Below the pieces are notes generated by a model. That model did not search any database. It saw only the letters and a program-made list of their open reading frames with translations, and was not told where the DNA came from. Positions 1 to 64,000 of a stretch of 64,000 nt of DNA are shown here, in pieces (within the stretch, counting starts at the first letter, position 1; each line of letters opens with the position of its first letter). The position numbers and the translations under genes are program-made. Source of the DNA: a virus. The DNA lies in IMG/VR virus record IMGVR_UViG_3300009537_000002, positions 39,636 through 103,635 of that record; one strand, 5' to 3'.

Positions 1-279
1 GTCCAGAAGTAGCAGATCCTCATTGTCACCGAAACCTGATTGTAGATCAGCTTCGTCAATACCTGATAACGTTGGATCCCAAATAGACGGAGCGAACGCT
101 GCAGCTCGAAACTCACCTTCCTCAGGCCACGACCGACCGTCCCACTTCCACCCCTGAATAGTCTTGTCGGTGCCTGGATGTGGAACAGTAGTGAACTGCG
201 ATTGCTGACCGATCAACTTGTCTTCCACTCTTGTGAATACATGAGTGATCGTATCAATGTTAACTGTGAAGGCTGGCAT
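1..279 (-). CDS. Hypothetical protein, 3' end beyond the window
   Basis: The reading frame starts with ATG at 279-277 and stays open for 93 codons to the window edge. The start overlaps the stop of the upstream gene as TAATG, so translation is probably coupled. The visible part is acidic and Trp-containing (a GWKWDG segment near residue 44) with no recognisable domain. Its place after the baseplate wedge genes suggests another baseplate or tail-tip protein, but this rests on position only. Confidence 0.7.
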   Translation of the reverse strand, partial: MPAFTVNIDTITHVFTRVEDKLIGQQSQFTTVPHPGTDKTIQGWKWDGRSWPEEGEFRAAAFAPSIWDPTLSGIDEADLQSGFGDNEDLLLLD

Positions 280-1178
280 TATAACCCCCAGTTAGCTGGA
301 AAAACACTCATCAGCTCATTGATAACATCTGCACCTAGCGCAGTGGGTAGCCCATTGGAATCGACACCGTCGTCGCCCGTGATTTGTTCAAACATCTTGG
401 TCTTGAAATCATCAGACTGCAGGTTATGGATAACAACCGGACTGGACTCTGCAACGAAGTTGTCGTTGCGATAGGAGTATTTCACAAAGGAGCCTGAGGC
501 AGGAGCAGCTCTAGCTAGGATGAGCCCTTCTTTGTGATTGATAGTGTAATCCCCCGGCCGCTCAAGCTCAATCTCGGTGTTCACCAGTCTAGTCAGATTA
601 GGTGAACGAACAGTTACGGTACCAGGAATTAGATTGTTGTTAGCCAAGACAATCCTGGAACCAGCTCCACTGATCTGTTCCACAGGGATCTGTACCACAG
701 AGCTCTGATTGAAGATTGTCATAGACCTCTTGTTGGCAGGAATCAGACCCGTGAGGGTGGCCACAAAGAACCCTGTGCCATTGATGGTATTCCTGAGCTC
801 TTCCAGAGTCCATGACCCTCCTTCTCGGTCAAATCTCTCAATGGTTTGCAGAATAGTCCTCTGCCCGAAGTCGCTATAGAGGATACATTTGGTCTCTTCG
901 AAGACTACGGCAGGACTAGGCAGGAGGGGGTCATCATTGCTGTTCTTGAGAGGAACGATAGTCATCGTGTCCTCTATCTCCAGACCAAGCTCTCGAGTGA
1001 TGCCATTGATAAGACCACGGTAGGTGGACCCCGCCCTGCGAACAAACACGTCCAGAAGCCGCTTCTTGTAAGCGGGATTTCTCTCTGCCTCCAAACGAAT
1101 GAGTCCGAGCAAAACACCATGGCGATCAAACTCATTGAACACCTGATGTGACTCAGGGACTGCGCTAATCCTAGCCAT
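279..1178 (-). CDS. Putative baseplate-associated structural protein, 299 aa
   Basis: An unrecognised protein in the baseplate block. The first ~60 residues are charged and probably helical; the rest is rich in beta-prone stretches typical of virion proteins. The start overlaps the end of the 543-residue gene by 8 bases, and its own stop overlaps the next start as TAATG. It lies two genes after the gpJ-like wedge protein, so it may be a further wedge or tail-tip component. No catalytic motif was seen. Confidence 0.75.
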   Translation of the reverse strand: MARISAVPESHQVFNEFDRHGVLLGLIRLEAERNPAYKKRLLDVFVRRAGSTYRGLINGITRELGLEIEDTMTIVPLKNSNDDPLLPSPAVVFEETKCILYSDFGQRTILQTIERFDREGGSWTLEELRNTINGTGFFVATLTGLIPANKRSMTIFNQSSVVQIPVEQISGAGSRIVLANNNLIPGTVTVRSPNLTRLVNTEIELERPGDYTINHKEGLILARAAPASGSFVKYSYRNDNFVAESSPVVIHNLQSDDFKTKMFEQITGDDGVDSNGLPTALGADVINELMSVFPANWGL

Positions 1179-2802
1179 CGGTCTCGATTCCTACCTCCTC
1201 GTAGTTTTCATGGAAGTACATGATTTTGTTTTCATAGTCGATCAACATTATATCCTTGTGCAGGTCAATACGGTAGTACTTGCCTGCAGCTAGGACCCAC
1301 ATCTTTTGATCGGCATCAAAATCGATACCCTCAATAGGATCGGGCACGAAGCTACTAATGTCGATGGTGGTCACGGGAGTTTTGAATCTCGCCCTAAAAA
1401 TCCTACGCCAGTTCTGTACCTCACCATCTACAAAGGTAGCCTCAAGCACCACAAGATACTCACCGCGCTGAGTAGTTGGAATAGAGATCAAGTTCTCTAC
1501 GGTGCGTGTGATAGGTGTACCTTCAGGAACCTTATTCACGAAGTCGGAGGTAAATGCCACAGCTACACCATCTAACAGGCCAAACTTCTGACCATCTGGG
1601 CGTTGATACCAGACACGATACTCAGCTAGCTCCTTAAGTGGTCGAGCATGCCATGGTTCAAATTCAATGTCTTCGCCCAGCAATACGTCATAGGTATCGT
1701 ACTCAAACTGAACGTGTGCACCAGCAGTGCTGTCTCGTGTTGCGTCTACACCAGACACAGTATTCTCGCTAAGGTCATAGGCATAAAGTTTGTTGTCGGC
1801 TGTTGCCACCCAGGCCAGGTCTTTGTAAGGCTGCAATGCTACATCTACACCACTCACCGTGATGTTGACTCCACTGATTGTGTCAGCTGTATCAACCAGT
1901 AGCTCCCAACTCTCCTTGACGTCCTTGGAAGAGAAGCCCAGGACTAGTTGCTGCCATTCGTCTGTTATGTACTCGATGCGATCTAATGTAGGAATAGTTC
2001 CATTGTGGCCCAGATCCCAGAACTCATCAATCTTCTGTCTGTTCGGAGAGTACTTGATATTCCACGGAGAGATGTAGGGACCACCATTGAAGTCAGCAGA
2101 GGTTATATCAATCTGAACCCCATCTTCCATATCAAAGGCCTGGACAGAAATAACCGTCTTCCAATCCTTGCGAGTCTTCTGCTTTTGGTCCCAACCAAAA
2201 ATGAGAGTCTCTTCCTCAAACGTGTCTTTTCTGGTCTCACCACGCAGAGTGACCATACCGCGCTTAAGGCGATTGTCTTCCACAGACAAGTACTCAACAC
2301 CACCGGTAGTCTCGACAAAGATATCTCCGCCTTGAAGATGGTGTTGAAAGAGTCCAGTGACCGGAGCGTCAGGGAAATCTAGAGTGAGAAGACTGTGGTC
2401 TACACCACTGACCACTTCACCAAGGGTTGCACGGTTGGCAATAGATGTGTACCAGAAGCTCTCAATATCATTGTCATCGGCCAAGGCGACGGGATACCAA
2501 ATGCCGCTGAACAACCCACTTGTAGTAGGAGCAACAGGACAAGGGAAGAGAGGGTCAGTATTATCTTCGTCAAACTCAAAGGTGACCCCGAGTTGCACTC
2601 GATAGGTCAGGTCGATCTCATCTAGATTGGCTGTGGTCAGATACTGGTTATCACGCAGGAGCCTGAGCTGCTTCTCGAGCTTCTCGATAGGGAGACCCAT
2701 ACTGTTGAGGGTCTGGTACCCAAGCGATTGTTCGTCGATCCTGGTCTTGCTCCACGACGGAAATACGTTGACAAGCTCTTGAGAAACATCACTCTTCTTC
2801 AT
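1171..2802 (-). CDS. Putative baseplate protein with propeller-like repeats, 543 aa
   Basis: Follows the baseplate J-like gene with a one-base overlap, the place where P2-like phages carry gpI. The N-terminus (residues 1-80) is a charged helical segment. The rest is beta-rich, with two short segments (WVATADNKLYAYDL near residue 330 and a similar WVLAAGKYYRIDL near 505) that look like blades of a beta-propeller (NHL/WD-like). SGV tripeptides recur. Family not recognised; a wedge-to-fibre connector is plausible from position only. Confidence 0.7.
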   Translation of the reverse strand: MKKSDVSQELVNVFPSWSKTRIDEQSLGYQTLNSMGLPIEKLEKQLRLLRDNQYLTTANLDEIDLTYRVQLGVTFEFDEDNTDPLFPCPVAPTTSGLFSGIWYPVALADDNDIESFWYTSIANRATLGEVVSGVDHSLLTLDFPDAPVTGLFQHHLQGGDIFVETTGGVEYLSVEDNRLKRGMVTLRGETRKDTFEEETLIFGWDQKQKTRKDWKTVISVQAFDMEDGVQIDITSADFNGGPYISPWNIKYSPNRQKIDEFWDLGHNGTIPTLDRIEYITDEWQQLVLGFSSKDVKESWELLVDTADTISGVNITVSGVDVALQPYKDLAWVATADNKLYAYDLSENTVSGVDATRDSTAGAHVQFEYDTYDVLLGEDIEFEPWHARPLKELAEYRVWYQRPDGQKFGLLDGVAVAFTSDFVNKVPEGTPITRTVENLISIPTTQRGEYLVVLEATFVDGEVQNWRRIFRARFKTPVTTIDISSFVPDPIEGIDFDADQKMWVLAAGKYYRIDLHKDIMLIDYENKIMYFHENYEEVGIETDG

Positions 2803-4022
2803 TACGCTGACCTAAATAGAATTGGTGTTGCCCCCGCAAATCGGTTCTCCACAATCATTCTTTCGTCAGCCTCTGGGTCGAAGTCATCAATGAGAGTACT
2901 CCTGACCTTGTTGTCTTCTAGTCTAGACGGTCTGAAGAGAAACAGATTGTCGAAGGGCTTTATGGTACTGCCCACTTTCTTAATCAAATCAGAAGTGGCC
3001 AATGTCCGCTCTAGTGCTTCTTGTACGACAAATTCCTCCCCAATGTCCAGGTTGTTGATATAATCTGTGACGTTCTGTGTAGCAGCCTCAAGGACCTGTG
3101 TCTCCTCGTCTGTAGTCAACAACCGACGATATTGTAACGTCCCAACTAAGGAAAAGCCTAGCTCCGAAGGGCCACGCACATTAGTAACAATCCCTTGGGA
3201 TGTCACGTTAGACACAGACGTCTGAACAGTAGAGATTAGATCCACAGACACCGTTGGGGTGACAGACTTGACCAAGACGTCATAGGTACCGATTCCACGA
3301 TGGAAAGGCAGCACAGTAATGTCGGCCACACCAGGCACAACCAGAGCAGCTAGCCTAATAGCAGTAGCGTTAGCTTGCTCAGCAGATAGCGTTGCGTTAG
3401 CGATACGAAAACGATAGTTAGTGTCTGTCTCGACATCTCCACCATTGATTACATCAGCATCATTGGTGACCTTGAGAGTGTCATTGATGGAGTCCGTGTA
3501 GCCCGTAAAGTTGTGGAACCTGAGCTGGTTACGACCAACGTTCTGAGTGGACCCAGTCCTGGCGGCCTCCACTGATACAAAGGCCTCATCATCTGTTGCA
3601 GGCAAAACTGTGTCCACAATCACCCGATAGCGGACACCACTTGCTCCTGCTTCTGTGCTAATGATTGTTCCGGCCGTAACAGTAATTGAGGATCCACCGT
3701 TGATGTCTCCAAAGGTGCCGATATCCACAGCAAACCGAACATTACGATCTTCAACCGAGACAGCAGCAGCCTGTTCACCTAGTCTAGCAATACCCATCAT
3801 GTCGCCAAAGAAGTTCAGGAAGTCACCTTCAGCGGCATCCAGAAAGGCCTGAGCAAAATTCAGGTCAAAGGTGCTGTACATACGCCCAAGCTTCCTGCTG
3901 ACAGCTTCAGCAAGACCACGCATCTTACTGCCTGGAGAGCTTCTAGTGATGATTGTGGAGTTGACCAGGTCATTGATCATCTCACCGAAAATTCGTTCTT
4001 GGCTTTGGGCAAACAGCGGCAT
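2802..4022 (-). CDS. Baseplate wedge protein, gpJ/gp6-like
   Basis: 406 residues. N-terminal helices, then a beta domain with an SITVTAGTIISTEAG segment and a VEAARTGSTQNVGRNQLR segment, both typical of Baseplate_J family proteins (P2 gpJ, T4 gp6), and then the GVADITVLPFHRGIGTYDV region. These proteins build the ring around the tail hub and trigger sheath contraction. It follows the gp25-like gene by two bases, the usual gp25-then-gpJ order. The ATG start has a GGAG site eight bases upstream. Confidence 0.85.
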   Translation of the reverse strand: MPLFAQSQERIFGEMINDLVNSTIITRSSPGSKMRGLAEAVSRKLGRMYSTFDLNFAQAFLDAAEGDFLNFFGDMMGIARLGEQAAAVSVEDRNVRFAVDIGTFGDINGGSSITVTAGTIISTEAGASGVRYRVIVDTVLPATDDEAFVSVEAARTGSTQNVGRNQLRFHNFTGYTDSINDTLKVTNDADVINGGDVETDTNYRFRIANATLSAEQANATAIRLAALVVPGVADITVLPFHRGIGTYDVLVKSVTPTVSVDLISTVQTSVSNVTSQGIVTNVRGPSELGFSLVGTLQYRRLLTTDEETQVLEAATQNVTDYINNLDIGEEFVVQEALERTLATSDLIKKVGSTIKPFDNLFLFRPSRLEDNKVRSTLIDDFDPEADERMIVENRFAGATPILFRSA

Positions 4023-4024
4023 AC

Positions 4025-4501
4025 TTAGGCTCCTCTAGCGTCCCGAGTTATCTGGCTTTCTTCCAGGAAGAACACACTGTCCTCAAGAGTATCATATAGG
4101 AACGTCACGACAACAGGCTCTCCAATGCTGATATTGTTACCAGAAGTAGCCGTAGCTTCAACATTAAGCATAATCAAGGCTTGGTGTCTGCCCACTGGAA
4201 TCACACGAACGCTCACGTCCTCTGACCTGAGAATACCAGCAGCTACGAGTCGACTTTTGAATCTGCTACGCATGGCCTCTCCAACTTCTCGAGAGTTGGG
4301 TTCGCCACGGAACTCAGACATGTTAGCTCCCAGGTTGGGATGCATCTGCCAGTCATTGAACTCAGACCTAGCTATTGTATGGATCTCATTGAGGAGAGAG
4401 CGCAACAGGTCATCTTCGGTGTCCTTAAGGTCACCGTCCTTGCCCAAGATGAAATCCCCATCCCAAGTCCAGTCTAGGTCAATGCTGTCATAGTTAGCCA
4501 C
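4025..4501 (-). CDS. Baseplate wedge protein, gp25-like
   Basis: 158 residues, the usual size for gp25/gpW-type wedge proteins. The N-terminal DxDWTWDGDFxLGxDGDL segment is followed by a helical region with LLRSLLNEIHTIARS, where the family has its repeated leucine pattern, and a HPNLGANMSEFRGEPN loop. These proteins nucleate the sheath at the baseplate. The gene precedes the J-like gene. Assignment rests on motif resemblance plus order. Confidence 0.75.
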   Translation of the reverse strand: MANYDSIDLDWTWDGDFILGKDGDLKDTEDDLLRSLLNEIHTIARSEFNDWQMHPNLGANMSEFRGEPNSREVGEAMRSRFKSRLVAAGILRSEDVSVRVIPVGRHQALIMLNVEATATSGNNISIGEPVVVTFLYDTLEDSVFFLEESQITRDARGA

Positions 4502-4511
4502 GGTCCCCTCC

Positions 4512-4868
4512 TTAGGCGATGCTTGCTGGGTTCATTAGTGCTGTCATGAACCCCATGTCCTTCATGATTGTGGTGATAAATGCTAGGGGAGGAAACGGGA
4601 TCTGCCCTGGCATTGGTGTCACCAAAGTAGTTGGGATCATCTGTACAAAGTCGTTCATCTTGACGAACAATCCACCATTTCGTATATTTTCTGATGTTAC
4701 ATTCAAGACGATTGATTTCCCTGTGATAATTGTTCCATTCTTGGAAGTGGCCACGAAGTTGTTACGGTTAGCAACCATATAGGCCTTTTCCTCTGCTACC
4801 ATGAATCCAGCTTGAGAGTCCTTGGTGGCTGTCCAAATCTTCACGTTAGCCTTTTGTTTCTGTGCCAT
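4512..4868 (-). CDS. Putative baseplate or spike-associated protein, 118 aa
   Basis: The ATG at 4868 (MAQKQKANVK) is preferred over the upstream in-frame start at 4979, because AAGGAGG lies just upstream and the longer version would overlap the spike gene heavily. The central part is beta-rich (TSKNGTIITGKSIVL), followed by a Pro/Met-rich hydrophobic tail (LVTPMPGQIPFPPLAFITTI). It sits between the OB-fold spike gene and the gp25-like gene, where small spike-tip proteins often lie. No motif proves this. Confidence 0.65.
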   Translation of the reverse strand: MAQKQKANVKIWTATKDSQAGFMVAEEKAYMVANRNNFVATSKNGTIITGKSIVLNVTSENIRNGGLFVKMNDFVQMIPTTLVTPMPGQIPFPPLAFITTIMKDMGFMTALMNPASIA

Positions 4869-4878
4869 TGCTGCCTCC

Positions 4879-5343
4879 TTAGATGGAAATACCACCAGTA
4901 AAAATCTCGTGTACCTGAGTGGCCAGCTCGTTCGATCTTGTCTTCTTACGTCCTGTTCCAAAGATTGCCTCACCGGCATCGCTGATGACTTCCACTACAG
5001 ATTCTCGACCAGGAATATGCTTACCACGCCAATAGATGCGCACAATCAAGCCTTTCCTGAGAGCACCATATAGCTGGTGAATCACAGTGATAGGTTGCAG
5101 AATAGGTAGCAGAGCTCCCTCACCCTGTTGGTCAGGGCCAGCGCCAATACGAATCCTATTGCCACCACGATCAAAGATGTCCACACGGACGGTCGATTTG
5201 TCTTCGTCTACATCGGCAACAACACCATAGCTGATACGAACCTGTTCGTCTTTGGGTTCACCGCCTCTCTGCATCGACTGATCGAAGGTCTTCTGAACGG
5301 GATTTGTGTGCAGTGGTTTACCAGCTTGAGAACCCTTCAACAT
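4879..5343 (-). CDS. Baseplate central spike-like OB-fold protein
   Basis: 154 residues. Residues ~38-110 show the five-strand pattern of the gp5/gpV OB fold: ISYGVVADVDEDKSTVRVDI, a short loop, then ALRKGLIVRIYWRGK. Such proteins sit at the tip of the contractile tail tube. The gene is two bases after the 1968-residue hub gene, which fits a hub-spike complex. No C-terminal beta-helix needle is present, so the piercing tip must be another protein. Confidence 0.7.
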   Translation of the reverse strand: MLKGSQAGKPLHTNPVQKTFDQSMQRGGEPKDEQVRISYGVVADVDEDKSTVRVDIFDRGGNRIRIGAGPDQQGEGALLPILQPITVIHQLYGALRKGLIVRIYWRGKHIPGRESVVEVISDAGEAIFGTGRKKTRSNELATQVHEIFTGGISI

Positions 5344-5345
5344 TG

Positions 5346-8300
5346 TTACCTCGCAAATAGAGTATCATAGAAGTCACCCTGAGTACGACCCACCCAAGCA
5401 TTTGGCTGATACTTATCGTAAACATCACTGAGCATGAGACCAATACCCTCATCAGCTTCCTTGGCCCATTTAACAATCTCATCACCAATGCTCTGAACAA
5501 ATGTACCTTCCGTCTTCTTAATTGGCAATCCTGCCACCATGGCATTGCCACCTTTTACTAGCGGGCTATATCGGAACGGATGAGCCAGCTGGCTACGAGT
5601 GATCAACTTCTTGAAAATAAAGGTACCAATCATACCAAAGGCTGTGTTTGATGTACCTTGAGACAGAGCGTTCTCAGAGCTGTTGAAGAACATGTTGGCA
5701 ATCGGGGTAAATGCATAGTTTAATGCAACAGCTCCTGCTCCTGCTACGGATGCTACAGCAGCCAGTGAACTACCAGCGACTCCTACTGTTGTAGCCAAGT
5801 CTCCACTACCAACAGCACTTGTAGCTCCAGCAGCCACTGCACTAGGTGCACCGGTCATCAGGCTGGGCAGACTAGCGAGTCCCTGTTTTTGTAGAGCATA
5901 CTCGGCCATCAATCCCATAGCATCACTAGTGCTCAGAGTTGTGTGTTGGTTTACGTGGACTATCAAGTCTGGTGTGATCTCTGTAATGAAACCTGTGTCT
6001 TGGGAAAATCTATGGACCACTTGTTCTACTTCGATAGGACCAAACATGTCAGAGTACTCATCAAAAACATAGCAAATGTCATGTGGCTTGATACGTGGGT
6101 TTCCTACAATGACAATAGAACCACGATAGCTTTCCTTGAGAGTGTTGTATAGAAGACCAACAGCATAGCGCTTGGCCATCTCATATCCTACACAGTTAGG
6201 ATACTGAGCAAAGAGCTCACGGACATCTTCGTCCTTCACAGCAGCATCAGCACGGAGTGTGAATGTTTGGAGGTCATCGAAGACTAGCTGTGCTGTCTCG
6301 TCGCTAACATCGGCCGCATCATCACCATACTGTAGAGTCACTGTGTTGAACACGTTGCCAGATGACTCAATATTGTTCATCAAGATGTGCTGAGTGCTAG
6401 TCAGGACATGGTAGTTCCTGAATGGCTTGATGAAACCTTGGTCGAGAGCAAAGTTCTTAATCTTCTTTCTGATCCAGAACTTCCTGGCTTGCTCGTATGG
6501 GTCTAGATCTTTTTGAATATCGTCTGTGACCTGCGCAGCAGCAACTCCTGCAATTGCGCCAAGGCCTGGACCTGCAATTGCAACACCCACTGCCCCAGCT
6601 GCCAGTCCCACATTGGACGGTGCTGACTTGTTTGGATCGGTAGCCTTGTCGAGCTCGGTGCGACTATCTCTAAGCGTATCGACAGCGTCTTGTACGACCT
6701 TCTCAATACCCTCAATCTTATTGTCCTCGTTGAATGAAGGATCTCGAGCAAAGTAAAGCTGGTCGGGAACACCAAAGAACATTGTCATCCTTGGACCCCA
6801 CTTACCTTCGTAGGGTACGGGGTAGGCTATGTAGGATGGGTGGCGAAGGGTCATCTCCTGGAAGGTGTCCCACACCGTGCTGTGGTACAAAGTGTACTTG
6901 GCAGTGGAATCGAAGAGGCCCCAGATACCCCTGCCCTTTGGTGCAAAGATGTTGTCGTCCTGGGGACTTGGCACAAAGTTCCACTCGTTGCGCAAAGATC
7001 CATAAGCCGTGTTGTTGGCCTTACCGCCCTCCCAACGACCAAAATGTACAACCTCTGGGAACGAGAGCATCTCTTCAAGAATCTTACCAGTACGCCCCGT
7101 GCTGGAAAGGAACCCACCGAATGTTTTTACCTCACCATGCTGGTTCTGAACGAGCTCAACGGCGAAGCTCTGACAGACGATCTGTACCATGTCATCACTT
7201 TCACTGAACGCAATGTCAGTGATAACGCCATTCAGTACGGTCTCGAGTTCATCTGGATCGTTGTTGTATCCTAAACGCAATTGCATCTGCTGACCCGGTT
7301 TAAGCATCAATGAAGCAATCGGATTTTCATCGGCCGTGTTGGTAAGCAGAGGATCATTGTAGTCCTCAGTCACAATACGACCATCTGCTCCTCTAGGATC
7401 ATCTGGGTCAGCTAGCTCTCTGAATTTACGATTACTGAGCACACCACTAACATTGGTCATACTGATGACCGCTAGGTCAACACCAACCTTTCTACTTCTG
7501 ATTACCTTGATGTCCTTGATTGAACTATAGGAGAAGAAGTCATCAAAACCAAATCGCTTACGCTCACCGAGGTCAGATTCAATGAAGTAGAGTCGGAACG
7601 TAGGGTATGCACGAAGTAGAGAGTAACCCTGACCATTGTGCATGTCTTTCTCGAGCTGTTCGATGCTTTTGGTGAAGAGAGACTCGTTTGTTGGATTGAG
7701 TCCAACAACAGGACCCTGACACACCCTTGCTTCACCTTTGAGCTTTGCTTCTGGATCAACAAACAGACCACCCGGATCGATCATACCAAAGTGAAGGTGC
7801 GCACCTGTGCTAGCACCGGAACTTCCAACACGACCAATAATTTGACCCTGGGCCACGGACACCGTACCCAGGGCTGTCTTAGCATTAGCCAAAGCTGCAT
7901 ACTCACCTTCAAACAACATGTGAGAGTATGTGGTTTTCCAACCACCGTCATGTGCCAGTTCGATACTGTTGCCTGAGTTCTTACGAGGCTGTTCGGCCTT
8001 GTCGGGATCCCATGGCTCATCACGAATGAAGGTGATATTGCCATCAGCAGCAGCACGGACAGGCAGGCCCAATGAACCTCCACGAGCAGAGATGTCTATG
8101 CCTTTGTGGGGTGTTATTTTCCTTTCAAAGTCACCACTCTGTAGAGCTTCTGCAAAACCCTTTTTGTCAAAACCATCCTTGTTGTTGAAGAACCCAACAA
8201 TCTTTCCGGTATCTTTGTTCTTCAGCGCAATGGGGCTGATACGATCCAAATCGAACTTACTTGTCACAACCCTATTATTTGGATCAGTTGGCCAAGTCCA

Positions 8301-11252
8301 AACAGGTTCCTTGTTAGGGTCTCGTGGCTGTGCAGGTACATATGCTGGTTCACCCTTGAACTCAATCGAGTTTGTGCCAAAACGATGTCTGGCTTTGGCA
8401 TAATGCTTCTCATTTGGAGTCAAAGTGGCACCAGGTCGTGTCTTGAGAACCATGAGACCTGGTGAACGAGCTTCACCAAGCACACTGAATGCAGACAGGT
8501 CCATCTTGGGAAGGCTAATAGGCTCATCGTGGCGTGCTTCCGTCTGGATACTACATGCCAAGCCATTCTCTACGTCGATGAGATCATCATAGTGGAACAC
8601 GGCCTCGGACGCTTGAATCTGAGCCTTCACAGCCTCTTGTACTTCTTTGCGCTTTGCTTCGTCTTCATCACTCTCAAACACACTGGCCCAGAAACTTTTG
8701 TCGAATTGTGTGTTAGCAGACTCGAGTCTAATTTGATTAGCCAGGGCGGGACCCATCTTAGCCTCATATGACTGTTCCACCCATGACTTCTCGGCACCAG
8801 CGCGCTGAGTTGCATCTTCTTGCGAAGCCTTGATAGCTTCGATTGCTTTCTGTTGCACCTTGAACGGAATGAGGCTATTCACGTCATCAGTGAGTTGATT
8901 GTACATATAGAAGTCTGGTTGCAATAGAATGCTGAGCCCTTTCTGCCTGGCACCAAAAACACCACGCTTAGCCGCCGTGAGTAATTCTTCAGTGGCCATC
9001 CGCATAGCACTCTCGTCTGACGTGCTGAGGATCTGAACAACCTGTCGTAGAGGAAAGTCTGGATAGCAATCACCACTACTGGCCATGATGTTCTCACTAA
9101 GCATCTCTCTCACAAGCTTGAACTGCGGAAGGTGGATGTGGTCAGTAAACGTAATCTTATCCAAGAAGGCCACAGAGAAGTGCAGCCAGTCCTGAAGAAA
9201 TTCGTTGATGAAGTTGGCAACACGATTTACCTGGAGCTCCTCCACTGTGTCCACCTGGCTGGTTTGGATAGCGGCAAGAGTAGCATTCTGCACCTCGGTA
9301 TCTCCGCGTTGGATCGCCCGGGCAGCAGCAACCGATGCTTGACCCATCTCTCGAGAGTTTTTAATGTTTCGAGCTGCATCGCTGCGTGCTTCTTCAAGAG
9401 TACTTGGATCAAAGTGCACGCTGGCTCTCAATACTTGAGGAAGAAGAAATCTAATAGCCGGGAACAGATCTTCCTGAAGTCGCTGAATACCCGGAGCATC
9501 ATCGTTATCTAGAGAGAAGAATTCGCTACTAGGAGGTACGAGACTGTCAAATGCATCAAACAACTCTAGATAGAGGTTGTTGAATTCCTCGGCATATTCT
9601 TCACACAGAGTTCTAAATGCCTGGTTCCTGACAGGGTCGTTTGACGTCTTACCTTGTGGAGCATACTTGTAGAGACCTACTGTATTTGCGATAGTTTTAA
9701 GCGACTCTGCGCTTCGACCGAACTGTCTCTCAAAGGTAAGATTCTTCAACAAGATCTCAGAGACCATGTTTCGAATATCTTGTCTAGTCTGCATACGCTG
9801 TCCGGGCTGAATGCTCTCCTTTGTATTTGGCTCAATAGGATTGTCGATCAGTTCAAGACTAGCAGTATAGGTACCAGGCTGGCCTGGTACCGTACCAGTT
9901 ATCAAAGCATTGGGAATGAAGTGGTGTAACCCACACATGTTGACCAAGCCATTGAACAGGCGAATGTTTCTTTGACCCTGTGGGATGACCTTGAATTTGT
10001 GTGCCTGGTCTTCCACGGTGTTGTAGAAGCTAGTTAGAGCAGACAAAGAATCTTCGGATGTTGTGACAATAGACAGGGTTACTACGCCGTCAACACTGCC
10101 GATGTGCTGGAAGGTAGGATATGGATGACCAATGAGAGGAAGTTGTGCCAGCACATTCTCAAAGCTGATGGTCAGACCAGTAACGATTAATCCACTGGAT
10201 GGACCATTGAGTGCCAGATAACGAGATCGCTCGAGAAGCATTGTGCTTTCTGGCTCAGCCTGACCGACCTCTCTTCGTGGGGCTTGAGGCGTATCATTAA
10301 ATGTAATAGCCTCCCCCTTGTTATTGAACACTGGATACCACACAGCGCGGTCAAGTAGAGAGAACCTGTTGTCTGCACCAGGTGCCAAGGTATCATCCAA
10401 AATATCGTTGACCTTCTGAACAGTAAGTTTCTCGGGACCCATAGAAGTAATGTGTCCAAACGTTTCTTCTGCAAGAAGTAATCCGCGCTCACGACCACGC
10501 GCTGCCACCAAAGACTTGATTACCTGTGCGTTAGCGCTGGTTCTTTGATCTGACTTCTTGGACACACTGAGCGCAATTTCTTTTTGAAGTTGCTGCAGTG
10601 CCTCAAAGTCTCTCTCCAGTTCACGATACTGATCTACTGTAAGAGAAGCGAACTGCTGAAACCTCATGCTGATGGCTTTGTCATCGAGCTTCTTGATCTT
10701 CTTGTAATCGTTTCGCTGTTGCTCAGCCCTGTACATAGTCTTCCAAGGCAGAGACTCAGCTGGGTTTGGAGTAGAGATAGCAGAGAAGAAATCCTTCTTG
10801 TAGCTCCAGTCCTTCAGAAACGCGTGGTAGTTGAACCACTGGAAAAAGAAGGTAACATCAACAGTATTAGTTGAGTCGTTCTCTTTAGAGATGTGGAGCT
10901 GTTGCAACGCCAACACCATCTGAGGTTCGGGTGAGCCACCCAACACACTGTTGCGAACGAACTGATTCTCTACGTAGCAGAATGGAGTGACACGAAACTG
11001 AGATACTAGATTGCGGAGCTGTTCTAGTCCGTTGTCGAGCTTGTTGTGACCGAATGCGCCTCGCGTAGTAGTCGTAAACTTCGCCGACACCATAATACGA
11101 ATGGTTGAGAAGCCCGACTTGGACTTGATGGACGACCTAGTACGCAGGGTGTTCCACATGTGATTGACGGACTTCTTGTCAATCTGGATTTGTTCTGGTG
11201 GAATGTTGAGTACGATGTCGTTGATTTGGAAAAATCCATTATCTCCAGGCAT
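5346..11252 (-). CDS. Baseplate hub protein with embedded M23 (LytM) endopeptidase, 1968 aa
   Basis: A giant baseplate or tail-tip protein. The N-terminus (1-150) looks like phage baseplate hub proteins (NDIVLNIPPEQIQIDKKSVN). Residues ~1035-1175 are an M23 metallopeptidase: HKGID with H1049 and D1053, a YSHM segment, and GASTGAHLHFG with H1152 and H1154. All zinc and catalytic signature residues are present, so it should cut peptidoglycan cross-links during DNA entry. The C-terminal third has a gpD/gp27-like hub region (DLAVISMTNVSG, LKPGQQMQLRLGYN) and two Gly/Ala-rich hydrophobic stretches. It follows the giant RNA-polymerase-like gene and precedes the spike. Confidence 0.85.
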   Translation of the reverse strand: MPGDNGFFQINDIVLNIPPEQIQIDKKSVNHMWNTLRTRSSIKSKSGFSTIRIMVSAKFTTTTRGAFGHNKLDNGLEQLRNLVSQFRVTPFCYVENQFVRNSVLGGSPEPQMVLALQQLHISKENDSTNTVDVTFFFQWFNYHAFLKDWSYKKDFFSAISTPNPAESLPWKTMYRAEQQRNDYKKIKKLDDKAISMRFQQFASLTVDQYRELERDFEALQQLQKEIALSVSKKSDQRTSANAQVIKSLVAARGRERGLLLAEETFGHITSMGPEKLTVQKVNDILDDTLAPGADNRFSLLDRAVWYPVFNNKGEAITFNDTPQAPRREVGQAEPESTMLLERSRYLALNGPSSGLIVTGLTISFENVLAQLPLIGHPYPTFQHIGSVDGVVTLSIVTTSEDSLSALTSFYNTVEDQAHKFKVIPQGQRNIRLFNGLVNMCGLHHFIPNALITGTVPGQPGTYTASLELIDNPIEPNTKESIQPGQRMQTRQDIRNMVSEILLKNLTFERQFGRSAESLKTIANTVGLYKYAPQGKTSNDPVRNQAFRTLCEEYAEEFNNLYLELFDAFDSLVPPSSEFFSLDNDDAPGIQRLQEDLFPAIRFLLPQVLRASVHFDPSTLEEARSDAARNIKNSREMGQASVAAARAIQRGDTEVQNATLAAIQTSQVDTVEELQVNRVANFINEFLQDWLHFSVAFLDKITFTDHIHLPQFKLVREMLSENIMASSGDCYPDFPLRQVVQILSTSDESAMRMATEELLTAAKRGVFGARQKGLSILLQPDFYMYNQLTDDVNSLIPFKVQQKAIEAIKASQEDATQRAGAEKSWVEQSYEAKMGPALANQIRLESANTQFDKSFWASVFESDEDEAKRKEVQEAVKAQIQASEAVFHYDDLIDVENGLACSIQTEARHDEPISLPKMDLSAFSVLGEARSPGLMVLKTRPGATLTPNEKHYAKARHRFGTNSIEFKGEPAYVPAQPRDPNKEPVWTWPTDPNNRVVTSKFDLDRISPIALKNKDTGKIVGFFNNKDGFDKKGFAEALQSGDFERKITPHKGIDISARGGSLGLPVRAAADGNITFIRDEPWDPDKAEQPRKNSGNSIELAHDGGWKTTYSHMLFEGEYAALANAKTALGTVSVAQGQIIGRVGSSGASTGAHLHFGMIDPGGLFVDPEAKLKGEARVCQGPVVGLNPTNESLFTKSIEQLEKDMHNGQGYSLLRAYPTFRLYFIESDLGERKRFGFDDFFSYSSIKDIKVIRSRKVGVDLAVISMTNVSGVLSNRKFRELADPDDPRGADGRIVTEDYNDPLLTNTADENPIASLMLKPGQQMQLRLGYNNDPDELETVLNGVITDIAFSESDDMVQIVCQSFAVELVQNQHGEVKTFGGFLSSTGRTGKILEEMLSFPEVVHFGRWEGGKANNTAYGSLRNEWNFVPSPQDDNIFAPKGRGIWGLFDSTAKYTLYHSTVWDTFQEMTLRHPSYIAYPVPYEGKWGPRMTMFFGVPDQLYFARDPSFNEDNKIEGIEKVVQDAVDTLRDSRTELDKATDPNKSAPSNVGLAAGAVGVAIAGPGLGAIAGVAAAQVTDDIQKDLDPYEQARKFWIRKKIKNFALDQGFIKPFRNYHVLTSTQHILMNNIESSGNVFNTVTLQYGDDAADVSDETAQLVFDDLQTFTLRADAAVKDEDVRELFAQYPNCVGYEMAKRYAVGLLYNTLKESYRGSIVIVGNPRIKPHDICYVFDEYSDMFGPIEVEQVVHRFSQDTGFITEITPDLIVHVNQHTTLSTSDAMGLMAEYALQKQGLASLPSLMTGAPSAVAAGATSAVGSGDLATTVGVAGSSLAAVASVAGAGAVALNYAFTPIANMFFNSSENALSQGTSNTAFGMIGTFIFKKLITRSQLAHPFRYSPLVKGGNAMVAGLPIKKTEGTFVQSIGDEIVKWAKEADEGIGLMLSDVYDKYQPNAWVGRTQGDFYDTLFAR

Positions 11253-11267
11253 TTACGGTTCGACCCC

Positions 11268-14200
11268 TTACATGAGCTTACTTGCGATCTCGTGTGGCGA
11301 CAAGCGTGATCTGTTGTCTCTCAAGTTTACACTAGTATTTCTACCCATTCCAGCAAATCCAGATGCCAGGGCGGTGCCGTCTACACCTGCCGGTGCTCTT
11401 GCTGCGACTCGAGCTCCACCTGATGGTGGACTCATTGAGAGTCTAACGTTCTGGTTTCTCATAACAAGAGGAGTAGTTGGTGAACCGACATCCTTTGTAC
11501 CTGGGTGTACATCTTCTGGCCTCATCCTATTGACGGCCTTACGTCGATTCATGTTTAGTCTAGCATCTGGGATCTTACCACGACCAGACCCTACTGTCTT
11601 TGGGGGGTCAGACAAGATGGCACCCAGCGCCAGTGTACCAGCAAACCCCAGACCGATAGCCTTATGGTGACGCAGTAGACCTGCACCCAAAGCGCCCATC
11701 TTGTTAGTAGCAGTTGAATATGCAGTGGCCACCTTCTTCATCATACCAGGAGCTTCTTGCATACCCATGAAGGCTGTTCTTGCAGACAGCTCTGCAATTT
11801 CTATCTGCTTAGCACGAGCACCACGACCAGCAAGTAGCTCTGCAGTACGAGTGAATCCTGTGCGGTCGGCTTCATTGAGTGAACGCATCATCTCTCGAGT
11901 CGCAGAGTGCACGTTGATACCTTGAATTTGCTGAGCCATTTTAGTACCAGTAGCACTAGAAATAGCCTTGGCACCTTCTGCATCTAGATGAACGGTGCCC
12001 TGCAACATAGCCTTGGCTACTGTATCGTCTTTGACGATGGTTGCAATATTGCCTTCAAGTGTCTTGGCATCTCTGCCCTGCATAGCATCTGTGATGCTCA
12101 TCATGAGACCTTGGAGTCCACCTTCAGCAGCTTCCAAAGCCGACATATGCTTAGCAGAGATAGGAGCTTGTTCGAGCCACTCCAACAGGAAACGAGCATC
12201 ACTGGCAGCTGCACCCTGGCCAAACTTGGTGAGCGATCTCTTGGCTGCTGTCATTTCAAGTGACAGAGGAGCGATCCACTTCTGTCCGACTGACAACTTT
12301 TCCACCTCAGCCATCATCTGCTTGAGTGGAATGGTTTCAGCTCCAGTAGCAGCTTTACCAGCCTTGAAGAGCTGCATCCTTACCTGATGCTGCGTGTATC
12401 TGCGAGCGTACTCACTATCCTGTAGCATACTTGCTTTGCGAAGAGCTTCTTCGTTACGAGGACCCAACAAGAAAGTAGAATAGGCATCAGCGTCCTTGTC
12501 ACCTGCCAAGCCAACTAATGGACCAAGTGTCAATGTCTTCTCTTCGAAAGCTCCACCTACCTCAGTGGCTACACGGACGTTCTTGGTTATTTCGGGCAAG
12601 ACTATGAGATTGGATCGGCCTTCGACCATGCGCATACGAACTGGCTGCATAGAGAATTCACCAAGCAGCGGGTGGCGTCCTAGCATACCAGCGATCTCTC
12701 CACCTTTTTCAAACCTGGTCCTCATCGCCTCGAGTGCTTCAATGTCTCCCTTATAGAGACCTGTCTCAACCATTTCATTCCACATGCCAAGGAAATTCTC
12801 CCTGGTGATACCAACAACATTAGCTTCACGGATGGCAGTGGCTGCACCACCCACTCGCTGTGCAGAGACACCGCGAAGAAAACGAGAGCCTAGAACCTTA
12901 CCACGTGCAACAGCACCAATGCCTTTGCCAGCAGGCACAAATTCTCTACGTAGTATGTCTCTTTGGAACCCTAACTGGCGGGTGAGTTCTTCTTGAGAGA
13001 TCAATCCTTCCTCTGCTTGGCCCACCTTGGCAGCGATGTCACCATAGATTTCAGACAACCGACCTCGTGAGGTGACACCTGCATGTGTTTCATAGGGACG
13101 TAACTGAGTCATAATGTCCATTCCTGGAACATAGATTTCCTGACCAGCTCCTCGGATGACACCACCACCGCGTTCTAGAAACTTCTGGAAGTTTTCGCCC
13201 TGTCTAAAGATAGCCGCACCAGCAGGAGCAGCAGTACCTGACATAGTAGCAAGAGTCTTCTGTAGCTCCTGGTGCGCAATGAGAGTTTCAGGAGAGGTAG
13301 CAGCCAGACGCTGCATGAGTTCTTCACTGACGTCTCCACCTGCTGTACCCAAAGCACCACCCTTAAGAATGTCGAACACACGAGGTTCAACAGAGCCAAG
13401 CCCACCGACATCCAACATTGGACCGCCATAAGCAAACTCTGGCAGACCCATCGCAGTGCCACGTTGAAGTGCCTCTTCAAAAGTACCAAGCGCCTTACCA
13501 CGCAATCCAGCACGAGCCAACATTGCAGACACAACACCACGTCCACCTTTTTCAGCTGTACCACCCATAACATATGGAACAGCACCAAATGCTTCACCAA
13601 ACTCACGCTCTGTGACGTCCATCATGCCAACAGCAAATTGCATTGCTCTTTCAGTAAACCTTCTGTGACTGAATGCTCCACCTTTGAATGCTTGAGCAGC
13701 AAACGCTTCACCTGGTGCTGCCATGAATCGTGCTTGAGCTCGAGTGAACGGAGCTCCGCGGCGCTCAAGAATCCCTTGAAGTGAGTCAACCATCTGTCTA
13801 CGATGGAGAGCTCGATTTTTTCTGAGTTCATCCATGCTGATAATGATGTCTACATTACGATCATGAATACCAAGTTGTCTGAGTGCACCACCAAAAGCCT
13901 GTTCTTCTCTAAAGAGAGCTAGGGCTTTAGCACCACCAAACAACTTGCCGCCATGAGCAAACTGGTGACGGCGAAGAATTTCTACAGAGACCTCTTCACC
14001 AGCAGCACGACGAACACCAGTGATAGCGGCACCCTCAGGTAAAGTGAATGGCTTGCCTTCAGGAGTGAGGCCGAGTACTTCTCCTCCTCTGATACCTCCA
14101 CCAGCAATGTCTTCCCGAGCTCGAATAAGCTTCTGAGTCACAGATTCTTCGAAGATCATCTTGTCGCCTGTGCGAGCTCGAAACAAGGTTTCACCTTCGC

Positions 14201-15659
14201 CCATGGCCTGTTGTTGCATAAAGCTTTGTTCACCAATCATTAGCCTTGGATCTACATAAGCAGCCTTGAGTTTTGGACGGACAGCATTGGAGTAGGCCAA
14301 GGCCTCACCTTCAGCTTGGACGGCACGATAGTATCCACTACCTTTCTGACCAAGAGCCTTCATGCTCTCTTCTGCGATTTGGAATTCACGAAAGATCTGT
14401 TCTGGACGACGTGAATAGTCTACGGGACCAAGGGCATAGCGTTCCCATTCTGCCGTTGACAACATGCCTTCGGCTAAACCTTTCGGGCCTACACCACCAC
14501 GAAGACCCAACTCTCTACCAGCGGCAGATCCCATAGCAACACGGATCTCATCGTCGGTCATTGCGCGGAAACCTGGACGATACTCGGCTCCACCTCTGCG
14601 AACACCCACAGGTGCGACCATCTCAACGGCCATCCCACGAAGTGCTTCACGTTGAGCCTGAGCAGCGGTGCGACTTTCGAGTATGTTGGCAGGAGTAGTT
14701 TCCAGTTCTCCAAAGATCCTTCCTCTCAGCTGCTTAATCGCACGCTCTACATCGCCTTGTGTTTTGAGTCGTCCACCAATTTCAGGAGCGATACCACGCT
14801 CAAGCTCCTGGAGAAACATTTCAGTACGACCGATACGCTGGAGTTTTCCTCCTTCGCCCATAACTACAAAGTCTGGAGCGATACGACGTGTCTGTAGTGC
14901 CATGCCTTCAGCTATCATCCCACCTGATACCTGAGGCAATTGCACACGAACATCGCCAACACGAGTGCCTTCAAAGATCACGTTCCAGGCTCCCAACCCC
15001 TCACCTGCAAGTTCAGGCCGTGTGATACCGAACATCTGTCGGCCAGTTCCACCCATAGCTGCTTGAACACGTTCGATGCCAGACATGAAAGGAGCAGGGA
15101 TAGGAGTAGCCATTGCGATAGTTGCCTTTGGAGACAAACCTTGAATCTGGTTCACTCCCACAAAGTTGGGTAGACCAAATTGTGTGGCTTGGGCAGTGAG
15201 TGTTCCAACGTTTCTTTCGAAGCGCTGCCAAATACGACCTGCAGCTACAGAGGTTTGACCAGCCATTGTGGCCGAGATTGCCGAGCGAGCTTCCGCTGGG
15301 GTCATGTTCATGATGCCTTCGGTAAGACCCAGCATCTGCTTTCTTGTGAACGGATCGACAGACTGAGTTGCCCACGCCCAGGCTCTACGTTGAACATCGG
15401 TCCTGCTGTACTGCATGAATCGATTGACGTCTTCGATGCTAGGGATAGGTGGGCCGCGGCGTGATGCCTGCCTGCCAAGAGTACGCATGGCCTGGTCAAT
15501 GCCAGCCTCGCGTGGTTGTTTCAGTGATCCTTCAACGTGGATACCTTTCAATGCAGCAGCAATACCCACAGTGAGAGGAGTAGCAGCAATAGCAGTTCTG
15601 AGTAGACTACCACCGCTACGATCCGGAAACTGAGGATCGCTATCTCTACGTTCAGCCAT
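11268..15659 (-). CDS. Candidate single-chain two-barrel virion RNA polymerase, 1463 aa
   Basis: Two segments read like the catalytic double-psi beta barrels of multisubunit RNA polymerase. Residues ~555-632 match the beta-subunit barrel: RRHQFAHGGKLFGGAK with K572 and K578 at the two conserved lysines, then NVDIIISMDELR and an RRQMVDSLQG segment matching the PVDIVLNP...GQILETHLG pattern. Residues ~990-1080 match the beta-prime barrel: GMLGRHPLLG for NRAPTLH, MVEG for LIEG, then GPLVGLAGDKDADAY, with D1054, D1056 and D1058 at the NADFDGD metal aspartates. A helical region follows. Beta precedes beta-prime, as in YonO and crAss-like gp66. A hydrophobic segment lies near 1333-1350. Its place before the baseplate hub suggests packaging in the virion. 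A divergent tape measure is the alternative. Confidence 0.7.
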   Translation of the reverse strand: MAERRDSDPQFPDRSGGSLLRTAIAATPLTVGIAAALKGIHVEGSLKQPREAGIDQAMRTLGRQASRRGPPIPSIEDVNRFMQYSRTDVQRRAWAWATQSVDPFTRKQMLGLTEGIMNMTPAEARSAISATMAGQTSVAAGRIWQRFERNVGTLTAQATQFGLPNFVGVNQIQGLSPKATIAMATPIPAPFMSGIERVQAAMGGTGRQMFGITRPELAGEGLGAWNVIFEGTRVGDVRVQLPQVSGGMIAEGMALQTRRIAPDFVVMGEGGKLQRIGRTEMFLQELERGIAPEIGGRLKTQGDVERAIKQLRGRIFGELETTPANILESRTAAQAQREALRGMAVEMVAPVGVRRGGAEYRPGFRAMTDDEIRVAMGSAAGRELGLRGGVGPKGLAEGMLSTAEWERYALGPVDYSRRPEQIFREFQIAEESMKALGQKGSGYYRAVQAEGEALAYSNAVRPKLKAAYVDPRLMIGEQSFMQQQAMGEGETLFRARTGDKMIFEESVTQKLIRAREDIAGGGIRGGEVLGLTPEGKPFTLPEGAAITGVRRAAGEEVSVEILRRHQFAHGGKLFGGAKALALFREEQAFGGALRQLGIHDRNVDIIISMDELRKNRALHRRQMVDSLQGILERRGAPFTRAQARFMAAPGEAFAAQAFKGGAFSHRRFTERAMQFAVGMMDVTEREFGEAFGAVPYVMGGTAEKGGRGVVSAMLARAGLRGKALGTFEEALQRGTAMGLPEFAYGGPMLDVGGLGSVEPRVFDILKGGALGTAGGDVSEELMQRLAATSPETLIAHQELQKTLATMSGTAAPAGAAIFRQGENFQKFLERGGGVIRGAGQEIYVPGMDIMTQLRPYETHAGVTSRGRLSEIYGDIAAKVGQAEEGLISQEELTRQLGFQRDILRREFVPAGKGIGAVARGKVLGSRFLRGVSAQRVGGAATAIREANVVGITRENFLGMWNEMVETGLYKGDIEALEAMRTRFEKGGEIAGMLGRHPLLGEFSMQPVRMRMVEGRSNLIVLPEITKNVRVATEVGGAFEEKTLTLGPLVGLAGDKDADAYSTFLLGPRNEEALRKASMLQDSEYARRYTQHQVRMQLFKAGKAATGAETIPLKQMMAEVEKLSVGQKWIAPLSLEMTAAKRSLTKFGQGAAASDARFLLEWLEQAPISAKHMSALEAAEGGLQGLMMSITDAMQGRDAKTLEGNIATIVKDDTVAKAMLQGTVHLDAEGAKAISSATGTKMAQQIQGINVHSATREMMRSLNEADRTGFTRTAELLAGRGARAKQIEIAELSARTAFMGMQEAPGMMKKVATAYSTATNKMGALGAGLLRHHKAIGLGFAGTLALGAILSDPPKTVGSGRGKIPDARLNMNRRKAVNRMRPEDVHPGTKDVGSPTTPLVMRNQNVRLSMSPPSGGARVAARAPAGVDGTALASGFAGMGRNTSVNLRDNRSRLSPHEIASKLM

Positions 15660-18600
15660 TATACCAATCCGTCTAGAGCAGCATCATAGTCGACGTCTTG
15701 CTCAATGTCGATATCAACACCAGGGAAGTTCCTGTGGAACACACTGGCCCGAGCTCCTTGTGGAATTAGGAGTTCATCTATTCTATCCTGCATTTCTCCT
15801 GGACTCAATTGCTCTGGGTTCATCAGAGGAGCAATAGCGGACTCGTTGATGAATGGTTTGTTCACCAACGCTTGTGCACGCGAAGGCCACAGGTCAAAGT
15901 CATGCATGTCTTCACCCATACTCTGCACCACCTTAAGCTTCACATCTTCCAGGTCAACAGACGGATGCCATCCTACCCAGTCATCACCAGGCAACGGTAC
16001 TTCAGAGAGCAGCTTAGTTCTACGGTACCAGTCTCCATAGTTCTCACCAGGTAGCTTGGTCGCTACATACTCAGCAAACAACTCTTCGTTGTTTGGGAAA
16101 CCTTCTGATCGAGCTTCATCTCTGATTTGTTCCAGAATGATATCTGCCTCAGCGATCTGGTCTTCTGACAATAGTCCAGCCTTCTCTGCTTTCTCTACAT
16201 CCTGTTTGAACTGTAGCTTCCAGCGAGCAATGTAGAGAGCCTTCTCATTGTCAGGAACGAGCTCGAGGATCTTTGATCTCTCTTCCACAGTATCAGCTGC
16301 AGCAAATGAATTGAAGTAGTCTCGCTCACGTCTGGGGAGAGAACGGAAGATGTGAGAGAAGTTGTATGTGAATGGATTGAGGCCAAACAACGTCTCGTTC
16401 TTCTTAGCTTCAAACTCTTTCACGGCAGCAGTGTCACCGCTCATCCTAGCCAGGTTCGAAAGTCTTGCTTGCTTTGTGTATTCTAGGACATCAAAGTACT
16501 GCTCGAGACCACGTCTTTCCTTGATGTGTTCGGGAATGGAATCGAAGCCCATCGACTCACCTACCTTGGTAAGGAACGGACGGATGAAGTCACGCATTGG
16601 ATGTGACCAGAACGCGTTCTCCGTACCATAGATCTGACTGTTCTCATAGTCTTCAATTGCTGTTCGTTGGTGAATGAGTTTGGCTGCGGGTGATACTGGC
16701 GTGAGGACATCCAAAGATGTCTCAGCGTTGTGAGCTAACATTTCCCAGTAGCCACCAAAGAACTTGGCAAAGACACCCTGCTCTGGTTTTTCTGACGCCT
16801 TGATCCTATTGAGTTCTGCTAGTACTCCTTTTGATTCATCCTTGTAGTAAGCTCCTTCATCGTCTATGTCCCCAGTAGGACTCAGGTATTCGTATTCTGC
16901 GAACCTTCTCTTGATCTTCCTTTCCTTGAGTTGAGCTTCGGTCATCTTGTAGATGCCTTCCTCATACTCGCTCCAAGTCTCTAATTTCCTTTGGCTTCTG
17001 ATGCTCTGCAGCATGGACTTGTACTTGTCACTGTACGGAGCCACATCAGCGAGGATCTTGTACCTGTGGATATCAGGGTAGTCTTCAGGTTTGAAGTTCT
17101 GGAGCTCTGGGAAGCGGGCTGCATAACCGGCCCCTGGGAGCCGTAGCTCGCCCTCCTGGACCTTTGTATAGGGATCTCCATGAAGGAAGTCAGGAGACTT
17201 CTCTCCGGGCCCTGGGAGCCACTCAGGCATCATGTTTCTAATTGGGTTGTACAGAGGGATCTGACGCCTTCTGTGAGGGTACAAACGCCTCAAAGCCTCT
17301 GTGGTTCCCAGTCCACCACCGATTTCAAGGTCCCAATAGTCTCTCTCAGTGCCAAAAGCACGTCGAGCGGACTCCAAACGCATGGTTTGGTCGAAAAAGT
17401 CAGCAGATCCAGTCAGTGCTTCCTTGATAGAAGAGATGGTGAAACCTGGAAGACCGATCATTTCAGTCATTCTGTAGGCTTGTTCACCTGCTGTTCCTGT
17501 CAGATTGAAGGGGGTTTCAGCACGTCCAGGTGGAAGCTCTCCCAGTTCAGCTGCACGGCGCTCGCCAAAGCCAGGAGCCATGGCCAATTGTTCGCCACCA
17601 GGCCCCATCCACTCCTCAGTGTGCATCAAGACAGGTGGCTTGATGAGCCTACCAATCGTGTTGGCGAGAAGAGGTCCGATAAATGGAACATCTTCAAATG
17701 GGAGACTGGTGATAGGGTATGGTCGTTCTTCGTAGAACTCTCTCTCGAGATCATACGTGAACTCTTGTCTCCACCACTGTTGTAATGGAGTCGGCGGCTT
17801 GTCTCCCCAAATGGAGACTTCTTTTGACCTCTGTTGCATACGGGCATACCAGTGAGGTCTGTAGTACATGATTCGGTTGCCTTCCCATGGTGTGCGACCA
17901 AACTCCCACCATCTACCCTTTCTGATTGGTACTTCCTGTTGACCAGAGTAGATGCGTTCGAGCTCGTCTGGCCTAGTGGAAGGAACCAGTGCACCAGGTA
18001 GGAAAGGAGCAATAAGTGCTAACCCGAGGCCTGCACCAGCGAGACCAGCCAGCTTGGTGGGTCCCATCTTGCCAACGAATGGATAAGCCTTATCTCCAAA
18101 GAGCCGACCAAAACGGCCCATCAGTCCCTCGGTGCCAAACTTAGTGATTTGCTCAGATGCCAGTGTACGTGCAGCAGCAGGACCAATGCCCTTCGCATAT
18201 TGCAATTGAGCCATCTTGCCTACTTGTGCTGCGTAGGAGATGCCAGCCGCGCCGAAGGCACCCATAATTGGGAATGCTAGAAGTCGAGATAGGTCGGTGC
18301 TACCAGGGGCTAGTCTTTCTTGTGCTTCACGGTATGCGTGAAGACCAGTAACTTCGGCCACGCTAGAGGCTAACTGATTAGCACCAGTCCAAATCGAAGC
18401 AAGTCCCGCAGTGAGTCCTTGGTTTAAAACAGTTTCATCAAAGACACTGGCCTCACGGAACATGTAGTCGAGTGATTGATAACCAAGAGCAAGTCCACCA
18501 GCTACAGCACCATACTTCCAAGCCAAACGGCCCAGCATTTGAGTGCCCGAACCATATGGGACAGCCAGTTGAATCCTTCTGCCGGTCAGGTTGTACAGCA

Positions 18601-19459
18601 GATCTTGAGCTCCACCGAACACCGTTCTAAACGGCTGCATTTCGAATGGTGCTTCAAGCAGTCGATTGAAACGAGAAACAAACTCAGTGCCAATGGCGCC
18701 AAGCTGTCTACCTGCATAACCCCACGGTGTTTGCGCTCCAATGATTTGACGATGGAACTTGCCTGTTGCTAGACCAAGTTCTTCTCCAAACATACGAGCG
18801 TCGCCAGCTGCCATACCGAAACGAGCTCCAGTGCCAAAGCCCATTGAACGTGCATAGCCTGAGCCAAGATGTTTACCAGCAATAGAACCTAAGTATGACT
18901 CGCTCTCTCTCAGGACAGGATCAGAAATAGGACTGATCATCGCACCTGCATAGCGCAGAGCAACGTCACCGGTCTGACCAAAGTAGAGACTGCCACCACG
19001 GAATGTTACACCTTCTTTGAGTACTCGAGCATGAGTACCTGGTGCATCACCTGTTAGCTGAGCAAGGTATCTTGCATATCCACGACCTGCATCAGAACGA
19101 AGAAATGTTCCGGCAACAGAGAAGCCTTGTCGTGCCTGAGTGGTGAACTGAGAGAAGAAAGTAGAAGCCTGGAAGGTACGAAACACACCACCCGGTGAGT
19201 ACTCTTCGATAGCACGTAGACCACCAACATAGTAATCCCACATCCTCCTACCACCACCGACTGGGATGAAACCGCCTGCCAGTATTCCACCAGCAACAGC
19301 TCCAGCAGTCAGCATGCCAGATGTTGGATGTGCCTCCTCATAGAAACCACTCGGTGGGCGGTTGGTCCACACATCTGGTTGCTGACGCGGATCACCCATG
19401 GATGGCCCATAATAGGCACGTGTATCCGTGAGGCTAAATCTGTTGGGGTACCTTGGCAC
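15659..19459 (-). CDS. Giant tail-module protein with hydrophobic segments, tape-measure slot, 1266 aa
   Basis: Directly follows two tail-assembly genes, where a tape measure is expected, and overlaps the RNA-polymerase-like gene by one base. Hydrophobic Gly/Ala segments lie near residues 49-68, 315-330, 394-413 and 469-491. The middle (500-560) is unusually Trp/Tyr/Arg-rich (RKGRWWEFGRTPWEG, YYRPHWYARM), and the C-terminal half is charged and helical. It does not look like a long coiled-coil tape measure. It could be a divergent tape measure or a membrane-active protein ejected with the genome. No enzyme motif was seen. Confidence 0.65.
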   Translation of the reverse strand: MPRYPNRFSLTDTRAYYGPSMGDPRQQPDVWTNRPPSGFYEEAHPTSGMLTAGAVAGGILAGGFIPVGGGRRMWDYYVGGLRAIEEYSPGGVFRTFQASTFFSQFTTQARQGFSVAGTFLRSDAGRGYARYLAQLTGDAPGTHARVLKEGVTFRGGSLYFGQTGDVALRYAGAMISPISDPVLRESESYLGSIAGKHLGSGYARSMGFGTGARFGMAAGDARMFGEELGLATGKFHRQIIGAQTPWGYAGRQLGAIGTEFVSRFNRLLEAPFEMQPFRTVFGGAQDLLYNLTGRRIQLAVPYGSGTQMLGRLAWKYGAVAGGLALGYQSLDYMFREASVFDETVLNQGLTAGLASIWTGANQLASSVAEVTGLHAYREAQERLAPGSTDLSRLLAFPIMGAFGAAGISYAAQVGKMAQLQYAKGIGPAAARTLASEQITKFGTEGLMGRFGRLFGDKAYPFVGKMGPTKLAGLAGAGLGLALIAPFLPGALVPSTRPDELERIYSGQQEVPIRKGRWWEFGRTPWEGNRIMYYRPHWYARMQQRSKEVSIWGDKPPTPLQQWWRQEFTYDLEREFYEERPYPITSLPFEDVPFIGPLLANTIGRLIKPPVLMHTEEWMGPGGEQLAMAPGFGERRAAELGELPPGRAETPFNLTGTAGEQAYRMTEMIGLPGFTISSIKEALTGSADFFDQTMRLESARRAFGTERDYWDLEIGGGLGTTEALRRLYPHRRRQIPLYNPIRNMMPEWLPGPGEKSPDFLHGDPYTKVQEGELRLPGAGYAARFPELQNFKPEDYPDIHRYKILADVAPYSDKYKSMLQSIRSQRKLETWSEYEEGIYKMTEAQLKERKIKRRFAEYEYLSPTGDIDDEGAYYKDESKGVLAELNRIKASEKPEQGVFAKFFGGYWEMLAHNAETSLDVLTPVSPAAKLIHQRTAIEDYENSQIYGTENAFWSHPMRDFIRPFLTKVGESMGFDSIPEHIKERRGLEQYFDVLEYTKQARLSNLARMSGDTAAVKEFEAKKNETLFGLNPFTYNFSHIFRSLPRRERDYFNSFAAADTVEERSKILELVPDNEKALYIARWKLQFKQDVEKAEKAGLLSEDQIAEADIILEQIRDEARSEGFPNNEELFAEYVATKLPGENYGDWYRRTKLLSEVPLPGDDWVGWHPSVDLEDVKLKVVQSMGEDMHDFDLWPSRAQALVNKPFINESAIAPLMNPEQLSPGEMQDRIDELLIPQGARASVFHRNFPGVDIDIEQDVDYDAALDGLV

Positions 19460-20502
19460 TATCTACGTCGGCGGGCTGCTTTCCTTTCTTTACGCTTTCT
19501 GGCTTCTTCGCGAACCTTGAGTAACTTAGGCAGCTCTTCCTTTGCTGCGTCTAAAGCTTTTTGTGCACGATCGACATTGGCGAGTCTGTTCTTCTCCATG
19601 CGCTCGAGTGCAGCAGCCTTCCTTTCCTCCGGTGTGAGAATTTTGAGTTCTTTACCTTCTCTCAAATCTTCTAGATATCCTTCATAAACTTCAGCCGTCT
19701 CACCAGTCTTAATGATCTGTTCTACCGCATCGCCACCAATGAAAGTTTGATGTTCTCGGATATCAGCCTTACTGATGATTGTACGCTCTTCGGGGGCAAT
19801 TGAAAGTGGTGGTGGCTTTGCATCACCAGCCAGCTCTGCCTGACGACCCATGATCTGTTCACGTGCAGCTGTTCTAGATTGCTTGACAGAATCTGGCACT
19901 GTAATGCCCTGCTGCTCATAGTAACGATCCATCATCTCAGAGTTCTCTTGTCTTCTCTTGGCTCGTTCTGCTTCTGCATCAACTTGAGCCTCAGCAGCTG
20001 CTTCTGGGTGATCAAAGTGTAGAGGCTCAGTAATAATGCCAGTCTGCAACATCTTTCTCTCACCCATTGCCACCCTGAGCATCAGCGTAGAATAGTCCAT
20101 CTCGTAGACTTCTTCTGGCTTATACGCAGGAAAAGCCTGGCACACAAAATTAACCAAGTCGTTAAGAATCTTAGTGGCAGCAGTACGGTTGAAGTCCATC
20201 ACCTGGTTGAGCTCTTCAACGTTAGATGGACCAGAGTAGGACAAAATTGTGGCGACTACTGTGGCAACAATACCCGCCTTTAGTTGATTGATGCCCTTAA
20301 CTAGAGCTGTGTCGAGTACACACTTCTTGAAAATCTCATCCTCCAGATAAGCCGGTGGATGTGCGCCCAAAGCAAGCGCGTCTTGATGTTCAATAAATTC
20401 CCCCATAGAGAGAGGACGCCATGGGATGATCTGGCCTGTTGGTAATCTGGTTGCAAAGGCATCGCCGTGCTCCTCTCTCAGATAGAGCAACTGTTCTTGC
20501 AT
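19459..20502 (-). CDS. Putative tail assembly chaperone, 347 aa
   Basis: Lies between the 160-residue gene and the first giant tail gene, the usual place of tail assembly chaperones. The N-terminus (LPTGQIIPWRPLSMGEFIEH) resembles the start of the smaller protein's core (FIFRPITREEFVN), suggesting a related fold. The C-terminal ~150 residues are charged helix ending in a very basic tail of Arg and Lys. The ATG start is one base after the preceding stop. No slippery heptamer was found at the junction, so two separate cistrons are likelier than a programmed frameshift. Confidence 0.65.
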   Translation of the reverse strand: MQEQLLYLREEHGDAFATRLPTGQIIPWRPLSMGEFIEHQDALALGAHPPAYLEDEIFKKCVLDTALVKGINQLKAGIVATVVATILSYSGPSNVEELNQVMDFNRTAATKILNDLVNFVCQAFPAYKPEEVYEMDYSTLMLRVAMGERKMLQTGIITEPLHFDHPEAAAEAQVDAEAERAKRRQENSEMMDRYYEQQGITVPDSVKQSRTAAREQIMGRQAELAGDAKPPPLSIAPEERTIISKADIREHQTFIGGDAVEQIIKTGETAEVYEGYLEDLREGKELKILTPEERKAAALERMEKNRLANVDRAQKALDAAKEELPKLLKVREEARKRKERKAARRRR

Positions 20503-20503
20503 G

Positions 20504-20986
20504 TTAGAGCTTGACTACAAACTGAGACGCATAAGCAGGATTGACAAAGTTAGACTGCTGCAGGATCTGCTCGTGCAGAGTGCTCATGCTTCCTGCCTTT
20601 TTCTCTAGGGCTTCCAAACCCGGAGGAGATCCCCAAAGAACACAGTTCTCGACAATCTTCTGTTCGACGTCGAAGCTGGTCATTGGATTGCCCTGCTGTT
20701 GTGATTGGGCAATGTACATTTGGAGATTAACGAACTCTTCTCGGGTAATGGGTCTGAAAATAAAGATCTCTGTTTCTCCTAGCGGAGAACACAGCACTTC
20801 ACCAAACTCCTGCTTCCACTTCTCAATAGCAGCGTCGTCAGGTGCGCCAGAGAACGTCTGAAGGATTTCCCCCAGCGTCTTTTCCTTTGGTTCTTCTTGT
20901 GTCTCTTCTGGCTCTGCTTTCTGCTCTGGTTCTATTGGCTCTGGTGGTCTCGAGAGATCCATCTCGGCCTTCTTTTCATCAGTCAT
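20504..20986 (-). CDS. Putative tail assembly chaperone, 160 aa
   Basis: First 40 residues are Pro/Glu/Lys-rich and probably disordered; the rest is helical, with FIFRPITREEFVNLQMYI in the centre. Size, acidity and place before the giant tail genes match tail assembly chaperones. A strong GGAGGT site lies 5 bases upstream of the ATG, directly after the stop of the HNH gene. That junction is probably the ancestral end of the tube-paralogue gene, into which the HNH element was inserted. Confidence 0.65.
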   Translation of the reverse strand: MTDEKKAEMDLSRPPEPIEPEQKAEPEETQEEPKEKTLGEILQTFSGAPDDAAIEKWKQEFGEVLCSPLGETEIFIFRPITREEFVNLQMYIAQSQQQGNPMTSFDVEQKIVENCVLWGSPPGLEALEKKAGSMSTLHEQILQQSNFVNPAYASQFVVKL

Positions 20987-20996
20987 GATACCTCCA

Positions 20997-21569
20997 TTAG
21001 ATCAATGTTCTTGCTATGAATGTATATTGCTCCTGAAGCCTTTGTAGATCAAGGAAGTTATTGCTAACTTCCTGTTCATAGCTAGTCTTGCCAATATGAC
21101 AACTTTTACACAATAGTTGGCAATTGTCGATACTTCCTGTTCCGCCAATACATACAGGAATGATGTGATCAAATTCGCCTTTTTGAAAGAGGCCTTCACG
21201 GCAAATATTACACTTGTCTTCCTGGCCAAGCCTAACTGCTTTCATTGCGATTGCGCTAAACCTGTTTTTTCGATGCTTGATTTGAGACCTATCAGCAACA
21301 TATCTAGGGTGGTTCTTGCCAGAGGCTCTAAAAATGGCTGGATCATTTTTATTGAACTGGTGGCGATAAGGACCACTAGCGATGTTTTCGATATTCTTTT
21401 TTTGAATTTTCTCTAGGTACTCAGAGTGTTTATAGAGTCCGAGTCTCCTCGCTTTGATTCTAGTGGCAGGTAGAGAACGATTTAAGGTCTTAGCAACAAC
21501 ACTGTCAGAAGTCGTAGGAAAAATACATTTGAGAGTTTCGATTTCAAAATCCGTCCATTTAGAAGCCAT
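20997..21569 (-). CDS. HNH homing endonuclease with duplicated tail-gene C-terminus
   Basis: 190 residues. Residues 1-45 form a helix-turn-helix DNA-binding region (WTDFEIETLK, then SLPATRIKARRLGL) common in phage homing endonucleases. Residues ~115-158 are a zinc-stabilised HNH domain: CNIC, EFDHIIP, an Asn in IDNCQ, and CKSCH. The start overlaps the stop of the tube-paralogue gene as TAATG. The last 12 residues (QEQYTFIARTLI) are identical to the last 12 of that neighbour, but 7 of the 12 codons differ, all synonymously. The tail is therefore borrowed from the target gene and is not part of the nuclease fold. Confidence 0.85.
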   Translation of the reverse strand: MASKWTDFEIETLKCIFPTTSDSVVAKTLNRSLPATRIKARRLGLYKHSEYLEKIQKKNIENIASGPYRHQFNKNDPAIFRASGKNHPRYVADRSQIKHRKNRFSAIAMKAVRLGQEDKCNICREGLFQKGEFDHIIPVCIGGTGSIDNCQLLCKSCHIGKTSYEQEVSNNFLDLQRLQEQYTFIARTLI

Positions 21570-22423
21570 TAGATTAGTGTCCTGGCAATGAAGGTGTATT
21601 GTTCCTGGATAGGAAGTCCGTCAATCTGTATTTGCTTAGACTTACCAAGGATATAGACATTCCTAATACGTTCGATCGTATGGTTGGCGTAGTCGTCACC
21701 GGCAAAATCACCAAAGGTTACGTACAAGTCGAATGGGTTGAGCCTATTGTCGTCCGCCCGGCGATCTTCTTGATCTAGCTGGGCTGGACTCTTTCTCCAA
21801 AGGGCGTTTTCAAAGGCTTCAAAGCGATTCTCTGCGCGTCCAACAGATCTCTCTTCTGGATCTGTAGCAGCACGGAACCTCTGAGTAGAGGCAAAACCAC
21901 CCAAGTTGGCACCAAGAGAATTAGCAGCAAAGAAGTCTCGGAAGTCTTCCTCGATCCTAGCCTGTTGATCTCCTTCTTGTTGCCTACGTGCCAAGTCTAG
22001 GAGGAACTGGTTTCGTTCAAATACAGATGTTTCACCATTGACGATCTGTTCGATGTTCTGTCTCTCAGCATCACCAGGTCGGCCGCCCACGTCTTTGACA
22101 TTGTCAAATGGACCCTGGGTCCTAGCAGTCAGAGATGTCTTGTTGCGATGAAGTTTTCGATAGCGATCCAAGATTAACCACAGGTAGCCAGCTTCTTTGA
22201 AGTTGACTGTGAACGTGCCGGTAACCAAGATGTGACCTTCGGATACATCGTCGAACAAAGTAGAAGCATACCCGTAGATTGGAGAACGAGATTGCGTGTA
22301 TCCGTACGCCAAGGTGGTGACTTCATCTACCCAGACGTCACCAATGTATAGTGATACCTGAGCACCAGAGAAGTACTCAACGTTATAGACACCACGACGT
22401 ACTACATTTGCTTCCTGTCCCAT
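21569..22423 (-). CDS. Tail tube paralogue, 284 aa
   Basis: Related to the tail tube protein at 23705-24400: an N-terminal YFSGAQVSLYIGDVWVDEV strand region, an ILVTGTFTVNF segment, a LNPFDLYVTFGDF segment at the tube's IPPFDITLAAAN position, and the end EQYTFIARTLI matching the tube's EQQMTYVARTLI. The middle (~100-210) is an extra charged helical insert. Such proteins may form a tube initiator or terminator ring. Its final 12 codons exist in a second, recoded copy at the end of the HNH gene downstream. Confidence 0.75.
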   Translation of the reverse strand: MGQEANVVRRGVYNVEYFSGAQVSLYIGDVWVDEVTTLAYGYTQSRSPIYGYASTLFDDVSEGHILVTGTFTVNFKEAGYLWLILDRYRKLHRNKTSLTARTQGPFDNVKDVGGRPGDAERQNIEQIVNGETSVFERNQFLLDLARRQQEGDQQARIEEDFRDFFAANSLGANLGGFASTQRFRAATDPEERSVGRAENRFEAFENALWRKSPAQLDQEDRRADDNRLNPFDLYVTFGDFAGDDYANHTIERIRNVYILGKSKQIQIDGLPIQEQYTFIARTLI

Positions 22424-23652
22424 TATCTATTCGTTAGCCTCCTGCGAACTCCCAGTCTAAGCAGGTGTTCGTTGTACGCATCATTGTCGAACAACAGACT
22501 AGAACCAGTGAGGTCTTTGTCATCCTTGTCGTTGAACATGCCACGCTGCAAGCGACTAAGTCTGAATCTACCACGAGATGTCATGATGTCAGCATCGCGA
22601 CACACATAGTTCATTGTTCCTTCCGACAATAGGTCCTCAATAGAGAACACCTTACCGTCAGTGACAAACTCAACTCCGTAGAGTCTCAAGTCAGACAAAG
22701 CACCATATTCATTGGCAAAGACTAGGGTAAGATCGATTGGAGGTAGCTGGTCAGGAAGGAATGTAGATAGTTCGGCATCACGTTCTCCATAGGTTCTCGA
22801 GTTGCCCATGCGGCGAATCAGATCAGCCAGAGCGTGCTCGTTGAAGATAGTAAAGATCATTGACCCACCAATGGTACGGGTGCCGCGTGTATATCCCTTG
22901 GCATATGAATGCCCAAGGGCCCTAACAGCATTCTTTTCTCGGAAGCTTTGTAGGGAGATAGTTTGTAGAGTACCCAACACTACCGTGTCACTAGATCGAC
23001 CATCTCCCGCCGCGCCGATACGCTCAAGATTGTCGATCCTGTCTGTGAACTCAGTAACCTTGGCTCCGTAGAGTTGTCTGAGAGTGAAGGCTTGGCGCTT
23101 CATTCTGGCTGTACCGATAAAGCTAATATTCCCGCCCTTCAGAATGTTGCCGATCAACAGGTTCACAGCCTTATCGTTCTCTGCGCCACCAGGAAATGGA
23201 AGTCCCGTTGCAGCAATAAAGAGCTCTCGTCTCTGTGCATAGTCTGACACAAGAGAAGGATCACCGAACCCTTGCTGCTGTGCCAGGCCATCTAAACCAC
23301 CGTTGATGAGATTGTCACACCCATCTACTACCAACTGAGCCTCTGAGCGCTGTGAGTTCAACTGCTCAAGCTTCTCTTCTAACCAATTATTGCTATCATA
23401 GAGGTGTGCAACAACCTTGAGGTCAACACCCGAGAAGGATGAACTCAGGAAGTTGATACTGGCCTCAGCGCCTTGCTGGGCAGGTAACGTTTTGAAAGCT
23501 TCGTCGACAGCTAGCCTAGTCTCTGCCAATTCGAAAATAGCAGGATCATCTAGGTCAATTCTGTTTTCTGCATTGCCAGGTCCTGGCGTAATCGGCTTTC
23601 TAGCAACGACCCGCTCACCAGATCTACTGGTTCTACGAATGTTAGCAGTCAT
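22423..23652 (-). CDS. Tail tube paralogue, 409 aa
   Basis: Carries the tail tube core split by long insertions: FSGVDLKVVAHLY near residue 73, then TISLQSFREKNAVRALG, RGTRTIGGSMIFTIFNEHAL, FLPDQLPPIDLTLVFANEYG and FSIEDLLSEGTMNYVCRDA. These match in order FSGVDIKGVFANQ, AISYSITREKAPLYTMG, RGKRGIAGTLIFLVFDRHAL, FSDQIPPFDITLAAANEYG and VSIDDIVSEQQMTYVARTL of the 231-residue tube protein. Probably a tube cap or tube-baseplate adaptor. A hairpin terminator separates it from the tube gene. Confidence 0.8.
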   Translation of the reverse strand: MTANIRRTSRSGERVVARKPITPGPGNAENRIDLDDPAIFELAETRLAVDEAFKTLPAQQGAEASINFLSSSFSGVDLKVVAHLYDSNNWLEEKLEQLNSQRSEAQLVVDGCDNLINGGLDGLAQQQGFGDPSLVSDYAQRRELFIAATGLPFPGGAENDKAVNLLIGNILKGGNISFIGTARMKRQAFTLRQLYGAKVTEFTDRIDNLERIGAAGDGRSSDTVVLGTLQTISLQSFREKNAVRALGHSYAKGYTRGTRTIGGSMIFTIFNEHALADLIRRMGNSRTYGERDAELSTFLPDQLPPIDLTLVFANEYGALSDLRLYGVEFVTDGKVFSIEDLLSEGTMNYVCRDADIMTSRGRFRLSRLQRGMFNDKDDKDLTGSSLLFDNDAYNEHLLRLGVRRRLTNR

Positions 23653-23666
23653 TGTTTAGTTCCTTG

Positions 23667-23692
23667 TGAAAAGGGGCCCTTCCGGGCCCCGT
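23667..23692 (-). terminator. Rho-independent terminator after the tail tube gene
   Basis: On the minus strand GGGGCCC and GGGCCCC flank a GGAA loop (stem arms 23684-23690 and 23673-23679) and are followed by TTTT (23672-23669). It stands 15 bases past the tube stop and just before the next gene, so it probably reduces read-through and makes tube mRNA more abundant. Confidence 0.85.
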
Positions 23693-23704
23693 TCCGATTG
23701 ATCA

Positions 23705-24400
23705 TTAGCCAGTAGGTGCACTAGCCGCTCCGCTCCTTGCGAGAGCATCACTGATCTTCTGATCCTTGACTGGTCGCCACCCGATGAGGGTACGTGCCAC
23801 ATACGTCATCTGTTGTTCAGAGACGATGTCATCAATGGATACACCATATCCTTCGTTAAGGATTTCACAGCCGTAAATTCTCATTACAGCAAGAGATCCA
23901 TACTCATTGGCCGCAGCCAGAGTAATGTCAAACGGAGGAATTTGGTCAGAGAACCATGGAGCTACAACCTCCTGGTCTCCACCTACGGTAGAGATAGGAG
24001 ATTCTTGACCGGCAATACCTACACCCAAAGCGGCACCTTGCAACTGAGCACCCAGAGCACCAGTCTCTGGGGCGGTTACGATGCTTTCGGGACGGATATC
24101 GTCAACGTCAGAGAGGAAGAGTAGCTGCTGGGCAGCATTCTGCGCCTCGACGTCTTGGCCAAAAGTGGAGATCAGCGCATGGCGGTCGAATACCAAGAAA
24201 ATCAAGGTACCGGCGATACCACGCTTACCACGGGAGTATGCTCGGGGGTCAGCCGAACCCATAGTATAGAGAGGGGCCTTCTCTCTCGTAATCGAGTACG
24301 AGATGGCCTGCAACTCTGCGATCACCTGATTAGCAAAGACACCCTTGATGTCTACGCCGGAAAAGCTATTGTAGCCTCTAGCAATCTCATTGGTTGGCAT
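23705..24400 (-). CDS. Tail tube protein
   Basis: 231 residues, directly after the sheath gene, the conserved sheath-tube order of myoviruses. Segments FSGVDIKGVFANQ, SYSITREKAPLYTMG, RGKRGIAGTLIFLVF and IPPFDITLAAANEYG fit the beta-sandwich tube proteins of large phages. It polymerises into the inner tube through which DNA passes. The strong terminator after it fits a protein needed in high copy. Two diverged paralogues follow. Confidence 0.85.
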   Translation of the reverse strand: MPTNEIARGYNSFSGVDIKGVFANQVIAELQAISYSITREKAPLYTMGSADPRAYSRGKRGIAGTLIFLVFDRHALISTFGQDVEAQNAAQQLLFLSDVDDIRPESIVTAPETGALGAQLQGAALGVGIAGQESPISTVGGDQEVVAPWFSDQIPPFDITLAAANEYGSLAVMRIYGCEILNEGYGVSIDDIVSEQQMTYVARTLIGWRPVKDQKISDALARSGAASAPTG

Positions 24401-24415
24401 TATTCACTCCTCCTA

Positions 24416-26314
24416 TTATACCGCGCTCAGGGCTACGACAATCGTCAACTGACGCAACTCGAACACAGGTACTAGTTTCAACTCGAGAGTAGCCTGACCC
24501 AAAACTCTCTGTTGAGCTGTAGCCGTCAAGGTGAAAGAGTACCTTTGGAGTACTAGTTGCTTGACCAAAGCTTTCAGCTGGGAATCAATCGCAGTTTCTA
24601 GAGCAGAAAGCGTGGCTCCACTCATTCCTTCGCCGAGGAATGGTTCGGACACGTTCCTGATAGAGTCTACAGCAGCTTTCACCTGACGCATGGTGGACAG
24701 GCGCTGGTAGTCAGAGTCTGGACGAGCACTCGTTGGAGCGTCGGAGACTACGATACCACGTGTCTTCGCGTGGAAGGTCACGTATCGCTGTCCTGTGAGC
24801 AGGTCTAGCTTTCTCTTACCAACCCTGAATGGCAGACGAACATTCTTCAACAGCTTGTTCGTTGGTGCGCTCTGCGGAGGCAGAGCAGAGTAGAATCCAC
24901 CATATGTTGGTGCACCTGTAGCCGTGTAAGACGTAGCCTGACTTGGGTTGGAGAGAATCGGGAAGGTTGCAACGGTGCTGATGTACTTGCCGATGTCGAC
25001 AAGATGATCGTTGTCATCCTTAATCTGGAGGTCATCCAGGAATCCCGTCTCGGTAGCGATGAAACCACCGTTGAACAGACCATCGATACCATTGATAGTA
25101 AGTCCTGGCAAACCACCACCAGTGAGACGACCAGACATGAACTTGTTACCAAGTAGTCCTGTACCGTTACCACCAGCAGCGATTACTACATTACCAGCAG
25201 TGTCAGTCGTTGTGGTTGGCAGTGCGCCGACCCACAGAGCAACATCCTTCAAGCTGAACGAGTTCGGCGGAAGGACACCTACTACACCTGTCATCTCGTC
25301 GGTATCACGAGACTGCGTGTAGCAGAAGTTGGCTAGCTGGTATGCGTGGTTGACTTCATGGAAGTCTGCAGCGGTGAGTGTAACACCATCTGCGTCTGTG
25401 GTTGCCGAAGCAGAACCGACAGAAGGAAAAATCTGAGCCGATGGCACGCCAGGTGCTGTCGGATCAGCTGGGAACCACCACCAGAAGTAGTTGATTCCCT
25501 CAAACTCCTGAACGAAGACCTTACCGAGCACATCATCATCAGCAGATGCACCTGGGTAGTCAGACAGAGACGTAAGACTCAATGCAGCAATCTCTGCGGC
25601 AGTGAGGTCCTGAACGTTCAGAGTGTCTAGATAGATGTTCATTGGAACAACAACATCAGCTTCCTCGTCTTCGAGTAGCTGATACGCGTTGTAGAGATTC
25701 TCCCAGAGCTCCATCCTTGACAGGCCAAGGCCATCAGTACCAGCTGTGAATGCAGCTGGGCCATCTCCACCGCCATCAGCCGCAGCCAATGTGATAGGAG
25801 TAACCAAAGTACCAATGTCTGTTGTTGGACCGCCTGTAGCAGTACCAGAAACAGCAACCTCGCCAAGATCAACCTTAGCCAATGGGTAGGCTGGGTTGTT
25901 GTCAAAGACTAGCTCTCCGTCTGATGCTCGATAGACTCGAAGTCTCAGCGTGCTAGCATCAAAGAACAAGGTGTAGTCAGTGCCTGCTGAGTCGTCCTTA
26001 CGAACGGTCTCAATTTCGAAGCCCGGACTAGAACCGATGTCGATTAGCTTTGCAGCTGTAGCACCAATACGGAAAAGGCGGATGTTCAAAGCACCGCCGA
26101 GAGAGGTCTCGTATAGTCCACGCGTCAGGGTACCTGCACCCTTGCCAAAAATCCTAGCGGCATCGGAAACACGGTCGACTGTAAATACAATCTCCGAATC
26201 ACCTTGTGCAGCCGTACCTAGGACCAGGACAATGGGATTGTCATTGATGACAGACTGAACAAGATTACCATCTTGCTCGTCCTTAAAGATACCTGGCAGG
26301 TTATCAAAAGGCAT
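24416..26314 (-). CDS. Contractile tail sheath protein
   Basis: 632 residues. The N-terminal region has the sheath pattern PIVLVLGTAAQGDSE, then FTVDRVSDAARIFGKGAGTL and GALNIRLFRIG. The C-terminal domain (~500-632) carries YVTFHAKTRGIVVSDAPT and the helical MRQVKAAVDSIRNVSEPFLG segment typical of sheath C-termini. It builds the contractile outer cylinder, so the phage is a myovirus. A good purine-rich site precedes the ATG. The tube gene follows after 15 bases. Confidence 0.9.
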   Translation of the reverse strand: MPFDNLPGIFKDEQDGNLVQSVINDNPIVLVLGTAAQGDSEIVFTVDRVSDAARIFGKGAGTLTRGLYETSLGGALNIRLFRIGATAAKLIDIGSSPGFEIETVRKDDSAGTDYTLFFDASTLRLRVYRASDGELVFDNNPAYPLAKVDLGEVAVSGTATGGPTTDIGTLVTPITLAAADGGGDGPAAFTAGTDGLGLSRMELWENLYNAYQLLEDEEADVVVPMNIYLDTLNVQDLTAAEIAALSLTSLSDYPGASADDDVLGKVFVQEFEGINYFWWWFPADPTAPGVPSAQIFPSVGSASATTDADGVTLTAADFHEVNHAYQLANFCYTQSRDTDEMTGVVGVLPPNSFSLKDVALWVGALPTTTTDTAGNVVIAAGGNGTGLLGNKFMSGRLTGGGLPGLTINGIDGLFNGGFIATETGFLDDLQIKDDNDHLVDIGKYISTVATFPILSNPSQATSYTATGAPTYGGFYSALPPQSAPTNKLLKNVRLPFRVGKRKLDLLTGQRYVTFHAKTRGIVVSDAPTSARPDSDYQRLSTMRQVKAAVDSIRNVSEPFLGEGMSGATLSALETAIDSQLKALVKQLVLQRYSFTLTATAQQRVLGQATLELKLVPVFELRQLTIVVALSAV

Positions 26315-26332
26315 TTAACGAATCCTCCTTGA

Positions 26333-27046
26333 TTATTCGCGCTTTGTCACCAGTCTGATCAGTATCTGTTCAAGTGTCTTCTGTTGGAATGTCCTCAGTT
26401 TCTCGGTCCGAATAAAGTAGTTAATCGGTCTCCCGTACCACTTATTCTCGTTGACGGTGGTGACTAGATCTGAATTCCTTCCCCAGAATAGCACTCTGTC
26501 GACACCTTGCAACTTGAACCACCAAGAATATTCCTCCATCAAATCTTCGAACCATTCGGCTCGAGCATTTGCTGCCTTGTTTGTTCTTGCCCAAGCTGTG
26601 AACCTGACGATGTTGTCATAGTAGTAACCGTTGACCATGCAGCGGTATCCCGCGTTGACAGGATCATCGTACTCCTCTCGGAACATGGGACGGAAATTCA
26701 CATGATCACGAGACATGGGTTCACCTTGGCTGAACTGCCCAGGCAATCTTTCTATCAGACTGAAAACTATGCTTTCAGTTTGGGATTTCTCGTCAGGTTC
26801 TTCTTCGGTGAAGATCACCTTATTGGCCTGACTAACCCCAGCTCTACTCTCGTAATCATCTACTGCACGGCGAACCAGATCATAAAATTCCAGAAGAGAT
26901 TTGGCCTTACCTAATGCTGTTGAACGCCCCCTATCAGGTTGTGGTGGGGATACGCCCTTTGAATGTTCGAAAACTCTCTCTACAATGATCTTGGCTTCTT
27001 GTTCTTTGAGATCATCATTGAGGATGTCCATCAATACAGAACTCAT
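26333..27046 (-). CDS. Putative tail terminator or neck protein, 237 aa
   Basis: Lies directly upstream of the sheath gene, the usual site of tail-completion proteins. The N-terminal third is helical; the C-terminal two-thirds alternate strands and aromatic-rich helices (NGYYYDNIVRFTAWART, FEDLMEEYSWWFKLQGV, RPINYFIRTEKLR). This resembles the gp15-like terminator proteins of large myoviruses, but the assignment is mostly positional. Confidence 0.6.
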   Translation of the reverse strand: MSSVLMDILNDDLKEQEAKIIVERVFEHSKGVSPPQPDRGRSTALGKAKSLLEFYDLVRRAVDDYESRAGVSQANKVIFTEEEPDEKSQTESIVFSLIERLPGQFSQGEPMSRDHVNFRPMFREEYDDPVNAGYRCMVNGYYYDNIVRFTAWARTNKAANARAEWFEDLMEEYSWWFKLQGVDRVLFWGRNSDLVTTVNENKWYGRPINYFIRTEKLRTFQQKTLEQILIRLVTKRE

Positions 27047-27049
27047 ATC

Positions 27050-27634
27050 TTATCCTGTGGGACCGTTGAGGAACTTAACTTGCTCCTCATAGCAATCCAG
27101 CTTCCAATATTCGAGTTTACCATTATCTGCACGGAAATCAATTGCAGTTCCAATACGGTAGATGGTCTGCCTCTCGTAGGGCCTGATGGGCTTACCAGCT
27201 TGGTCAGTCATCAGTTCGACCATCTTATCCGGTGAGACTTGTTTTGGGAAGACATTGAGTGGGAGATCATGCTCAAAGAAGAAGGAAACAAAAGTGATAT
27301 TCGTTAAACCAGGTGGAATCAGGGACTCTTTGGTCGACAAGCCAACAGAGCTCCGGATCACTTGCTTGTACCCATCCACTAGGATCTCATCCCAGACATA
27401 GCGTTCACCAAAGCAGACAGGACAGAACGTATCCTTGTCAGGTTCACCGGTAAGTACATCAACACAACTGCACTCAACTAGCTTGCCAGCATCATCGGTC
27501 CTCATCTTACGAAGAACGAGGGTCTGCTTCTTGGCAATCTCTGGATAGACTCCCTGGAGGGTGTTGGTCATCTCTTCCCTCATATCAGGCTCTGTTCTCA
27601 GAGCTGCTCCATATGGATTGAAGGGACGAGCCAT
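27050..27634 (-). CDS. Putative head-tail connector protein with Cys cluster, 194 aa
   Basis: Placed three genes before the sheath. Residues ~55-78 hold CSC, then CPVCFGERYVWDE, a likely zinc-binding set of four cysteines as found in some neck or head-closure proteins. The rest is mixed alpha/beta. It starts on the last base of the preceding stop and ends three bases before the next gene. Probably part of the neck; no closer family is recognised. Confidence 0.55.
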   Translation of the reverse strand: MARPFNPYGAALRTEPDMREEMTNTLQGVYPEIAKKQTLVLRKMRTDDAGKLVECSCVDVLTGEPDKDTFCPVCFGERYVWDEILVDGYKQVIRSSVGLSTKESLIPPGLTNITFVSFFFEHDLPLNVFPKQVSPDKMVELMTDQAGKPIRPYERQTIYRIGTAIDFRADNGKLEYWKLDCYEEQVKFLNGPTG

Positions 27635-28638
27635 TACCAGTATTTCCTCCCTGTACGGTTTCTCGAAAAGCGACTGACATAGGTTTTCTTCTGTCGACGG
27701 GTGCGTGGGTCATCGGTGGTAGTGTTAGCGGCCGGGACCCTGCGTGACAAATGCCCATCCTCTGTAGACTGCCAGGATCTAGAGATGAGAGGACGATCTA
27801 CGTCCTTCTCTCCTTTCACCACTCCTCGTGGTTGAGAAGCAGCTCGGGCGCCGCCTCCGGCAATCAGCTGCGGTTCCCACTTGTCCATGCAATCTAGTAG
27901 ACGAGCCATAGCATCGCGGACACCATTGGTGTCATATTCTACGTGCAAATCGGCCAGGGTCTTAGTACGAAGCAGTAGATTACCAACATTGGTCAATAGC
28001 ATACCCGAGGCAGAACAGGTGACATATTCACGACGAGCATGCAGGAACAATCCACTGTTCGTCCTCTGAGGAGCAAATACAAGAACATCGGCCTCGAGAC
28101 TGGCCTCGAGAATGCCAAGCTGAAGAATGTCATCAGGCAGTTGGTTTACAAATGCCCCTACCTCCAATCGCACTTTACGGGTATTAGTATAGGAAGGAAT
28201 CGTTGTAGTCAGAAACTCGAGATTGAATTCATCTTCTAGATTGGTACCATCAGTAGCTTGGAGGCCTGACGTGACAGTGACCTGTACGATATCATTACAG
28301 AACAGCTGACAGTCTAGAGGTTGGGTGATACCGGACGTTGTGACATCAAAAGTGTTGATGCCAGTGATGGTTTGGCAAGCAAGTTGAGCTTCCCAGGAGT
28401 CGATCCATGTTCCATCAGGACCACAATCGGGAGTATCGAATTCGTATTCGAAGATACCTTGACCCAGAAAAGTAGGAACACCAGAGACAGTAAATGCTTC
28501 GTCGAGATCTAGGAAGTCCTTGCCTGGTTCAAATAAGTGTACGAAGACACCACTGGCCTGAGCTGTTTCACCGAGGTCATCTTTGACAAGAATTCTGAGC
28601 CGAATTGTATCTCCAGCCCTAACGCTTCTGTTTCCCAC
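27634..28638 (-). CDS. Putative neck or appendage protein with Ig-like N-terminus, 334 aa
   Basis: Residues 5-85 read like an immunoglobulin-type beta sandwich (GDTIRLRILVKDD, then GVFVHLFEPGKDF and GIFEYEFDTPDCGPDGTW, recalling macroglobulin-like domains). The middle is beta-rich; the last ~60 residues are basic and disordered. Located between the long fibre gene and the connector genes. Function unknown; a neck whisker or collar component is one possibility. Confidence 0.55.
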   Translation of the reverse strand: MGNRSVRAGDTIRLRILVKDDLGETAQASGVFVHLFEPGKDFLDLDEAFTVSGVPTFLGQGIFEYEFDTPDCGPDGTWIDSWEAQLACQTITGINTFDVTTSGITQPLDCQLFCNDIVQVTVTSGLQATDGTNLEDEFNLEFLTTTIPSYTNTRKVRLEVGAFVNQLPDDILQLGILEASLEADVLVFAPQRTNSGLFLHARREYVTCSASGMLLTNVGNLLLRTKTLADLHVEYDTNGVRDAMARLLDCMDKWEPQLIAGGGARAASQPRGVVKGEKDVDRPLISRSWQSTEDGHLSRRVPAANTTTDDPRTRRQKKTYVSRFSRNRTGRKYW

Positions 28639-28659
28639 TAGCTTGCCTCCACGATTCGA

Positions 28660-31600
28660 TTATACAGTATGCAGGTTCTTCCATCCAGACGCCGAATAGC
28701 CCTGGAAGATACCGCTGCTGGTATTGTAGATCATCATACCTTCGATATTTGGCAACAAGTCTCGTTCTGCTTCTGTCATCCTTGGAAGCAGGAGCCCACC
28801 GTGTTGTTCGTTCACTTCGAGGGCAACACCAGATACAGTAGTTGGGGTGCCGATACCAACCCTACCCTGCTCATATGTGATGTCAATCCCACTAGTCTCC
28901 CACGGAGTCTCCTTGAAGTCTACACCACTAACTTGCAACTGATTGGTGTTTACGACCTCAAGTGTGGCTGTTCCTGTAACATCCATATCCCCGTTGACGG
29001 TTGTATCATCGTCAAGGTCCCAGCCATTAGCACTGGTGCTCAAGGTTCTACTACCCAAATGGATACTGCTACCCGTCAGATAGAGTTCACGCCACCTATC
29101 AGATGGACTACCCAAATCAAAGGTGTCAGTAGAAACTGGCTCCAAACCACTAGTAGTTACCTTGGCAATCCAGCTGCTATTAACACCAAATTGAAGTTCA
29201 GCGCCCGAGCCTCGAGCTTCAACTCTGGATAGACCAGCATTGGTGACATGCATAGCTAGACCGTCTGTGTCAGTGGCACTAAACGTGTCGTTGCCGAGAA
29301 TCATACTATAGAGATCAGCATTGTCAGAGGTGACCTTCACCACCATGCTGTTGCCCGTACCACCGTCTTCTACTTCTAGTCTTGCAACAGGGTCAACTGT
29401 GCTAATACCAATGTCGCCATCAGATCTAATTATCATCCTCTCGGTTCTGCCAGAAGAAGATGTTGCGGTTAGAAATCGCATCTCGGCAGGAACCTCAGTT
29501 CCTGGAGTGCCGTCTGTCACCATTTCAATAGATGCTGCACCACGCTCAACATTTGATGTATTGTATCCACTGCAAATCCATGAACCGAGTTGATCATTAT
29601 CGCTTACGGTTGTTGGAGACGTTACAGTCCCGCGTCCTCGAACCGACTTGATCACTGGCCTAGTTGATGCAGTAGTAGAAGCACCAAAAACCTTTATTGC
29701 ATCCAACAGATTGTTTTCAACAATATCTAACTTAGTTACAGGGGCGTTTGCGCCTGGGTCAGTGCTGAGCGTTAGAGAATCAAAATAACCTTCGCCATAC
29801 TTGTTAACCCAGAACGCATCAGCAAGTGTCGCACCGGTCATTAGCTTGAAAGCTTTCCAGCTCCTATCGTCGCTTGTAGTGGAGTCATCAAATGGAAACA
29901 ATGACAAATAATGCCCGTTTACATCAGCGCTATCTAAGAAATTATTAGCAACACTAGCAACAAATCCCGACCTGCTCGAAGTGGTTTCCACATAAACACC
30001 AAGGCGATAGCTCTGTCCGCCAATAGCTGTTGTTCCAACAGCACCTGGAACAACATGAAGATGTGCATCTGGATCTGTTTCGTTAATTCCTACGAAACCA
30101 CTAGAATCGATTACTGCTCTTTGTATACGAGCACCGGATGTACCTGCTGTATGGAATTGCAGTTCACCAGGAGCTGTAGTTCCCGGTGTCCCATCTACCT
30201 GTGCTTCAATAGACGCAGAAGGTGGAGCATCGGTCGCATTGATAAAGCCACTGAAAATGATTCCGCCAATGGGATCACCATCAGTCACAGCAAGCCGAGA
30301 GGCCAAGGTTCCTCTCGAACGAAGCACAGACATAACAGGTCGAGCACCAACGGTGTTTGATGCACTGGTCATCAAAAATGCATCTGGTGTATCCTCAACG
30401 GCGACACTCAGCTTATTAGTAAGCGTAGTGAGACCAATACCAACGAGTCCTTCTACTAACAGACCATCCGTAGGTGCGGTCTCTGTACCAGCATAGGATG
30501 ACCCAATAGCTGAATTGCCCTCAATATCCAAGGTGTTAGTAGCAAGCACATTAGAGCCAATGCCAATGTTCCCACTAGAATCACGAATAACAAAACGATG
30601 TGCTGTACCGTCATAGATAGTAAAGTGTCCACCACCAAGACTTGAGGCACTACCGGACGTCATAAGGGAAAATTCTTTAACTGAATCTGTGTTATTAATG
30701 GCAAATTGAGTAGAGCCGGTATCAGACGAAAGTACCCTCGCCATCAAAGCCACGGTACCTTGCACATCAAGGACCCGGCCAGGGGCAGCAATTCCAATGC
30801 CTAGCCGGTCATTAACTTCATCGTATGCACTGGTCTGTGTAGCACCAAAAAAGACACTGCCTTTGGTGGCATGCGCAGTAGACACTAGGGTTAGGTCTTC
30901 TCCGCTGGCTGTTCCACCATTAGCCGTTTGCCCTCCAGATCGTCCCGCAAGAAGGAGATACTGTGTGTGGTCATCATCACCTAAGCCAGCGATAAGACCA
31001 TGATCAATGGATGCAACCGTAAAGTGAATTGAACCATCAGCTATATGGGTATCGATCGCCGCATGAGAGTTTGTGCCAATGTTCAGGATGTTTGCATGGT
31101 CTATAGATGCCTCTGTGAAGTGAATCGAACTATCGGCAATATGACTGTCGATTGCAGCATGTGAGTTAGTTCCGATATTCTGAATGGCAGTATGATCGAT
31201 TGAAGCTTCGGTAAAGTGAATGGAAGAATCTGCGACGTGTGTATCTAATGTGCTACCATCGGCAGAGACATCGCGGCCATCTACATTACCCACATTTGTG
31301 ATTGCGAAGGCTCCCATGTCCAGATTGCCGGTCATGGCTCGAGAACCATCTCGAGGAAGCAGAAGAACACCATTAATCGTTATTGCGTCTGGAGAACCAT
31401 CGGTGCCAGTAGTAGAAATTCCATTGATACCAGCAAGAGAAAGAGTTTCTTCAGCCGCGACGGCCGTGACAGATCCTATATCCGCTGTGATAGTCTTATA
31501 GCTATCTCCTCCACCTCCGCCAGCGCCAGGAATCGTGATTGTAGCTTGTCCGCCAACGCCAGTGACTGTAACACCAGCACCTATGAAGTCTAGAACAGTG

Positions 31601-31713
31601 AAAGGTCCACCGGATACAGGGATACCTTCATCCTCAATGGAAGTGATGCCCCCTGAGGTAACCCTAAGGATTTTGTGCATCTCTATGTGTTCTTGGATTC
31701 TTCGCGTGGACAT
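28660..31713 (-). CDS. Long tail fibre-like protein, 1017 aa
   Basis: Low-complexity beta-rich fibre. A Gly-rich hinge lies at ~65-70. Residues ~160-245 contain two and a half copies of a 32-residue repeat (DSSIHFTEASIDH, NIGTNSHAAIDSHIA), ending in GLGDDDHTQYLLLAGR, a motif frequent in phage fibres. Longer near-repeats built on a PGRVLDVQGT/KLSVAVEDTPD theme and STRPVIKSVRGRGT/GARPVMSVLRSRGT follow. The C-terminus (GGLLLPRMTEAERDLLPNIEGMMIYN split over ~975-1005) is the common fibre tip module. Likely trimeric and involved in host binding. The ATG lacks a strong Shine-Dalgarno site; M12 is an alternative start. Confidence 0.8.
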   Translation of the reverse strand: MSTRRIQEHIEMHKILRVTSGGITSIEDEGIPVSGGPFTVLDFIGAGVTVTGVGGQATITIPGAGGGGGDSYKTITADIGSVTAVAAEETLSLAGINGISTTGTDGSPDAITINGVLLLPRDGSRAMTGNLDMGAFAITNVGNVDGRDVSADGSTLDTHVADSSIHFTEASIDHTAIQNIGTNSHAAIDSHIADSSIHFTEASIDHANILNIGTNSHAAIDTHIADGSIHFTVASIDHGLIAGLGDDDHTQYLLLAGRSGGQTANGGTASGEDLTLVSTAHATKGSVFFGATQTSAYDEVNDRLGIGIAAPGRVLDVQGTVALMARVLSSDTGSTQFAINNTDSVKEFSLMTSGSASSLGGGHFTIYDGTAHRFVIRDSSGNIGIGSNVLATNTLDIEGNSAIGSSYAGTETAPTDGLLVEGLVGIGLTTLTNKLSVAVEDTPDAFLMTSASNTVGARPVMSVLRSRGTLASRLAVTDGDPIGGIIFSGFINATDAPPSASIEAQVDGTPGTTAPGELQFHTAGTSGARIQRAVIDSSGFVGINETDPDAHLHVVPGAVGTTAIGGQSYRLGVYVETTSSRSGFVASVANNFLDSADVNGHYLSLFPFDDSTTSDDRSWKAFKLMTGATLADAFWVNKYGEGYFDSLTLSTDPGANAPVTKLDIVENNLLDAIKVFGASTTASTRPVIKSVRGRGTVTSPTTVSDNDQLGSWICSGYNTSNVERGAASIEMVTDGTPGTEVPAEMRFLTATSSSGRTERMIIRSDGDIGISTVDPVARLEVEDGGTGNSMVVKVTSDNADLYSMILGNDTFSATDTDGLAMHVTNAGLSRVEARGSGAELQFGVNSSWIAKVTTSGLEPVSTDTFDLGSPSDRWRELYLTGSSIHLGSRTLSTSANGWDLDDDTTVNGDMDVTGTATLEVVNTNQLQVSGVDFKETPWETSGIDITYEQGRVGIGTPTTVSGVALEVNEQHGGLLLPRMTEAERDLLPNIEGMMIYNTSSGIFQGYSASGWKNLHTV
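31002..31260 (-). repeat. Tandem 96-base repeats inside the fibre gene
   Basis: Units begin near 31002, 31098 and 31194, giving an exact 96-base (32-codon) period. Units differ mostly at synonymous positions while the protein repeat is nearly constant. The last unit in protein order diverges into the DDDHTQYLL motif. Confidence 0.85.
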
Positions 31714-31759
31714 GGGGCAATTCTAGCAGTGAATGGCTCTGTCTGGAAGTCTCACCAGT

Positions 31760-32080
31760 TTATTCCCCAAATTTCACACCAGCTATATCATCCCAAATCG
31801 CACTCACACTTGAGTCGATCGTGGCATCTAGAATGGTACTGGGATCAGCAACTTCTCCAATCTGACTTGCACTTGTCTTTATGAATGCAACGATTTTACC
31901 ATTGTCACCATTTAACACAGAAACACCTAGGTTGTGACGTTTGTTCGCTTTAAGCTCACTGAATCCAGCAGTTTGCCAATCTTCGCCGACGATACTAACT
32001 GCCGCTTTGAGCACTGCTGCCTCAACGCGCTTCCTATAGTTACCATCTAGGATTGTGTCTGCTATTTGTTGAAGACTCAT
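31760..32080 (-). CDS. Hypothetical protein in fibre module, 106 aa
   Basis: Good ATG with a GGAGGAGAGAT site. The N-terminal half is helical (LQQIADTILDGNYRKRVEAAVLKAAVSI, split over residues 3-30), the middle beta. It lies between the high-GC fibre genes and the long fibre gene and has the phage-average base composition, so it is outside the high-GC block. No family recognised; a small fibre adaptor or chaperone is possible. Confidence 0.6.
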   Translation of the reverse strand: MSLQQIADTILDGNYRKRVEAAVLKAAVSIVGEDWQTAGFSELKANKRHNLGVSVLNGDNGKIVAFIKTSASQIGEVADPSTILDATIDSSVSAIWDDIAGVKFGE

Positions 32081-32098
32081 ATCTCTCCTCCTGTAGAG

Positions 32099-32731
32099 TT
32101 AACTTATTACAAAAACCCGACGGGTCACGGCCGCCTTATTTACGTCGATGTCGGCGTTGCGCGTGTACGTGTCCATGCCTGAAATCCTGAGGAGGATCTC
32201 GTCGCCGTCGCTCACGTCCGCGTTTACGATTTGAAAGTTCAAAACGGGCTCGTACTCGTTGTTAGCGTCGAGAATGTTCGTGTCGGCGCTTCCGTCGGTG
32301 CTCTGCCCGGAGTTTGTCGTGTCGTAGGTACCGGATCCGATACGTTGGGTCGTGTCGTTTCCCTGGGTCAGTTGCCCATCGACGGCGATGATCACACTAC
32401 TGGTCGTCTCGACCATTGTCCACCCACCCCCAGCGTGGTTGTATTCCCAATCCTCATTCTTAACTGTCCCCGAGCTGCCGTTGGTCTCCTGAATCAGCAA
32501 GCGACACTGATAGGTCGTGTCTGTGTCAAGCGTTTGCTGATTGTTGACGCTGCCGATGATCGTTGAAGTCGCCTCCCCGGCATCGTCCTCGTAGAAGGCG
32601 TAGGAGTCCTGATCGAAAGCAGCCATCGCTCCAGCAAGAGCAAGCGGACCGTCGTACCAGTAACCTTCGCGCTTCACGACGCGCCCCTGCGCATCGTACA
32701 GGACGAGCGTATTGATCCAGCGTCGGCTCAC
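32099..32731 (-). CDS. Hypothetical fibre-module protein, 210 aa
   Basis: The GTG at 32731 is chosen because it overlaps the upstream stop as GTGA and has GGGAG (32740-32744) eight bases upstream; a GTG at 32746 is the longer alternative. Residues ~50-205 are beta-rich with Thr/Ser/Asp-rich loops, as in appendage proteins, ending in strands RNADIDVNKAAVTRRVFVIS. GC content is visibly higher than in flanking genes to the left. Part of the high-GC block with the next three upstream genes. Confidence 0.65.
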   Translation of the reverse strand: MSRRWINTLVLYDAQGRVVKREGYWYDGPLALAGAMAAFDQDSYAFYEDDAGEATSTIIGSVNNQQTLDTDTTYQCRLLIQETNGSSGTVKNEDWEYNHAGGGWTMVETTSSVIIAVDGQLTQGNDTTQRIGSGTYDTTNSGQSTDGSADTNILDANNEYEPVLNFQIVNADVSDGDEILLRISGMDTYTRNADIDVNKAAVTRRVFVIS

Positions 32732-33072
32732 GTCTTGCGCTCCCACCGCCTGCGGTAGTCACGCACGCGCTCGCGCACGACTTCGAACTCAACGTTCGGG
32801 ATCCACAGACCCGACTTACACAGACCCTCGGCGCGCAGCACCGTGGACAGATCGTCGGTGCCTATCGGCTCGCCGTTCCTCATCACCGAGTAGTAGTCTG
32901 AGCCGTTGAGAACCTGGAGTTTGCCGTCGTCCCGATGCTTCACCACGAACTGCAACCCGTCGCGAGGCGCGTCTCGCCAGACACGCGGGATCTTAAATGT
33001 GACCTCGATGTCCTCGCCATCATCCTCGATAACCGAACCGTCCCCATAGAACATGATGAAGCGCGGGGGCAT
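32728..33072 (-). CDS. Hypothetical fibre-module protein, 114 aa
   Basis: A short mixed alpha/beta protein (FIMFYGDGSVIEDDGEDIEV at 6-25; a basic RERVRDYRRRWERKT C-terminus). It overlaps both neighbours by 1-4 bases, so it is co-translated with them. High-GC composition like its neighbours. No family recognised. Confidence 0.55.
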   Translation of the reverse strand: MPPRFIMFYGDGSVIEDDGEDIEVTFKIPRVWRDAPRDGLQFVVKHRDDGKLQVLNGSDYYSVMRNGEPIGTDDLSTVLRAEGLCKSGLWIPNVEFEVVRERVRDYRRRWERKT

Positions 33073-33593
33073 CAGGTGAACTTCCGGATATTCGCCATGA
33101 GATCAGAAGAACTCGCCTGGTTGGTCTCACCAAAGGCGACGCGCTTGATCTTGTTGCCGTTGTTGACCGCCGACTGGACGTTCTTCAGATCGATCTGTAT
33201 CGCGTAGGTCGACGTGTTGTCTGGATTGGTGGTCCATGCTGTATCGACCGTCACCCGCTTCGTGCTCTCGACGTAGTCGGTGATCGTCCGCTCCTGGCCT
33301 TCCCCCGTGCCACCGGTGATGCGGATCTCGTGGTCGTTGTAGTAGTCGTCGGGCTGTGTGTCGCCCGGCGCCAGATCAATCGTGGTCGCAGCGCCAGCTT
33401 GGGCCGTGCCGCTCGCCGACGTACGGCCGAGAACAATAGCGACTTCCGTCAGCGTGCGCCCGTTGACGAACCCGTCCCAGTCGACTTTCTGCTCGGATAA
33501 GTCAGTCAATGCCTCACGGAGACGTCGCCCGAGGCGACCAACCTCCAAGGCCCAATCGTCAAAACTTTTGTCTCCGTCATATTTCGGTGCCAT
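33072..33593 (-). CDS. Hypothetical appendage protein, 173 aa
   Basis: The N-terminal ~45 residues are helical. Residues ~60-140 hold a module common in phage tail appendages: ATTIDLAPGDTQPDDYYND, EIRITGGTGEGQERTITDYV and VTVDTAWTTNPDNTSTYAIQ. This is probably a small beta-sandwich used to build fibres. It ends one base into the next gene. High-GC block. Confidence 0.65.
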   Translation of the reverse strand: MAPKYDGDKSFDDWALEVGRLGRRLREALTDLSEQKVDWDGFVNGRTLTEVAIVLGRTSASGTAQAGAATTIDLAPGDTQPDDYYNDHEIRITGGTGEGQERTITDYVESTKRVTVDTAWTTNPDNTSTYAIQIDLKNVQSAVNNGNKIKRVAFGETNQASSSDLMANIRKFT

Positions 33594-33594
33594 G

Positions 33595-35622
33595 TTAATC
33601 CTCCGTGTAAACTATGGTGATTGCCAACTCATCTACTGTACCAGTTTGCGCCGTGGTTTCAAGCCATACAAACGAGTCAAAGACGATGGTCGCATCGTCA
33701 AAACTAGTCACGTCCGATCCGGTACTTTGATCCGTGGTGGTCGTACCGCCTGTAACTACTTCCGCTCCGGTTGCCGATCTACTCGTACCGTGCCGGATCG
33801 TCCAGGTCACACTCGGCGTGCTGCCTCGGACCACGGCCCGTATTTCTGTGATTGTGATCGCTAGGTTAGTAAAGAAGATCGAGATGTCTTCGGTGGCAGT
33901 AGGATCTTCGATCGTAATCGACTTGCTCAAAGTCGGGGCGGCGCCAGCACCGCCAAACATCCTATTCGTGATAGTACCACTCGTCGCTTGGAAGTAGTTA
34001 CCACCATCGGCGTTGACAGTGCTCCCGGCCGAATTGTCTAAGGTCCCCTCTACGCGAACGCCTCGGAAGTTAGCGACTCCCGCCGCACCAGCCGTGACGA
34101 AATCACCAGGAGCATTGGCGCCGCTCAGAATCTCAGAGCTGACCATTTCCAGAGTGCCTGCGTTAGACACCCGCGAGAAGGGGATGATCGCGCCGGAGCT
34201 GATGAGACTCCCCGTGTCGTCGCAAATAAACCGTGAGTTGAAAACTCGCGAGTTGTCCCCAAGACTAGCCGCTGTCATATTCGACGCAGCACCTGCCCCA
34301 GTGTCTGTGGAGCCTCGACAGAAGACGTTTTCCAGATACCAGCGCGACGCCCCGCCGTCGATCCCGGTGCCCGTGCCCGTCGATCCCGTCCAGGTGAAAT
34401 CCACGTCCAGGTCGATCAGCGAGATAGTAGTCGCCGCGCCAGTGCGGCCCACTGCCGCACCGGTCGCGCTGATTCCCGGGTTGATACGAGTCCGAGGCGC
34501 CCCGTTAGCCCCGCGGTTCGCCGCTGTCCCAATAATCTGGAGGTTTTTGTCAATCGTGATCTGCTCAGCGAAGTCGATGGGGCCGAGCAACAGCGTGTCG
34601 CCCGCGGTAGCAGCAGTGATCGCCGCCGCGATGGTGGTGAAGTCCGCTCGGGGATCGGTCGGATGCACGGTATGGACCGTGCCTGTAAAATCAGGTCCAA
34701 GAATGCCGACCGTTGAGCCGTTCAGTCGTGATTTCAGATGAGGGGCGGTCGTGCGCGCCCACAACATCCCGTCCGCGAGTGTACTTGGGTCGGCTGACAG
34801 TGAGCGTAGAGGGAGCTTGTATGTATCTTGCTGTCCGTTCGAAAGCAACTTACCATAACCAACTTGCTGGAAGACGGTCTCGGTATCATCGTCATTGATC
34901 CCACTTACAGTCGGGATCCAATTGTCACCCCAAACTTCCACATCATTGGCATTTGTGATCGTCAGACCTGATGTACCCAAGCGACAATTTGAGATCCACA
35001 GGTTTCCGTTGGTGTTGTCGATACGCACACCAGCAGTGACTGTGCCACGGCACGTCGTGTAGTTTATATGGTTTTGAGAGCTACTGACTCCCTCGATTTG
35101 CAGCCCAACCGAGGCATCGGCCTCGATGCCCGCATCGGTCGCGGTGATCGAGCAGTTGTTCGAGATGATAGCGCCGGTGGTGATCTGTACACCGTAGAGA
35201 TTTCCCCCCGATGCACCGCTGGTTGAAGAAGAAAGAATGCTGTTGACCGTGTAGAGGTTGCCACCCCCAGTGACCTTCACGACTGCAATATCACCCGCAC
35301 TACCATTCCAAGTTAAATTGAAATCAATGTTCTCGATGAACGATGCACCCGCCGAAGCATAGGTCCAGATCGCCCCGCCGCTGGCACCTCCGATCGTGCG
35401 GTTGAAGATGACCTCGGGATTGCCCGAACCCGTGGTCACCCCGCGGTAAGTGACTCCCGCCACCATCGTGATCTGATCTGTGTACGTCCCCGGGTAGATA
35501 TCGATGGTGTCACCGGACACAACGTCCGCATTGGCATCCGTGAGGTTGTCGTACTGCGCGTTGCCGTCCGTCGATACAGTTAGGACCTTCGGCACCACGA
35601 TCTGGCGCATTGGCACCGGCAT
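33595..35622 (-). CDS. Tail spike-like protein with right-handed beta-helix, 675 aa
   Basis: Two blocks start with the pattern of pectate-lyase-like beta-helix spikes: YDNLTDANADVVSGDTIDIYPGTY near residue 21 (segment of 24 residues) and RADFTTIAAAITAATAGDTL near residue 325, each followed by rungs of short strands with Gly/Asn turns. The C-terminal ~90 residues form a beta domain (TITEIRAVVRGSTPSVTWTI). Such spikes usually bind or degrade surface polysaccharide; no catalytic residues can be assigned by eye. Strongly GC-richer than the rest of the window, so probably acquired as part of a host-range cassette. Confidence 0.75.
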   Translation of the reverse strand: MPVPMRQIVVPKVLTVSTDGNAQYDNLTDANADVVSGDTIDIYPGTYTDQITMVAGVTYRGVTTGSGNPEVIFNRTIGGASGGAIWTYASAGASFIENIDFNLTWNGSAGDIAVVKVTGGGNLYTVNSILSSSTSGASGGNLYGVQITTGAIISNNCSITATDAGIEADASVGLQIEGVSSSQNHINYTTCRGTVTAGVRIDNTNGNLWISNCRLGTSGLTITNANDVEVWGDNWIPTVSGINDDDTETVFQQVGYGKLLSNGQQDTYKLPLRSLSADPSTLADGMLWARTTAPHLKSRLNGSTVGILGPDFTGTVHTVHPTDPRADFTTIAAAITAATAGDTLLLGPIDFAEQITIDKNLQIIGTAANRGANGAPRTRINPGISATGAAVGRTGAATTISLIDLDVDFTWTGSTGTGTGIDGGASRWYLENVFCRGSTDTGAGAASNMTAASLGDNSRVFNSRFICDDTGSLISSGAIIPFSRVSNAGTLEMVSSEILSGANAPGDFVTAGAAGVANFRGVRVEGTLDNSAGSTVNADGGNYFQATSGTITNRMFGGAGAAPTLSKSITIEDPTATEDISIFFTNLAITITEIRAVVRGSTPSVTWTIRHGTSRSATGAEVVTGGTTTTDQSTGSDVTSFDDATIVFDSFVWLETTAQTGTVDELAITIVYTED

Positions 35623-35625
35623 GCT

Positions 35626-37467
35626 TTAGCTCACATACACCGCGTCGAGGGTATCGCTCGTCTTCATGTTGACCGCGGTCCCGCTAGACGCGAGCCACGT
35701 GATCGTAATCCCGCTGATTGTGTAATCGGCACCCGCACCCTGACGCTGAAGTACCCCGTTGAGAAAGAGTCTCACCCAGGCATTGTTTTTCGGGGTAGCG
35801 TTCAGCGTGTCCGTTAGCGCCGTGTCGGTGTTGGTAATATTCTCGGTCGTGACCGACTCTTGCTGCGCGGTCTCTGCTGTAGCTGCAGTTTCGATGTTGT
35901 CGAGTTTAGTCTTGTCGGCACCAGTCATGAAACCATCAGCGCCGCCGGCAACAACATCAGCGTGAAGATCACCACCTCCACGGTTACTATGCATTGTATC
36001 GTTCTGAAGAGCAACAAACGTAATTGTGTCGGCTTGCACTGTAATTGCAGCATTAGCAGAAGCAACGTCAATGTCATTTCCGTTGAGAACAAGACCAGCA
36101 CCAGCTCCACGTGGTGAACCCGAGCCAATCTGTGCAAATGTCAGCCCATCTGTACCGACAACATCAGAACCAGCATTGTTAGTACACTGGAACAACTTGT
36201 CACCATCAGAGGTACCTTCTTCAATGTGAACAATCCAGCCCCGAGCTTCGGCACCTGTAGGAGCATCACCTGTACGTGTCCATGCACCAGCAGCTGTAGT
36301 GTAGATGCCATCTTCGGTAGCTGTAGTTTGTTGATCAACTAAGATGCGATCTGTAGATGTAAGTACACCATCAATTGTCTGTTCACCGCTTAATGTCAAG
36401 TCACCTTGGGCCCGAACACGTACCGACTCTTTTGCGTCGATGCCGGCCGCGTCTTGAAGGGTATCGAGTTTGGTTTTATCTGCGGGAGACATAAAACCTG
36501 CCACACCAGTAGTAGCAGCAGAGTGAAGTGACCCACCACCACGGTTGCCGTGCAGTGTGTCGTCGATTTCAGTGATACCAACAAGAGCGGTGCCAGATCG
36601 CTGAACGAGTTGACCATCTGCAATGGAGCCGACTGTCAAATCAGCAGGACCACTGGTCGTTCGAATTGTATGATCATGGTCTGATCGAGCAAAACTTGTT
36701 GCTGAACCTTCAGCATTGCTACCACCAATACCTTGACCAGGAGCCGCAGCTACAATTGAGTGACTGTGATCGGATCTGGCTAGACTAGAGGCAACACCTT
36801 CGGCTGCAGCATCATCGGGTTCAATAGCACCTGGAGTGCCAGTAGATACTGCGTGTTGGTGATCCCTTCGAGAAAATCCTGTACCCGAGCCCTCAACAGC
36901 AGCATCACCAGCATTGACTGTAGAGATAGCACCATCCGTTGTGTCAAACGAGTGACTATGGTCAGACCTAGCGAGTGATGTTGCTGTTCCTTCGGCGGCG
37001 GATGAGTCTGCATTCTGTGCAGAAGCAGCAGCTGTAGTTATGGCATCAGCTCCACCTGGATCGTGTCGCGTCCCGTGAGCTGCTGGATCAATGTTTGCTC
37101 TACTGGCAATCTGGAAGACCAGGGCTGTTGTGTCGAGTGTGATCGGGGCGTTTGTGGTGAGTTGCCAAGTAGTATCGGCACCTGCTGTACCTTCAGAAAC
37201 TGACACCAATACACCAGAGATCACATCGGCAGTTTCATCAAAGTCGGTTGATCGGCTCCATGCGCCCGCAGCGGCAACATAGATACCATTTTGAGAGCCG
37301 GTGGATTGAGCCTTAACCAGGACACGGTCACCAGCTACCGGAGTAATACCATCACGGGCAGCGAGACCACTCAACGTGTCATTGACCGTGGTAGACAAAC
37401 GACACGGATCTCTAGTGGCATCCGTAGAGACGTCTGCATCAAGTTGTTTTCTGCGAATCAAAGGCAT
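35626..37467 (-). CDS. Tail fibre with HxH repeats and chimeric ends, 613 aa
   Basis: Fibre protein built from repeats. Residues ~130-275 hold HGTRHDPGGADAI and four ARSDHSH/RRDHQH/ARSDHDH motifs, which in fibres such as T4 gp12 bind metal in a trimer. Two NRGGGSLH..GFM..DKTKLD units follow. Two copies of a GDRVLVKAQST..NGIYVAAAGAW type domain occur (~44-110 and ~370-440). The C-terminus (DYTISGITITWL) is shared with the 281-residue neighbour. The last ~85 codons are GC-rich like the downstream spike, while the rest is not, which indicates a recombinant gene. Confidence 0.8.
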   Translation of the reverse strand: MPLIRRKQLDADVSTDATRDPCRLSTTVNDTLSGLAARDGITPVAGDRVLVKAQSTGSQNGIYVAAAGAWSRSTDFDETADVISGVLVSVSEGTAGADTTWQLTTNAPITLDTTALVFQIASRANIDPAAHGTRHDPGGADAITTAAASAQNADSSAAEGTATSLARSDHSHSFDTTDGAISTVNAGDAAVEGSGTGFSRRDHQHAVSTGTPGAIEPDDAAAEGVASSLARSDHSHSIVAAAPGQGIGGSNAEGSATSFARSDHDHTIRTTSGPADLTVGSIADGQLVQRSGTALVGITEIDDTLHGNRGGGSLHSAATTGVAGFMSPADKTKLDTLQDAAGIDAKESVRVRAQGDLTLSGEQTIDGVLTSTDRILVDQQTTATEDGIYTTAAGAWTRTGDAPTGAEARGWIVHIEEGTSDGDKLFQCTNNAGSDVVGTDGLTFAQIGSGSPRGAGAGLVLNGNDIDVASANAAITVQADTITFVALQNDTMHSNRGGGDLHADVVAGGADGFMTGADKTKLDNIETAATAETAQQESVTTENITNTDTALTDTLNATPKNNAWVRLFLNGVLQRQGAGADYTISGITITWLASSGTAVNMKTSDTLDAVYVS

Positions 37468-37482
37468 CGCAATGCCCTCCCG

Positions 37483-38328
37483 TTATTTGTATTTTGCCAA
37501 CAGTTTATCACCAGAATCAAGGACGAACAAGTTGTTCAGCCATGTCAAAGTGGTACCAGATATAGTGTAATCTGTTGTATCGTCTGCTGTTACTCCATTG
37601 ATTTTAACCGACAACGAGTTTATGTCTAGTGGAGCCTGACTCAGGAAAAAGGTTACCTGAGCGGGTGTTGGAGTAAACTCGTCTTCTATCCACAAGGGAC
37701 CCAGCTGGTCATCAATACCAGCTAGATGAGCAGTCAAGTGATCCACATCTGTCACTTCAGCAGGCGCTGTACTAGGTGTGTAGAAATTAGGACTAAAATC
37801 AACTCCCAGTTGGTCTCCATCAATTTCATCTGATCCATTCAAGATATGTGAAGGCGCGTGAGTATCAGGAGCACCAGCGCTTCCGGGCACCCATTCAGTT
37901 CCATCAAACTCGAGATGTTCCCCAGAAACAGGAGGTGTGGTAGTTAGGTCTACATCGGTAAGATCATCAAGAGAGACGACCCCTCCAGCGGTGGTTAGGT
38001 TCCACCCACCCCCACCGTCTGTCTCTAGTCTAAGACCTGAGGCCGTTGGCCCCGAACCAAGATCTTGTGCAAGTAGTTCGTCAACTCCACCTTGTTCGTG
38101 AGTAAATGCGTGAGGATCAGCAAGACCACTTGCTGTTGTTACTTGTCCCCATAAAACAGGGGAATTATCCAGTAAAATCCAAAAAGTGCTGTTGTCTAAC
38201 TGCAAAGCACCCTTACCAATGTCGCTGGGCTCAAGACCACTTGCGGTAGTTCTGGCCGTTATATCAGGATATTCAAAGTTGTGAATCGGATGCTGTTCAC
38301 CTAAAGGTGAATTCTTGTGAAACCCCAC
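37483..38328 (-). CDS. Tail appendage protein, 281 aa
   Basis: Contains the fibre motif DPHAFTHEQGGVDELL near residue 72, several TASGL tripeptide repeats, and a C-terminal ~65-residue beta domain (VTFFLSQAPLDINSLSVKIN, then DYTISGTTLTWL) homologous to the C-terminus of the adjacent 613-residue fibre. Probably a fibre subunit or adaptor. Base composition is average for the window. It starts at the base next to the preceding stop. Confidence 0.7.
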   Translation of the reverse strand: MGFHKNSPLGEQHPIHNFEYPDITARTTASGLEPSDIGKGALQLDNSTFWILLDNSPVLWGQVTTASGLADPHAFTHEQGGVDELLAQDLGSGPTASGLRLETDGGGGWNLTTAGGVVSLDDLTDVDLTTTPPVSGEHLEFDGTEWVPGSAGAPDTHAPSHILNGSDEIDGDQLGVDFSPNFYTPSTAPAEVTDVDHLTAHLAGIDDQLGPLWIEDEFTPTPAQVTFFLSQAPLDINSLSVKINGVTADDTTDYTISGTTLTWLNNLFVLDSGDKLLAKYK

Positions 38329-38739
38329 TTAGAAGTCCTCCTTAACTGACTTTGGTAACGGCGTCATAAATAAGTGTACACTACCTGAACAACTTGTATA
38401 GATTCTCCCTTCCGTGTCGAGCACCAACTGATTCAGATCCACAATGTCGTCTGTTAGATCTTGTTCGAGTTGGTAATCAGCTGCGTAGTCTGTTGGAGCA
38501 GCAACACCAACACCGTCTTTGGACCATTCTAACACAGCATTACGGATTAGGGTCAGCAAGTCGATAGAGTCTCTGAGGTCACGTGCTGTGAACTGACCGA
38601 AGTTGCTGTTACCTCCTGGACTGGACTCAGATAACAGGGTCCAACTTGCATCGGTAGCAATCGTGATGCCCAAGTCTGGGACAAGAACATCTATGTTCGC
38701 ACCACCATTGCCAGTACGAACATACAGTAGTCCAGCCAT
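38329..38739 (-). CDS. Hypothetical appendage protein, 136 aa
   Basis: The N-terminal strands GLLYVRTGNGGANIDVLVPD and a GITIATDASWTLL segment recall phage proteins with an N-terminal fibre-attachment beta domain. The C-terminal half is helical with an FTARDLRDSIDLLTLIRNAV stretch. Good GGAGGAGCAC site upstream of the ATG. Function unknown. Confidence 0.6.
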   Translation of the reverse strand: MAGLLYVRTGNGGANIDVLVPDLGITIATDASWTLLSESSPGGNSNFGQFTARDLRDSIDLLTLIRNAVLEWSKDGVGVAAPTDYAADYQLEQDLTDDIVDLNQLVLDTEGRIYTSCSGSVHLFMTPLPKSVKEDF

Positions 38740-38750
38740 TGTGCTCCTCC

Positions 38751-39260
38751 TTACGGTATAGTTAGAGAGTCATTCCTCCATGCAATTTCTATCCATACCA
38801 GTGGATCTCTAACATCGCCATTTGCATATAACTGAATTCTATCTCCTTCATCTACGTCCACGTCAGTAGTTCTAACGTGATCTCCCGTTGTGCCTGCAAT
38901 GGCCAAAGAAGCAATAGCAGACAATGCTCCGTTCTTTCGAACTTCTAGCGTCCAAGTGGCAGCCAAACGCGTTTGCGCAACGATACCCACTATAGTTCCA
39001 TCTCGAGGAAGTCTCCAACCAGTCAGATTCAATGTTTGACCATCAAAGACGGGAAGATATTTATCTTTACTTTTACCAGACTCCCCACCACCAGGCTTGA
39101 ACCTGTCGATGGACAACCACTTGCTACGAGAAGTATCGTATAGCCACAATATATTATCATCAACGAGAATATCGCCACCAATAGTAATATTATGCGACTC
39201 TAAGACAATCTCATGTTCAATGATATGCTGCTTGAGACTTTCAGAAGTAACTGCGCTCAT
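38751..39260 (-). CDS. Hypothetical appendage protein, 169 aa
   Basis: N-terminal helix with a histidine-containing IIEHEIVLESHNI segment, then a fibre-like strand region (LWLYDTSRSKWLSIDRF) and a jelly-roll-like C-terminus (WRLPRDGTIVGIVAQTR, WTLEVRKNGALSAIASLAI, then GDRIQLYANGDVRDPLVWIE). This C-terminal pattern is common in phage head or tail fibres. It starts on the last base of the preceding stop. Confidence 0.65.
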   Translation of the reverse strand: MSAVTSESLKQHIIEHEIVLESHNITIGGDILVDDNILWLYDTSRSKWLSIDRFKPGGGESGKSKDKYLPVFDGQTLNLTGWRLPRDGTIVGIVAQTRLAATWTLEVRKNGALSAIASLAIAGTTGDHVRTTDVDVDEGDRIQLYANGDVRDPLVWIEIAWRNDSLTIP

Positions 39261-39664
39261 TAGATTGTGTCTCCCACCTTGGCAACTTTATCTTCAAAGC
39301 TGATTACTACATCGTTTTCATCTGGCCCGGCGGCAGCCCACGTGGCAACAAAAAAGTCTCCACTGTCAATAGTGATCGAATCATAGTCACCAACCATCTG
39401 AATATCAGCAACAGTTCTGCTACCGGTATCAAGATGCAACAATGTGCGAGAAATATTAATGTTATCAACAGAACGATGAAACCCTACTGGACCGGTGGTT
39501 AGTTGTTGTACATTAACGGTAACTTCGAAAGAGTCCAGACCCAACACCTTCTTCTGTTGATTCTTATAAATGCGCACTCCAGACCCTAATCTCCTGGTAG
39601 CCTGATGTGTACCACCAAGCAAATTGCGTTGGCCCGGGCCGCCCGGAAGAACCTTTTGCGCCAT
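39260..39664 (-). CDS. Hypothetical structural protein, 134 aa
   Basis: A basic Gly-rich N-terminus (LPGGPGQRNLLGGTHQATRR) is followed by a beta-sandwich-like core (FEVTVNVQQLTTGPVGFHR, ISRTLLHLDTGSRTVADI). A GGAGGCAG site precedes the ATG. It lies in the run between capsid and fibre genes. No family recognised. Confidence 0.6.
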   Translation of the reverse strand: MAQKVLPGGPGQRNLLGGTHQATRRLGSGVRIYKNQQKKVLGLDSFEVTVNVQQLTTGPVGFHRSVDNINISRTLLHLDTGSRTVADIQMVGDYDSITIDSGDFFVATWAAAGPDENDVVISFEDKVAKVGDTI

Positions 39665-39674
39665 GACTGCCTCC

Positions 39675-40427
39675 TTAGATTTTGATCTTCAGCCTGTTTC
39701 CCTCTACCTCCGTCGAAATGGCTATGTCACCCAAGGATCTAGTCTGAGCATTAGGATGGTCAGTTGCAGGGACAGTTTTCACCTGAACATTTGCGGCCAC
39801 TGATGTCGCATCAATTGGCTTGTTGAAGTCTAGCGTAATTTCACGTAGGTCAACAGGGTTTTGTACAGAATGATCACCAGGAGTAGCAGTTGTTACCACA
39901 AATGGCGTGGCTGCGGCGCTGACTCCTACTGAGGCAGCTTCGGTAACCGCGGCACTCAACACGGAAGTAGAAACGTCAGATGGCAGCTCTTCGATGGAGC
40001 CTGTGCCTGTGGTAAAGCCGAAGGTTACAAAGCCATCGATATCATCGCCACCTGCATCAAGAATACTAGTGAGGTTGACTTTGTACTCCGTTAGAGGAGT
40101 CATTGGTAGGTCAGGGTCAAAGGTGACTACTGTGTCACCCATGATCCCCGACACGGTAACGCTACCCTTTACGATACCAGCATAGCCAGCAGACTGGAGA
40201 AAGTCGTCAAAATCTCCCTGAGAGATGTTCTGGGGAGATGTGAGGCCAAGCTGGCCCGGGCCAACAAACTGATCTGTATCAGGTCCTTCAAGGAACATGC
40301 CTTCCGTAAGACTGTCGCTATCATAGTCTAGACCTGAGAGTGTGATCGTCAGGTTAGATTGGAGAGGGACGCCTACGTTGCCGTTCGCAGGAAAGGTATC
40401 TTTGATGAGATCAGATAGTGCTGACAT
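39675..40427 (-). CDS. Virion protein with two SbsA-type Ig-like domains, 250 aa
   Basis: Residues ~10-135 and ~175-250 each follow the Big_5 (SbsA Ig-like) pattern: DTFPANGNVGVPLQSNLTIT with later TVVTFDPDLPMTPLTEYKV and VTFGFTT, then a second HSVQNPVDLREITLDFNKPI with NVQVK. Such domains decorate capsids or appendages and may bind host surface glycans weakly (family knowledge). An Ala/Thr/Val linker joins the two domains. Confidence 0.75.
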   Translation of the reverse strand: MSALSDLIKDTFPANGNVGVPLQSNLTITLSGLDYDSDSLTEGMFLEGPDTDQFVGPGQLGLTSPQNISQGDFDDFLQSAGYAGIVKGSVTVSGIMGDTVVTFDPDLPMTPLTEYKVNLTSILDAGGDDIDGFVTFGFTTGTGSIEELPSDVSTSVLSAAVTEAASVGVSAAATPFVVTTATPGDHSVQNPVDLREITLDFNKPIDATSVAANVQVKTVPATDHPNAQTRSLGDIAISTEVEGNRLKIKI

Positions 40428-40431
40428 TCAA

Positions 40432-41040
40432 CTATGCTCCAGTTTTGAGTTCGTTGAGCACTTCCATTGGAACCAGGACTTGCTCTTCCTCCGATTCTAC
40501 TATATCTGAGAGCTGTGTCGATAGTGTGTCCACTTGTACAGCATCAACAGGCTGCATGTCCTCTGTGCCTTTAGCCTGGACAACCTCGGCCCTGTGGGCA
40601 CTGAGGCGCTTTTGGAAGAATTCAATAAGTTTCTTCCTGTTCTTCCCTTCTTGCTCGAGCTCCAAAAGACGTCGTAGACTTCCCAGTCGCAACGTGGCCG
40701 CTTCCTTCTTCACGGATGGAATTGTACCCTTCAATATTCCTCTGAGAATCTTGACTGTCTTGTCAATGGTATCTTCCATGTTCTGAGCAACATCAGTTGG
40801 CCTGATAGGAATGACATTTGCAGGCATGGGTGTATCTGGAGTCTCCACATCCAAAAGTTTCTGGATGTCTTCTTTGTTCTCCAGCTTCAACACACTTCGA
40901 CGGATGTTGTAGACAAACTGCTTCTTGAGCTCATCATTGAGTTCTTCTACTGCTACGTTGTGTTCCGGGGTCCCAAACGTGAAACTGTAGGGACCAATAG
41001 TTAAAAATGGGGACTTGTCGGTATTGAGTTCAACTTTCAT
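40432..41040 (-). CDS. Hypothetical helical protein after the capsid gene, 202 aa
   Basis: The ATG at 41040 (MKVELNTDKS) is chosen because AGGAGAT lies directly upstream. The frame is also open upstream to 41205, but that part encodes an HNH remnant. The protein is mostly charged helix, with VKILRGILKGTIPSVKKEAA and LRRLLELEQEGKNRKKLIEF in the centre. It may be a head-completion or assembly protein from position. It ends four bases before the next start. Confidence 0.65.
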   Translation of the reverse strand: MKVELNTDKSPFLTIGPYSFTFGTPEHNVAVEELNDELKKQFVYNIRRSVLKLENKEDIQKLLDVETPDTPMPANVIPIRPTDVAQNMEDTIDKTVKILRGILKGTIPSVKKEAATLRLGSLRRLLELEQEGKNRKKLIEFFQKRLSAHRAEVVQAKGTEDMQPVDAVQVDTLSTQLSDIVESEEEQVLVPMEVLNELKTGA

Positions 41041-41225
41041 AACATCTCCTAGTATACATTTGTTGGTGGACAAAAAGAAGGGCTGACCCTCCCAGTCCTT
41101 GTTGATCTGAGTCTTCAGTCTGTGGCAGTTTGCACATAGAACCTGGAGGTTCTCAGGCCGATTGTTCTTATGATTCCCGTCAATGTCCCGGGATTGACGT
41201 GACAATATTTACATACGGGTCTCAT
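41041..41225 (-). pseudogene. Frameshifted HNH endonuclease remnant
   Basis: From the ATG at 41225 the frame reads MRPVCKYCHVNPG. A one-base shift near 41193 then gives DIDGNHKNNRPENLQVLCAN followed by CHRLKT, the DHxxG...N...CxxC core of small phage HNH nucleases. Neither frame alone covers the domain, so the gene is broken unless there is frameshifting or a sequencing error. The second frame runs without a stop into the 202-residue gene. Confidence 0.65.
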
Positions 41226-41235
41226 CTCTTTGTGG

Positions 41236-41263
41236 ACAAAAGAAAGGGGAGCTACGCTCCCCC
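41236..41263 (-). terminator. Rho-independent terminator after the major capsid gene
   Basis: Minus strand: GGGGAGC and GCTCCCC arms (41262-41256 and 41252-41246) around a GTA loop, followed by TTTCTTTT. It begins 29 bases past the capsid stop. Probably limits transcription beyond the most abundant head protein. Confidence 0.9.
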
Positions 41264-41291
41264 TTCGGTTATCCTATTACAGTGGTACTCC

Positions 41292-42539
41292 TTAGAGTAC
41301 GGTGTCAGTTGGACCAATGGAAGCAATGCCACCAGAGACATCAATGCGAGCCTGAGCTGGCAGAGTGATCTCATTTGGTACAACGTGTACGTTCTTCAGG
41401 GTTGCGATAGCCTTACCTTCGTTAAGGATACCAAGACCATACCTCTCGCGAAGCTTGATCTTCCTGATGTCTACACGTGGGTCGTCAAACTCTTCAGTTG
41501 TCACTTCCTCATCAACGATGAGAACGCCCAACTCGGAGCTATCAAACATGTAGATGTCAGTCAGCTTACGACGTGGATCGTAAGGAACGAACGGACTGAC
41601 AATGATCCTGAACGGAACGTTCAGGTAATTCGGCAGCACTGGTGCGGAATTGATTGTCTGTGGGAAGCCCAGGAGCGGCGTCGGATCGAGGCCATGCGGG
41701 GATGTTGCTCCCGTGCTGGTCTCGCCCGGCGTAATATCCTGGCCACTAGACACGCCCATGCCACCCTGAGAGCTGTTATCCCACGGAGCACGCCCCGCTG
41801 GATTTCCAGTCCAGGTAGCGAAGAACGTTCCACCACCATTCTGCAGAACAAAGGAACGCAGAGTTGCGTCCTTAACAAACATGACCCACGTTAGTGGATG
41901 CATGAGTAGAGTGTTAGGGAAGAAACCCTGGGTGATGATCTGCGCATATGCGTCGAAGATATCATCCATTGTCACGGAACCGTTACCGGCACCTGACAGG
42001 TCACGTCCTGTAGTAACACCCTTCAACGACGCGGTCGGTGTGACGTTGTCGAAGCAAGGAACACCCATTGCACGAATGAGGTTAAAGATCTTAACCTCCT
42101 TGTGTCGGGCCAATGCACGGCCAGCAGCACGTAGATGCATACCAATTACGTCAAACTGTGAGTAACGAATCATTTCATCCGTTACCTTCACAGCCACACC
42201 AGACTTTCCGATGTTAGCCGTAACGGTTGATCCACCCATCTGCAGGCTGCGCTCTGGGTATTCCTGACCTTCTGCAATGTCAGCAGCTACCAGAGCACCA
42301 ACAGCTGGGAAGGTGATCGTCTGACCGAAAGAGAAATTAATCCTTTGCAGTAGACTAGTACCAACGAGAAGGGGCTCTTGAGCTTCCTTCACGATGTTAC
42401 TGATCACCTTTGGCATCAGCATAGGCGCATTAGGCACCGAGAGGGCATCCTTTAGGCTGATCCTATTGCCATCAACGAACTTCCCGTTATTTCTCCAAAG
42501 AAATTCGAGTTGGTTGGCATCTTTGATCTCAAAATCCAT
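41292..42539 (-). CDS. Major capsid protein (HK97-like fold inferred)
   Basis: 415 residues, third gene after the protease-scaffold and followed by a strong terminator. The region AEGQEYPERSLQMGGSTVTA and GKSGVAVKVTDEMIRYSQFD matches the E-loop/P-domain pattern of HK97-type capsid proteins of large phages, and NTLLMHPLTWVMFVKDATLR fits the A-domain. A Gly-rich loop lies near 245-285. It assembles the icosahedral shell. No cleavable prodomain stands out at the N-terminus. Confidence 0.85.
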   Translation of the reverse strand: MDFEIKDANQLEFLWRNNGKFVDGNRISLKDALSVPNAPMLMPKVISNIVKEAQEPLLVGTSLLQRINFSFGQTITFPAVGALVAADIAEGQEYPERSLQMGGSTVTANIGKSGVAVKVTDEMIRYSQFDVIGMHLRAAGRALARHKEVKIFNLIRAMGVPCFDNVTPTASLKGVTTGRDLSGAGNGSVTMDDIFDAYAQIITQGFFPNTLLMHPLTWVMFVKDATLRSFVLQNGGGTFFATWTGNPAGRAPWDNSSQGGMGVSSGQDITPGETSTGATSPHGLDPTPLLGFPQTINSAPVLPNYLNVPFRIIVSPFVPYDPRRKLTDIYMFDSSELGVLIVDEEVTTEEFDDPRVDIRKIKLRERYGLGILNEGKAIATLKNVHVVPNEITLPAQARIDVSGGIASIGPTDTVL

Positions 42540-42559
42540 TACTGGAATACCTCCTCTGA

Positions 42560-43771
42560 TTACCTGCTCACCAGGTTGATTCTCACTACGAGATTTGCTG
42601 CACCAGCGTAGTGAACCTTATCGGTTGCACCACCACTTGCAGAACCAGGCATCTGATCGAGCTGTCCGGCATAGCCAGGCAGACCGCCAGCTGCGTCAGT
42701 CGCAATTGGAGGGTTATACGCGGTACGCACTCTAGCCAAGGCATCCTTGTCTAGAGTATCCTCTACCTCGAGTACCTGACCCATGATGTCCTTAAAGTCC
42801 TCAGTGGTCGCTACTGCGAAGTTAGAGTTTGCATCGCACAAGACGAAATCGCCACACTGCAGATTACCAACCGCCGAAGCGAACTTGGAAACTGAAGCTG
42901 GTGCGGATGCATAGTGGCTGTAGCTTACGGAGTAAGCTGTCGCGCCACCGCCTGGATCAGAAGCTGCCCAGGTAGAAACCAAACCTGTGTCTAGGTCAAC
43001 ATACCAGTCACCCAACTGCTTAACATCAGCTAGCGCATCTACTTCACGCACGAAGCGAGTAGCAGAATCAGTTAGCGTATTGTCAGCAAATGTCATTGGG
43101 GTCCTGACAGTATTCTTAGCTGCAGGTAGGTTGTCTAGTGGTCCAAAAACCGCGACGTTGCTAGCAAAGCTATCGTTCTCGAGGTCTTCGGATGCTGCCG
43201 AAGCAGGTACTAGAGGCAATTCCAGGACATAGTCACAGAGAATTGCGGTCTGGTGCTGTAGGTTGTGATTGTGCTGCCTGAATCCAGCCGGGTTAAACCC
43301 GTCATCAAATGCAGAGCTATCACCTGCCCACTGCCAGTAAGCGTATGGGGCTACGCCAATTGGATCGGATACTGCCATTGCAACACCTGCGCGGCCCAGG
43401 AATCCTGGAGTACCGTCAACGGTAGAAACAGCGAAAGTACCTTCATCTGCAGTGAGTAGTGGGGCACCAGTACGAACGTCGATGACGCCTGCTTCCGTAT
43501 CTTGGGACGTGTAGGTGATATCTGCACCTGCTAGTCCATACTGAGCCGGAACAATGCGTCCGTCGTTATCACAAGCCAAAATCTTTCCTGGCATAATGAC
43601 AAAGAACTCTTCATAGAACTTGTCAAAGAACTGAACGGGAAGCCACGCAGCCGGCTTGAACTCACCATGCGGACGAATACCCTCTGAGTGTTCGACCACA
43701 GGGATCATATTGCCTACGTGATCCCACGTCTTGTGGTTCGGTGTGTAACGACCAAGACTATCAAAAGCCAT
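42560..43771 (-). CDS. Putative capsid decoration or head protein, 403 aa
   Basis: Between protease-scaffold and major capsid protein, where head decoration proteins are often coded. Beta-rich and acidic: GKILACDNDGRIVPAQYGLA near 75 and a similar GDFVLCDANSNFAVATTEDF near 310, both resembling the small beta-tulip motif of decoration proteins. No fold is certain. It starts on the last base of the protease stop. Confidence 0.65.
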   Translation of the reverse strand: MAFDSLGRYTPNHKTWDHVGNMIPVVEHSEGIRPHGEFKPAAWLPVQFFDKFYEEFFVIMPGKILACDNDGRIVPAQYGLAGADITYTSQDTEAGVIDVRTGAPLLTADEGTFAVSTVDGTPGFLGRAGVAMAVSDPIGVAPYAYWQWAGDSSAFDDGFNPAGFRQHNHNLQHQTAILCDYVLELPLVPASAASEDLENDSFASNVAVFGPLDNLPAAKNTVRTPMTFADNTLTDSATRFVREVDALADVKQLGDWYVDLDTGLVSTWAASDPGGGATAYSVSYSHYASAPASVSKFASAVGNLQCGDFVLCDANSNFAVATTEDFKDIMGQVLEVEDTLDKDALARVRTAYNPPIATDAAGGLPGYAGQLDQMPGSASGGATDKVHYAGAANLVVRINLVSR

Positions 43772-46071
43772 TAGTTACTTCCTCCTTGAATTTGCTCGCC
43801 GTCAAGAGGCAACTTTCCGATTCGCCTCATGTTAGCAAGGTAGGCCTCGGCTGCAGTTTCATTTCTGAATCTCAGGGTCATGTAATGCTCCTGAATTTTC
43901 TGAAGTTCTTCTACAGACGCTACGTTACTCTTCTGGTTGGAACCGTCTTGAACGCCGGTTGGATCGTCTAGATCGAGATCGGTTGGTGTTCTTGACATTC
44001 CATCACCCAGCTTATCAGTAATCTTGACCATGTCAACAACTTCAAGAGTTCTCTTGATTTCGGAGTCAAGGTCATCACCACTTAGCTCGGTGAGGTCGGA
44101 AGATTCGGCAACCTTTTCGTCACGTAGAGCCACGAGCATTCCCAGCTGTGCCTCTTTGGCCTTCCTGGTCTCTGATTTCTCTGTAACGAGAGAATCGTGA
44201 AGCTCTTCATACTCTTGGAAGAGAATGTTGTGCTCCTTCAGAGATGCATCTAGTCTATCACGAAGCTCACCTACGGTCTCTTCGAGAGAGGTTACTTCTT
44301 CAACTAGAGCCGATTCATCCTTGGCAACACCCTCTTCAAAGAGAGCTGCCTGGAAGCTGTCCTTGCCGACGAATCCAGCCATGCGCTTGATAATCGTCTG
44401 GAGCATCTTCTTCTCGTCATCATCGAGTACAGACTCGTTGGAGAAGTAAGTGTCCTCGTCAAGAACAGATAGCACCATGCGAAGCATGCGGCTGTGATTC
44501 AAGTCCTCTTGAATCTGGCCAACTTGCACATCGGTGCTGTCAGCAGACTTGCTGCTGCCACAACCCATAGACTTTGCCTTGCGGTTGACACATGCCATGA
44601 TGGACTTCTTGGTAGAAGCACCAGCCTTGGCACGACCAATTAGTCTACGTGCTGCGGTAACGTGAGCACAGTCTGGTACCGGGAAGGAACGACCTGGGCC
44701 ACAGAAAGAAGACTTTGGCAGCTTCTTTCTCTTTTCAGTAGAAAGCTTAGCATCCGCCAGAGTCTCTTCATCTAGTGGCAATTCGCCATCCTTAACGGCA
44801 GCCTCGACTTCTGCCCACATGAAATCATAAAGCTTCTGCTCTTCTTCAACAGATAGCTCAATGTCTTCGGAATCAAGTACGCGGACAACAAAATCCTCGA
44901 TAGACTCTTCGCCTTCCGTGGTTACATCATCCTGAACTGACTCATCACCCTGAGTCTCATCAGACACCTGGGTGGTGTCGTCAGTGTTATCAGAGGCGGA
45001 ATCAGCTACCTGCTCAGCCCCTTCAGTCTTTACTTCGGGAGCAGGAGTAGTAGCGTCCTTGATTTCCAAGTTGCCTTCGGTGTTTTCTACACCTTCGGTC
45101 TTCTTGGCATCCTTAGGATCCATTCCTATTTCCTCCTTGGTTGCAGAATCATACTGAGGAAAGCCGAGTTGCACCTCATAGAGTCTGCCCTTGTAATCAT
45201 TGACTACTTCGATTGTTTCAGATCGACCATTGTAGTCTAGCTGTAAAACCCTGGAATGTCTATCGGCTGGGACGTTTACGAATGAGTATTCATCGTAGAT
45301 TAGATCACCAGCAATGATGAAACACTTTGCTTCATCATAGACCGCGCCGGGCTTGTGTTCACAGGGGCCAGAATCGGTCCAGTCGGTACGACAAACGGAA
45401 CACACGGCCTTGTTGGTTGTTGCACCAACTGAGCCAGTGATGTATCGACCATCGAGCAACTTCTGAACAGCGCCTGGATCTGTGATGTTGGCAAGAAGTC
45501 TGATATACCCCAAGCCTTGGTAGCCCTGGTCCTCCAGGACAGTGTCACGTAGCAACGTTCTGACAACATCAACCTGTTGTCCAAAAGGCATCTTGCTAGA
45601 CGTGAAATCTTGAATGAGCTGGTCGTTGATAGTGCCAACTACCTTGCCAGCCTTGTTTTTGACCTCCAAACCACGGTACTTGTCCTGAATCAAACCGGAC
45701 GTGTCCACATACTGTGCATCAACGATTCGACCAACAGGATCTTTATGATCTTCGTGGTGGAGCAGAACTGGCTTTGGGTAATCCTTCGTGAAGGTTGCCG
45801 CGCCTTTCCTCATCCTGTCAGGAAGATAGAAGCCATTGTTGCGAGTAATGATGCCAGAGTGAGTAGCAGCAATCTGAATCGTCAGGCCTTGCTGGGTTCC
45901 AACACCTACCTGCGCCTGATTGCCAGTGTGAACTTGACCCATCCCACTTGGATGAGTCTGACCGGGAACTTGTGGTTTGAAGGCACCTTCGTAATCATCC
46001 TGCACTTTGGACCAATTTTGGTCCATGTATGAGAACGATACAAGATCAGTGATTTTTAGTGTACCTGCCAC
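43771..46071 (-). CDS. Prohead protease fused to scaffold-like region, 766 aa
   Basis: Residues ~60-285 look like a prohead serine protease: VLLHHEDHKDPVGRIVDAQY with candidate catalytic His at 106 or 109, and ITGSVGATT with S214 as the nucleophile. A C-x2-C-x10-C-x-H zinc-finger-like insert (C223, C226, C237, H239) follows. The centre is very acidic; ~455-510 hold a KSSFCGPGRSFPVPDCAH module; the C-terminus has coiled-coil stretches (LEETVGELRDRLDASLKEHN). Such fusions supply the scaffold and then digest it during maturation. GTG start right after the endonuclease stop; its ribosome site lies inside that gene's last codons. Confidence 0.75.
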   Translation of the reverse strand: MAGTLKITDLVSFSYMDQNWSKVQDDYEGAFKPQVPGQTHPSGMGQVHTGNQAQVGVGTQQGLTIQIAATHSGIITRNNGFYLPDRMRKGAATFTKDYPKPVLLHHEDHKDPVGRIVDAQYVDTSGLIQDKYRGLEVKNKAGKVVGTINDQLIQDFTSSKMPFGQQVDVVRTLLRDTVLEDQGYQGLGYIRLLANITDPGAVQKLLDGRYITGSVGATTNKAVCSVCRTDWTDSGPCEHKPGAVYDEAKCFIIAGDLIYDEYSFVNVPADRHSRVLQLDYNGRSETIEVVNDYKGRLYEVQLGFPQYDSATKEEIGMDPKDAKKTEGVENTEGNLEIKDATTPAPEVKTEGAEQVADSASDNTDDTTQVSDETQGDESVQDDVTTEGEESIEDFVVRVLDSEDIELSVEEEQKLYDFMWAEVEAAVKDGELPLDEETLADAKLSTEKRKKLPKSSFCGPGRSFPVPDCAHVTAARRLIGRAKAGASTKKSIMACVNRKAKSMGCGSSKSADSTDVQVGQIQEDLNHSRMLRMVLSVLDEDTYFSNESVLDDDEKKMLQTIIKRMAGFVGKDSFQAALFEEGVAKDESALVEEVTSLEETVGELRDRLDASLKEHNILFQEYEELHDSLVTEKSETRKAKEAQLGMLVALRDEKVAESSDLTELSGDDLDSEIKRTLEVVDMVKITDKLGDGMSRTPTDLDLDDPTGVQDGSNQKSNVASVEELQKIQEHYMTLRFRNETAAEAYLANMRRIGKLPLDGEQIQGGSN

Positions 46072-46692
46072 TTACTTCCCCTTGCGTCGTGCATTAGACC
46101 ATAGTTTACACTTTCTTTCATGGCGTGGACCTTGATTTTGGTAATACATTAATTCGCCAAGCTTTACGGAGTCATAATGCGCGTATTGAATTTTGCCAGC
46201 ATTTCCTGCTGGATGAACCGTTCGTTTTGGAAAACCCCACTGTTCTAGTTCACGTGACAGCTGAGTTACAAATGGAACGGAGCCAATAATTTGTGATCTT
46301 AATGTTTTGTTTGTTCTCAAAGGATTCTTCTGATTCCAGAAAGACCCATCTCCATCAAAATATCCACGAACAAAATCTGGAAATACGTGAGGGTCAATGT
46401 GGGGTAACTCAAGCGTCAAACTTTTTTTATTGCGGATTCCAAGAAATCGCAAATTTCGCACCCATTGTTCGGAAAAAATATCCATCCGACATGTATTCTC
46501 TTTTGTTTTGTGAATATTACCCTCAAAGTCAGAAATGTCTTTAACCTGTTTCAAAAGATGATCATCTGCCATGTGAAAAGACACAGCATGACGATTCTTT
46601 AATATGTAACCATCTGCACTAATCAATCCAACCAGCCATGCGGCCTCAGGAGACATGTTTTGCAAAAAGTTGTGATTAACTTTACTTCCCAT
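46072..46692 (-). CDS. LAGLIDADG homing endonuclease
   Basis: 206 residues with two LAGLIDADG helices: WLVGLISADG (19-28, catalytic D27) and FVRGYFDGDG (107-116, D115), each followed by the expected beta region. A two-motif monomer cuts a long asymmetric site. The ATG at 46692 lies inside the last codons of the portal gene (11-base overlap), and the stop touches the GTG of the protease, so it is a free-standing insertion between two essential head genes. No intron or intein boundary is seen, because both neighbours are intact. Confidence 0.9.
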   Translation of the reverse strand: MGSKVNHNFLQNMSPEAAWLVGLISADGYILKNRHAVSFHMADDHLLKQVKDISDFEGNIHKTKENTCRMDIFSEQWVRNLRFLGIRNKKSLTLELPHIDPHVFPDFVRGYFDGDGSFWNQKNPLRTNKTLRSQIIGSVPFVTQLSRELEQWGFPKRTVHPAGNAGKIQYAHYDSVKLGELMYYQNQGPRHERKCKLWSNARRKGK

Positions 46693-49453
46693 TTTTCTTA
46701 CTCCGACTTTGACAAATTGCAAACGCACGTGATTTTATTTTGTCTTCGGACATACCTGGATTTCGCTTACGTAGAGATTTCTTGACCCCAAGTACGCATT
46801 CTTCCAGTGTAGCATCCTCTACATCTGTGTCATCTATCAAATCGAGAGCATCATCGAGCAGCATGTCTAACAGATGAGAACAAACAGCCTCAGCCGTGGA
46901 CTTCACAGTATCTTCAGTCCAATCAGGGTGTCGAGCTCGAAGACGAGCTTCTGACTTCACCCTGCATTTAACGAACTCACTCTGCTCGGTATCTTCTACT
47001 TCCTTTGGAGCTTCTTCTGGTTCCTCAACCTCTGCTTGCACAGTTTGGAACGAGTGGCGGCAAGCCCTGCAATTAAAGATGTTTGGAGTGTCTTTCTTCT
47101 TAATAGCAGTTTTACCACATTTCGGGCAAGTTGCCACGTCATTAGACTGCTCTAGTAATGGCTTGTCTGCATCACCCTCTACGGTGGTAGTTTCTGTCAC
47201 CGCATCCTGAAATGGTAAAGCCTGCTGTACAATATCTAGAACACAGTTGCAGTTCGCATGGTGAGGAGGGAGGTGGTCAACAGTCAGAAACTGGAGGTTT
47301 ATACCCCTGCCGTTCCTACTGGAACAAGTCGCACATGCATCATCTTTAGTGGTGAAGCTAGCCACAGAACTAGCCACATTGGCATCTCTAGTTGCCATTG
47401 CTTTACCCAGAGATGCTGCTTTGCGCACCTCCACATCCTCGATAAATCCAGTCCTGAACTCTACAGACTCAAACACCGCTCGAGTCTTTGCGACGATGTC
47501 TTCGGAGTCCACCTTCACATTCCTTCGAAGTGAAGAGACGACGTTCTCAGTGAGCTTAGTTACAAAGTGCTCTGCTCGTTCACGGAGCTGTAGTCTCGCA
47601 GCGGCTGTGCTGGAGATGAACTCTTGTGTTTCAACGCTTCTGACTCTTGAATATCCTTTGCGAAACGCCACAAGCTGGTCTGCAAGAAGTCGGCCAATTG
47701 CAGTATTGAGTTGAGTCCTAACAAGAGTGGCGACCCAATCATGGTCGATGGTTTGATCGTTGGCGACACGCTTGACGATGTCTTTCTTGGTCTGAGCAAA
47801 CGTGCTCTTGAGGAATCCGTCCTTCCTGGCTGGACGCGGAGTGGCCTTAGCAACAGCGACCTTAGCCTTAGTCTTCTCTTTCTCAAGGTTAACCTCCTGC
47901 TCGTTCTGTTGGTCACCAGCCTGCTGGTTACCTTGCTCTGTCATAGGCAAAGAGCTATCTGCGGCTGTGGCTTGTGCAATTGGAGAGAACGGCTCGTCGA
48001 GAGCCTGAATGAGTAGCTTGGGCATCTCAAACATCTTCCAGCGGCTCTTATGCCATTGTGCAAACTGTTCAGGTGTGTCTTGACCGCTTTGTACTTCCTC
48101 TGGAGTTGGAATGATCCATGGCTCGAGACCAAGTCTTGCTCGAGCCTCATCCTGTTCAATGATATCCTTGGCAAACAGGTCGGCGCCATGAGCTTCCTTC
48201 TTGATCTGTGCTTCTACATCAATTTCCTTGAACTCCAGACGTACGACGTTGTCCTCATCGAGGACATCTACACCAAAGGTGCTCTCAACTAGGAGCTCAT
48301 TGATGATCTCCATATTGATAGCGTCTTCTACAATTTGCTGTAAATCCTTTACTGCATCAACAAGGTTTCTGGACATGTTGTCAGCGGTGGCACGGTTGGC
48401 GGTGTCTCCCTCACCCATATCCACGGCGCTAACTCCGAGACCGGTGAATACGCGATTCTTAAAGTGCTCCAAATAGCCTTCGGCACGAAGGGCACGGCCT
48501 TCTGAGCCAATGGCCGTAATCTCATGTCGTTCAGGGGTGACGATGCCACCTTCTGTAGGCATGAATTGAATTTCTGTGCGCACAACATCAATTTCTCTCC
48601 TTCCATCTTCCGTGTAGCCTGCTGGAGCCTTTTCTGTTCCCACCTTGTACTGGAAGAGAGGAAAGAGGTGCTGATAGACTAAAAGTTCGATGTTCTCTTC
48701 AATCTTGCGGAGAGCACGAACGTCGTCGATGACAGGAACCAGAGAGGGGGTGCCGAATACGAATCCGTCCTTTCTGCAATGGTGCACATGAACAACATTC
48801 CTTGGAGACATCTTTCTGAAGAAACCATCGGGCATCTTTTGCTTCCAGCGAGAAATCTTAGTTCCGGTGAGTTGAAACTCCATGGTCTCAGCAGGAATAG
48901 GAAAGTAGGCAGCAACAGGCTTGAGAGTTACACCCTCCCCTGTCTGACTTGGTAGTCTGCGAACACGACCGCCCGATGCCTCTGTCTTTCTGATCTTCAA
49001 GAGAAATGCATTAGACTTACGAACAATATTGGAACCAATATTACGGAACAGGGTGTTGGTTGGCATTTTGGATGCCTGTGCGATTTGAGCAAGACGTGTC
49101 TTGATATACTTGATGGTACGAGGGTTTTTGCCCACCAGTGCCCAACCTTCCTTGAACATGAGGGCTGTTTTCTTTTCGAAGGCCTGACGTACATAGGAGT
49201 CAGTATCTTCAATGCGACCTAGCTCAACCAGGTCATACTCAGGTGGACGGAACGAACCACGACCAAAGCGACGCTGATCGTGATAACCCAGGACAGGGTT
49301 ACGTACATCGGGCATCAACGCGATAGGCTTCGTGTCAGGAATAGAGACCTTGATCTCAGGGACTTGGTCCTTGACGGTTTCGGTCACCACTGGGGGCGCT
49401 TCCTGTGTTTGATTCTTCGGCTGATTCCAGTTCAGCCAGTCCAACATGCCCAA
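46682..49453 (-). CDS. Portal protein fused to MuF-like domain and zinc ribbon, 923 aa
   Basis: The first ~480 residues are a portal: RQAFEKKTALMFKEGW, RNIGSNIVRKSNAFLLKIRK, SPRNVVHVHHCRKDGFVFG, IDDVRALRKIEENIELLVYQ and the AVDMGEGDTANRATADNMSR stem region. Residues ~560-740 are MuF-like, ending in CATCSSRNGRGINLQ and HLPPHHANCNCVLD (Cys near 706, His/Cys near 730). A CPKCGK...CRAC zinc ribbon follows near 771-800, then two similar Cys/Lys-rich C-terminal modules. Start is TTG at 49453 with GAGGTG five bases upstream, or ATG at 49447. Portal and MuF are usually separate genes. Confidence 0.85.
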   Translation of the reverse strand: MGMLDWLNWNQPKNQTQEAPPVVTETVKDQVPEIKVSIPDTKPIALMPDVRNPVLGYHDQRRFGRGSFRPPEYDLVELGRIEDTDSYVRQAFEKKTALMFKEGWALVGKNPRTIKYIKTRLAQIAQASKMPTNTLFRNIGSNIVRKSNAFLLKIRKTEASGGRVRRLPSQTGEGVTLKPVAAYFPIPAETMEFQLTGTKISRWKQKMPDGFFRKMSPRNVVHVHHCRKDGFVFGTPSLVPVIDDVRALRKIEENIELLVYQHLFPLFQYKVGTEKAPAGYTEDGRREIDVVRTEIQFMPTEGGIVTPERHEITAIGSEGRALRAEGYLEHFKNRVFTGLGVSAVDMGEGDTANRATADNMSRNLVDAVKDLQQIVEDAINMEIINELLVESTFGVDVLDEDNVVRLEFKEIDVEAQIKKEAHGADLFAKDIIEQDEARARLGLEPWIIPTPEEVQSGQDTPEQFAQWHKSRWKMFEMPKLLIQALDEPFSPIAQATAADSSLPMTEQGNQQAGDQQNEQEVNLEKEKTKAKVAVAKATPRPARKDGFLKSTFAQTKKDIVKRVANDQTIDHDWVATLVRTQLNTAIGRLLADQLVAFRKGYSRVRSVETQEFISSTAAARLQLRERAEHFVTKLTENVVSSLRRNVKVDSEDIVAKTRAVFESVEFRTGFIEDVEVRKAASLGKAMATRDANVASSVASFTTKDDACATCSSRNGRGINLQFLTVDHLPPHHANCNCVLDIVQQALPFQDAVTETTTVEGDADKPLLEQSNDVATCPKCGKTAIKKKDTPNIFNCRACRHSFQTVQAEVEEPEEAPKEVEDTEQSEFVKCRVKSEARLRARHPDWTEDTVKSTAEAVCSHLLDMLLDDALDLIDDTDVEDATLEECVLGVKKSLRKRNPGMSEDKIKSRAFAICQSRSKKNGK

Positions 49454-49465
49454 GATTTCACCTCG

Positions 49466-51418
49466 TTAGAAAGTGTTCACTTCACGGATCCACTGGTTTA
49501 CTTGTTCAGACTGGGCTACCGATGTTTGCAGTGGACACTTAAAGGTCACATTCACTGGAGTCACCAATTGCTCCGTCATTCTTGCTATCTCTGAGTCAAG
49601 TACTGGATCTCCGGTAAATTCTACCAGACCCTTGAGCTGCTGACCAGGATCTACAGGAGTTCCTCCCTTGTCCTTCTCAGCTGCCGTTGGAGTCTCTGGT
49701 GGAGTAGCACCAATGGCCTGAACCAGATTTTCCATGGCATCTCTAATTTCTTGATCATCTCCTTCAATGTGAATCGTTCCATCATCTTCGGTCCACAATG
49801 TCATGCCTGACTGTTCAGGAACCCAGTTCTCCACTTTAATGTCGTTAGCGTCTTCAGGACACACACTACCAGACAAGATAGCTTTGTAAATCTGTGTGAC
49901 AATACCAATGAGCTGACTCAGTGCCAACTTACCAATAAGGTCTCCAACAAGACCACCACTGCCACCTACATACTCACCCATGAGCTTTTTGAACTCGTCG
50001 AAGAGAAAGTCGAAAAATGCTTCAACTGAAGCTACAGCTTCACGCATGTATCCAATGATCATAATGAGACTACTCTTGAGTCCTGCAACTCCACGATCAA
50101 TAGCAGCGTTGGTTCTGCCAATGTAGGTAAGATCTCTCTTCTCTACAGCTGCATCCAACTTCTCCTGACCAGCACGCTCTCTATCACGTTGCTTGCGGAT
50201 AGCCTCTGGATCACTTCCGTCAACATTCCTCGCTGCTCGGCGAATAGCACGGAGCTCCTCGGTGGCAACTTCTACAGCCTCTTGGTTCCTAGCATTCTCT
50301 CCATCGATAGCAGTAGACAGAGGGCCAGCAAGATTAAAGTCTGCTTCCAAGAAACGATCTCCACCAGCGATGTCTCGACGTGGAATCTGACCATCGATCC
50401 ATGGAACTTTGGGCTCACTAGAATCTAGACGTGGCTTATCCAAGCGGAAGGTGAAATCACCACGTGGATCTTCTTTTCTTAGTCGTCGTTCGTTTTCCGC
50501 GTTACCTGGAAGCTTCGCACCTCGACGTGGACCACCCATGTCAATTTGCTTGTCTAGACTATCGATGTTGGTGAACAAGATGTTGTAATCCAACTTGGCG
50601 AGCAGGGCCTGGATGGAGTCGATGATACACTCGAGGGGTCTGATAACCATCATGACATAGCGTTCGATTGTACTAACGATGTTGCTCAAGAACGAAGACA
50701 TCAACGGGCCAATCAACTGCAAGATGAGATCAAAGACACCACCAAATTCGAATGAGACCTTGGACATCAGAGCCATCAGCGCAGACAGCATACGAGCGAT
50801 GTCAGGAACACACATAAACTCAGTTAGAAACTTGATGAGAGCACACAAGTCGATGAAAGGGTCTGTGTTTGTGAACATCTGAAGCATTGCCTGAAGCTGT
50901 TCCCACTGGTTTCTGAGTAGCTGCTGCCAGAACTGTAGATAAGCACTCAGCCCGCCGCCGACTCCAGCACCAATTTCAGCACCAAGGGCATCCAGATTAT
51001 CAAAACGAAAACCACAAGGAATACACTCGCTGTCAAAAACACCGTTCACGTTAAAGTTTCCAGCGTCATCCGTGAGGCCAAAATTACCAGCTAGTGTCTG
51101 CAAGAATGCTTCGTCCTTATCGTCTGCCTTGTCAATATTACGTGCAACACTGGCGGTACTCTCGTCACCAAGAATATTGGCGGTAGCACCCAATGGACTC
51201 TGTGCAGAAGACAGTCGCTCCTGTGCACCTTGCGGTACAGAGATAGCATCTTCAGCATCGAGCTGTTCTACGAAGCTAGTAGTTTGAATACGAGTTGTGT
51301 CAAGGACAGGACCAAGCATTGCAAAGACAGATGCTTCGTTAGTTGCATAGATTGCTCCACGCTCAAACTTCTTGGCAATCTGGAGACAGTCAATAAGATT
51401 GGTTGCTGGAAATGCCAT
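49466..51418 (-). CDS. Putative virion structural protein, 650 aa
   Basis: Lies between TerL and portal genes. The middle is rich in amphipathic helices (LMSSFLSNIVSTIERYVMMV; SLIMIIGYMREAVASVEAFF; LIGKLALSQLIGIVTQIYKA); a charged basic region lies at ~305-420. It could be a portal-associated or internal head protein. No family recognised. It starts on the last base of the preceding stop. Confidence 0.65.
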   Translation of the reverse strand: MAFPATNLIDCLQIAKKFERGAIYATNEASVFAMLGPVLDTTRIQTTSFVEQLDAEDAISVPQGAQERLSSAQSPLGATANILGDESTASVARNIDKADDKDEAFLQTLAGNFGLTDDAGNFNVNGVFDSECIPCGFRFDNLDALGAEIGAGVGGGLSAYLQFWQQLLRNQWEQLQAMLQMFTNTDPFIDLCALIKFLTEFMCVPDIARMLSALMALMSKVSFEFGGVFDLILQLIGPLMSSFLSNIVSTIERYVMMVIRPLECIIDSIQALLAKLDYNILFTNIDSLDKQIDMGGPRRGAKLPGNAENERRLRKEDPRGDFTFRLDKPRLDSSEPKVPWIDGQIPRRDIAGGDRFLEADFNLAGPLSTAIDGENARNQEAVEVATEELRAIRRAARNVDGSDPEAIRKQRDRERAGQEKLDAAVEKRDLTYIGRTNAAIDRGVAGLKSSLIMIIGYMREAVASVEAFFDFLFDEFKKLMGEYVGGSGGLVGDLIGKLALSQLIGIVTQIYKAILSGSVCPEDANDIKVENWVPEQSGMTLWTEDDGTIHIEGDDQEIRDAMENLVQAIGATPPETPTAAEKDKGGTPVDPGQQLKGLVEFTGDPVLDSEIARMTEQLVTPVNVTFKCPLQTSVAQSEQVNQWIREVNTF

Positions 51419-52152
51419 TAGATACCCGCCTCCTCGCTAGCCTGGTCTGCTACTTTGCCTGTCAGAAGATCTGACGCTGGATCACCCAGAATGAACAACC
51501 CTGGAATCTCAATATCAGCACCTGGATCACATAGCTTATCAGGAAGACCAGGGAGAGGAATGATGATTTTGATGAAGTTCTTCCAGATGAAGTTGACTAG
51601 AATACAGATCAGACTGATTTGAACCTCTTCCACATTCACGGCCGGAATAATTGTTGCACGCTCGTCAAGCTCTGGACGTAGCCCGCCATTGTTAGCTAGG
51701 TCTGTGCCGAAGCCGCCGGGGATAAACGTATTGAGTTCATCTCTGGCCTTCTGTACTTCATCGGGTTGAATAATACCTTGACGTCCGACAGCAATACCCT
51801 TATCTCGAATATCTGCTTTCACCTGTCTATACTGGTCATACGTGATCTCGTCACAAGGAGCATCAGGAAACTTTCTAAGCATAGCCTGGCACGTATCCGC
51901 ATCTACATTGCGATCCAACTTGATCACAAGGTTCTTTGCGCGCTCATCGGCTCGAGCCTGGATAGCTGCGGCCATGACGTTAACAGCCTTGGCAAATTGC
52001 TTAAGCTGTTGGCGACCATCTTGAACATCTTCGAACGGTAGACGCTCTTCCACAGCATCAATGACACCGTCTTGTGCATCAGGTTCCACGAACGCAATGT
52101 TCGGACGGAACGTCAGGATACCACGATCGGTTTGGTCTAGTCGCTTTACCAT
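51418..52152 (-). CDS. Putative virion structural protein, 244 aa
   Basis: Charged helical N-terminal two-thirds (LKQFAKAVNVMAAAIQARAD; a C96-P-D-x-P-C-like FPDAPCDEITYDQYRQVKAD segment) and a hydrophobic stretch near 180-200 (ISLICILVNFIWKNFIKIII) that could be a membrane helix. Then a Pro/Gly-rich tail. It overlaps the 650-residue gene by one base and is probably its partner. Function unknown. Confidence 0.65.
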   Translation of the reverse strand: MVKRLDQTDRGILTFRPNIAFVEPDAQDGVIDAVEERLPFEDVQDGRQQLKQFAKAVNVMAAAIQARADERAKNLVIKLDRNVDADTCQAMLRKFPDAPCDEITYDQYRQVKADIRDKGIAVGRQGIIQPDEVQKARDELNTFIPGGFGTDLANNGGLRPELDERATIIPAVNVEEVQISLICILVNFIWKNFIKIIIPLPGLPDKLCDPGADIEIPGLFILGDPASDLLTGKVADQASEEAGI

Positions 52153-52161
52153 TGCTTACCC

Positions 52162-52608
52162 TTATGGAACCAGGATCTCTGTGCCAGCGATTCGAAGTGT
52201 GATACCTGAATGTGACTTCACAGGTGCACCTCGGGGAACTATGATCCTGAGCCAGAAGGGCTCAAATGTAGTGATGTCTGCCACAGTTGGTGTGCCGATA
52301 TCAGGAATTAAGATTGAGTTGCCAGGCAAGACTAAAGACCACTGCTCTTCGAGTGGTTGTTCATCCCCGACGATTAGCTTCCAACTAAACCCATTTGTTC
52401 CATCGATAATGTTGTCACCGCTGAGATGTACAGGTTGTACGGTCACACCGGAGTAGCTGCGACTGAGAGAGTCGTTACGTACGTAGTATCTACGGTTGAG
52501 AGTGTTACCTGTTACACCATCAAAAGCGTTAACCAGAGGATTGGTGAACCCGCCGTCATCGCTAAAGGCCGAAGATGGATCAGGAGCTTGATAGATTAGC
52601 AATCCCAT
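52162..52608 (-). CDS. Hypothetical structural protein, 148 aa
   Basis: An all-beta protein (RYYVRNDSLSRSYSGVTVQP; WSLVLPGNSILIPDIGTPTV; FWLRIIVPRGAPVKSHSGIT), likely a sandwich fold in the virion. Its AGGAGG ribosome site and ATG lie within the last codons of the upstream HNH gene (13-base overlap), showing the endonuclease was inserted between TerL and this gene. Confidence 0.65.
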   Translation of the reverse strand: MGLLIYQAPDPSSAFSDDGGFTNPLVNAFDGVTGNTLNRRYYVRNDSLSRSYSGVTVQPVHLSGDNIIDGTNGFSWKLIVGDEQPLEEQWSLVLPGNSILIPDIGTPTVADITTFEPFWLRIIVPRGAPVKSHSGITLRIAGTEILVP

Positions 52609-53099
52609 ATACTTTCCTCCTGAAGTTGACTTCCTTTAGACAGATTGTCATGACTCCACAAGGGTTGCAAGTTGGTATAATGGCAAGCCCTTTGAAACTG
52701 TTGTGGATCCATCAGATCGAATTGCTTCAACGGGATTATATGATCTATGTGCCAACCATACAATCCATAATTATCCCACGACATTCCAGGTCGCCATTTA
52801 GATTCCAAGTGAGATTTCAGCTCATCTAAACTACAACCCAAGTCTCTGACCGGAGAACCCGATTTAAAGGAGTTCGAAATTCTGGACCGCAAAAGAACAC
52901 CCAAGCGAAACTGAATGTCTTCCCTGTATCTTTTTCGCCTTTTTGCCGCTTCGATACTCTTGACCTTTTGAAAACGCTGTTTTTGATACAGTTTGCGGCA
53001 AGACTTACACCAATAATCTCTTCCAGTTGGATTTACTGAATTCCTGTAAAATTCATCAGTATTCTTCTCTTGGTCACATTTTCTGCATAGGTGTTTCAT
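52596..53099 (-). CDS. HNH homing endonuclease after TerL
   Basis: 167 residues from the ATG at 53099, one base past the TerL stop; the longer in-frame version would lie inside TerL. N-terminal zinc finger (CRKC...WCKSC), basic linker, then the HNH core GWHIDHIIPLKQFDL and CHYTNLQPLWSHDNLSKG, with both catalytic His and the Asn present. This is a common free-standing phage type. The final codons overlap the next gene's ribosome site and start. Confidence 0.9.
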   Translation of the reverse strand: MKHLCRKCDQEKNTDEFYRNSVNPTGRDYWCKSCRKLYQKQRFQKVKSIEAAKRRKRYREDIQFRLGVLLRSRISNSFKSGSPVRDLGCSLDELKSHLESKWRPGMSWDNYGLYGWHIDHIIPLKQFDLMDPQQFQRACHYTNLQPLWSHDNLSKGSQLQEESIWDC

Positions 53100-53100
53100 G

Positions 53101-55158
53101 TTAAATATTCTTTCTGCGCGGACGGCCAGCCCTACGACGAGAGGAAAGGCCTGTTCGTGCTCGAGCATCTTCTTCTGCTTCTGACAGCGTTCTGACACGT
53201 GGTTTTGGTTCATCTCTGTTGAATCCATCCCAGGACCATGTCTTCGGTTGGCCTGCTCTATTGGTATGGTTTGCAGGCATTCCACTGTGCTCATTGCCAA
53301 GCAAGGACTGCTGTTCCATCACATCGGTACGCTTACCGGTTGGACGTGTCTTGTCTCTCTGTTTCTTTCTGTTCTGTGAAGCATTAGTCTGCTGGACCAA
53401 AAGATCTCCTTGGTGAACTATAGCCTGTTTTCTCTCTCCAAACTGACCAGAAAATGCAATGTCTGTCTCCCACTTAGGCTTACCCAATGGAGTGGCTTCG
53501 AGTACAAATGCCACGACAGAAAGCATGAGCGCATCTAGTGCGTGATCACCAGCTGATTCGTTACCTGCCTTGTACACAGGATTACCAGTAGGAGTCACGC
53601 GGTCGATGATGTACCCAAGGAGCTGTTCTTCAAGATTGGTGTCGTGTTCGGAAAACTTGATGTCTCCAGACTCAAAGCGTCGAACACAGCTTTCTACAAG
53701 AAATCCCTTAGCGTGCTTTTTGACAATATTTTTTGTGAACAGATCACGAGCTTCAACTGAGCTACCAAAGTCATAAGGTTTAACGATGTTTCGTAGTCTA
53801 GCATCAGGATGAGTCGGTCCCTTAGTCTTGTCCGCCAAAGAGTCAAACCCATACTTGTGAAGCACTTCTATTTGGGTACCACCAAAGCCCTTGTCCACAT
53901 AGATAGCCATTGGTCTCCACAGTCGGTTAAGTTCAGCGATCTTCTGGCAAGCAGCCATTTGGGTCCAATTAGCACGTGACACTACGTCACGATCGACAAC
54001 GACAAACCAGTTCCTGCGTGGATTGAATCCAAGCACGTTGATAGTTGTACCATGCTTAGCATCATTCCAGTCTACACCGATTGTGTACGTCCATTCATGT
54101 GACGGAGCAATGTCCCCATACTTGTAGTTCACCTTGGCAGCTTGGACATAAGCATTCTGATAGACACCCTGTTCTTGCTCGCCAAAGTTTGCTTCGATCT
54201 CATGGATGTAACCAAGTTCAGTCAACTGTTCACGGAAGTCGCCTTCCATGTCGTCATTCCACAGAGGGTTCACACTGGACTTGTAGTGGAACTCCTTCCA
54301 ACGACGTGAGTTACATGTTTCAAAAAACCGTTCTCTCTTACCAGAAGGTGTAGAGCTCATCCACACGGTAGCGTTAGGATAGTTCGTGATAATAGCCAGA
54401 GCGGCATCCATGTCGCCAGAGCTCAGGTAATCAGCTTCGTCAAAGACTAGCATGTGGCCGTGTTGGCCACGAACAGCTTCGGCGTTGCCACCTGACTTAG
54501 TACCGGCAGTGAAACCACGAACAGTAGAACCGTTGTGTAGCTCCACGGTATAGGTTGGGGCTTTGACGTTTCTCTTGATTGAGTTGGTTGTAAGTACAGA
54601 GCCACGAACGAGCTCAAGCATACGTGTAAAGATCAAGTCAATTTGTGACTGATACGGCGTGATGACAATGATCTGAAAGCCTTCTCCGTCTGGAACACCT
54701 GGCTTGGTGAATAGACTGAAGAGCATAGAGATAACAAGAGTCTCTGTCTTACCAGCCTGACGGCCGATGCGAAACACCTTTCTCTTCGCAGTACAGCGAA
54801 GCATCTCTGCTTGGTAGGGTCGATGATATCTAGAGTGGCCTGATATATCCTCGTCAGGATTTGCTTCTACCCAGGCCCAGTACTCATCTGGGTTCTTTCT
54901 TTTCCAAATTTCTCCATCGGGATCGAAGCAATGCCAATCTAGAGTCTTTGCGGCCCATGCGACAGGATCGACCATCGCTTGAGCCATTTCTCGTTCTTCA
55001 GGTGGGATAGTTTGCAGGATAGACAGTGGGACATGATCCTTGGGGATACCGTCACACCGCACTTGAAACTTCTGCCCTTGTCTCAGGTTGTGCTTCTTCT
55101 TGTATGACTTAATACATTTGAAACAGGCCTGATCGCATTGATTCAGGTCAATTGCCAT
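53101..55158 (-). CDS. terL: Terminase large subunit
   Basis: 685 residues. Walker A GRQAGKTE (132-139, K137), Walker B MLVFDEAD (D240, E241), coupling motif SSTPSG (~269), and the RNase H-like nuclease with GVDWND (D363), YVDKGFGG (D422) and GDHALDAL (D538, D542). It drives ATP-dependent packaging and cuts concatemers at the portal. A cysteine set at the N-terminus (C8, C12, C15, C35) is an unusual addition that may bind zinc. The gene is intact despite the HNH directly downstream. Confidence 0.95.
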   Translation of the reverse strand: MAIDLNQCDQACFKCIKSYKKKHNLRQGQKFQVRCDGIPKDHVPLSILQTIPPEEREMAQAMVDPVAWAAKTLDWHCFDPDGEIWKRKNPDEYWAWVEANPDEDISGHSRYHRPYQAEMLRCTAKRKVFRIGRQAGKTETLVISMLFSLFTKPGVPDGEGFQIIVITPYQSQIDLIFTRMLELVRGSVLTTNSIKRNVKAPTYTVELHNGSTVRGFTAGTKSGGNAEAVRGQHGHMLVFDEADYLSSGDMDAALAIITNYPNATVWMSSTPSGKRERFFETCNSRRWKEFHYKSSVNPLWNDDMEGDFREQLTELGYIHEIEANFGEQEQGVYQNAYVQAAKVNYKYGDIAPSHEWTYTIGVDWNDAKHGTTINVLGFNPRRNWFVVVDRDVVSRANWTQMAACQKIAELNRLWRPMAIYVDKGFGGTQIEVLHKYGFDSLADKTKGPTHPDARLRNIVKPYDFGSSVEARDLFTKNIVKKHAKGFLVESCVRRFESGDIKFSEHDTNLEEQLLGYIIDRVTPTGNPVYKAGNESAGDHALDALMLSVVAFVLEATPLGKPKWETDIAFSGQFGERKQAIVHQGDLLVQQTNASQNRKKQRDKTRPTGKRTDVMEQQSLLGNEHSGMPANHTNRAGQPKTWSWDGFNRDEPKPRVRTLSEAEEDARARTGLSSRRRAGRPRRKNI

Positions 55159-55164
55159 CTAGAG

Positions 55165-55506
55165 TTATGTTCCCCAGTTCTTGAGTGAGCTGGCCACTTT
55201 GTTGTAGCCTCTGTTAGCCATCATAGAAGCACCGCGGAAATCATTACGAGCAAGACGTCCAGCCATGCCCATAGCTCCACGCATTCCGGCTCCACGGTGT
55301 GCCATTGCAACGCCACCATAACGGCCGCCTGCTGCACCAGCAAGGCCGCCCATCATGGCGCCGCTGACTCCACCAGTGTAGCCTCCAACTCCCATACCAA
55401 CAGCACCACCCATGAGGGTGCGCTTACCGATAGCACTGGTCATCATTGTTCCAAGACCACCAGCAGCTTGCTTGGCATAGTTGCTCATCATTACTGAACC
55501 CCACAT
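55165..55506 (-). CDS. Gly/Ala-rich small protein, 113 aa
   Basis: Almost entirely Gly, Ala and Met with GxxxG steps: GGAVGMGVGGYTGGVSGAMM and GGLAGAAGGRYGGVAMAHRG. This glycine-zipper composition occurs in proteins that insert into or associate with membranes. A strong AAAGGAGG site precedes the ATG. It lies just upstream of TerL and beside two similar proteins. Could be an internal virion protein acting at genome entry; no experimental family known to me. Confidence 0.65.
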   Translation of the reverse strand: MWGSVMMSNYAKQAAGGLGTMMTSAIGKRTLMGGAVGMGVGGYTGGVSGAMMGGLAGAAGGRYGGVAMAHRGAGMRGAMGMAGRLARNDFRGASMMANRGYNKVASSLKNWGT

Positions 55507-55517
55507 TGGTTCCTCCT

Positions 55518-56294
55518 TTAGGCCGAAAAGCCTCGGTGCATGAGAAAGCCCTCATTACCTAACGCCATTCTACCGTTAACGTGTGTATTGTTCAAGGCCA
55601 TCACAGCACGCTGACGTGCCGTAGCAGCACCTGCACTTGTAACAGCTTGCATCATTTGATCTCCACCACCCATCTCCAAATCTCTCAGTCCTTTCTTGTG
55701 TTTGATACCAGCTTCACCCAACATGTAGGCTCCACCAGCAAGTGCAGCAATGCCAGCTACAGGTGCCGCGAATGCCAGTGCAGTACCACCAGCCGCGCCT
55801 ACAACATAGTTGAAAGCAGCAGAGTAGGCAATAGACTCACCGACACCTTTCGCTGCCCCCCAAACTCCTTCTTGTTGATATCCCTCATAGGCAAAGTAAG
55901 CTGTAGACAGAAGACCTAACGATTTACCTAACGTTCTACCAACAAGCCCCAGGCCTCCCTTTCGAATGTTACCGGCTACACCCTTCATGCCTTTGACACT
56001 ACCGAGCTCACCTCTCAGTCCCAGAAAGCCTTGAGACTCTGTTCCAGCAAAGTGCCAACCAAACGATTCCATCGTACCCATCTTGAGAGCACGACCCATC
56101 GCAGACCCTTCCAGTCTAGCGTTGAAGCCAGCGAGTCTTGCACCAAACATGCCACGGTTTGAAATGGCACGAGTGGCAGGTGGTCCTCGAGTTGCACTTC
56201 TAGGCGCAGGAGGTGGCGCAAACATATTGGTGATGTTCACACCAGCATCAGCACCGACTGCTGACCTTATTGAACCATAGGAACTAAATGCCAT
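55518..56294 (-). CDS. Gly/Ala-rich membrane-like protein, 258 aa
   Basis: N-terminal ~90 residues are basic and Gly-rich. Residues ~145-200 hold a hydrophobic region (SAAFNYVVGAAGGTALAFAA then PVAGIAALAGGAYMLGEAGI) able to span a membrane. TAATG overlap with the previous gene. It shares style with the 275- and 113-residue neighbours, suggesting one functional set, perhaps ejected with DNA (inference). Confidence 0.65.
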   Translation of the reverse strand: MAFSSYGSIRSAVGADAGVNITNMFAPPPAPRSATRGPPATRAISNRGMFGARLAGFNARLEGSAMGRALKMGTMESFGWHFAGTESQGFLGLRGELGSVKGMKGVAGNIRKGGLGLVGRTLGKSLGLLSTAYFAYEGYQQEGVWGAAKGVGESIAYSAAFNYVVGAAGGTALAFAAPVAGIAALAGGAYMLGEAGIKHKKGLRDLEMGGGDQMMQAVTSAGAATARQRAVMALNNTHVNGRMALGNEGFLMHRGFSA

Positions 56295-57121
56295 TATCCA
56301 TGTCTCCCGGAGTGCAGACCTTGAACAAGACCGTGGGCACTCTGTGCCATCCTACCACCTGGTGTGCCTGCTGCTATCTGTCCAACTTGTGACATCCAGT
56401 TAGCATACTCGAACTGTTCTCTCATTTGTGGTGCAGCACCAAGTTGTCCTCCACCAATCTGTCCCATCTGTTGAGCTGCAGCTACTTGTTGATCATAGCG
56501 TGTGTTGACCTCTGCACCCTCGAGCGTTGGTGACTCCATTGGTTGAAGCTCGCCACGACCCACGCCAACACCACGAACTAAAGCAGCTCCACCAACTGCA
56601 GCGCCAATGGTGCCAGCTACAAGAGCAGGATGTTCAGCCGCAAAGTTAGCAAGTCGAATACCAGTGCTTCCAGCCTTGGTCGCCAGTTTGGTTCCACCCC
56701 TAGCAAGTTTTGCAACACCAGTCTGTTGCAGCTGATGAGTGAGTGACATCTCTTTACCCCAGCCAACCGGCATGCTGGTATAGAACTGTCCGCTCTCCAT
56801 CTTGGGCCCAACTGGATTCATGATGGCTCTTCGACGTGCGAAACCCTTGGTGTTGGTGAGCCACGAGCCCGACTTCTTGGCAGCAGGCATAGCAGCCCGT
56901 TGGAGACCAGCAAATGTACCGGCAGCAATACCACCAAGTAGAGCTCCTTTAGCAGCTCCCTCTAGTCTCGAGCCAGCGTCATAACCTTGGGCTCCACCAT
57001 AGATAGCACCTGCACCTGCGCCGATGGTGACCTGTGTTGCAGCTTTGCCACGCACAGCAGCCTTGGCAACGCTGAACATACCTGACAATGGTTTGAATGC
57101 TAGTGACGCTAGAGTGGGCAT
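56294..57121 (-). CDS. Gly/Ala-rich membrane-like protein, 275 aa
   Basis: Residues ~30-75 hold a glycine-zipper stretch (TIGAGAGAIYGGAQGYDAGS; GALLGGIAAGTFAGLQRAAM) and ~175-195 a second hydrophobic one (HPALVAGTIGAAVGGAALVR). The C-terminus is Gln/Gly-rich. It starts on the last base of the kinase-exonuclease stop (TAATG), so the two are probably made together. Function unknown; a membrane partner of that enzyme is a testable idea. Confidence 0.65.
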   Translation of the reverse strand: MPTLASLAFKPLSGMFSVAKAAVRGKAATQVTIGAGAGAIYGGAQGYDAGSRLEGAAKGALLGGIAAGTFAGLQRAAMPAAKKSGSWLTNTKGFARRRAIMNPVGPKMESGQFYTSMPVGWGKEMSLTHQLQQTGVAKLARGGTKLATKAGSTGIRLANFAAEHPALVAGTIGAAVGGAALVRGVGVGRGELQPMESPTLEGAEVNTRYDQQVAAAQQMGQIGGGQLGAAPQMREQFEYANWMSQVGQIAAGTPGGRMAQSAHGLVQGLHSGRHG

Positions 57122-59901
57122 TAGATTACAATCCTCCCGGCTGAGTGACGATGTCGCTTACCTGGTCTGAGTGAATTCTGACTCGCACGGATAGCAGACT
57201 CCTTGTGCTTGACCTGCAACGTAGCCTTCCTCTTCTTCTTCTGCTGGTTAGGTTCCATGATACCCCTGTTCTGCCTGGAGGCAACCTTTGGGCGCTTGGA
57301 CACATCACCAGATGTTGTTCGATTGAGATCAGTAGGAGAGCCAAATGGGGTATTTTTTCTGAGCCTTTGCCTTACTGTACCAGTACCACGAGCAGCAGGC
57401 CGGTCTGCACCAGTCTTGATCCCGGGGATTGAACCAATGCGTTCAGCCTTGTCGGCTTGTCTTGCAGAGACGGCTCCAGGCACCATTGGACTTACTGGCA
57501 TTCCAGGTGGTAGAGGACCTGACGACGCACTCATTGCTGCTTGACGTGCAGCCTCAGCTGCATTTGCACTTTGCCGCTGTACAGTCTTTCTTGCTATCTC
57601 GTCTTTGTGAAGTCTCATAAACTCCGTTGCTGCATCGCCTGCATCCATGATGCGCATGTGGCTACGTGTGAATGCTTCACCACCCAACGCCATCTTCATG
57701 TTGTAGTCGAGCATTTGAGTTGCATCAGCAACAGCGGCTGGTGGATGACCACCAACCTTGGCTGGAGCAGCAAGACCCCAGTCAATCATCTGGTAGCCTT
57801 TCTGTGGATGCATTGTAATCTGACCCATGTGAGGATCAAGATGCTGGACACCCTTTTCACCTTTCATCAATTGCTTAAACTGTCTGCGCGCCCAAGCAAC
57901 AGCTTGTGGCATTTCCTGTTCAGTGAGTTTGCGACCAGCGTGTTCCTGGAAGAAACCAACGCGTGAGGTACCAAGTACATCTGGCACATGCTTCGGCATT
58001 GCCATGTGTGCTTGCTTCTGAATGAAAGCTTCATACTGGATCGGATCCTTGAACGTCTTGCCACCAGTTGTAGCAGCAGTCTCGATCATCGTACCAGCAG
58101 CGCGGCCGAACTCTTCAGTCTCCTTGGCAAGTCCACCATATTGCTTACCGATCTGTTCCAGCGCTCCCTTCTCAACAAACTCTGATTCTACTTTTGCCAA
58201 TTGCTTCTGCATCCCAAAGTCTTCGGCAATCTTCCTTGCCTGCTGAATCTGCATGACAGAACTGGTTGCACCACCAGCGCCACCACCAACAAGAATGTCA
58301 CCACCAAACGTGCCGGTGCCCATTCCCTCTCTAGCCGTCTTGTAGACTGCCTGTTCCCCAGTACGCATCACAGTAGCTGCACGAACTTCACCCATACCAC
58401 CAGCAGCAATCTGTTCACCCAATCTGAACGAGGTCACACGTCCACCATACTCACTAATCGTTGGAACAACTTCTCCTCTGGTTACCTGACGCATGTACCT
58501 CAGACCACGACCAGTACCACGCTTGAACTGCTCCTCAACACCAGCGATGAATGCAGCTTGTGTAGCCCCACCGCCTCCACCAGACTTGAACGATGCTCGA
58601 GCAATGTCACGTACAGAGACTCCTCTCTTCAGAGCAGCACGTACCCAACCGGACCCAAAGTCCGTCATACCTCGACGCATGCGTTCTGCTATTCCACCAT
58701 GAGGCAAACCTTCAATGACGTTGTACTCGTCATCCTTTCCACTGAACCATTGACCTGGCTGCAACAAATACCCGGCCGTCAGGCCCGCGCCAATTGCGAT
58801 TTTTCCCCAATGGGATTTCAGGAACGGTGTGATATCGTCCATCAACCCAGCAAGCTGTCCAGCCCCTGCTCTCGACAACTCATCAGCAATTCCGGCACCA
58901 CGGACCACTCGTTCACGAAGGGCAATACCACGTCCAGCCATTACCTCGGAAAACTCTATTCCACTGAGTCGGGCAGTCTTGCGTAGCTCCGTCTCAACTT
59001 CACCACGCAACCCCCAACGCTCAGCTTCCGCCATGATCCCCGTGTAGCGTTCAGGCACCATCTCGGCCGCTGTTTCTGGAACAAACTTGAGTTGACCAAC
59101 CAACTTGTTGCGCAGAGCCATTGGAGCCCACTTGCGTAGAAACTCCTCGTTGACCTCTCCACCTGCTGCCATGATTTGACGCAGTGCACGAACATCTGCA
59201 TCACTGGCATGAGCACTCTCGAGTGGCCTGCCCATGATGACTTCATAGACCAGCTCCTGCTTCCAACCTGTAAACCAGCGGTTATGTCTGGACAAGGCTT
59301 CAGCAATCTGAACATCACTCTGGAGCCCATATCTGGACGCATATTCAGCACCCTTCTTCACAAAGCCTCTGGCCTGCTCCAGGAGCGTTTCATGGAGAAC
59401 ACCCTGCTGGACCAGTCTTTCTCCAACAGGCCCCGTGGTGAGGCCCCTAGCGATTCTCCAGGCCCATTCTGCGCCAATGTCCACGAGCTGGTGACGTGCA
59501 AAGGCTTTCCTTGCCCGTTCCTCCATCCCCATCTGGCGGGCTCGTTCGATAATCATCTGGACGTCAAAGCCAGCAGCTCTGGTCTTGGACTGAGCAGCTG
59601 CGACATAGCCGATGTTCCAACCCACAAGTCGGGTATTCTCTGGCGCACCCTCTAATTGAGAGAGGAAGTCCATCAGTGCATGTTGTTCATTAATGAGAGG
59701 AGACATCCTGGAACGAATGGGTTCCCAGATCTTGTTCTCGCTCCACCGGGAGATAGCAGCTCCAGGAGCCAGCTTGGCATATCTGGTTTCAACGGCTTCC
59801 TGGTTGTGAGCCCAGGAGATCGACAGAATGGGATTATGCCTTCCTGAGAAACCTCCGGTCTCAATGTCGAAGAATAGAGTGTTCTGATGTTGAGCTGGCA
59901 C
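57121..59901 (-). CDS. DEDDh-type exonuclease fold fused to ABC1/UbiB-like kinase fold, 926 aa
   Basis: Residues 1-245 look like a DnaQ/DEDDh nuclease: FFDIETGG (D12, E14), a GWNIGYV Exo II-like segment (95-100) and SAHASDADVRAL (H231, D236) as Exo III. The usual Exo II aspartate is replaced by V100, so activity may be lost or supplied by another acid. A hydrophobic segment lies at 367-381. Residues ~490-760 look kinase-like: AAGGMGEVRAA (Gly loop), AVYK (K521), HLDPHMGQITM (H687, D689), where ABC1/UbiB proteins have HADPHPGN, and MIDWGLA (D707). The tail is basic. GTG start two bases after the preceding stop. A virion protein acting on the host is likely (inference). Confidence 0.7.
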   Translation of the reverse strand: MPAQHQNTLFFDIETGGFSGRHNPILSISWAHNQEAVETRYAKLAPGAAISRWSENKIWEPIRSRMSPLINEQHALMDFLSQLEGAPENTRLVGWNIGYVAAAQSKTRAAGFDVQMIIERARQMGMEERARKAFARHQLVDIGAEWAWRIARGLTTGPVGERLVQQGVLHETLLEQARGFVKKGAEYASRYGLQSDVQIAEALSRHNRWFTGWKQELVYEVIMGRPLESAHASDADVRALRQIMAAGGEVNEEFLRKWAPMALRNKLVGQLKFVPETAAEMVPERYTGIMAEAERWGLRGEVETELRKTARLSGIEFSEVMAGRGIALRERVVRGAGIADELSRAGAGQLAGLMDDITPFLKSHWGKIAIGAGLTAGYLLQPGQWFSGKDDEYNVIEGLPHGGIAERMRRGMTDFGSGWVRAALKRGVSVRDIARASFKSGGGGGATQAAFIAGVEEQFKRGTGRGLRYMRQVTRGEVVPTISEYGGRVTSFRLGEQIAAGGMGEVRAATVMRTGEQAVYKTAREGMGTGTFGGDILVGGGAGGATSSVMQIQQARKIAEDFGMQKQLAKVESEFVEKGALEQIGKQYGGLAKETEEFGRAAGTMIETAATTGGKTFKDPIQYEAFIQKQAHMAMPKHVPDVLGTSRVGFFQEHAGRKLTEQEMPQAVAWARRQFKQLMKGEKGVQHLDPHMGQITMHPQKGYQMIDWGLAAPAKVGGHPPAAVADATQMLDYNMKMALGGEAFTRSHMRIMDAGDAATEFMRLHKDEIARKTVQRQSANAAEAARQAAMSASSGPLPPGMPVSPMVPGAVSARQADKAERIGSIPGIKTGADRPAARGTGTVRQRLRKNTPFGSPTDLNRTTSGDVSKRPKVASRQNRGIMEPNQQKKKRKATLQVKHKESAIRASQNSLRPGKRHRHSAGRIVI

Positions 59902-59903
59902 CG

Positions 59904-60740
59904 TTATTGTTCAGCGTCGATAATGTCCTCGGGTGAGAGTGTCGCTGGTCCTCCAGAAGTAGTCCTTGCTTGGTTCTCCATCGTATCCAACTGACGTGAC
60001 AGTCCTTCAAGTTTGGTACGCATTGCAGCCATCTTACTGGACGGATCGTCGTCTGTCTTCATCTTGAGTGCAGCATCTCTCTTGTACTTCTCTTGTCGGT
60101 CTCCAACCATCAACTTGATGATCTTGGACCTGCGGTTGGCGATTTTCTCTTTGAGTTCCATAAAGGGAGAGATCTGCTTCTGAACGATCGGATCTCCATC
60201 CCTGTCTACTCCAACGGTCTGCTCCGTGATGAGTTCAGCATTGACCGCTTTGGCCAAGTTCATGTTAATTCTCATCTCGAGGATCTGGAGCTCTGCCAAC
60301 TCATTGACATAGCCCACTTCGGTCGTGTTGTTCGGATCCACTTCGAACTCTTCCATGTAGTCCACAATCCAGGTGCGCAACAGTTCTACCTCGATAAGGC
60401 ACTGTTTACCGACTGGTGCCTTATCCATCTGATAGAACACACATCTGTCTTTGAATGGGCAGATCTCACCACCACAGTACATCGGCGTCATAGCCGTTGC
60501 ACCCGTGCTCAGCTTCAACAGATGGGTGTGGACCTTTTTGGCCTCATCCGGCGTGAACTCGATATCGGTGTAATCATCCAGATTGTGGTTGAGAAACCTG
60601 AAGTAGTTGCTCCTGGTCAGATTCCCGCTTTCTGTTCGAGCTATCCCGCCAAACGTGACCAGCTCCTTCTTACCACGGTTCTTGAGTTCACTCACCGTGC
60701 TGCTCTCAATCTCTTCTCGTTCTTCTGGGGTTACCTTCAC
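59904..60740 (-). CDS. Hypothetical protein with cysteine cluster, 278 aa
   Basis: Second gene of the virion operon. Four cysteines (C89, C94, C100, C114; CGGEICPFKDRC segment) could bind zinc or an Fe-S cluster. The rest is charged helix with a basic centre (LKEKIANRRSKIIKLMVGDR). It stands upstream of TerL, where a small terminase might be coded, but it lacks a clear helix-turn-helix. GTG start overlapping the previous stop (GTGA), with a strong GGGAGG site. Confidence 0.65.
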   Translation of the reverse strand: MKVTPEEREEIESSTVSELKNRGKKELVTFGGIARTESGNLTRSNYFRFLNHNLDDYTDIEFTPDEAKKVHTHLLKLSTGATAMTPMYCGGEICPFKDRCVFYQMDKAPVGKQCLIEVELLRTWIVDYMEEFEVDPNNTTEVGYVNELAELQILEMRINMNLAKAVNAELITEQTVGVDRDGDPIVQKQISPFMELKEKIANRRSKIIKLMVGDRQEKYKRDAALKMKTDDDPSSKMAAMRTKLEGLSRQLDTMENQARTTSGGPATLSPEDIIDAEQ

Positions 60741-60964
60741 TGGCTACCTCCCTCAATAATGTCGAGTGTTTTCGTTGCTTCCCTAATGATATCACGAATC
60801 TCCACATAGTCTTCTCTGACAAACTTATCCAGACTCCGTTTGTAATAGACACAATCGTCCCCCATTGCGTCTTTCAATCCAACAGTCCTCTCGCTACCTG
60901 AGCCATTGAGTCTTTGTCTCAACTTTTCAAGAGTATCGACTAGTTCTTCACCTGGTGTTTGCAT
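60737..60964 (-). CDS. Hypothetical small helical protein, first gene of the late operon, 75 aa
   Basis: Helical and charged (LVDTLEKLRQRLNGSGSERT, then a KRSLDKFVREDYVEIRDIIR stretch). ATG at 60964; a TTG one codon earlier is better spaced from AAGGA and is an alternative. It is the promoter-proximal gene, about 25 bases after the predicted transcription start. No family recognised. Confidence 0.65.
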   Translation of the reverse strand: MQTPGEELVDTLEKLRQRLNGSGSERTVGLKDAMGDDCVYYKRSLDKFVREDYVEIRDIIREATKTLDIIEGGSQ

Positions 60965-60993
60965 CAATCAAGTAGTCCTTTGCGTTAGTCTAG

Positions 60994-61022
60994 AGTGTAA
61001 TAGTTCGGCCTCGATGGGTCAA
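60994..61022 (-). promoter_or_regulatory. Sigma70-like promoter of the virion operon
   Basis: On the minus strand TTGACC (61022-61017) and TACACT (60999-60994) are separated by exactly 17 bases. The -35 matches five of six consensus bases and the -10 four of six. Transcription would start near 60987, just ahead of the first minus-strand gene. It sits in the divergent gap between the two gene sets. Confidence 0.6.
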
Positions 61023-61042
61023 TAAACCATTAGGAGGTGAAA

Positions 61043-61216
61043 TTGGAGAATAATTTTTTGTGGACTATTCTCAGGTTTCCATTTTCATTTCGAGGGTACC
61101 TAGGTGTGTTTATGTGGGATAGGAGTCCCACTTTCATGCAAGACCCCGGGGTCGATTCTGAATGGTTCGGAGTCGCCCCAGTCTTCAACACACAACAAGG
61201 AAAACAAGAGCTATGA
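61043..61216 (+). CDS. Small hypothetical protein, TTG start, 57 aa
   Basis: A consensus AGGAGG (61032-61037) lies five bases before TTG at 61043, and the frame stays open to TGA at 61214-61216, overlapping the next ATG as ATGA. The combination of an ideal ribosome site and a 4-base overlap supports a real gene. The product is aromatic-rich at the N-terminus (NNFLWTILRFPFSFRGYLGV), possibly membrane-associated. First plus-strand gene after the divergent promoter region. Hairpin-like palindromes at 61114-61131 and 61142-61153 lie inside it. Confidence 0.65.
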   Translation: MENNFLWTILRFPFSFRGYLGVFMWDRSPTFMQDPGVDSEWFGVAPVFNTQQGKQEL

Positions 61217-61542
61217 CAACTGCTAACACCAACACTGAGAAGTCCTTTCTTGACATGAGCATCAATGAGATGATCACGGCAACAGGAGAGAGTATCAGCA
61301 GCGCCTATGATGCTGTTACTACAACTACACTGGATGACATCGGTACTGAGGTGGCATCCTGGTTCACTACACCTGAACAGCCTCTCACTCAGGCACAGAT
61401 GAGGTACGCCATCCATATGCATGCAATGCAGCAGATGATGAATGCGGCCCATCTCACTGATGAACAGCAGGCTGAATGGCATGTGTACTATGTGCAGTAC
61501 TACACCTGGTACTACGTGACCAATCACGGTTACCAAGCCTAA
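61213..61542 (+). CDS. Hypothetical protein, 109 aa
   Basis: The ATG at 61213 is chosen over the upstream in-frame start because it has AGGAAAACAAGAG ahead and the ATGA overlap with the 57-residue gene. Thr-rich N-terminus; Met/His/Gln-rich middle (MRYAIHMHAMQQMMNAAHLT); unusual aromatic C-terminus (VYYVQYYTWYYV). No family recognised. Part of the presumed early gene run. Confidence 0.7.
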   Translation: MTTANTNTEKSFLDMSINEMITATGESISSAYDAVTTTTLDDIGTEVASWFTTPEQPLTQAQMRYAIHMHAMQQMMNAAHLTDEQQAEWHVYYVQYYTWYYVTNHGYQA

Positions 61543-61573
61543 TCCACTCACTTACTACTACAGGGAGTACATC

Positions 61574-61756
61574 ATGAGATGTAAGTATGCTTACTTGATT
61601 GGTATTCTAGAGGTGAAGTATCCGGCCCTTGCAGTGCGTGTTAAGCACAAGCTGCTGTTTGACCACATGCATGAAGCGGTACGTGCATGTGACCAGTACA
61701 CCACACTGGTACATGGCATGGGTACTCAGGTACAACGTATCCCCATACCAATGTAG
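61574..61756 (+). CDS. Hypothetical small protein, 60 aa
   Basis: ATG with a GGGAG site seven bases upstream. A basic helical protein rich in His, Tyr and Val (ALAVRVKHKLLFDHMHEAVR). Followed by a G/C-rich hairpin. Function unknown; small early phage proteins often target host enzymes, but nothing here shows that. Confidence 0.65.
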   Translation: MRCKYAYLIGILEVKYPALAVRVKHKLLFDHMHEAVRACDQYTTLVHGMGTQVQRIPIPM

Positions 61757-61764
61757 CCCACATA

Positions 61765-61795
61765 GGGGTAGGGGTAACACCCTACCCCCTTCCCT
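61765..61795 (+). terminator. Hairpin, terminator-like
   Basis: GGGGTAGGG (61765-61773) pairs with CCCTACCCC (61780-61788) over a six-base loop, followed by a C/T tract without a strong T run. Could terminate weakly or protect the mRNA 3' end. A second short inverted repeat (GGAGG/CCTCC) lies near 61830-61846. Confidence 0.45.
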
Positions 61796-61865
61796 ACATG
61801 CCCTCACCTATGGTGGGTAAGGGTATGTATGGAGGTATGGCCCTCCCTAGTACAAGGAGTTAGAG

Positions 61866-62081
61866 ATGAAGAAGTATGCTTACCACGTGCTTATCAATGG
61901 TTGCTGGTATGAGATCACTTGGAGTGATAGCCCCCGGCAAACAGCTCTGTATGCTGTCCATGACATGCAGTTTCATGATTCGGTAGCTTACGATGGTAAT
62001 TCAACCTGGGAGCCTTCCGTCAGAACGACTATAGGGATCGGATTGGATGGATTACCAGAAGTGAGATATGAACAAGACTAA
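61866..62081 (+). CDS. Hypothetical small protein, 71 aa
   Basis: AAGGAG site eight bases before the ATG. A compact alpha/beta protein (YAYHVLINGCWYEITWSDSP; TALYAVHDMQFHD). No domain recognised. Followed by a stable UUCG-capped hairpin. Confidence 0.7.
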   Translation: MKKYAYHVLINGCWYEITWSDSPRQTALYAVHDMQFHDSVAYDGNSTWEPSVRTTIGIGLDGLPEVRYEQD

Positions 62082-62093
62082 CCAATAAGGAGT

Positions 62094-62118
62094 GGGGTCT
62101 TCGGACCCCTTCTCCCTT
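62094..62118 (+). terminator. UUCG-capped terminator-like hairpin
   Basis: GGGGTC (62094-62099), TTCG loop, GACCCC (62104-62109), then TTCTCCCTT. The extra-stable tetraloop with a pyrimidine tail fits a weak terminator or mRNA stabiliser between early genes. Confidence 0.6.
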
Positions 62119-62187
62119 AGTATACCGATGTATGGTACATGGGTGTACTAATGGGGAATTAACCCCTATGTCACAAGGAGAACGATC

Positions 62188-62514
62188 ATGGGCATGTGTG
62201 ATTACTGCAACCAAGAGTTGGGCTATTACGAAGACACGAAGTTCTTGAATTGTACCATAGTAGGATCTGACGGATGTCGGATCTGTATGTCATGTACAGA
62301 CTGTGACATGAGCAACAAGTTGACCGTGGAGGTAGATCAACGGTTTGAACGGTATGGTAAGTATGTTCACTACTTTGGCATACCACAAGAGGTAGACTAT
62401 ATGGTGGGTAAGTTCATGTATGAGAATTCCGGCCATGTACGTGTGGAAGACACCAGTAAGTTGGGTAAGAATAAGTGTGTCATGCTGTATTACAGCATTG
62501 ACACATTGTCCTAG
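62188..62514 (+). CDS. Hypothetical cysteine-rich protein, 108 aa
   Basis: AAGGAGA site upstream of the ATG. Six cysteines in the first 40 residues (CDYC, then CTIV, CRICMSCTDC) form at least one likely zinc site. The C-terminal part is mixed alpha/beta. The arrangement resembles small zinc-binding phage regulators; no family is certain. Confidence 0.7.
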   Translation: MGMCDYCNQELGYYEDTKFLNCTIVGSDGCRICMSCTDCDMSNKLTVEVDQRFERYGKYVHYFGIPQEVDYMVGKFMYENSGHVRVEDTSKLGKNKCVMLYYSIDTLS

Positions 62515-62565
62515 TATATCGCATTGATAGAATAATTAACCATCAACATCAAGAGGAATTTCTCC

Positions 62566-63327
62566 ATGTGTAAGAACCACAACAAAGCCAATGGTAAAGA
62601 AGCAATCCAAGCCCTCACTGAGGCACGGCATGACAAGGACGTGTGTGCTGACCGGATCGCCTACCTGGAGGGTAGGGTCAAGGACTTCATTCAATGGCTC
62701 AACAGTCAGAACAAGGATGGCAAGGGAATCGCCCTCGGCATCCACAAACAACACCTCAAGCAAATGGAGGAAGATGTGTTCGGAGAATTCATCTGGACGA
62801 CTATGAGGGAGCATGGCCCCAATCTCATCAGTACCACGGCAGGACTCGATGACCTCGAGTCACGCATGGACGATGAGCACAAGTGTCACAGTGACTACTG
62901 GGGACAAGCACATCGAATAGCATACCAAGCATTCATGAAGACCATCAACGACGAGACGCCGTATGGCAGGCAAGTCTTCACAGCAGGCCTCAAGGTGCTC
63001 GACAAGGTGGAGGAGAGATTCAATCCGGCCACCAAGGACGGTAAGGGTCTGTCCCTCTCAGACTACAACATGCTCACTGGACGGAATAACCCTCGGTCCT
63101 TCCGTCGTAGGCTCAACCGTCATCGGTTTGAGCTCAGAACACTCACCCATGAGCAGTGGGCATACCTCACCAACTACCTCAATGTGCTGACCAACTGGAC
63201 AGACAAGGAGTCAGGAGAGGTCAAGCAGTATCCATGCCTCAAGCAGAACGTAATGGTGGATGACAAGTTCATCGCACCTGAGGACATGGAGTGGGAAGTA
63301 CAACAAGTGTTCTATACACGTTCCTAG
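62566..63327 (+). CDS. Hypothetical protein, 253 aa
   Basis: AGAGGAA site nine bases before the ATG. Largely helical and charged; ALTEARHDKDVCADRIAYLE near the N-terminus and a basic NPRSFRRRLNRHRFELRTLT segment near residue 185 that could contact nucleic acid. Largest gene of the plus-strand run. No family recognised. Confidence 0.7.
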   Translation: MCKNHNKANGKEAIQALTEARHDKDVCADRIAYLEGRVKDFIQWLNSQNKDGKGIALGIHKQHLKQMEEDVFGEFIWTTMREHGPNLISTTAGLDDLESRMDDEHKCHSDYWGQAHRIAYQAFMKTINDETPYGRQVFTAGLKVLDKVEERFNPATKDGKGLSLSDYNMLTGRNNPRSFRRRLNRHRFELRTLTHEQWAYLTNYLNVLTNWTDKESGEVKQYPCLKQNVMVDDKFIAPEDMEWEVQQVFYTRS

Positions 63328-63599
63328 TAGTATAGGACGCAATAGGAGGAATAATACGGTCCGACCCCGTATGTTTCTCCTGTTTCTAACCAATAACGCT
63401 TCGCTTCGCTACGCTTCAGGCGTACTGCTTTGCTTTCTTTCTTCGTAATCCTGCGAGATTACACAGAAAAAGGCCAAAGCCAAACAGTTATCAACCAAAA
63501 AGGCCGAAACCACACTACTAAGAACAAGGATAAAGAACCCTATACACATACCCCTAGACTACTAACTAGTAGACTAGGAGAAAGAGGAAAGAGTAGATC
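63328..63599 (+). other. Non-coding stretch with terminator-like hairpin
   Basis: No open frame with a ribosome site. ATACGG (63354-63359) pairs with CCGTAT (63367-63372), extended by an outer AGGAG (63345-63349)/CTCCT (63377-63381) pairing, just after the 253-residue gene; a probable 3' end structure. Further on are a CGCTTCGCTTCG run near 63398, a GTAATC/GATTAC hairpin near 63447-63464, and two AAAAAGGCC copies. Confidence 0.5.
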
Positions 63600-63806
63600 A
63601 GCCATTCTCCCAGAGGGCCAAATCATCTGGACAAGTTGATTTGGGGGTGGCTACCAAAACAGAGAGTTTTACTCGATCACCAAGCCTGGAACCAGTCCTC
63701 CCCTCCAGGTCGGTGCAGAGTGGCGACTCAGCACCAACAAGGTAAGTCCTCGGAACTGCTAGTCTCCTGCTGTCCTCCTTGGGTAAGAAGGCCAGCGGTT
63801 CCGGGG
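63600..63806 (+). ncRNA. Candidate structured RNA
   Basis: Four hairpins in a row: AGCCA/TGGCT (63600-63604, 63648-63652) enclosing CCAAATCA/TGATTTGG (63618-63625, 63637-63644); CCTGGA/TCCAGG (63685-63690, 63704-63709); GGTGC-A-GAGT/ACTC-A-GCACC (63712-63735, GGCG loop); and a 13-base G-U-containing stem CCTCGGAACTGCT/AGCGGTTCCGGGG (63748-63760, 63794-63806). No coding frame fits. It matches no RNA family I recognise. Confidence 0.4.
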
Positions 63807-63860
63807 CTCTTGTTCATCTGCTCCGCTATTCAACATGCGAATAATGGATAGCAGCAATAA

Positions 63861-63894
63861 CGACAGTTGACTGTCGATTACTACCCAGTAGTAA
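63861..63894 (+). promoter_or_regulatory. Paired inverted repeats directly before a ribosome site
   Basis: CGACAGT/ACTGTCG (63861-63876, two-base spacer) and TTACTAC/GTAGTAA (63878-63894, three-base loop) stand back to back and end one base before the AGGAG of the next gene. They could be a repressor operator or a translational control element. Confidence 0.45.
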
Positions 63895-63904
63895 GGAGAA
63901 AGAC

Positions 63905-64000
63905 ATGAGTAATGTTCCCCCTACTAATGGTGCAGTACTAGACGGGAGTGAGTGTCCACGGTGCGGAGTACAAGGAATCGGCCCGACGTGTCATGACTGT
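63905..64000 (+). CDS. Zinc-ribbon protein, 3' end beyond the window
   Basis: ATG with an AAGGAG site seven bases upstream; 32 codons are visible to the edge. C17-x2-C20-x8-C29-x2-C32 (CPRCGVQGIGPTCHDC) is a zinc ribbon. The function depends on the missing part. Confidence 0.7.
   Translation, partial: MSNVPPTNGAVLDGSECPRCGVQGIGPTCHDC

Follow-up and report, generated by a model that had tools for sequence, protein, structure and literature searches.

Known single-chain RNA polymerases and the protein described here

The closest described system is gp96 of the unrelated Thermus phage P23-45, a hot-spring phage, for which a 2024 report presents a proven virion RNA polymerase (RNAP) fused to the tape measure and shown to transcribe pre-early genes (PMC10770324). 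Because of this precedent, a polymerase in the tape-measure slot is not categorically new, and the novelty that the original prediction attached to such a location was overstated. The supplementary data of the same report survey two-barrel RNAPs in viruses, and members of the family described below may already be listed there. RNAPs of the 0305phi8-36 gp99, YonO and QDE-1 type likewise consist of a single chain with two barrels, and gp99 is encoded by a separate right-arm gene outside the tail slot (PMC2147016).

The protein analyzed here (11268..15659, minus strand, as are all features below) resembles P23-45 gp96 in several respects: it is predicted to be an RNAP with both barrels in one chain, its gene occupies the tape-measure position, R-x-P is followed by DxDxD in the second barrel, and the Pfam RNAP models miss it. 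P23-45 is a siphovirus, whereas the phage studied here is contractile-tailed; the P23-45 RNAP makes up the N-terminal fifth of a 5002-aa tape, whereas the predicted RNAP covers about three quarters of 1463 aa; and the motif is DFDGD in gp96 and DKDAD here. Profile comparisons detected no sequence similarity between the two. A long fused tape carrying peptidase and membrane segments was not found in this protein, in which the core leaves only ~190 residues at the N-terminus and ~170 at the C-terminus and the peptidase sits in the hub gene. With the cellular β/β′ subunits and the multisubunit RNAPs of AR9 and phiKZ, the protein has in common the RxP...Q...DxDxD core of β′ and the following helices, but it differs from them in being one fused chain, with no other subunit identified and no significant sequence match. 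What is new is the occurrence in a contractile-tail lineage, the lack of glycine in the DKDAD motif and the large share of the protein taken up by the polymerase; a new lineage of RNAP, as had been suggested, is possible.

Genomic setting of the locus

The window, which is the whole 64-kb stretch of DNA analyzed, is the right-hand end of a 103.6 kb viral contig that is metagenomic and incomplete. ORF calling showed the gene at 11268..15659 with an ATG start and a product of 1463 aa, in which the nine-member family and the fold searches place the core of the predicted single-chain two-barrel RNAP at about residues 190-1290. The upstream neighbor (15659..19459) is an orthologue of the virion structural protein gp35 of ME3 (tblastn, 6e-59) and also matched KLEB27-3 gp031/gp033 and MTATph1 CDS0026. 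On the other side, the gene at 5346..11252 encodes a baseplate hub with an M23 peptidase, orthologous to ME3 gp37 and 0305phi8-36 gp147, with matches in Acinetobacter phage ME3, Moorella phage MTATph1 and Bacillus phage KLEB27-3. The tail sheath of the contractile tail is encoded at 24416..26314 (phrog_16991, E 1e-78) and also matched the sheaths of ME3, MTATph1 and KLEB27-3 in tblastn. These three are phages of the 0305phi8-36 kind.

Orthologous genes flank the gene at 11268..15659 on both sides (ME3 gp35 and gp37), which makes ME3 gp36 and KLEB27-3 gp034 its positional orthologues and bears out the expected location in the tail module, the tape-measure slot. In 0305phi8-36, the same slot holds orf146, which was assigned as the tape measure (PMC2147016). 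KLEB27-3 gp034 and ME3 gp36 carry the motifs DYDGD and DHDQD; their full-length sequence identity to the window protein is undetectable, and neither is recorded as an RNAP, the annotations being hypothetical or structural. In MTATph1, no DxDxD motif was found in the slot, which is broken by an IS21-like element.

Scans of the 103.6 kb fragment with PF05183, PF04983 and PF00623 for a second RNAP were empty; since the fragment is incomplete, another RNAP may be missing from it. A shared early-promoter motif was not found among its intergenic gaps.

Protein family and conserved residues

The family consists of the window protein and eight relatives with 22-51% identity, which were collected from IMG/VR by sheath and profile searches and then by a separate search with the baseplate-hub gene alone. 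The two relatives fetched through the hub gene alone, L031 and L033, carry RHP...DKDKD and RHP...DKDAD in their slot proteins; the motif was thus present at the predicted slot in both, an out-of-sample success that could have failed. Among phage records (tblastn) and bacterial genomes (genome-contig scan), no recognizable relative of the 1463-aa protein was found.

In an alignment of seven sequences, K572, K578, D1054, D1056, D1058, R995, P997 and Q1005 were invariant, and in the nine-member family K572, K578, D1054, D1056, D1058, R995 and P997 were invariant in all nine. Among these nine sequences, the region around the lysine barrel has just 3 invariant columns out of 116, two of them being K572 and K578, and the aspartate-barrel region has 19 out of 251, including D1054, D1056, D1058, R995 and P997. 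A rough estimate of the probability of this coincidence is ~1e-7 if columns are assumed to be independent, which they are not, and the alignment is shallow. A DxDxD string also occurs in roughly one in four of the remaining large ORFs of these loci, so that the string by itself means little, and it is conservation at the aligned place that counts as evidence for an RNAP. The 1463-aa protein has a single DxDxD motif, the DKDAD at residues 1054-1058.

Aspartate barrel and fold models

Two AlphaFold models were used, one of residues 190-1290 built with seven sequences (pLDDT 53) and one of residues 480-1200 built with nine (pLDDT 67, pTM 0.55). In Foldseek searches with the two models, all 50 PDB matches listed for each were RNAP β′ chains, with best E values of 1e-4 and 7.6e-5, respectively. 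Both models are of low confidence, and the TM-scores near 0.15 and the large rmsd indicate that the matches are local, to the aspartate barrel and its helices. A viral structure library gave an ME3 protein (probably gp36) as the top match, followed mostly, among the named entries, by viral RNAP subunits.

The β′-like (DPBB-A-like) barrel at residues 925-1085 (12405..12887) is the best-predicted part of both models, and it is identified by the Foldseek matches to RNAP β′ chains and by profile alignment in register. It contains GRHPLLG and, at residues 1054-1058 (12486..12500), the metal-binding motif GPLVGLAGDKDAD, followed by EEALRKASML, all as originally read, and the three metal aspartates that had been singled out are kept in all nine sequences. 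Family variants of the motif are DKDAD, DKDKD, DYDFD and DFDFD, the glycine of DxDGD being replaced by A, F or K. The segment RHPLLGEFSMQ (residues 995-1005, 12645..12677), in which R995, P997 and S1003 are invariant in 9/9, was aligned to NRYPTINQSTIQ of KLEB27-3 gp034 and is likened by eye to NRAPTLHRLGIQ of E. coli RpoC. RNAP homology of the aspartate barrel is well supported.

Directly after this barrel, residues 1083-1175 (12135..12413) were modeled as helices and are dense in invariant residues, with Y..HQ.R.QL.K and LLEWLEQ.PI..KH, and they are candidates for the bridge helix and trigger region.

Predicted lysine barrel

The β-like (DPBB-B-like) segment lies at residues 540-640 (13740..14042). 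As had been read from the sequence, K572 and K578 occur within GGKLFGGAKALAL, and NVDIIIS and RRQMVDSLQG are also present. The predicted catalytic lysines (KLFGGAK, 13926..13946) form a K-x5-K motif in 9/9 homologues. In the model, the segment runs as strand, lysine loop, strand, short VDI strand and helix, which is the order of the β barrel, and by eye VDIIIS...RRQMVDSL resembles VDIVLN...IGQILETHL of E. coli RpoB. No independent fold, sequence or profile match was obtained for this barrel, and hmmsearch with a lysine-barrel profile found no RNAP. The assignment as a β-like barrel draws on the invariant lysines, the modeled strand order and the resemblance, and RNAP homology is moderately supported here.

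The predicted single-chain architecture, a β-like segment followed by a β′-like barrel with all five predicted catalytic residues invariant in nine sequences, is supported. For the second barrel, it is backed by fold matches as well as by the invariant aspartates; for the first, by invariance and strand order and not by a fold match.

The protein could be a tail component derived from an RNAP but no longer catalytic, with a purely structural or tape-measure role, as its slot, the loss of the DxDxD glycine in the nine-member family and the loss of the segment in MTATph1 would allow. However, the catalytic lysines and aspartates have stayed invariant, as very few other positions have, in surroundings that drift freely, which points to kept catalysis, and loss of activity is considered unlikely.

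Sequence and profile searches and the link through KLEB27-3

Searches of Pfam, PHROGs and PDB sequences with the protein, full family profiles and short barrel profiles gave no significant RNAP match. No Pfam or PHROGs family of palm-type (T7/N4) RNA polymerase matched the window protein at E up to 10, and PF05183, the RdRP-like family of QDE-1 and 0305phi8-36 gp99, had no match in the genome of the window or in the relatives. The best PDB profile match was chaperonin-60 (E 0.026), which is out of keeping with the RNAP fold matches and was taken as chance. PF00623 (Rpb1_2) also misses the experimentally proven RNAPs of P23-45, so the lack of a PF00623 match in the window protein does not count against an RNAP.

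The positional orthologue in KLEB27-3 carries a near-canonical β′ motif, NRYPT...DYDGD, and reads NRYPTINQSTIQ...ADYDGD. In a whole-genome scan of the 217 kb KLEB27-3 genome, gp034 was the sole match to PF00623 (E 7e-5), and hmmscan of gp034 against PF00623 gave E 0.015. Its top PDB sequence match, weak (E 0.43) and in register, was the RNAP β′ of phage AR9. When the barrel profile of the window family was compared with 153 targets by hhalign, the best-ranked was KLEB27-3 gp034 (E 0.007), followed by E. coli RpoC, and both alignments were in the DxDxD register. The hhalign comparison of the full core with P23-45 gp96 fell in the wrong register, and no sequence tool linked the window family to any single RNAP clade.

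Proposed function and alternative explanations

The reading of 11268..15659 as a polymerase is well supported, and it is likely that the protein is a single-chain two-barrel RNAP in the tape-measure slot, which would be carried in the virion and use the incoming phage genome as template for early transcription. K572 and K578 would be contributed by the barrel of residues ~540-640, Mg2+ would be bound by D1054, D1056 and D1058 in the barrel of residues ~925-1085, and the helices after the latter would act as bridge and trigger elements. The two barrels would assemble one active site. The packaging and early transcription of the original prediction are suggested by gene position and by the gp96 precedent (PMC10770324): the polymerase would probably be incorporated into the virion by way of its tail-like C-terminus, enter the cell with the DNA and then transcribe early genes from it, in the manner of P23-45 gp96. 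In the family alignment, this C-terminal tail (11271..11702) comprises a hydrophobic segment, a Pro-rich linker and a conserved SVNLRDNRS end, and is tape-measure-like. The hydrophobic segment near the C-terminus does not exceed the cutoff in the window protein and does so in L019, L023, L025, L033 and ME3 gp36.

An active RNAP could also be encoded among the tail genes and remain unpackaged, working late as a non-virion enzyme. That no other RNAP family was matched in the 103.6 kb fragment would agree with such a role, although the missing part of the genome may encode one; the gene lies in the tape-measure slot between two virion-protein genes, KLEB27-3 gp034 was labeled 'structural protein' by its depositors and the C-terminus is tail-like, all of which make a late, non-virion role very unlikely. 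That an ordinary tape-measure protein resembles an RNAP by chance is highly improbable: the slot, the lack of a significant sequence match, the frequency of DxDxD strings in large phage ORFs and the weak models would be compatible with it, but the PDB fold matches listed are exclusively RNAP β′ chains, the catalytic residues are invariant, the KLEB27-3 orthologue has a near-canonical β′ motif, and the motif was predicted and then found in two relatives.

If the virion-borne RNAP is real, tail-carried RNAPs would no longer be limited to one group of Thermus siphophages but would extend to an old and widespread group of contractile-tailed phages, including the cultured jumbo phages ME3 and KLEB27-3. 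This would explain how such phages could begin transcription without the host enzyme, and would present an RNAP active site without the usual glycine. A testable claim follows for gp146 of 0305phi8-36, which has long been regarded as a tape measure.

As a more tentative extension, about which we are rather doubtful, the whole deep contractile-tailed lineage (0305phi8-36, ME3, KLEB27-3 and environmental relatives) might carry its early RNAP as the tape-slot protein, with the motif glycine replaced (DxD[A/F/K]D) and acquired independently of P23-45. Of its cultured members, KLEB27-3 has a slot protein, gp034, of 2434 aa, in which the RNAP segment lies near the C-terminus and the N-terminus appears exonuclease-like by eye.

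Variation in the predicted polymerase motif and the tape-measure slot

None of the nine family members, comprising the window protein and its eight relatives, has the glycine of DxDGD in the metal-binding motif of the predicted single-chain polymerase (12486-12500 in the window); A, F or K stands in its place. Of the positional orthologues, ME3 gp36 carries Q at this position and the KLEB27-3 protein retains the glycine.

In Moorella phage MTATph1, the tape-measure slot region (20513-27869 of its locus, L008) is broken up by an IS21-like transposase/ATPase pair (CDS0028-0029), and CDS0031 retains the C-terminal end of the slot protein. The DxDxD motif was not found in this region, and the polymerase segment therefore seems to have been lost there. 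An RNase_T-type exonuclease domain was observed in MTATph1 CDS0027 (L008 20513-24439; PF00929, E 5e-5). Residues 68-262 of gp034 of Bacillus phage KLEB27-3 (25004-32305 of its locus, L009) align weakly to this exonuclease region, suggesting that gp034 may be a fusion of nuclease and polymerase.

Other genes of KLEB27-3 and the window's contig

The KLEB27-3 homologue of the window's upstream neighbour is apparently in two parts, gp031 and gp033, with gp032 between them (L009 17827-24980), perhaps due to an intron or insertion.

Close to the left end of the window's contig, a DnaG-type primase and a DnaB-type helicase are fused in a protein of 872 aa (4147-6765 of contig locus L001). In the KLEB27-3 record, 180453-180674 gave a sub-threshold match to sigma-70 region 2 (E 1e-4) and is a possible candidate for a phage sigma factor.
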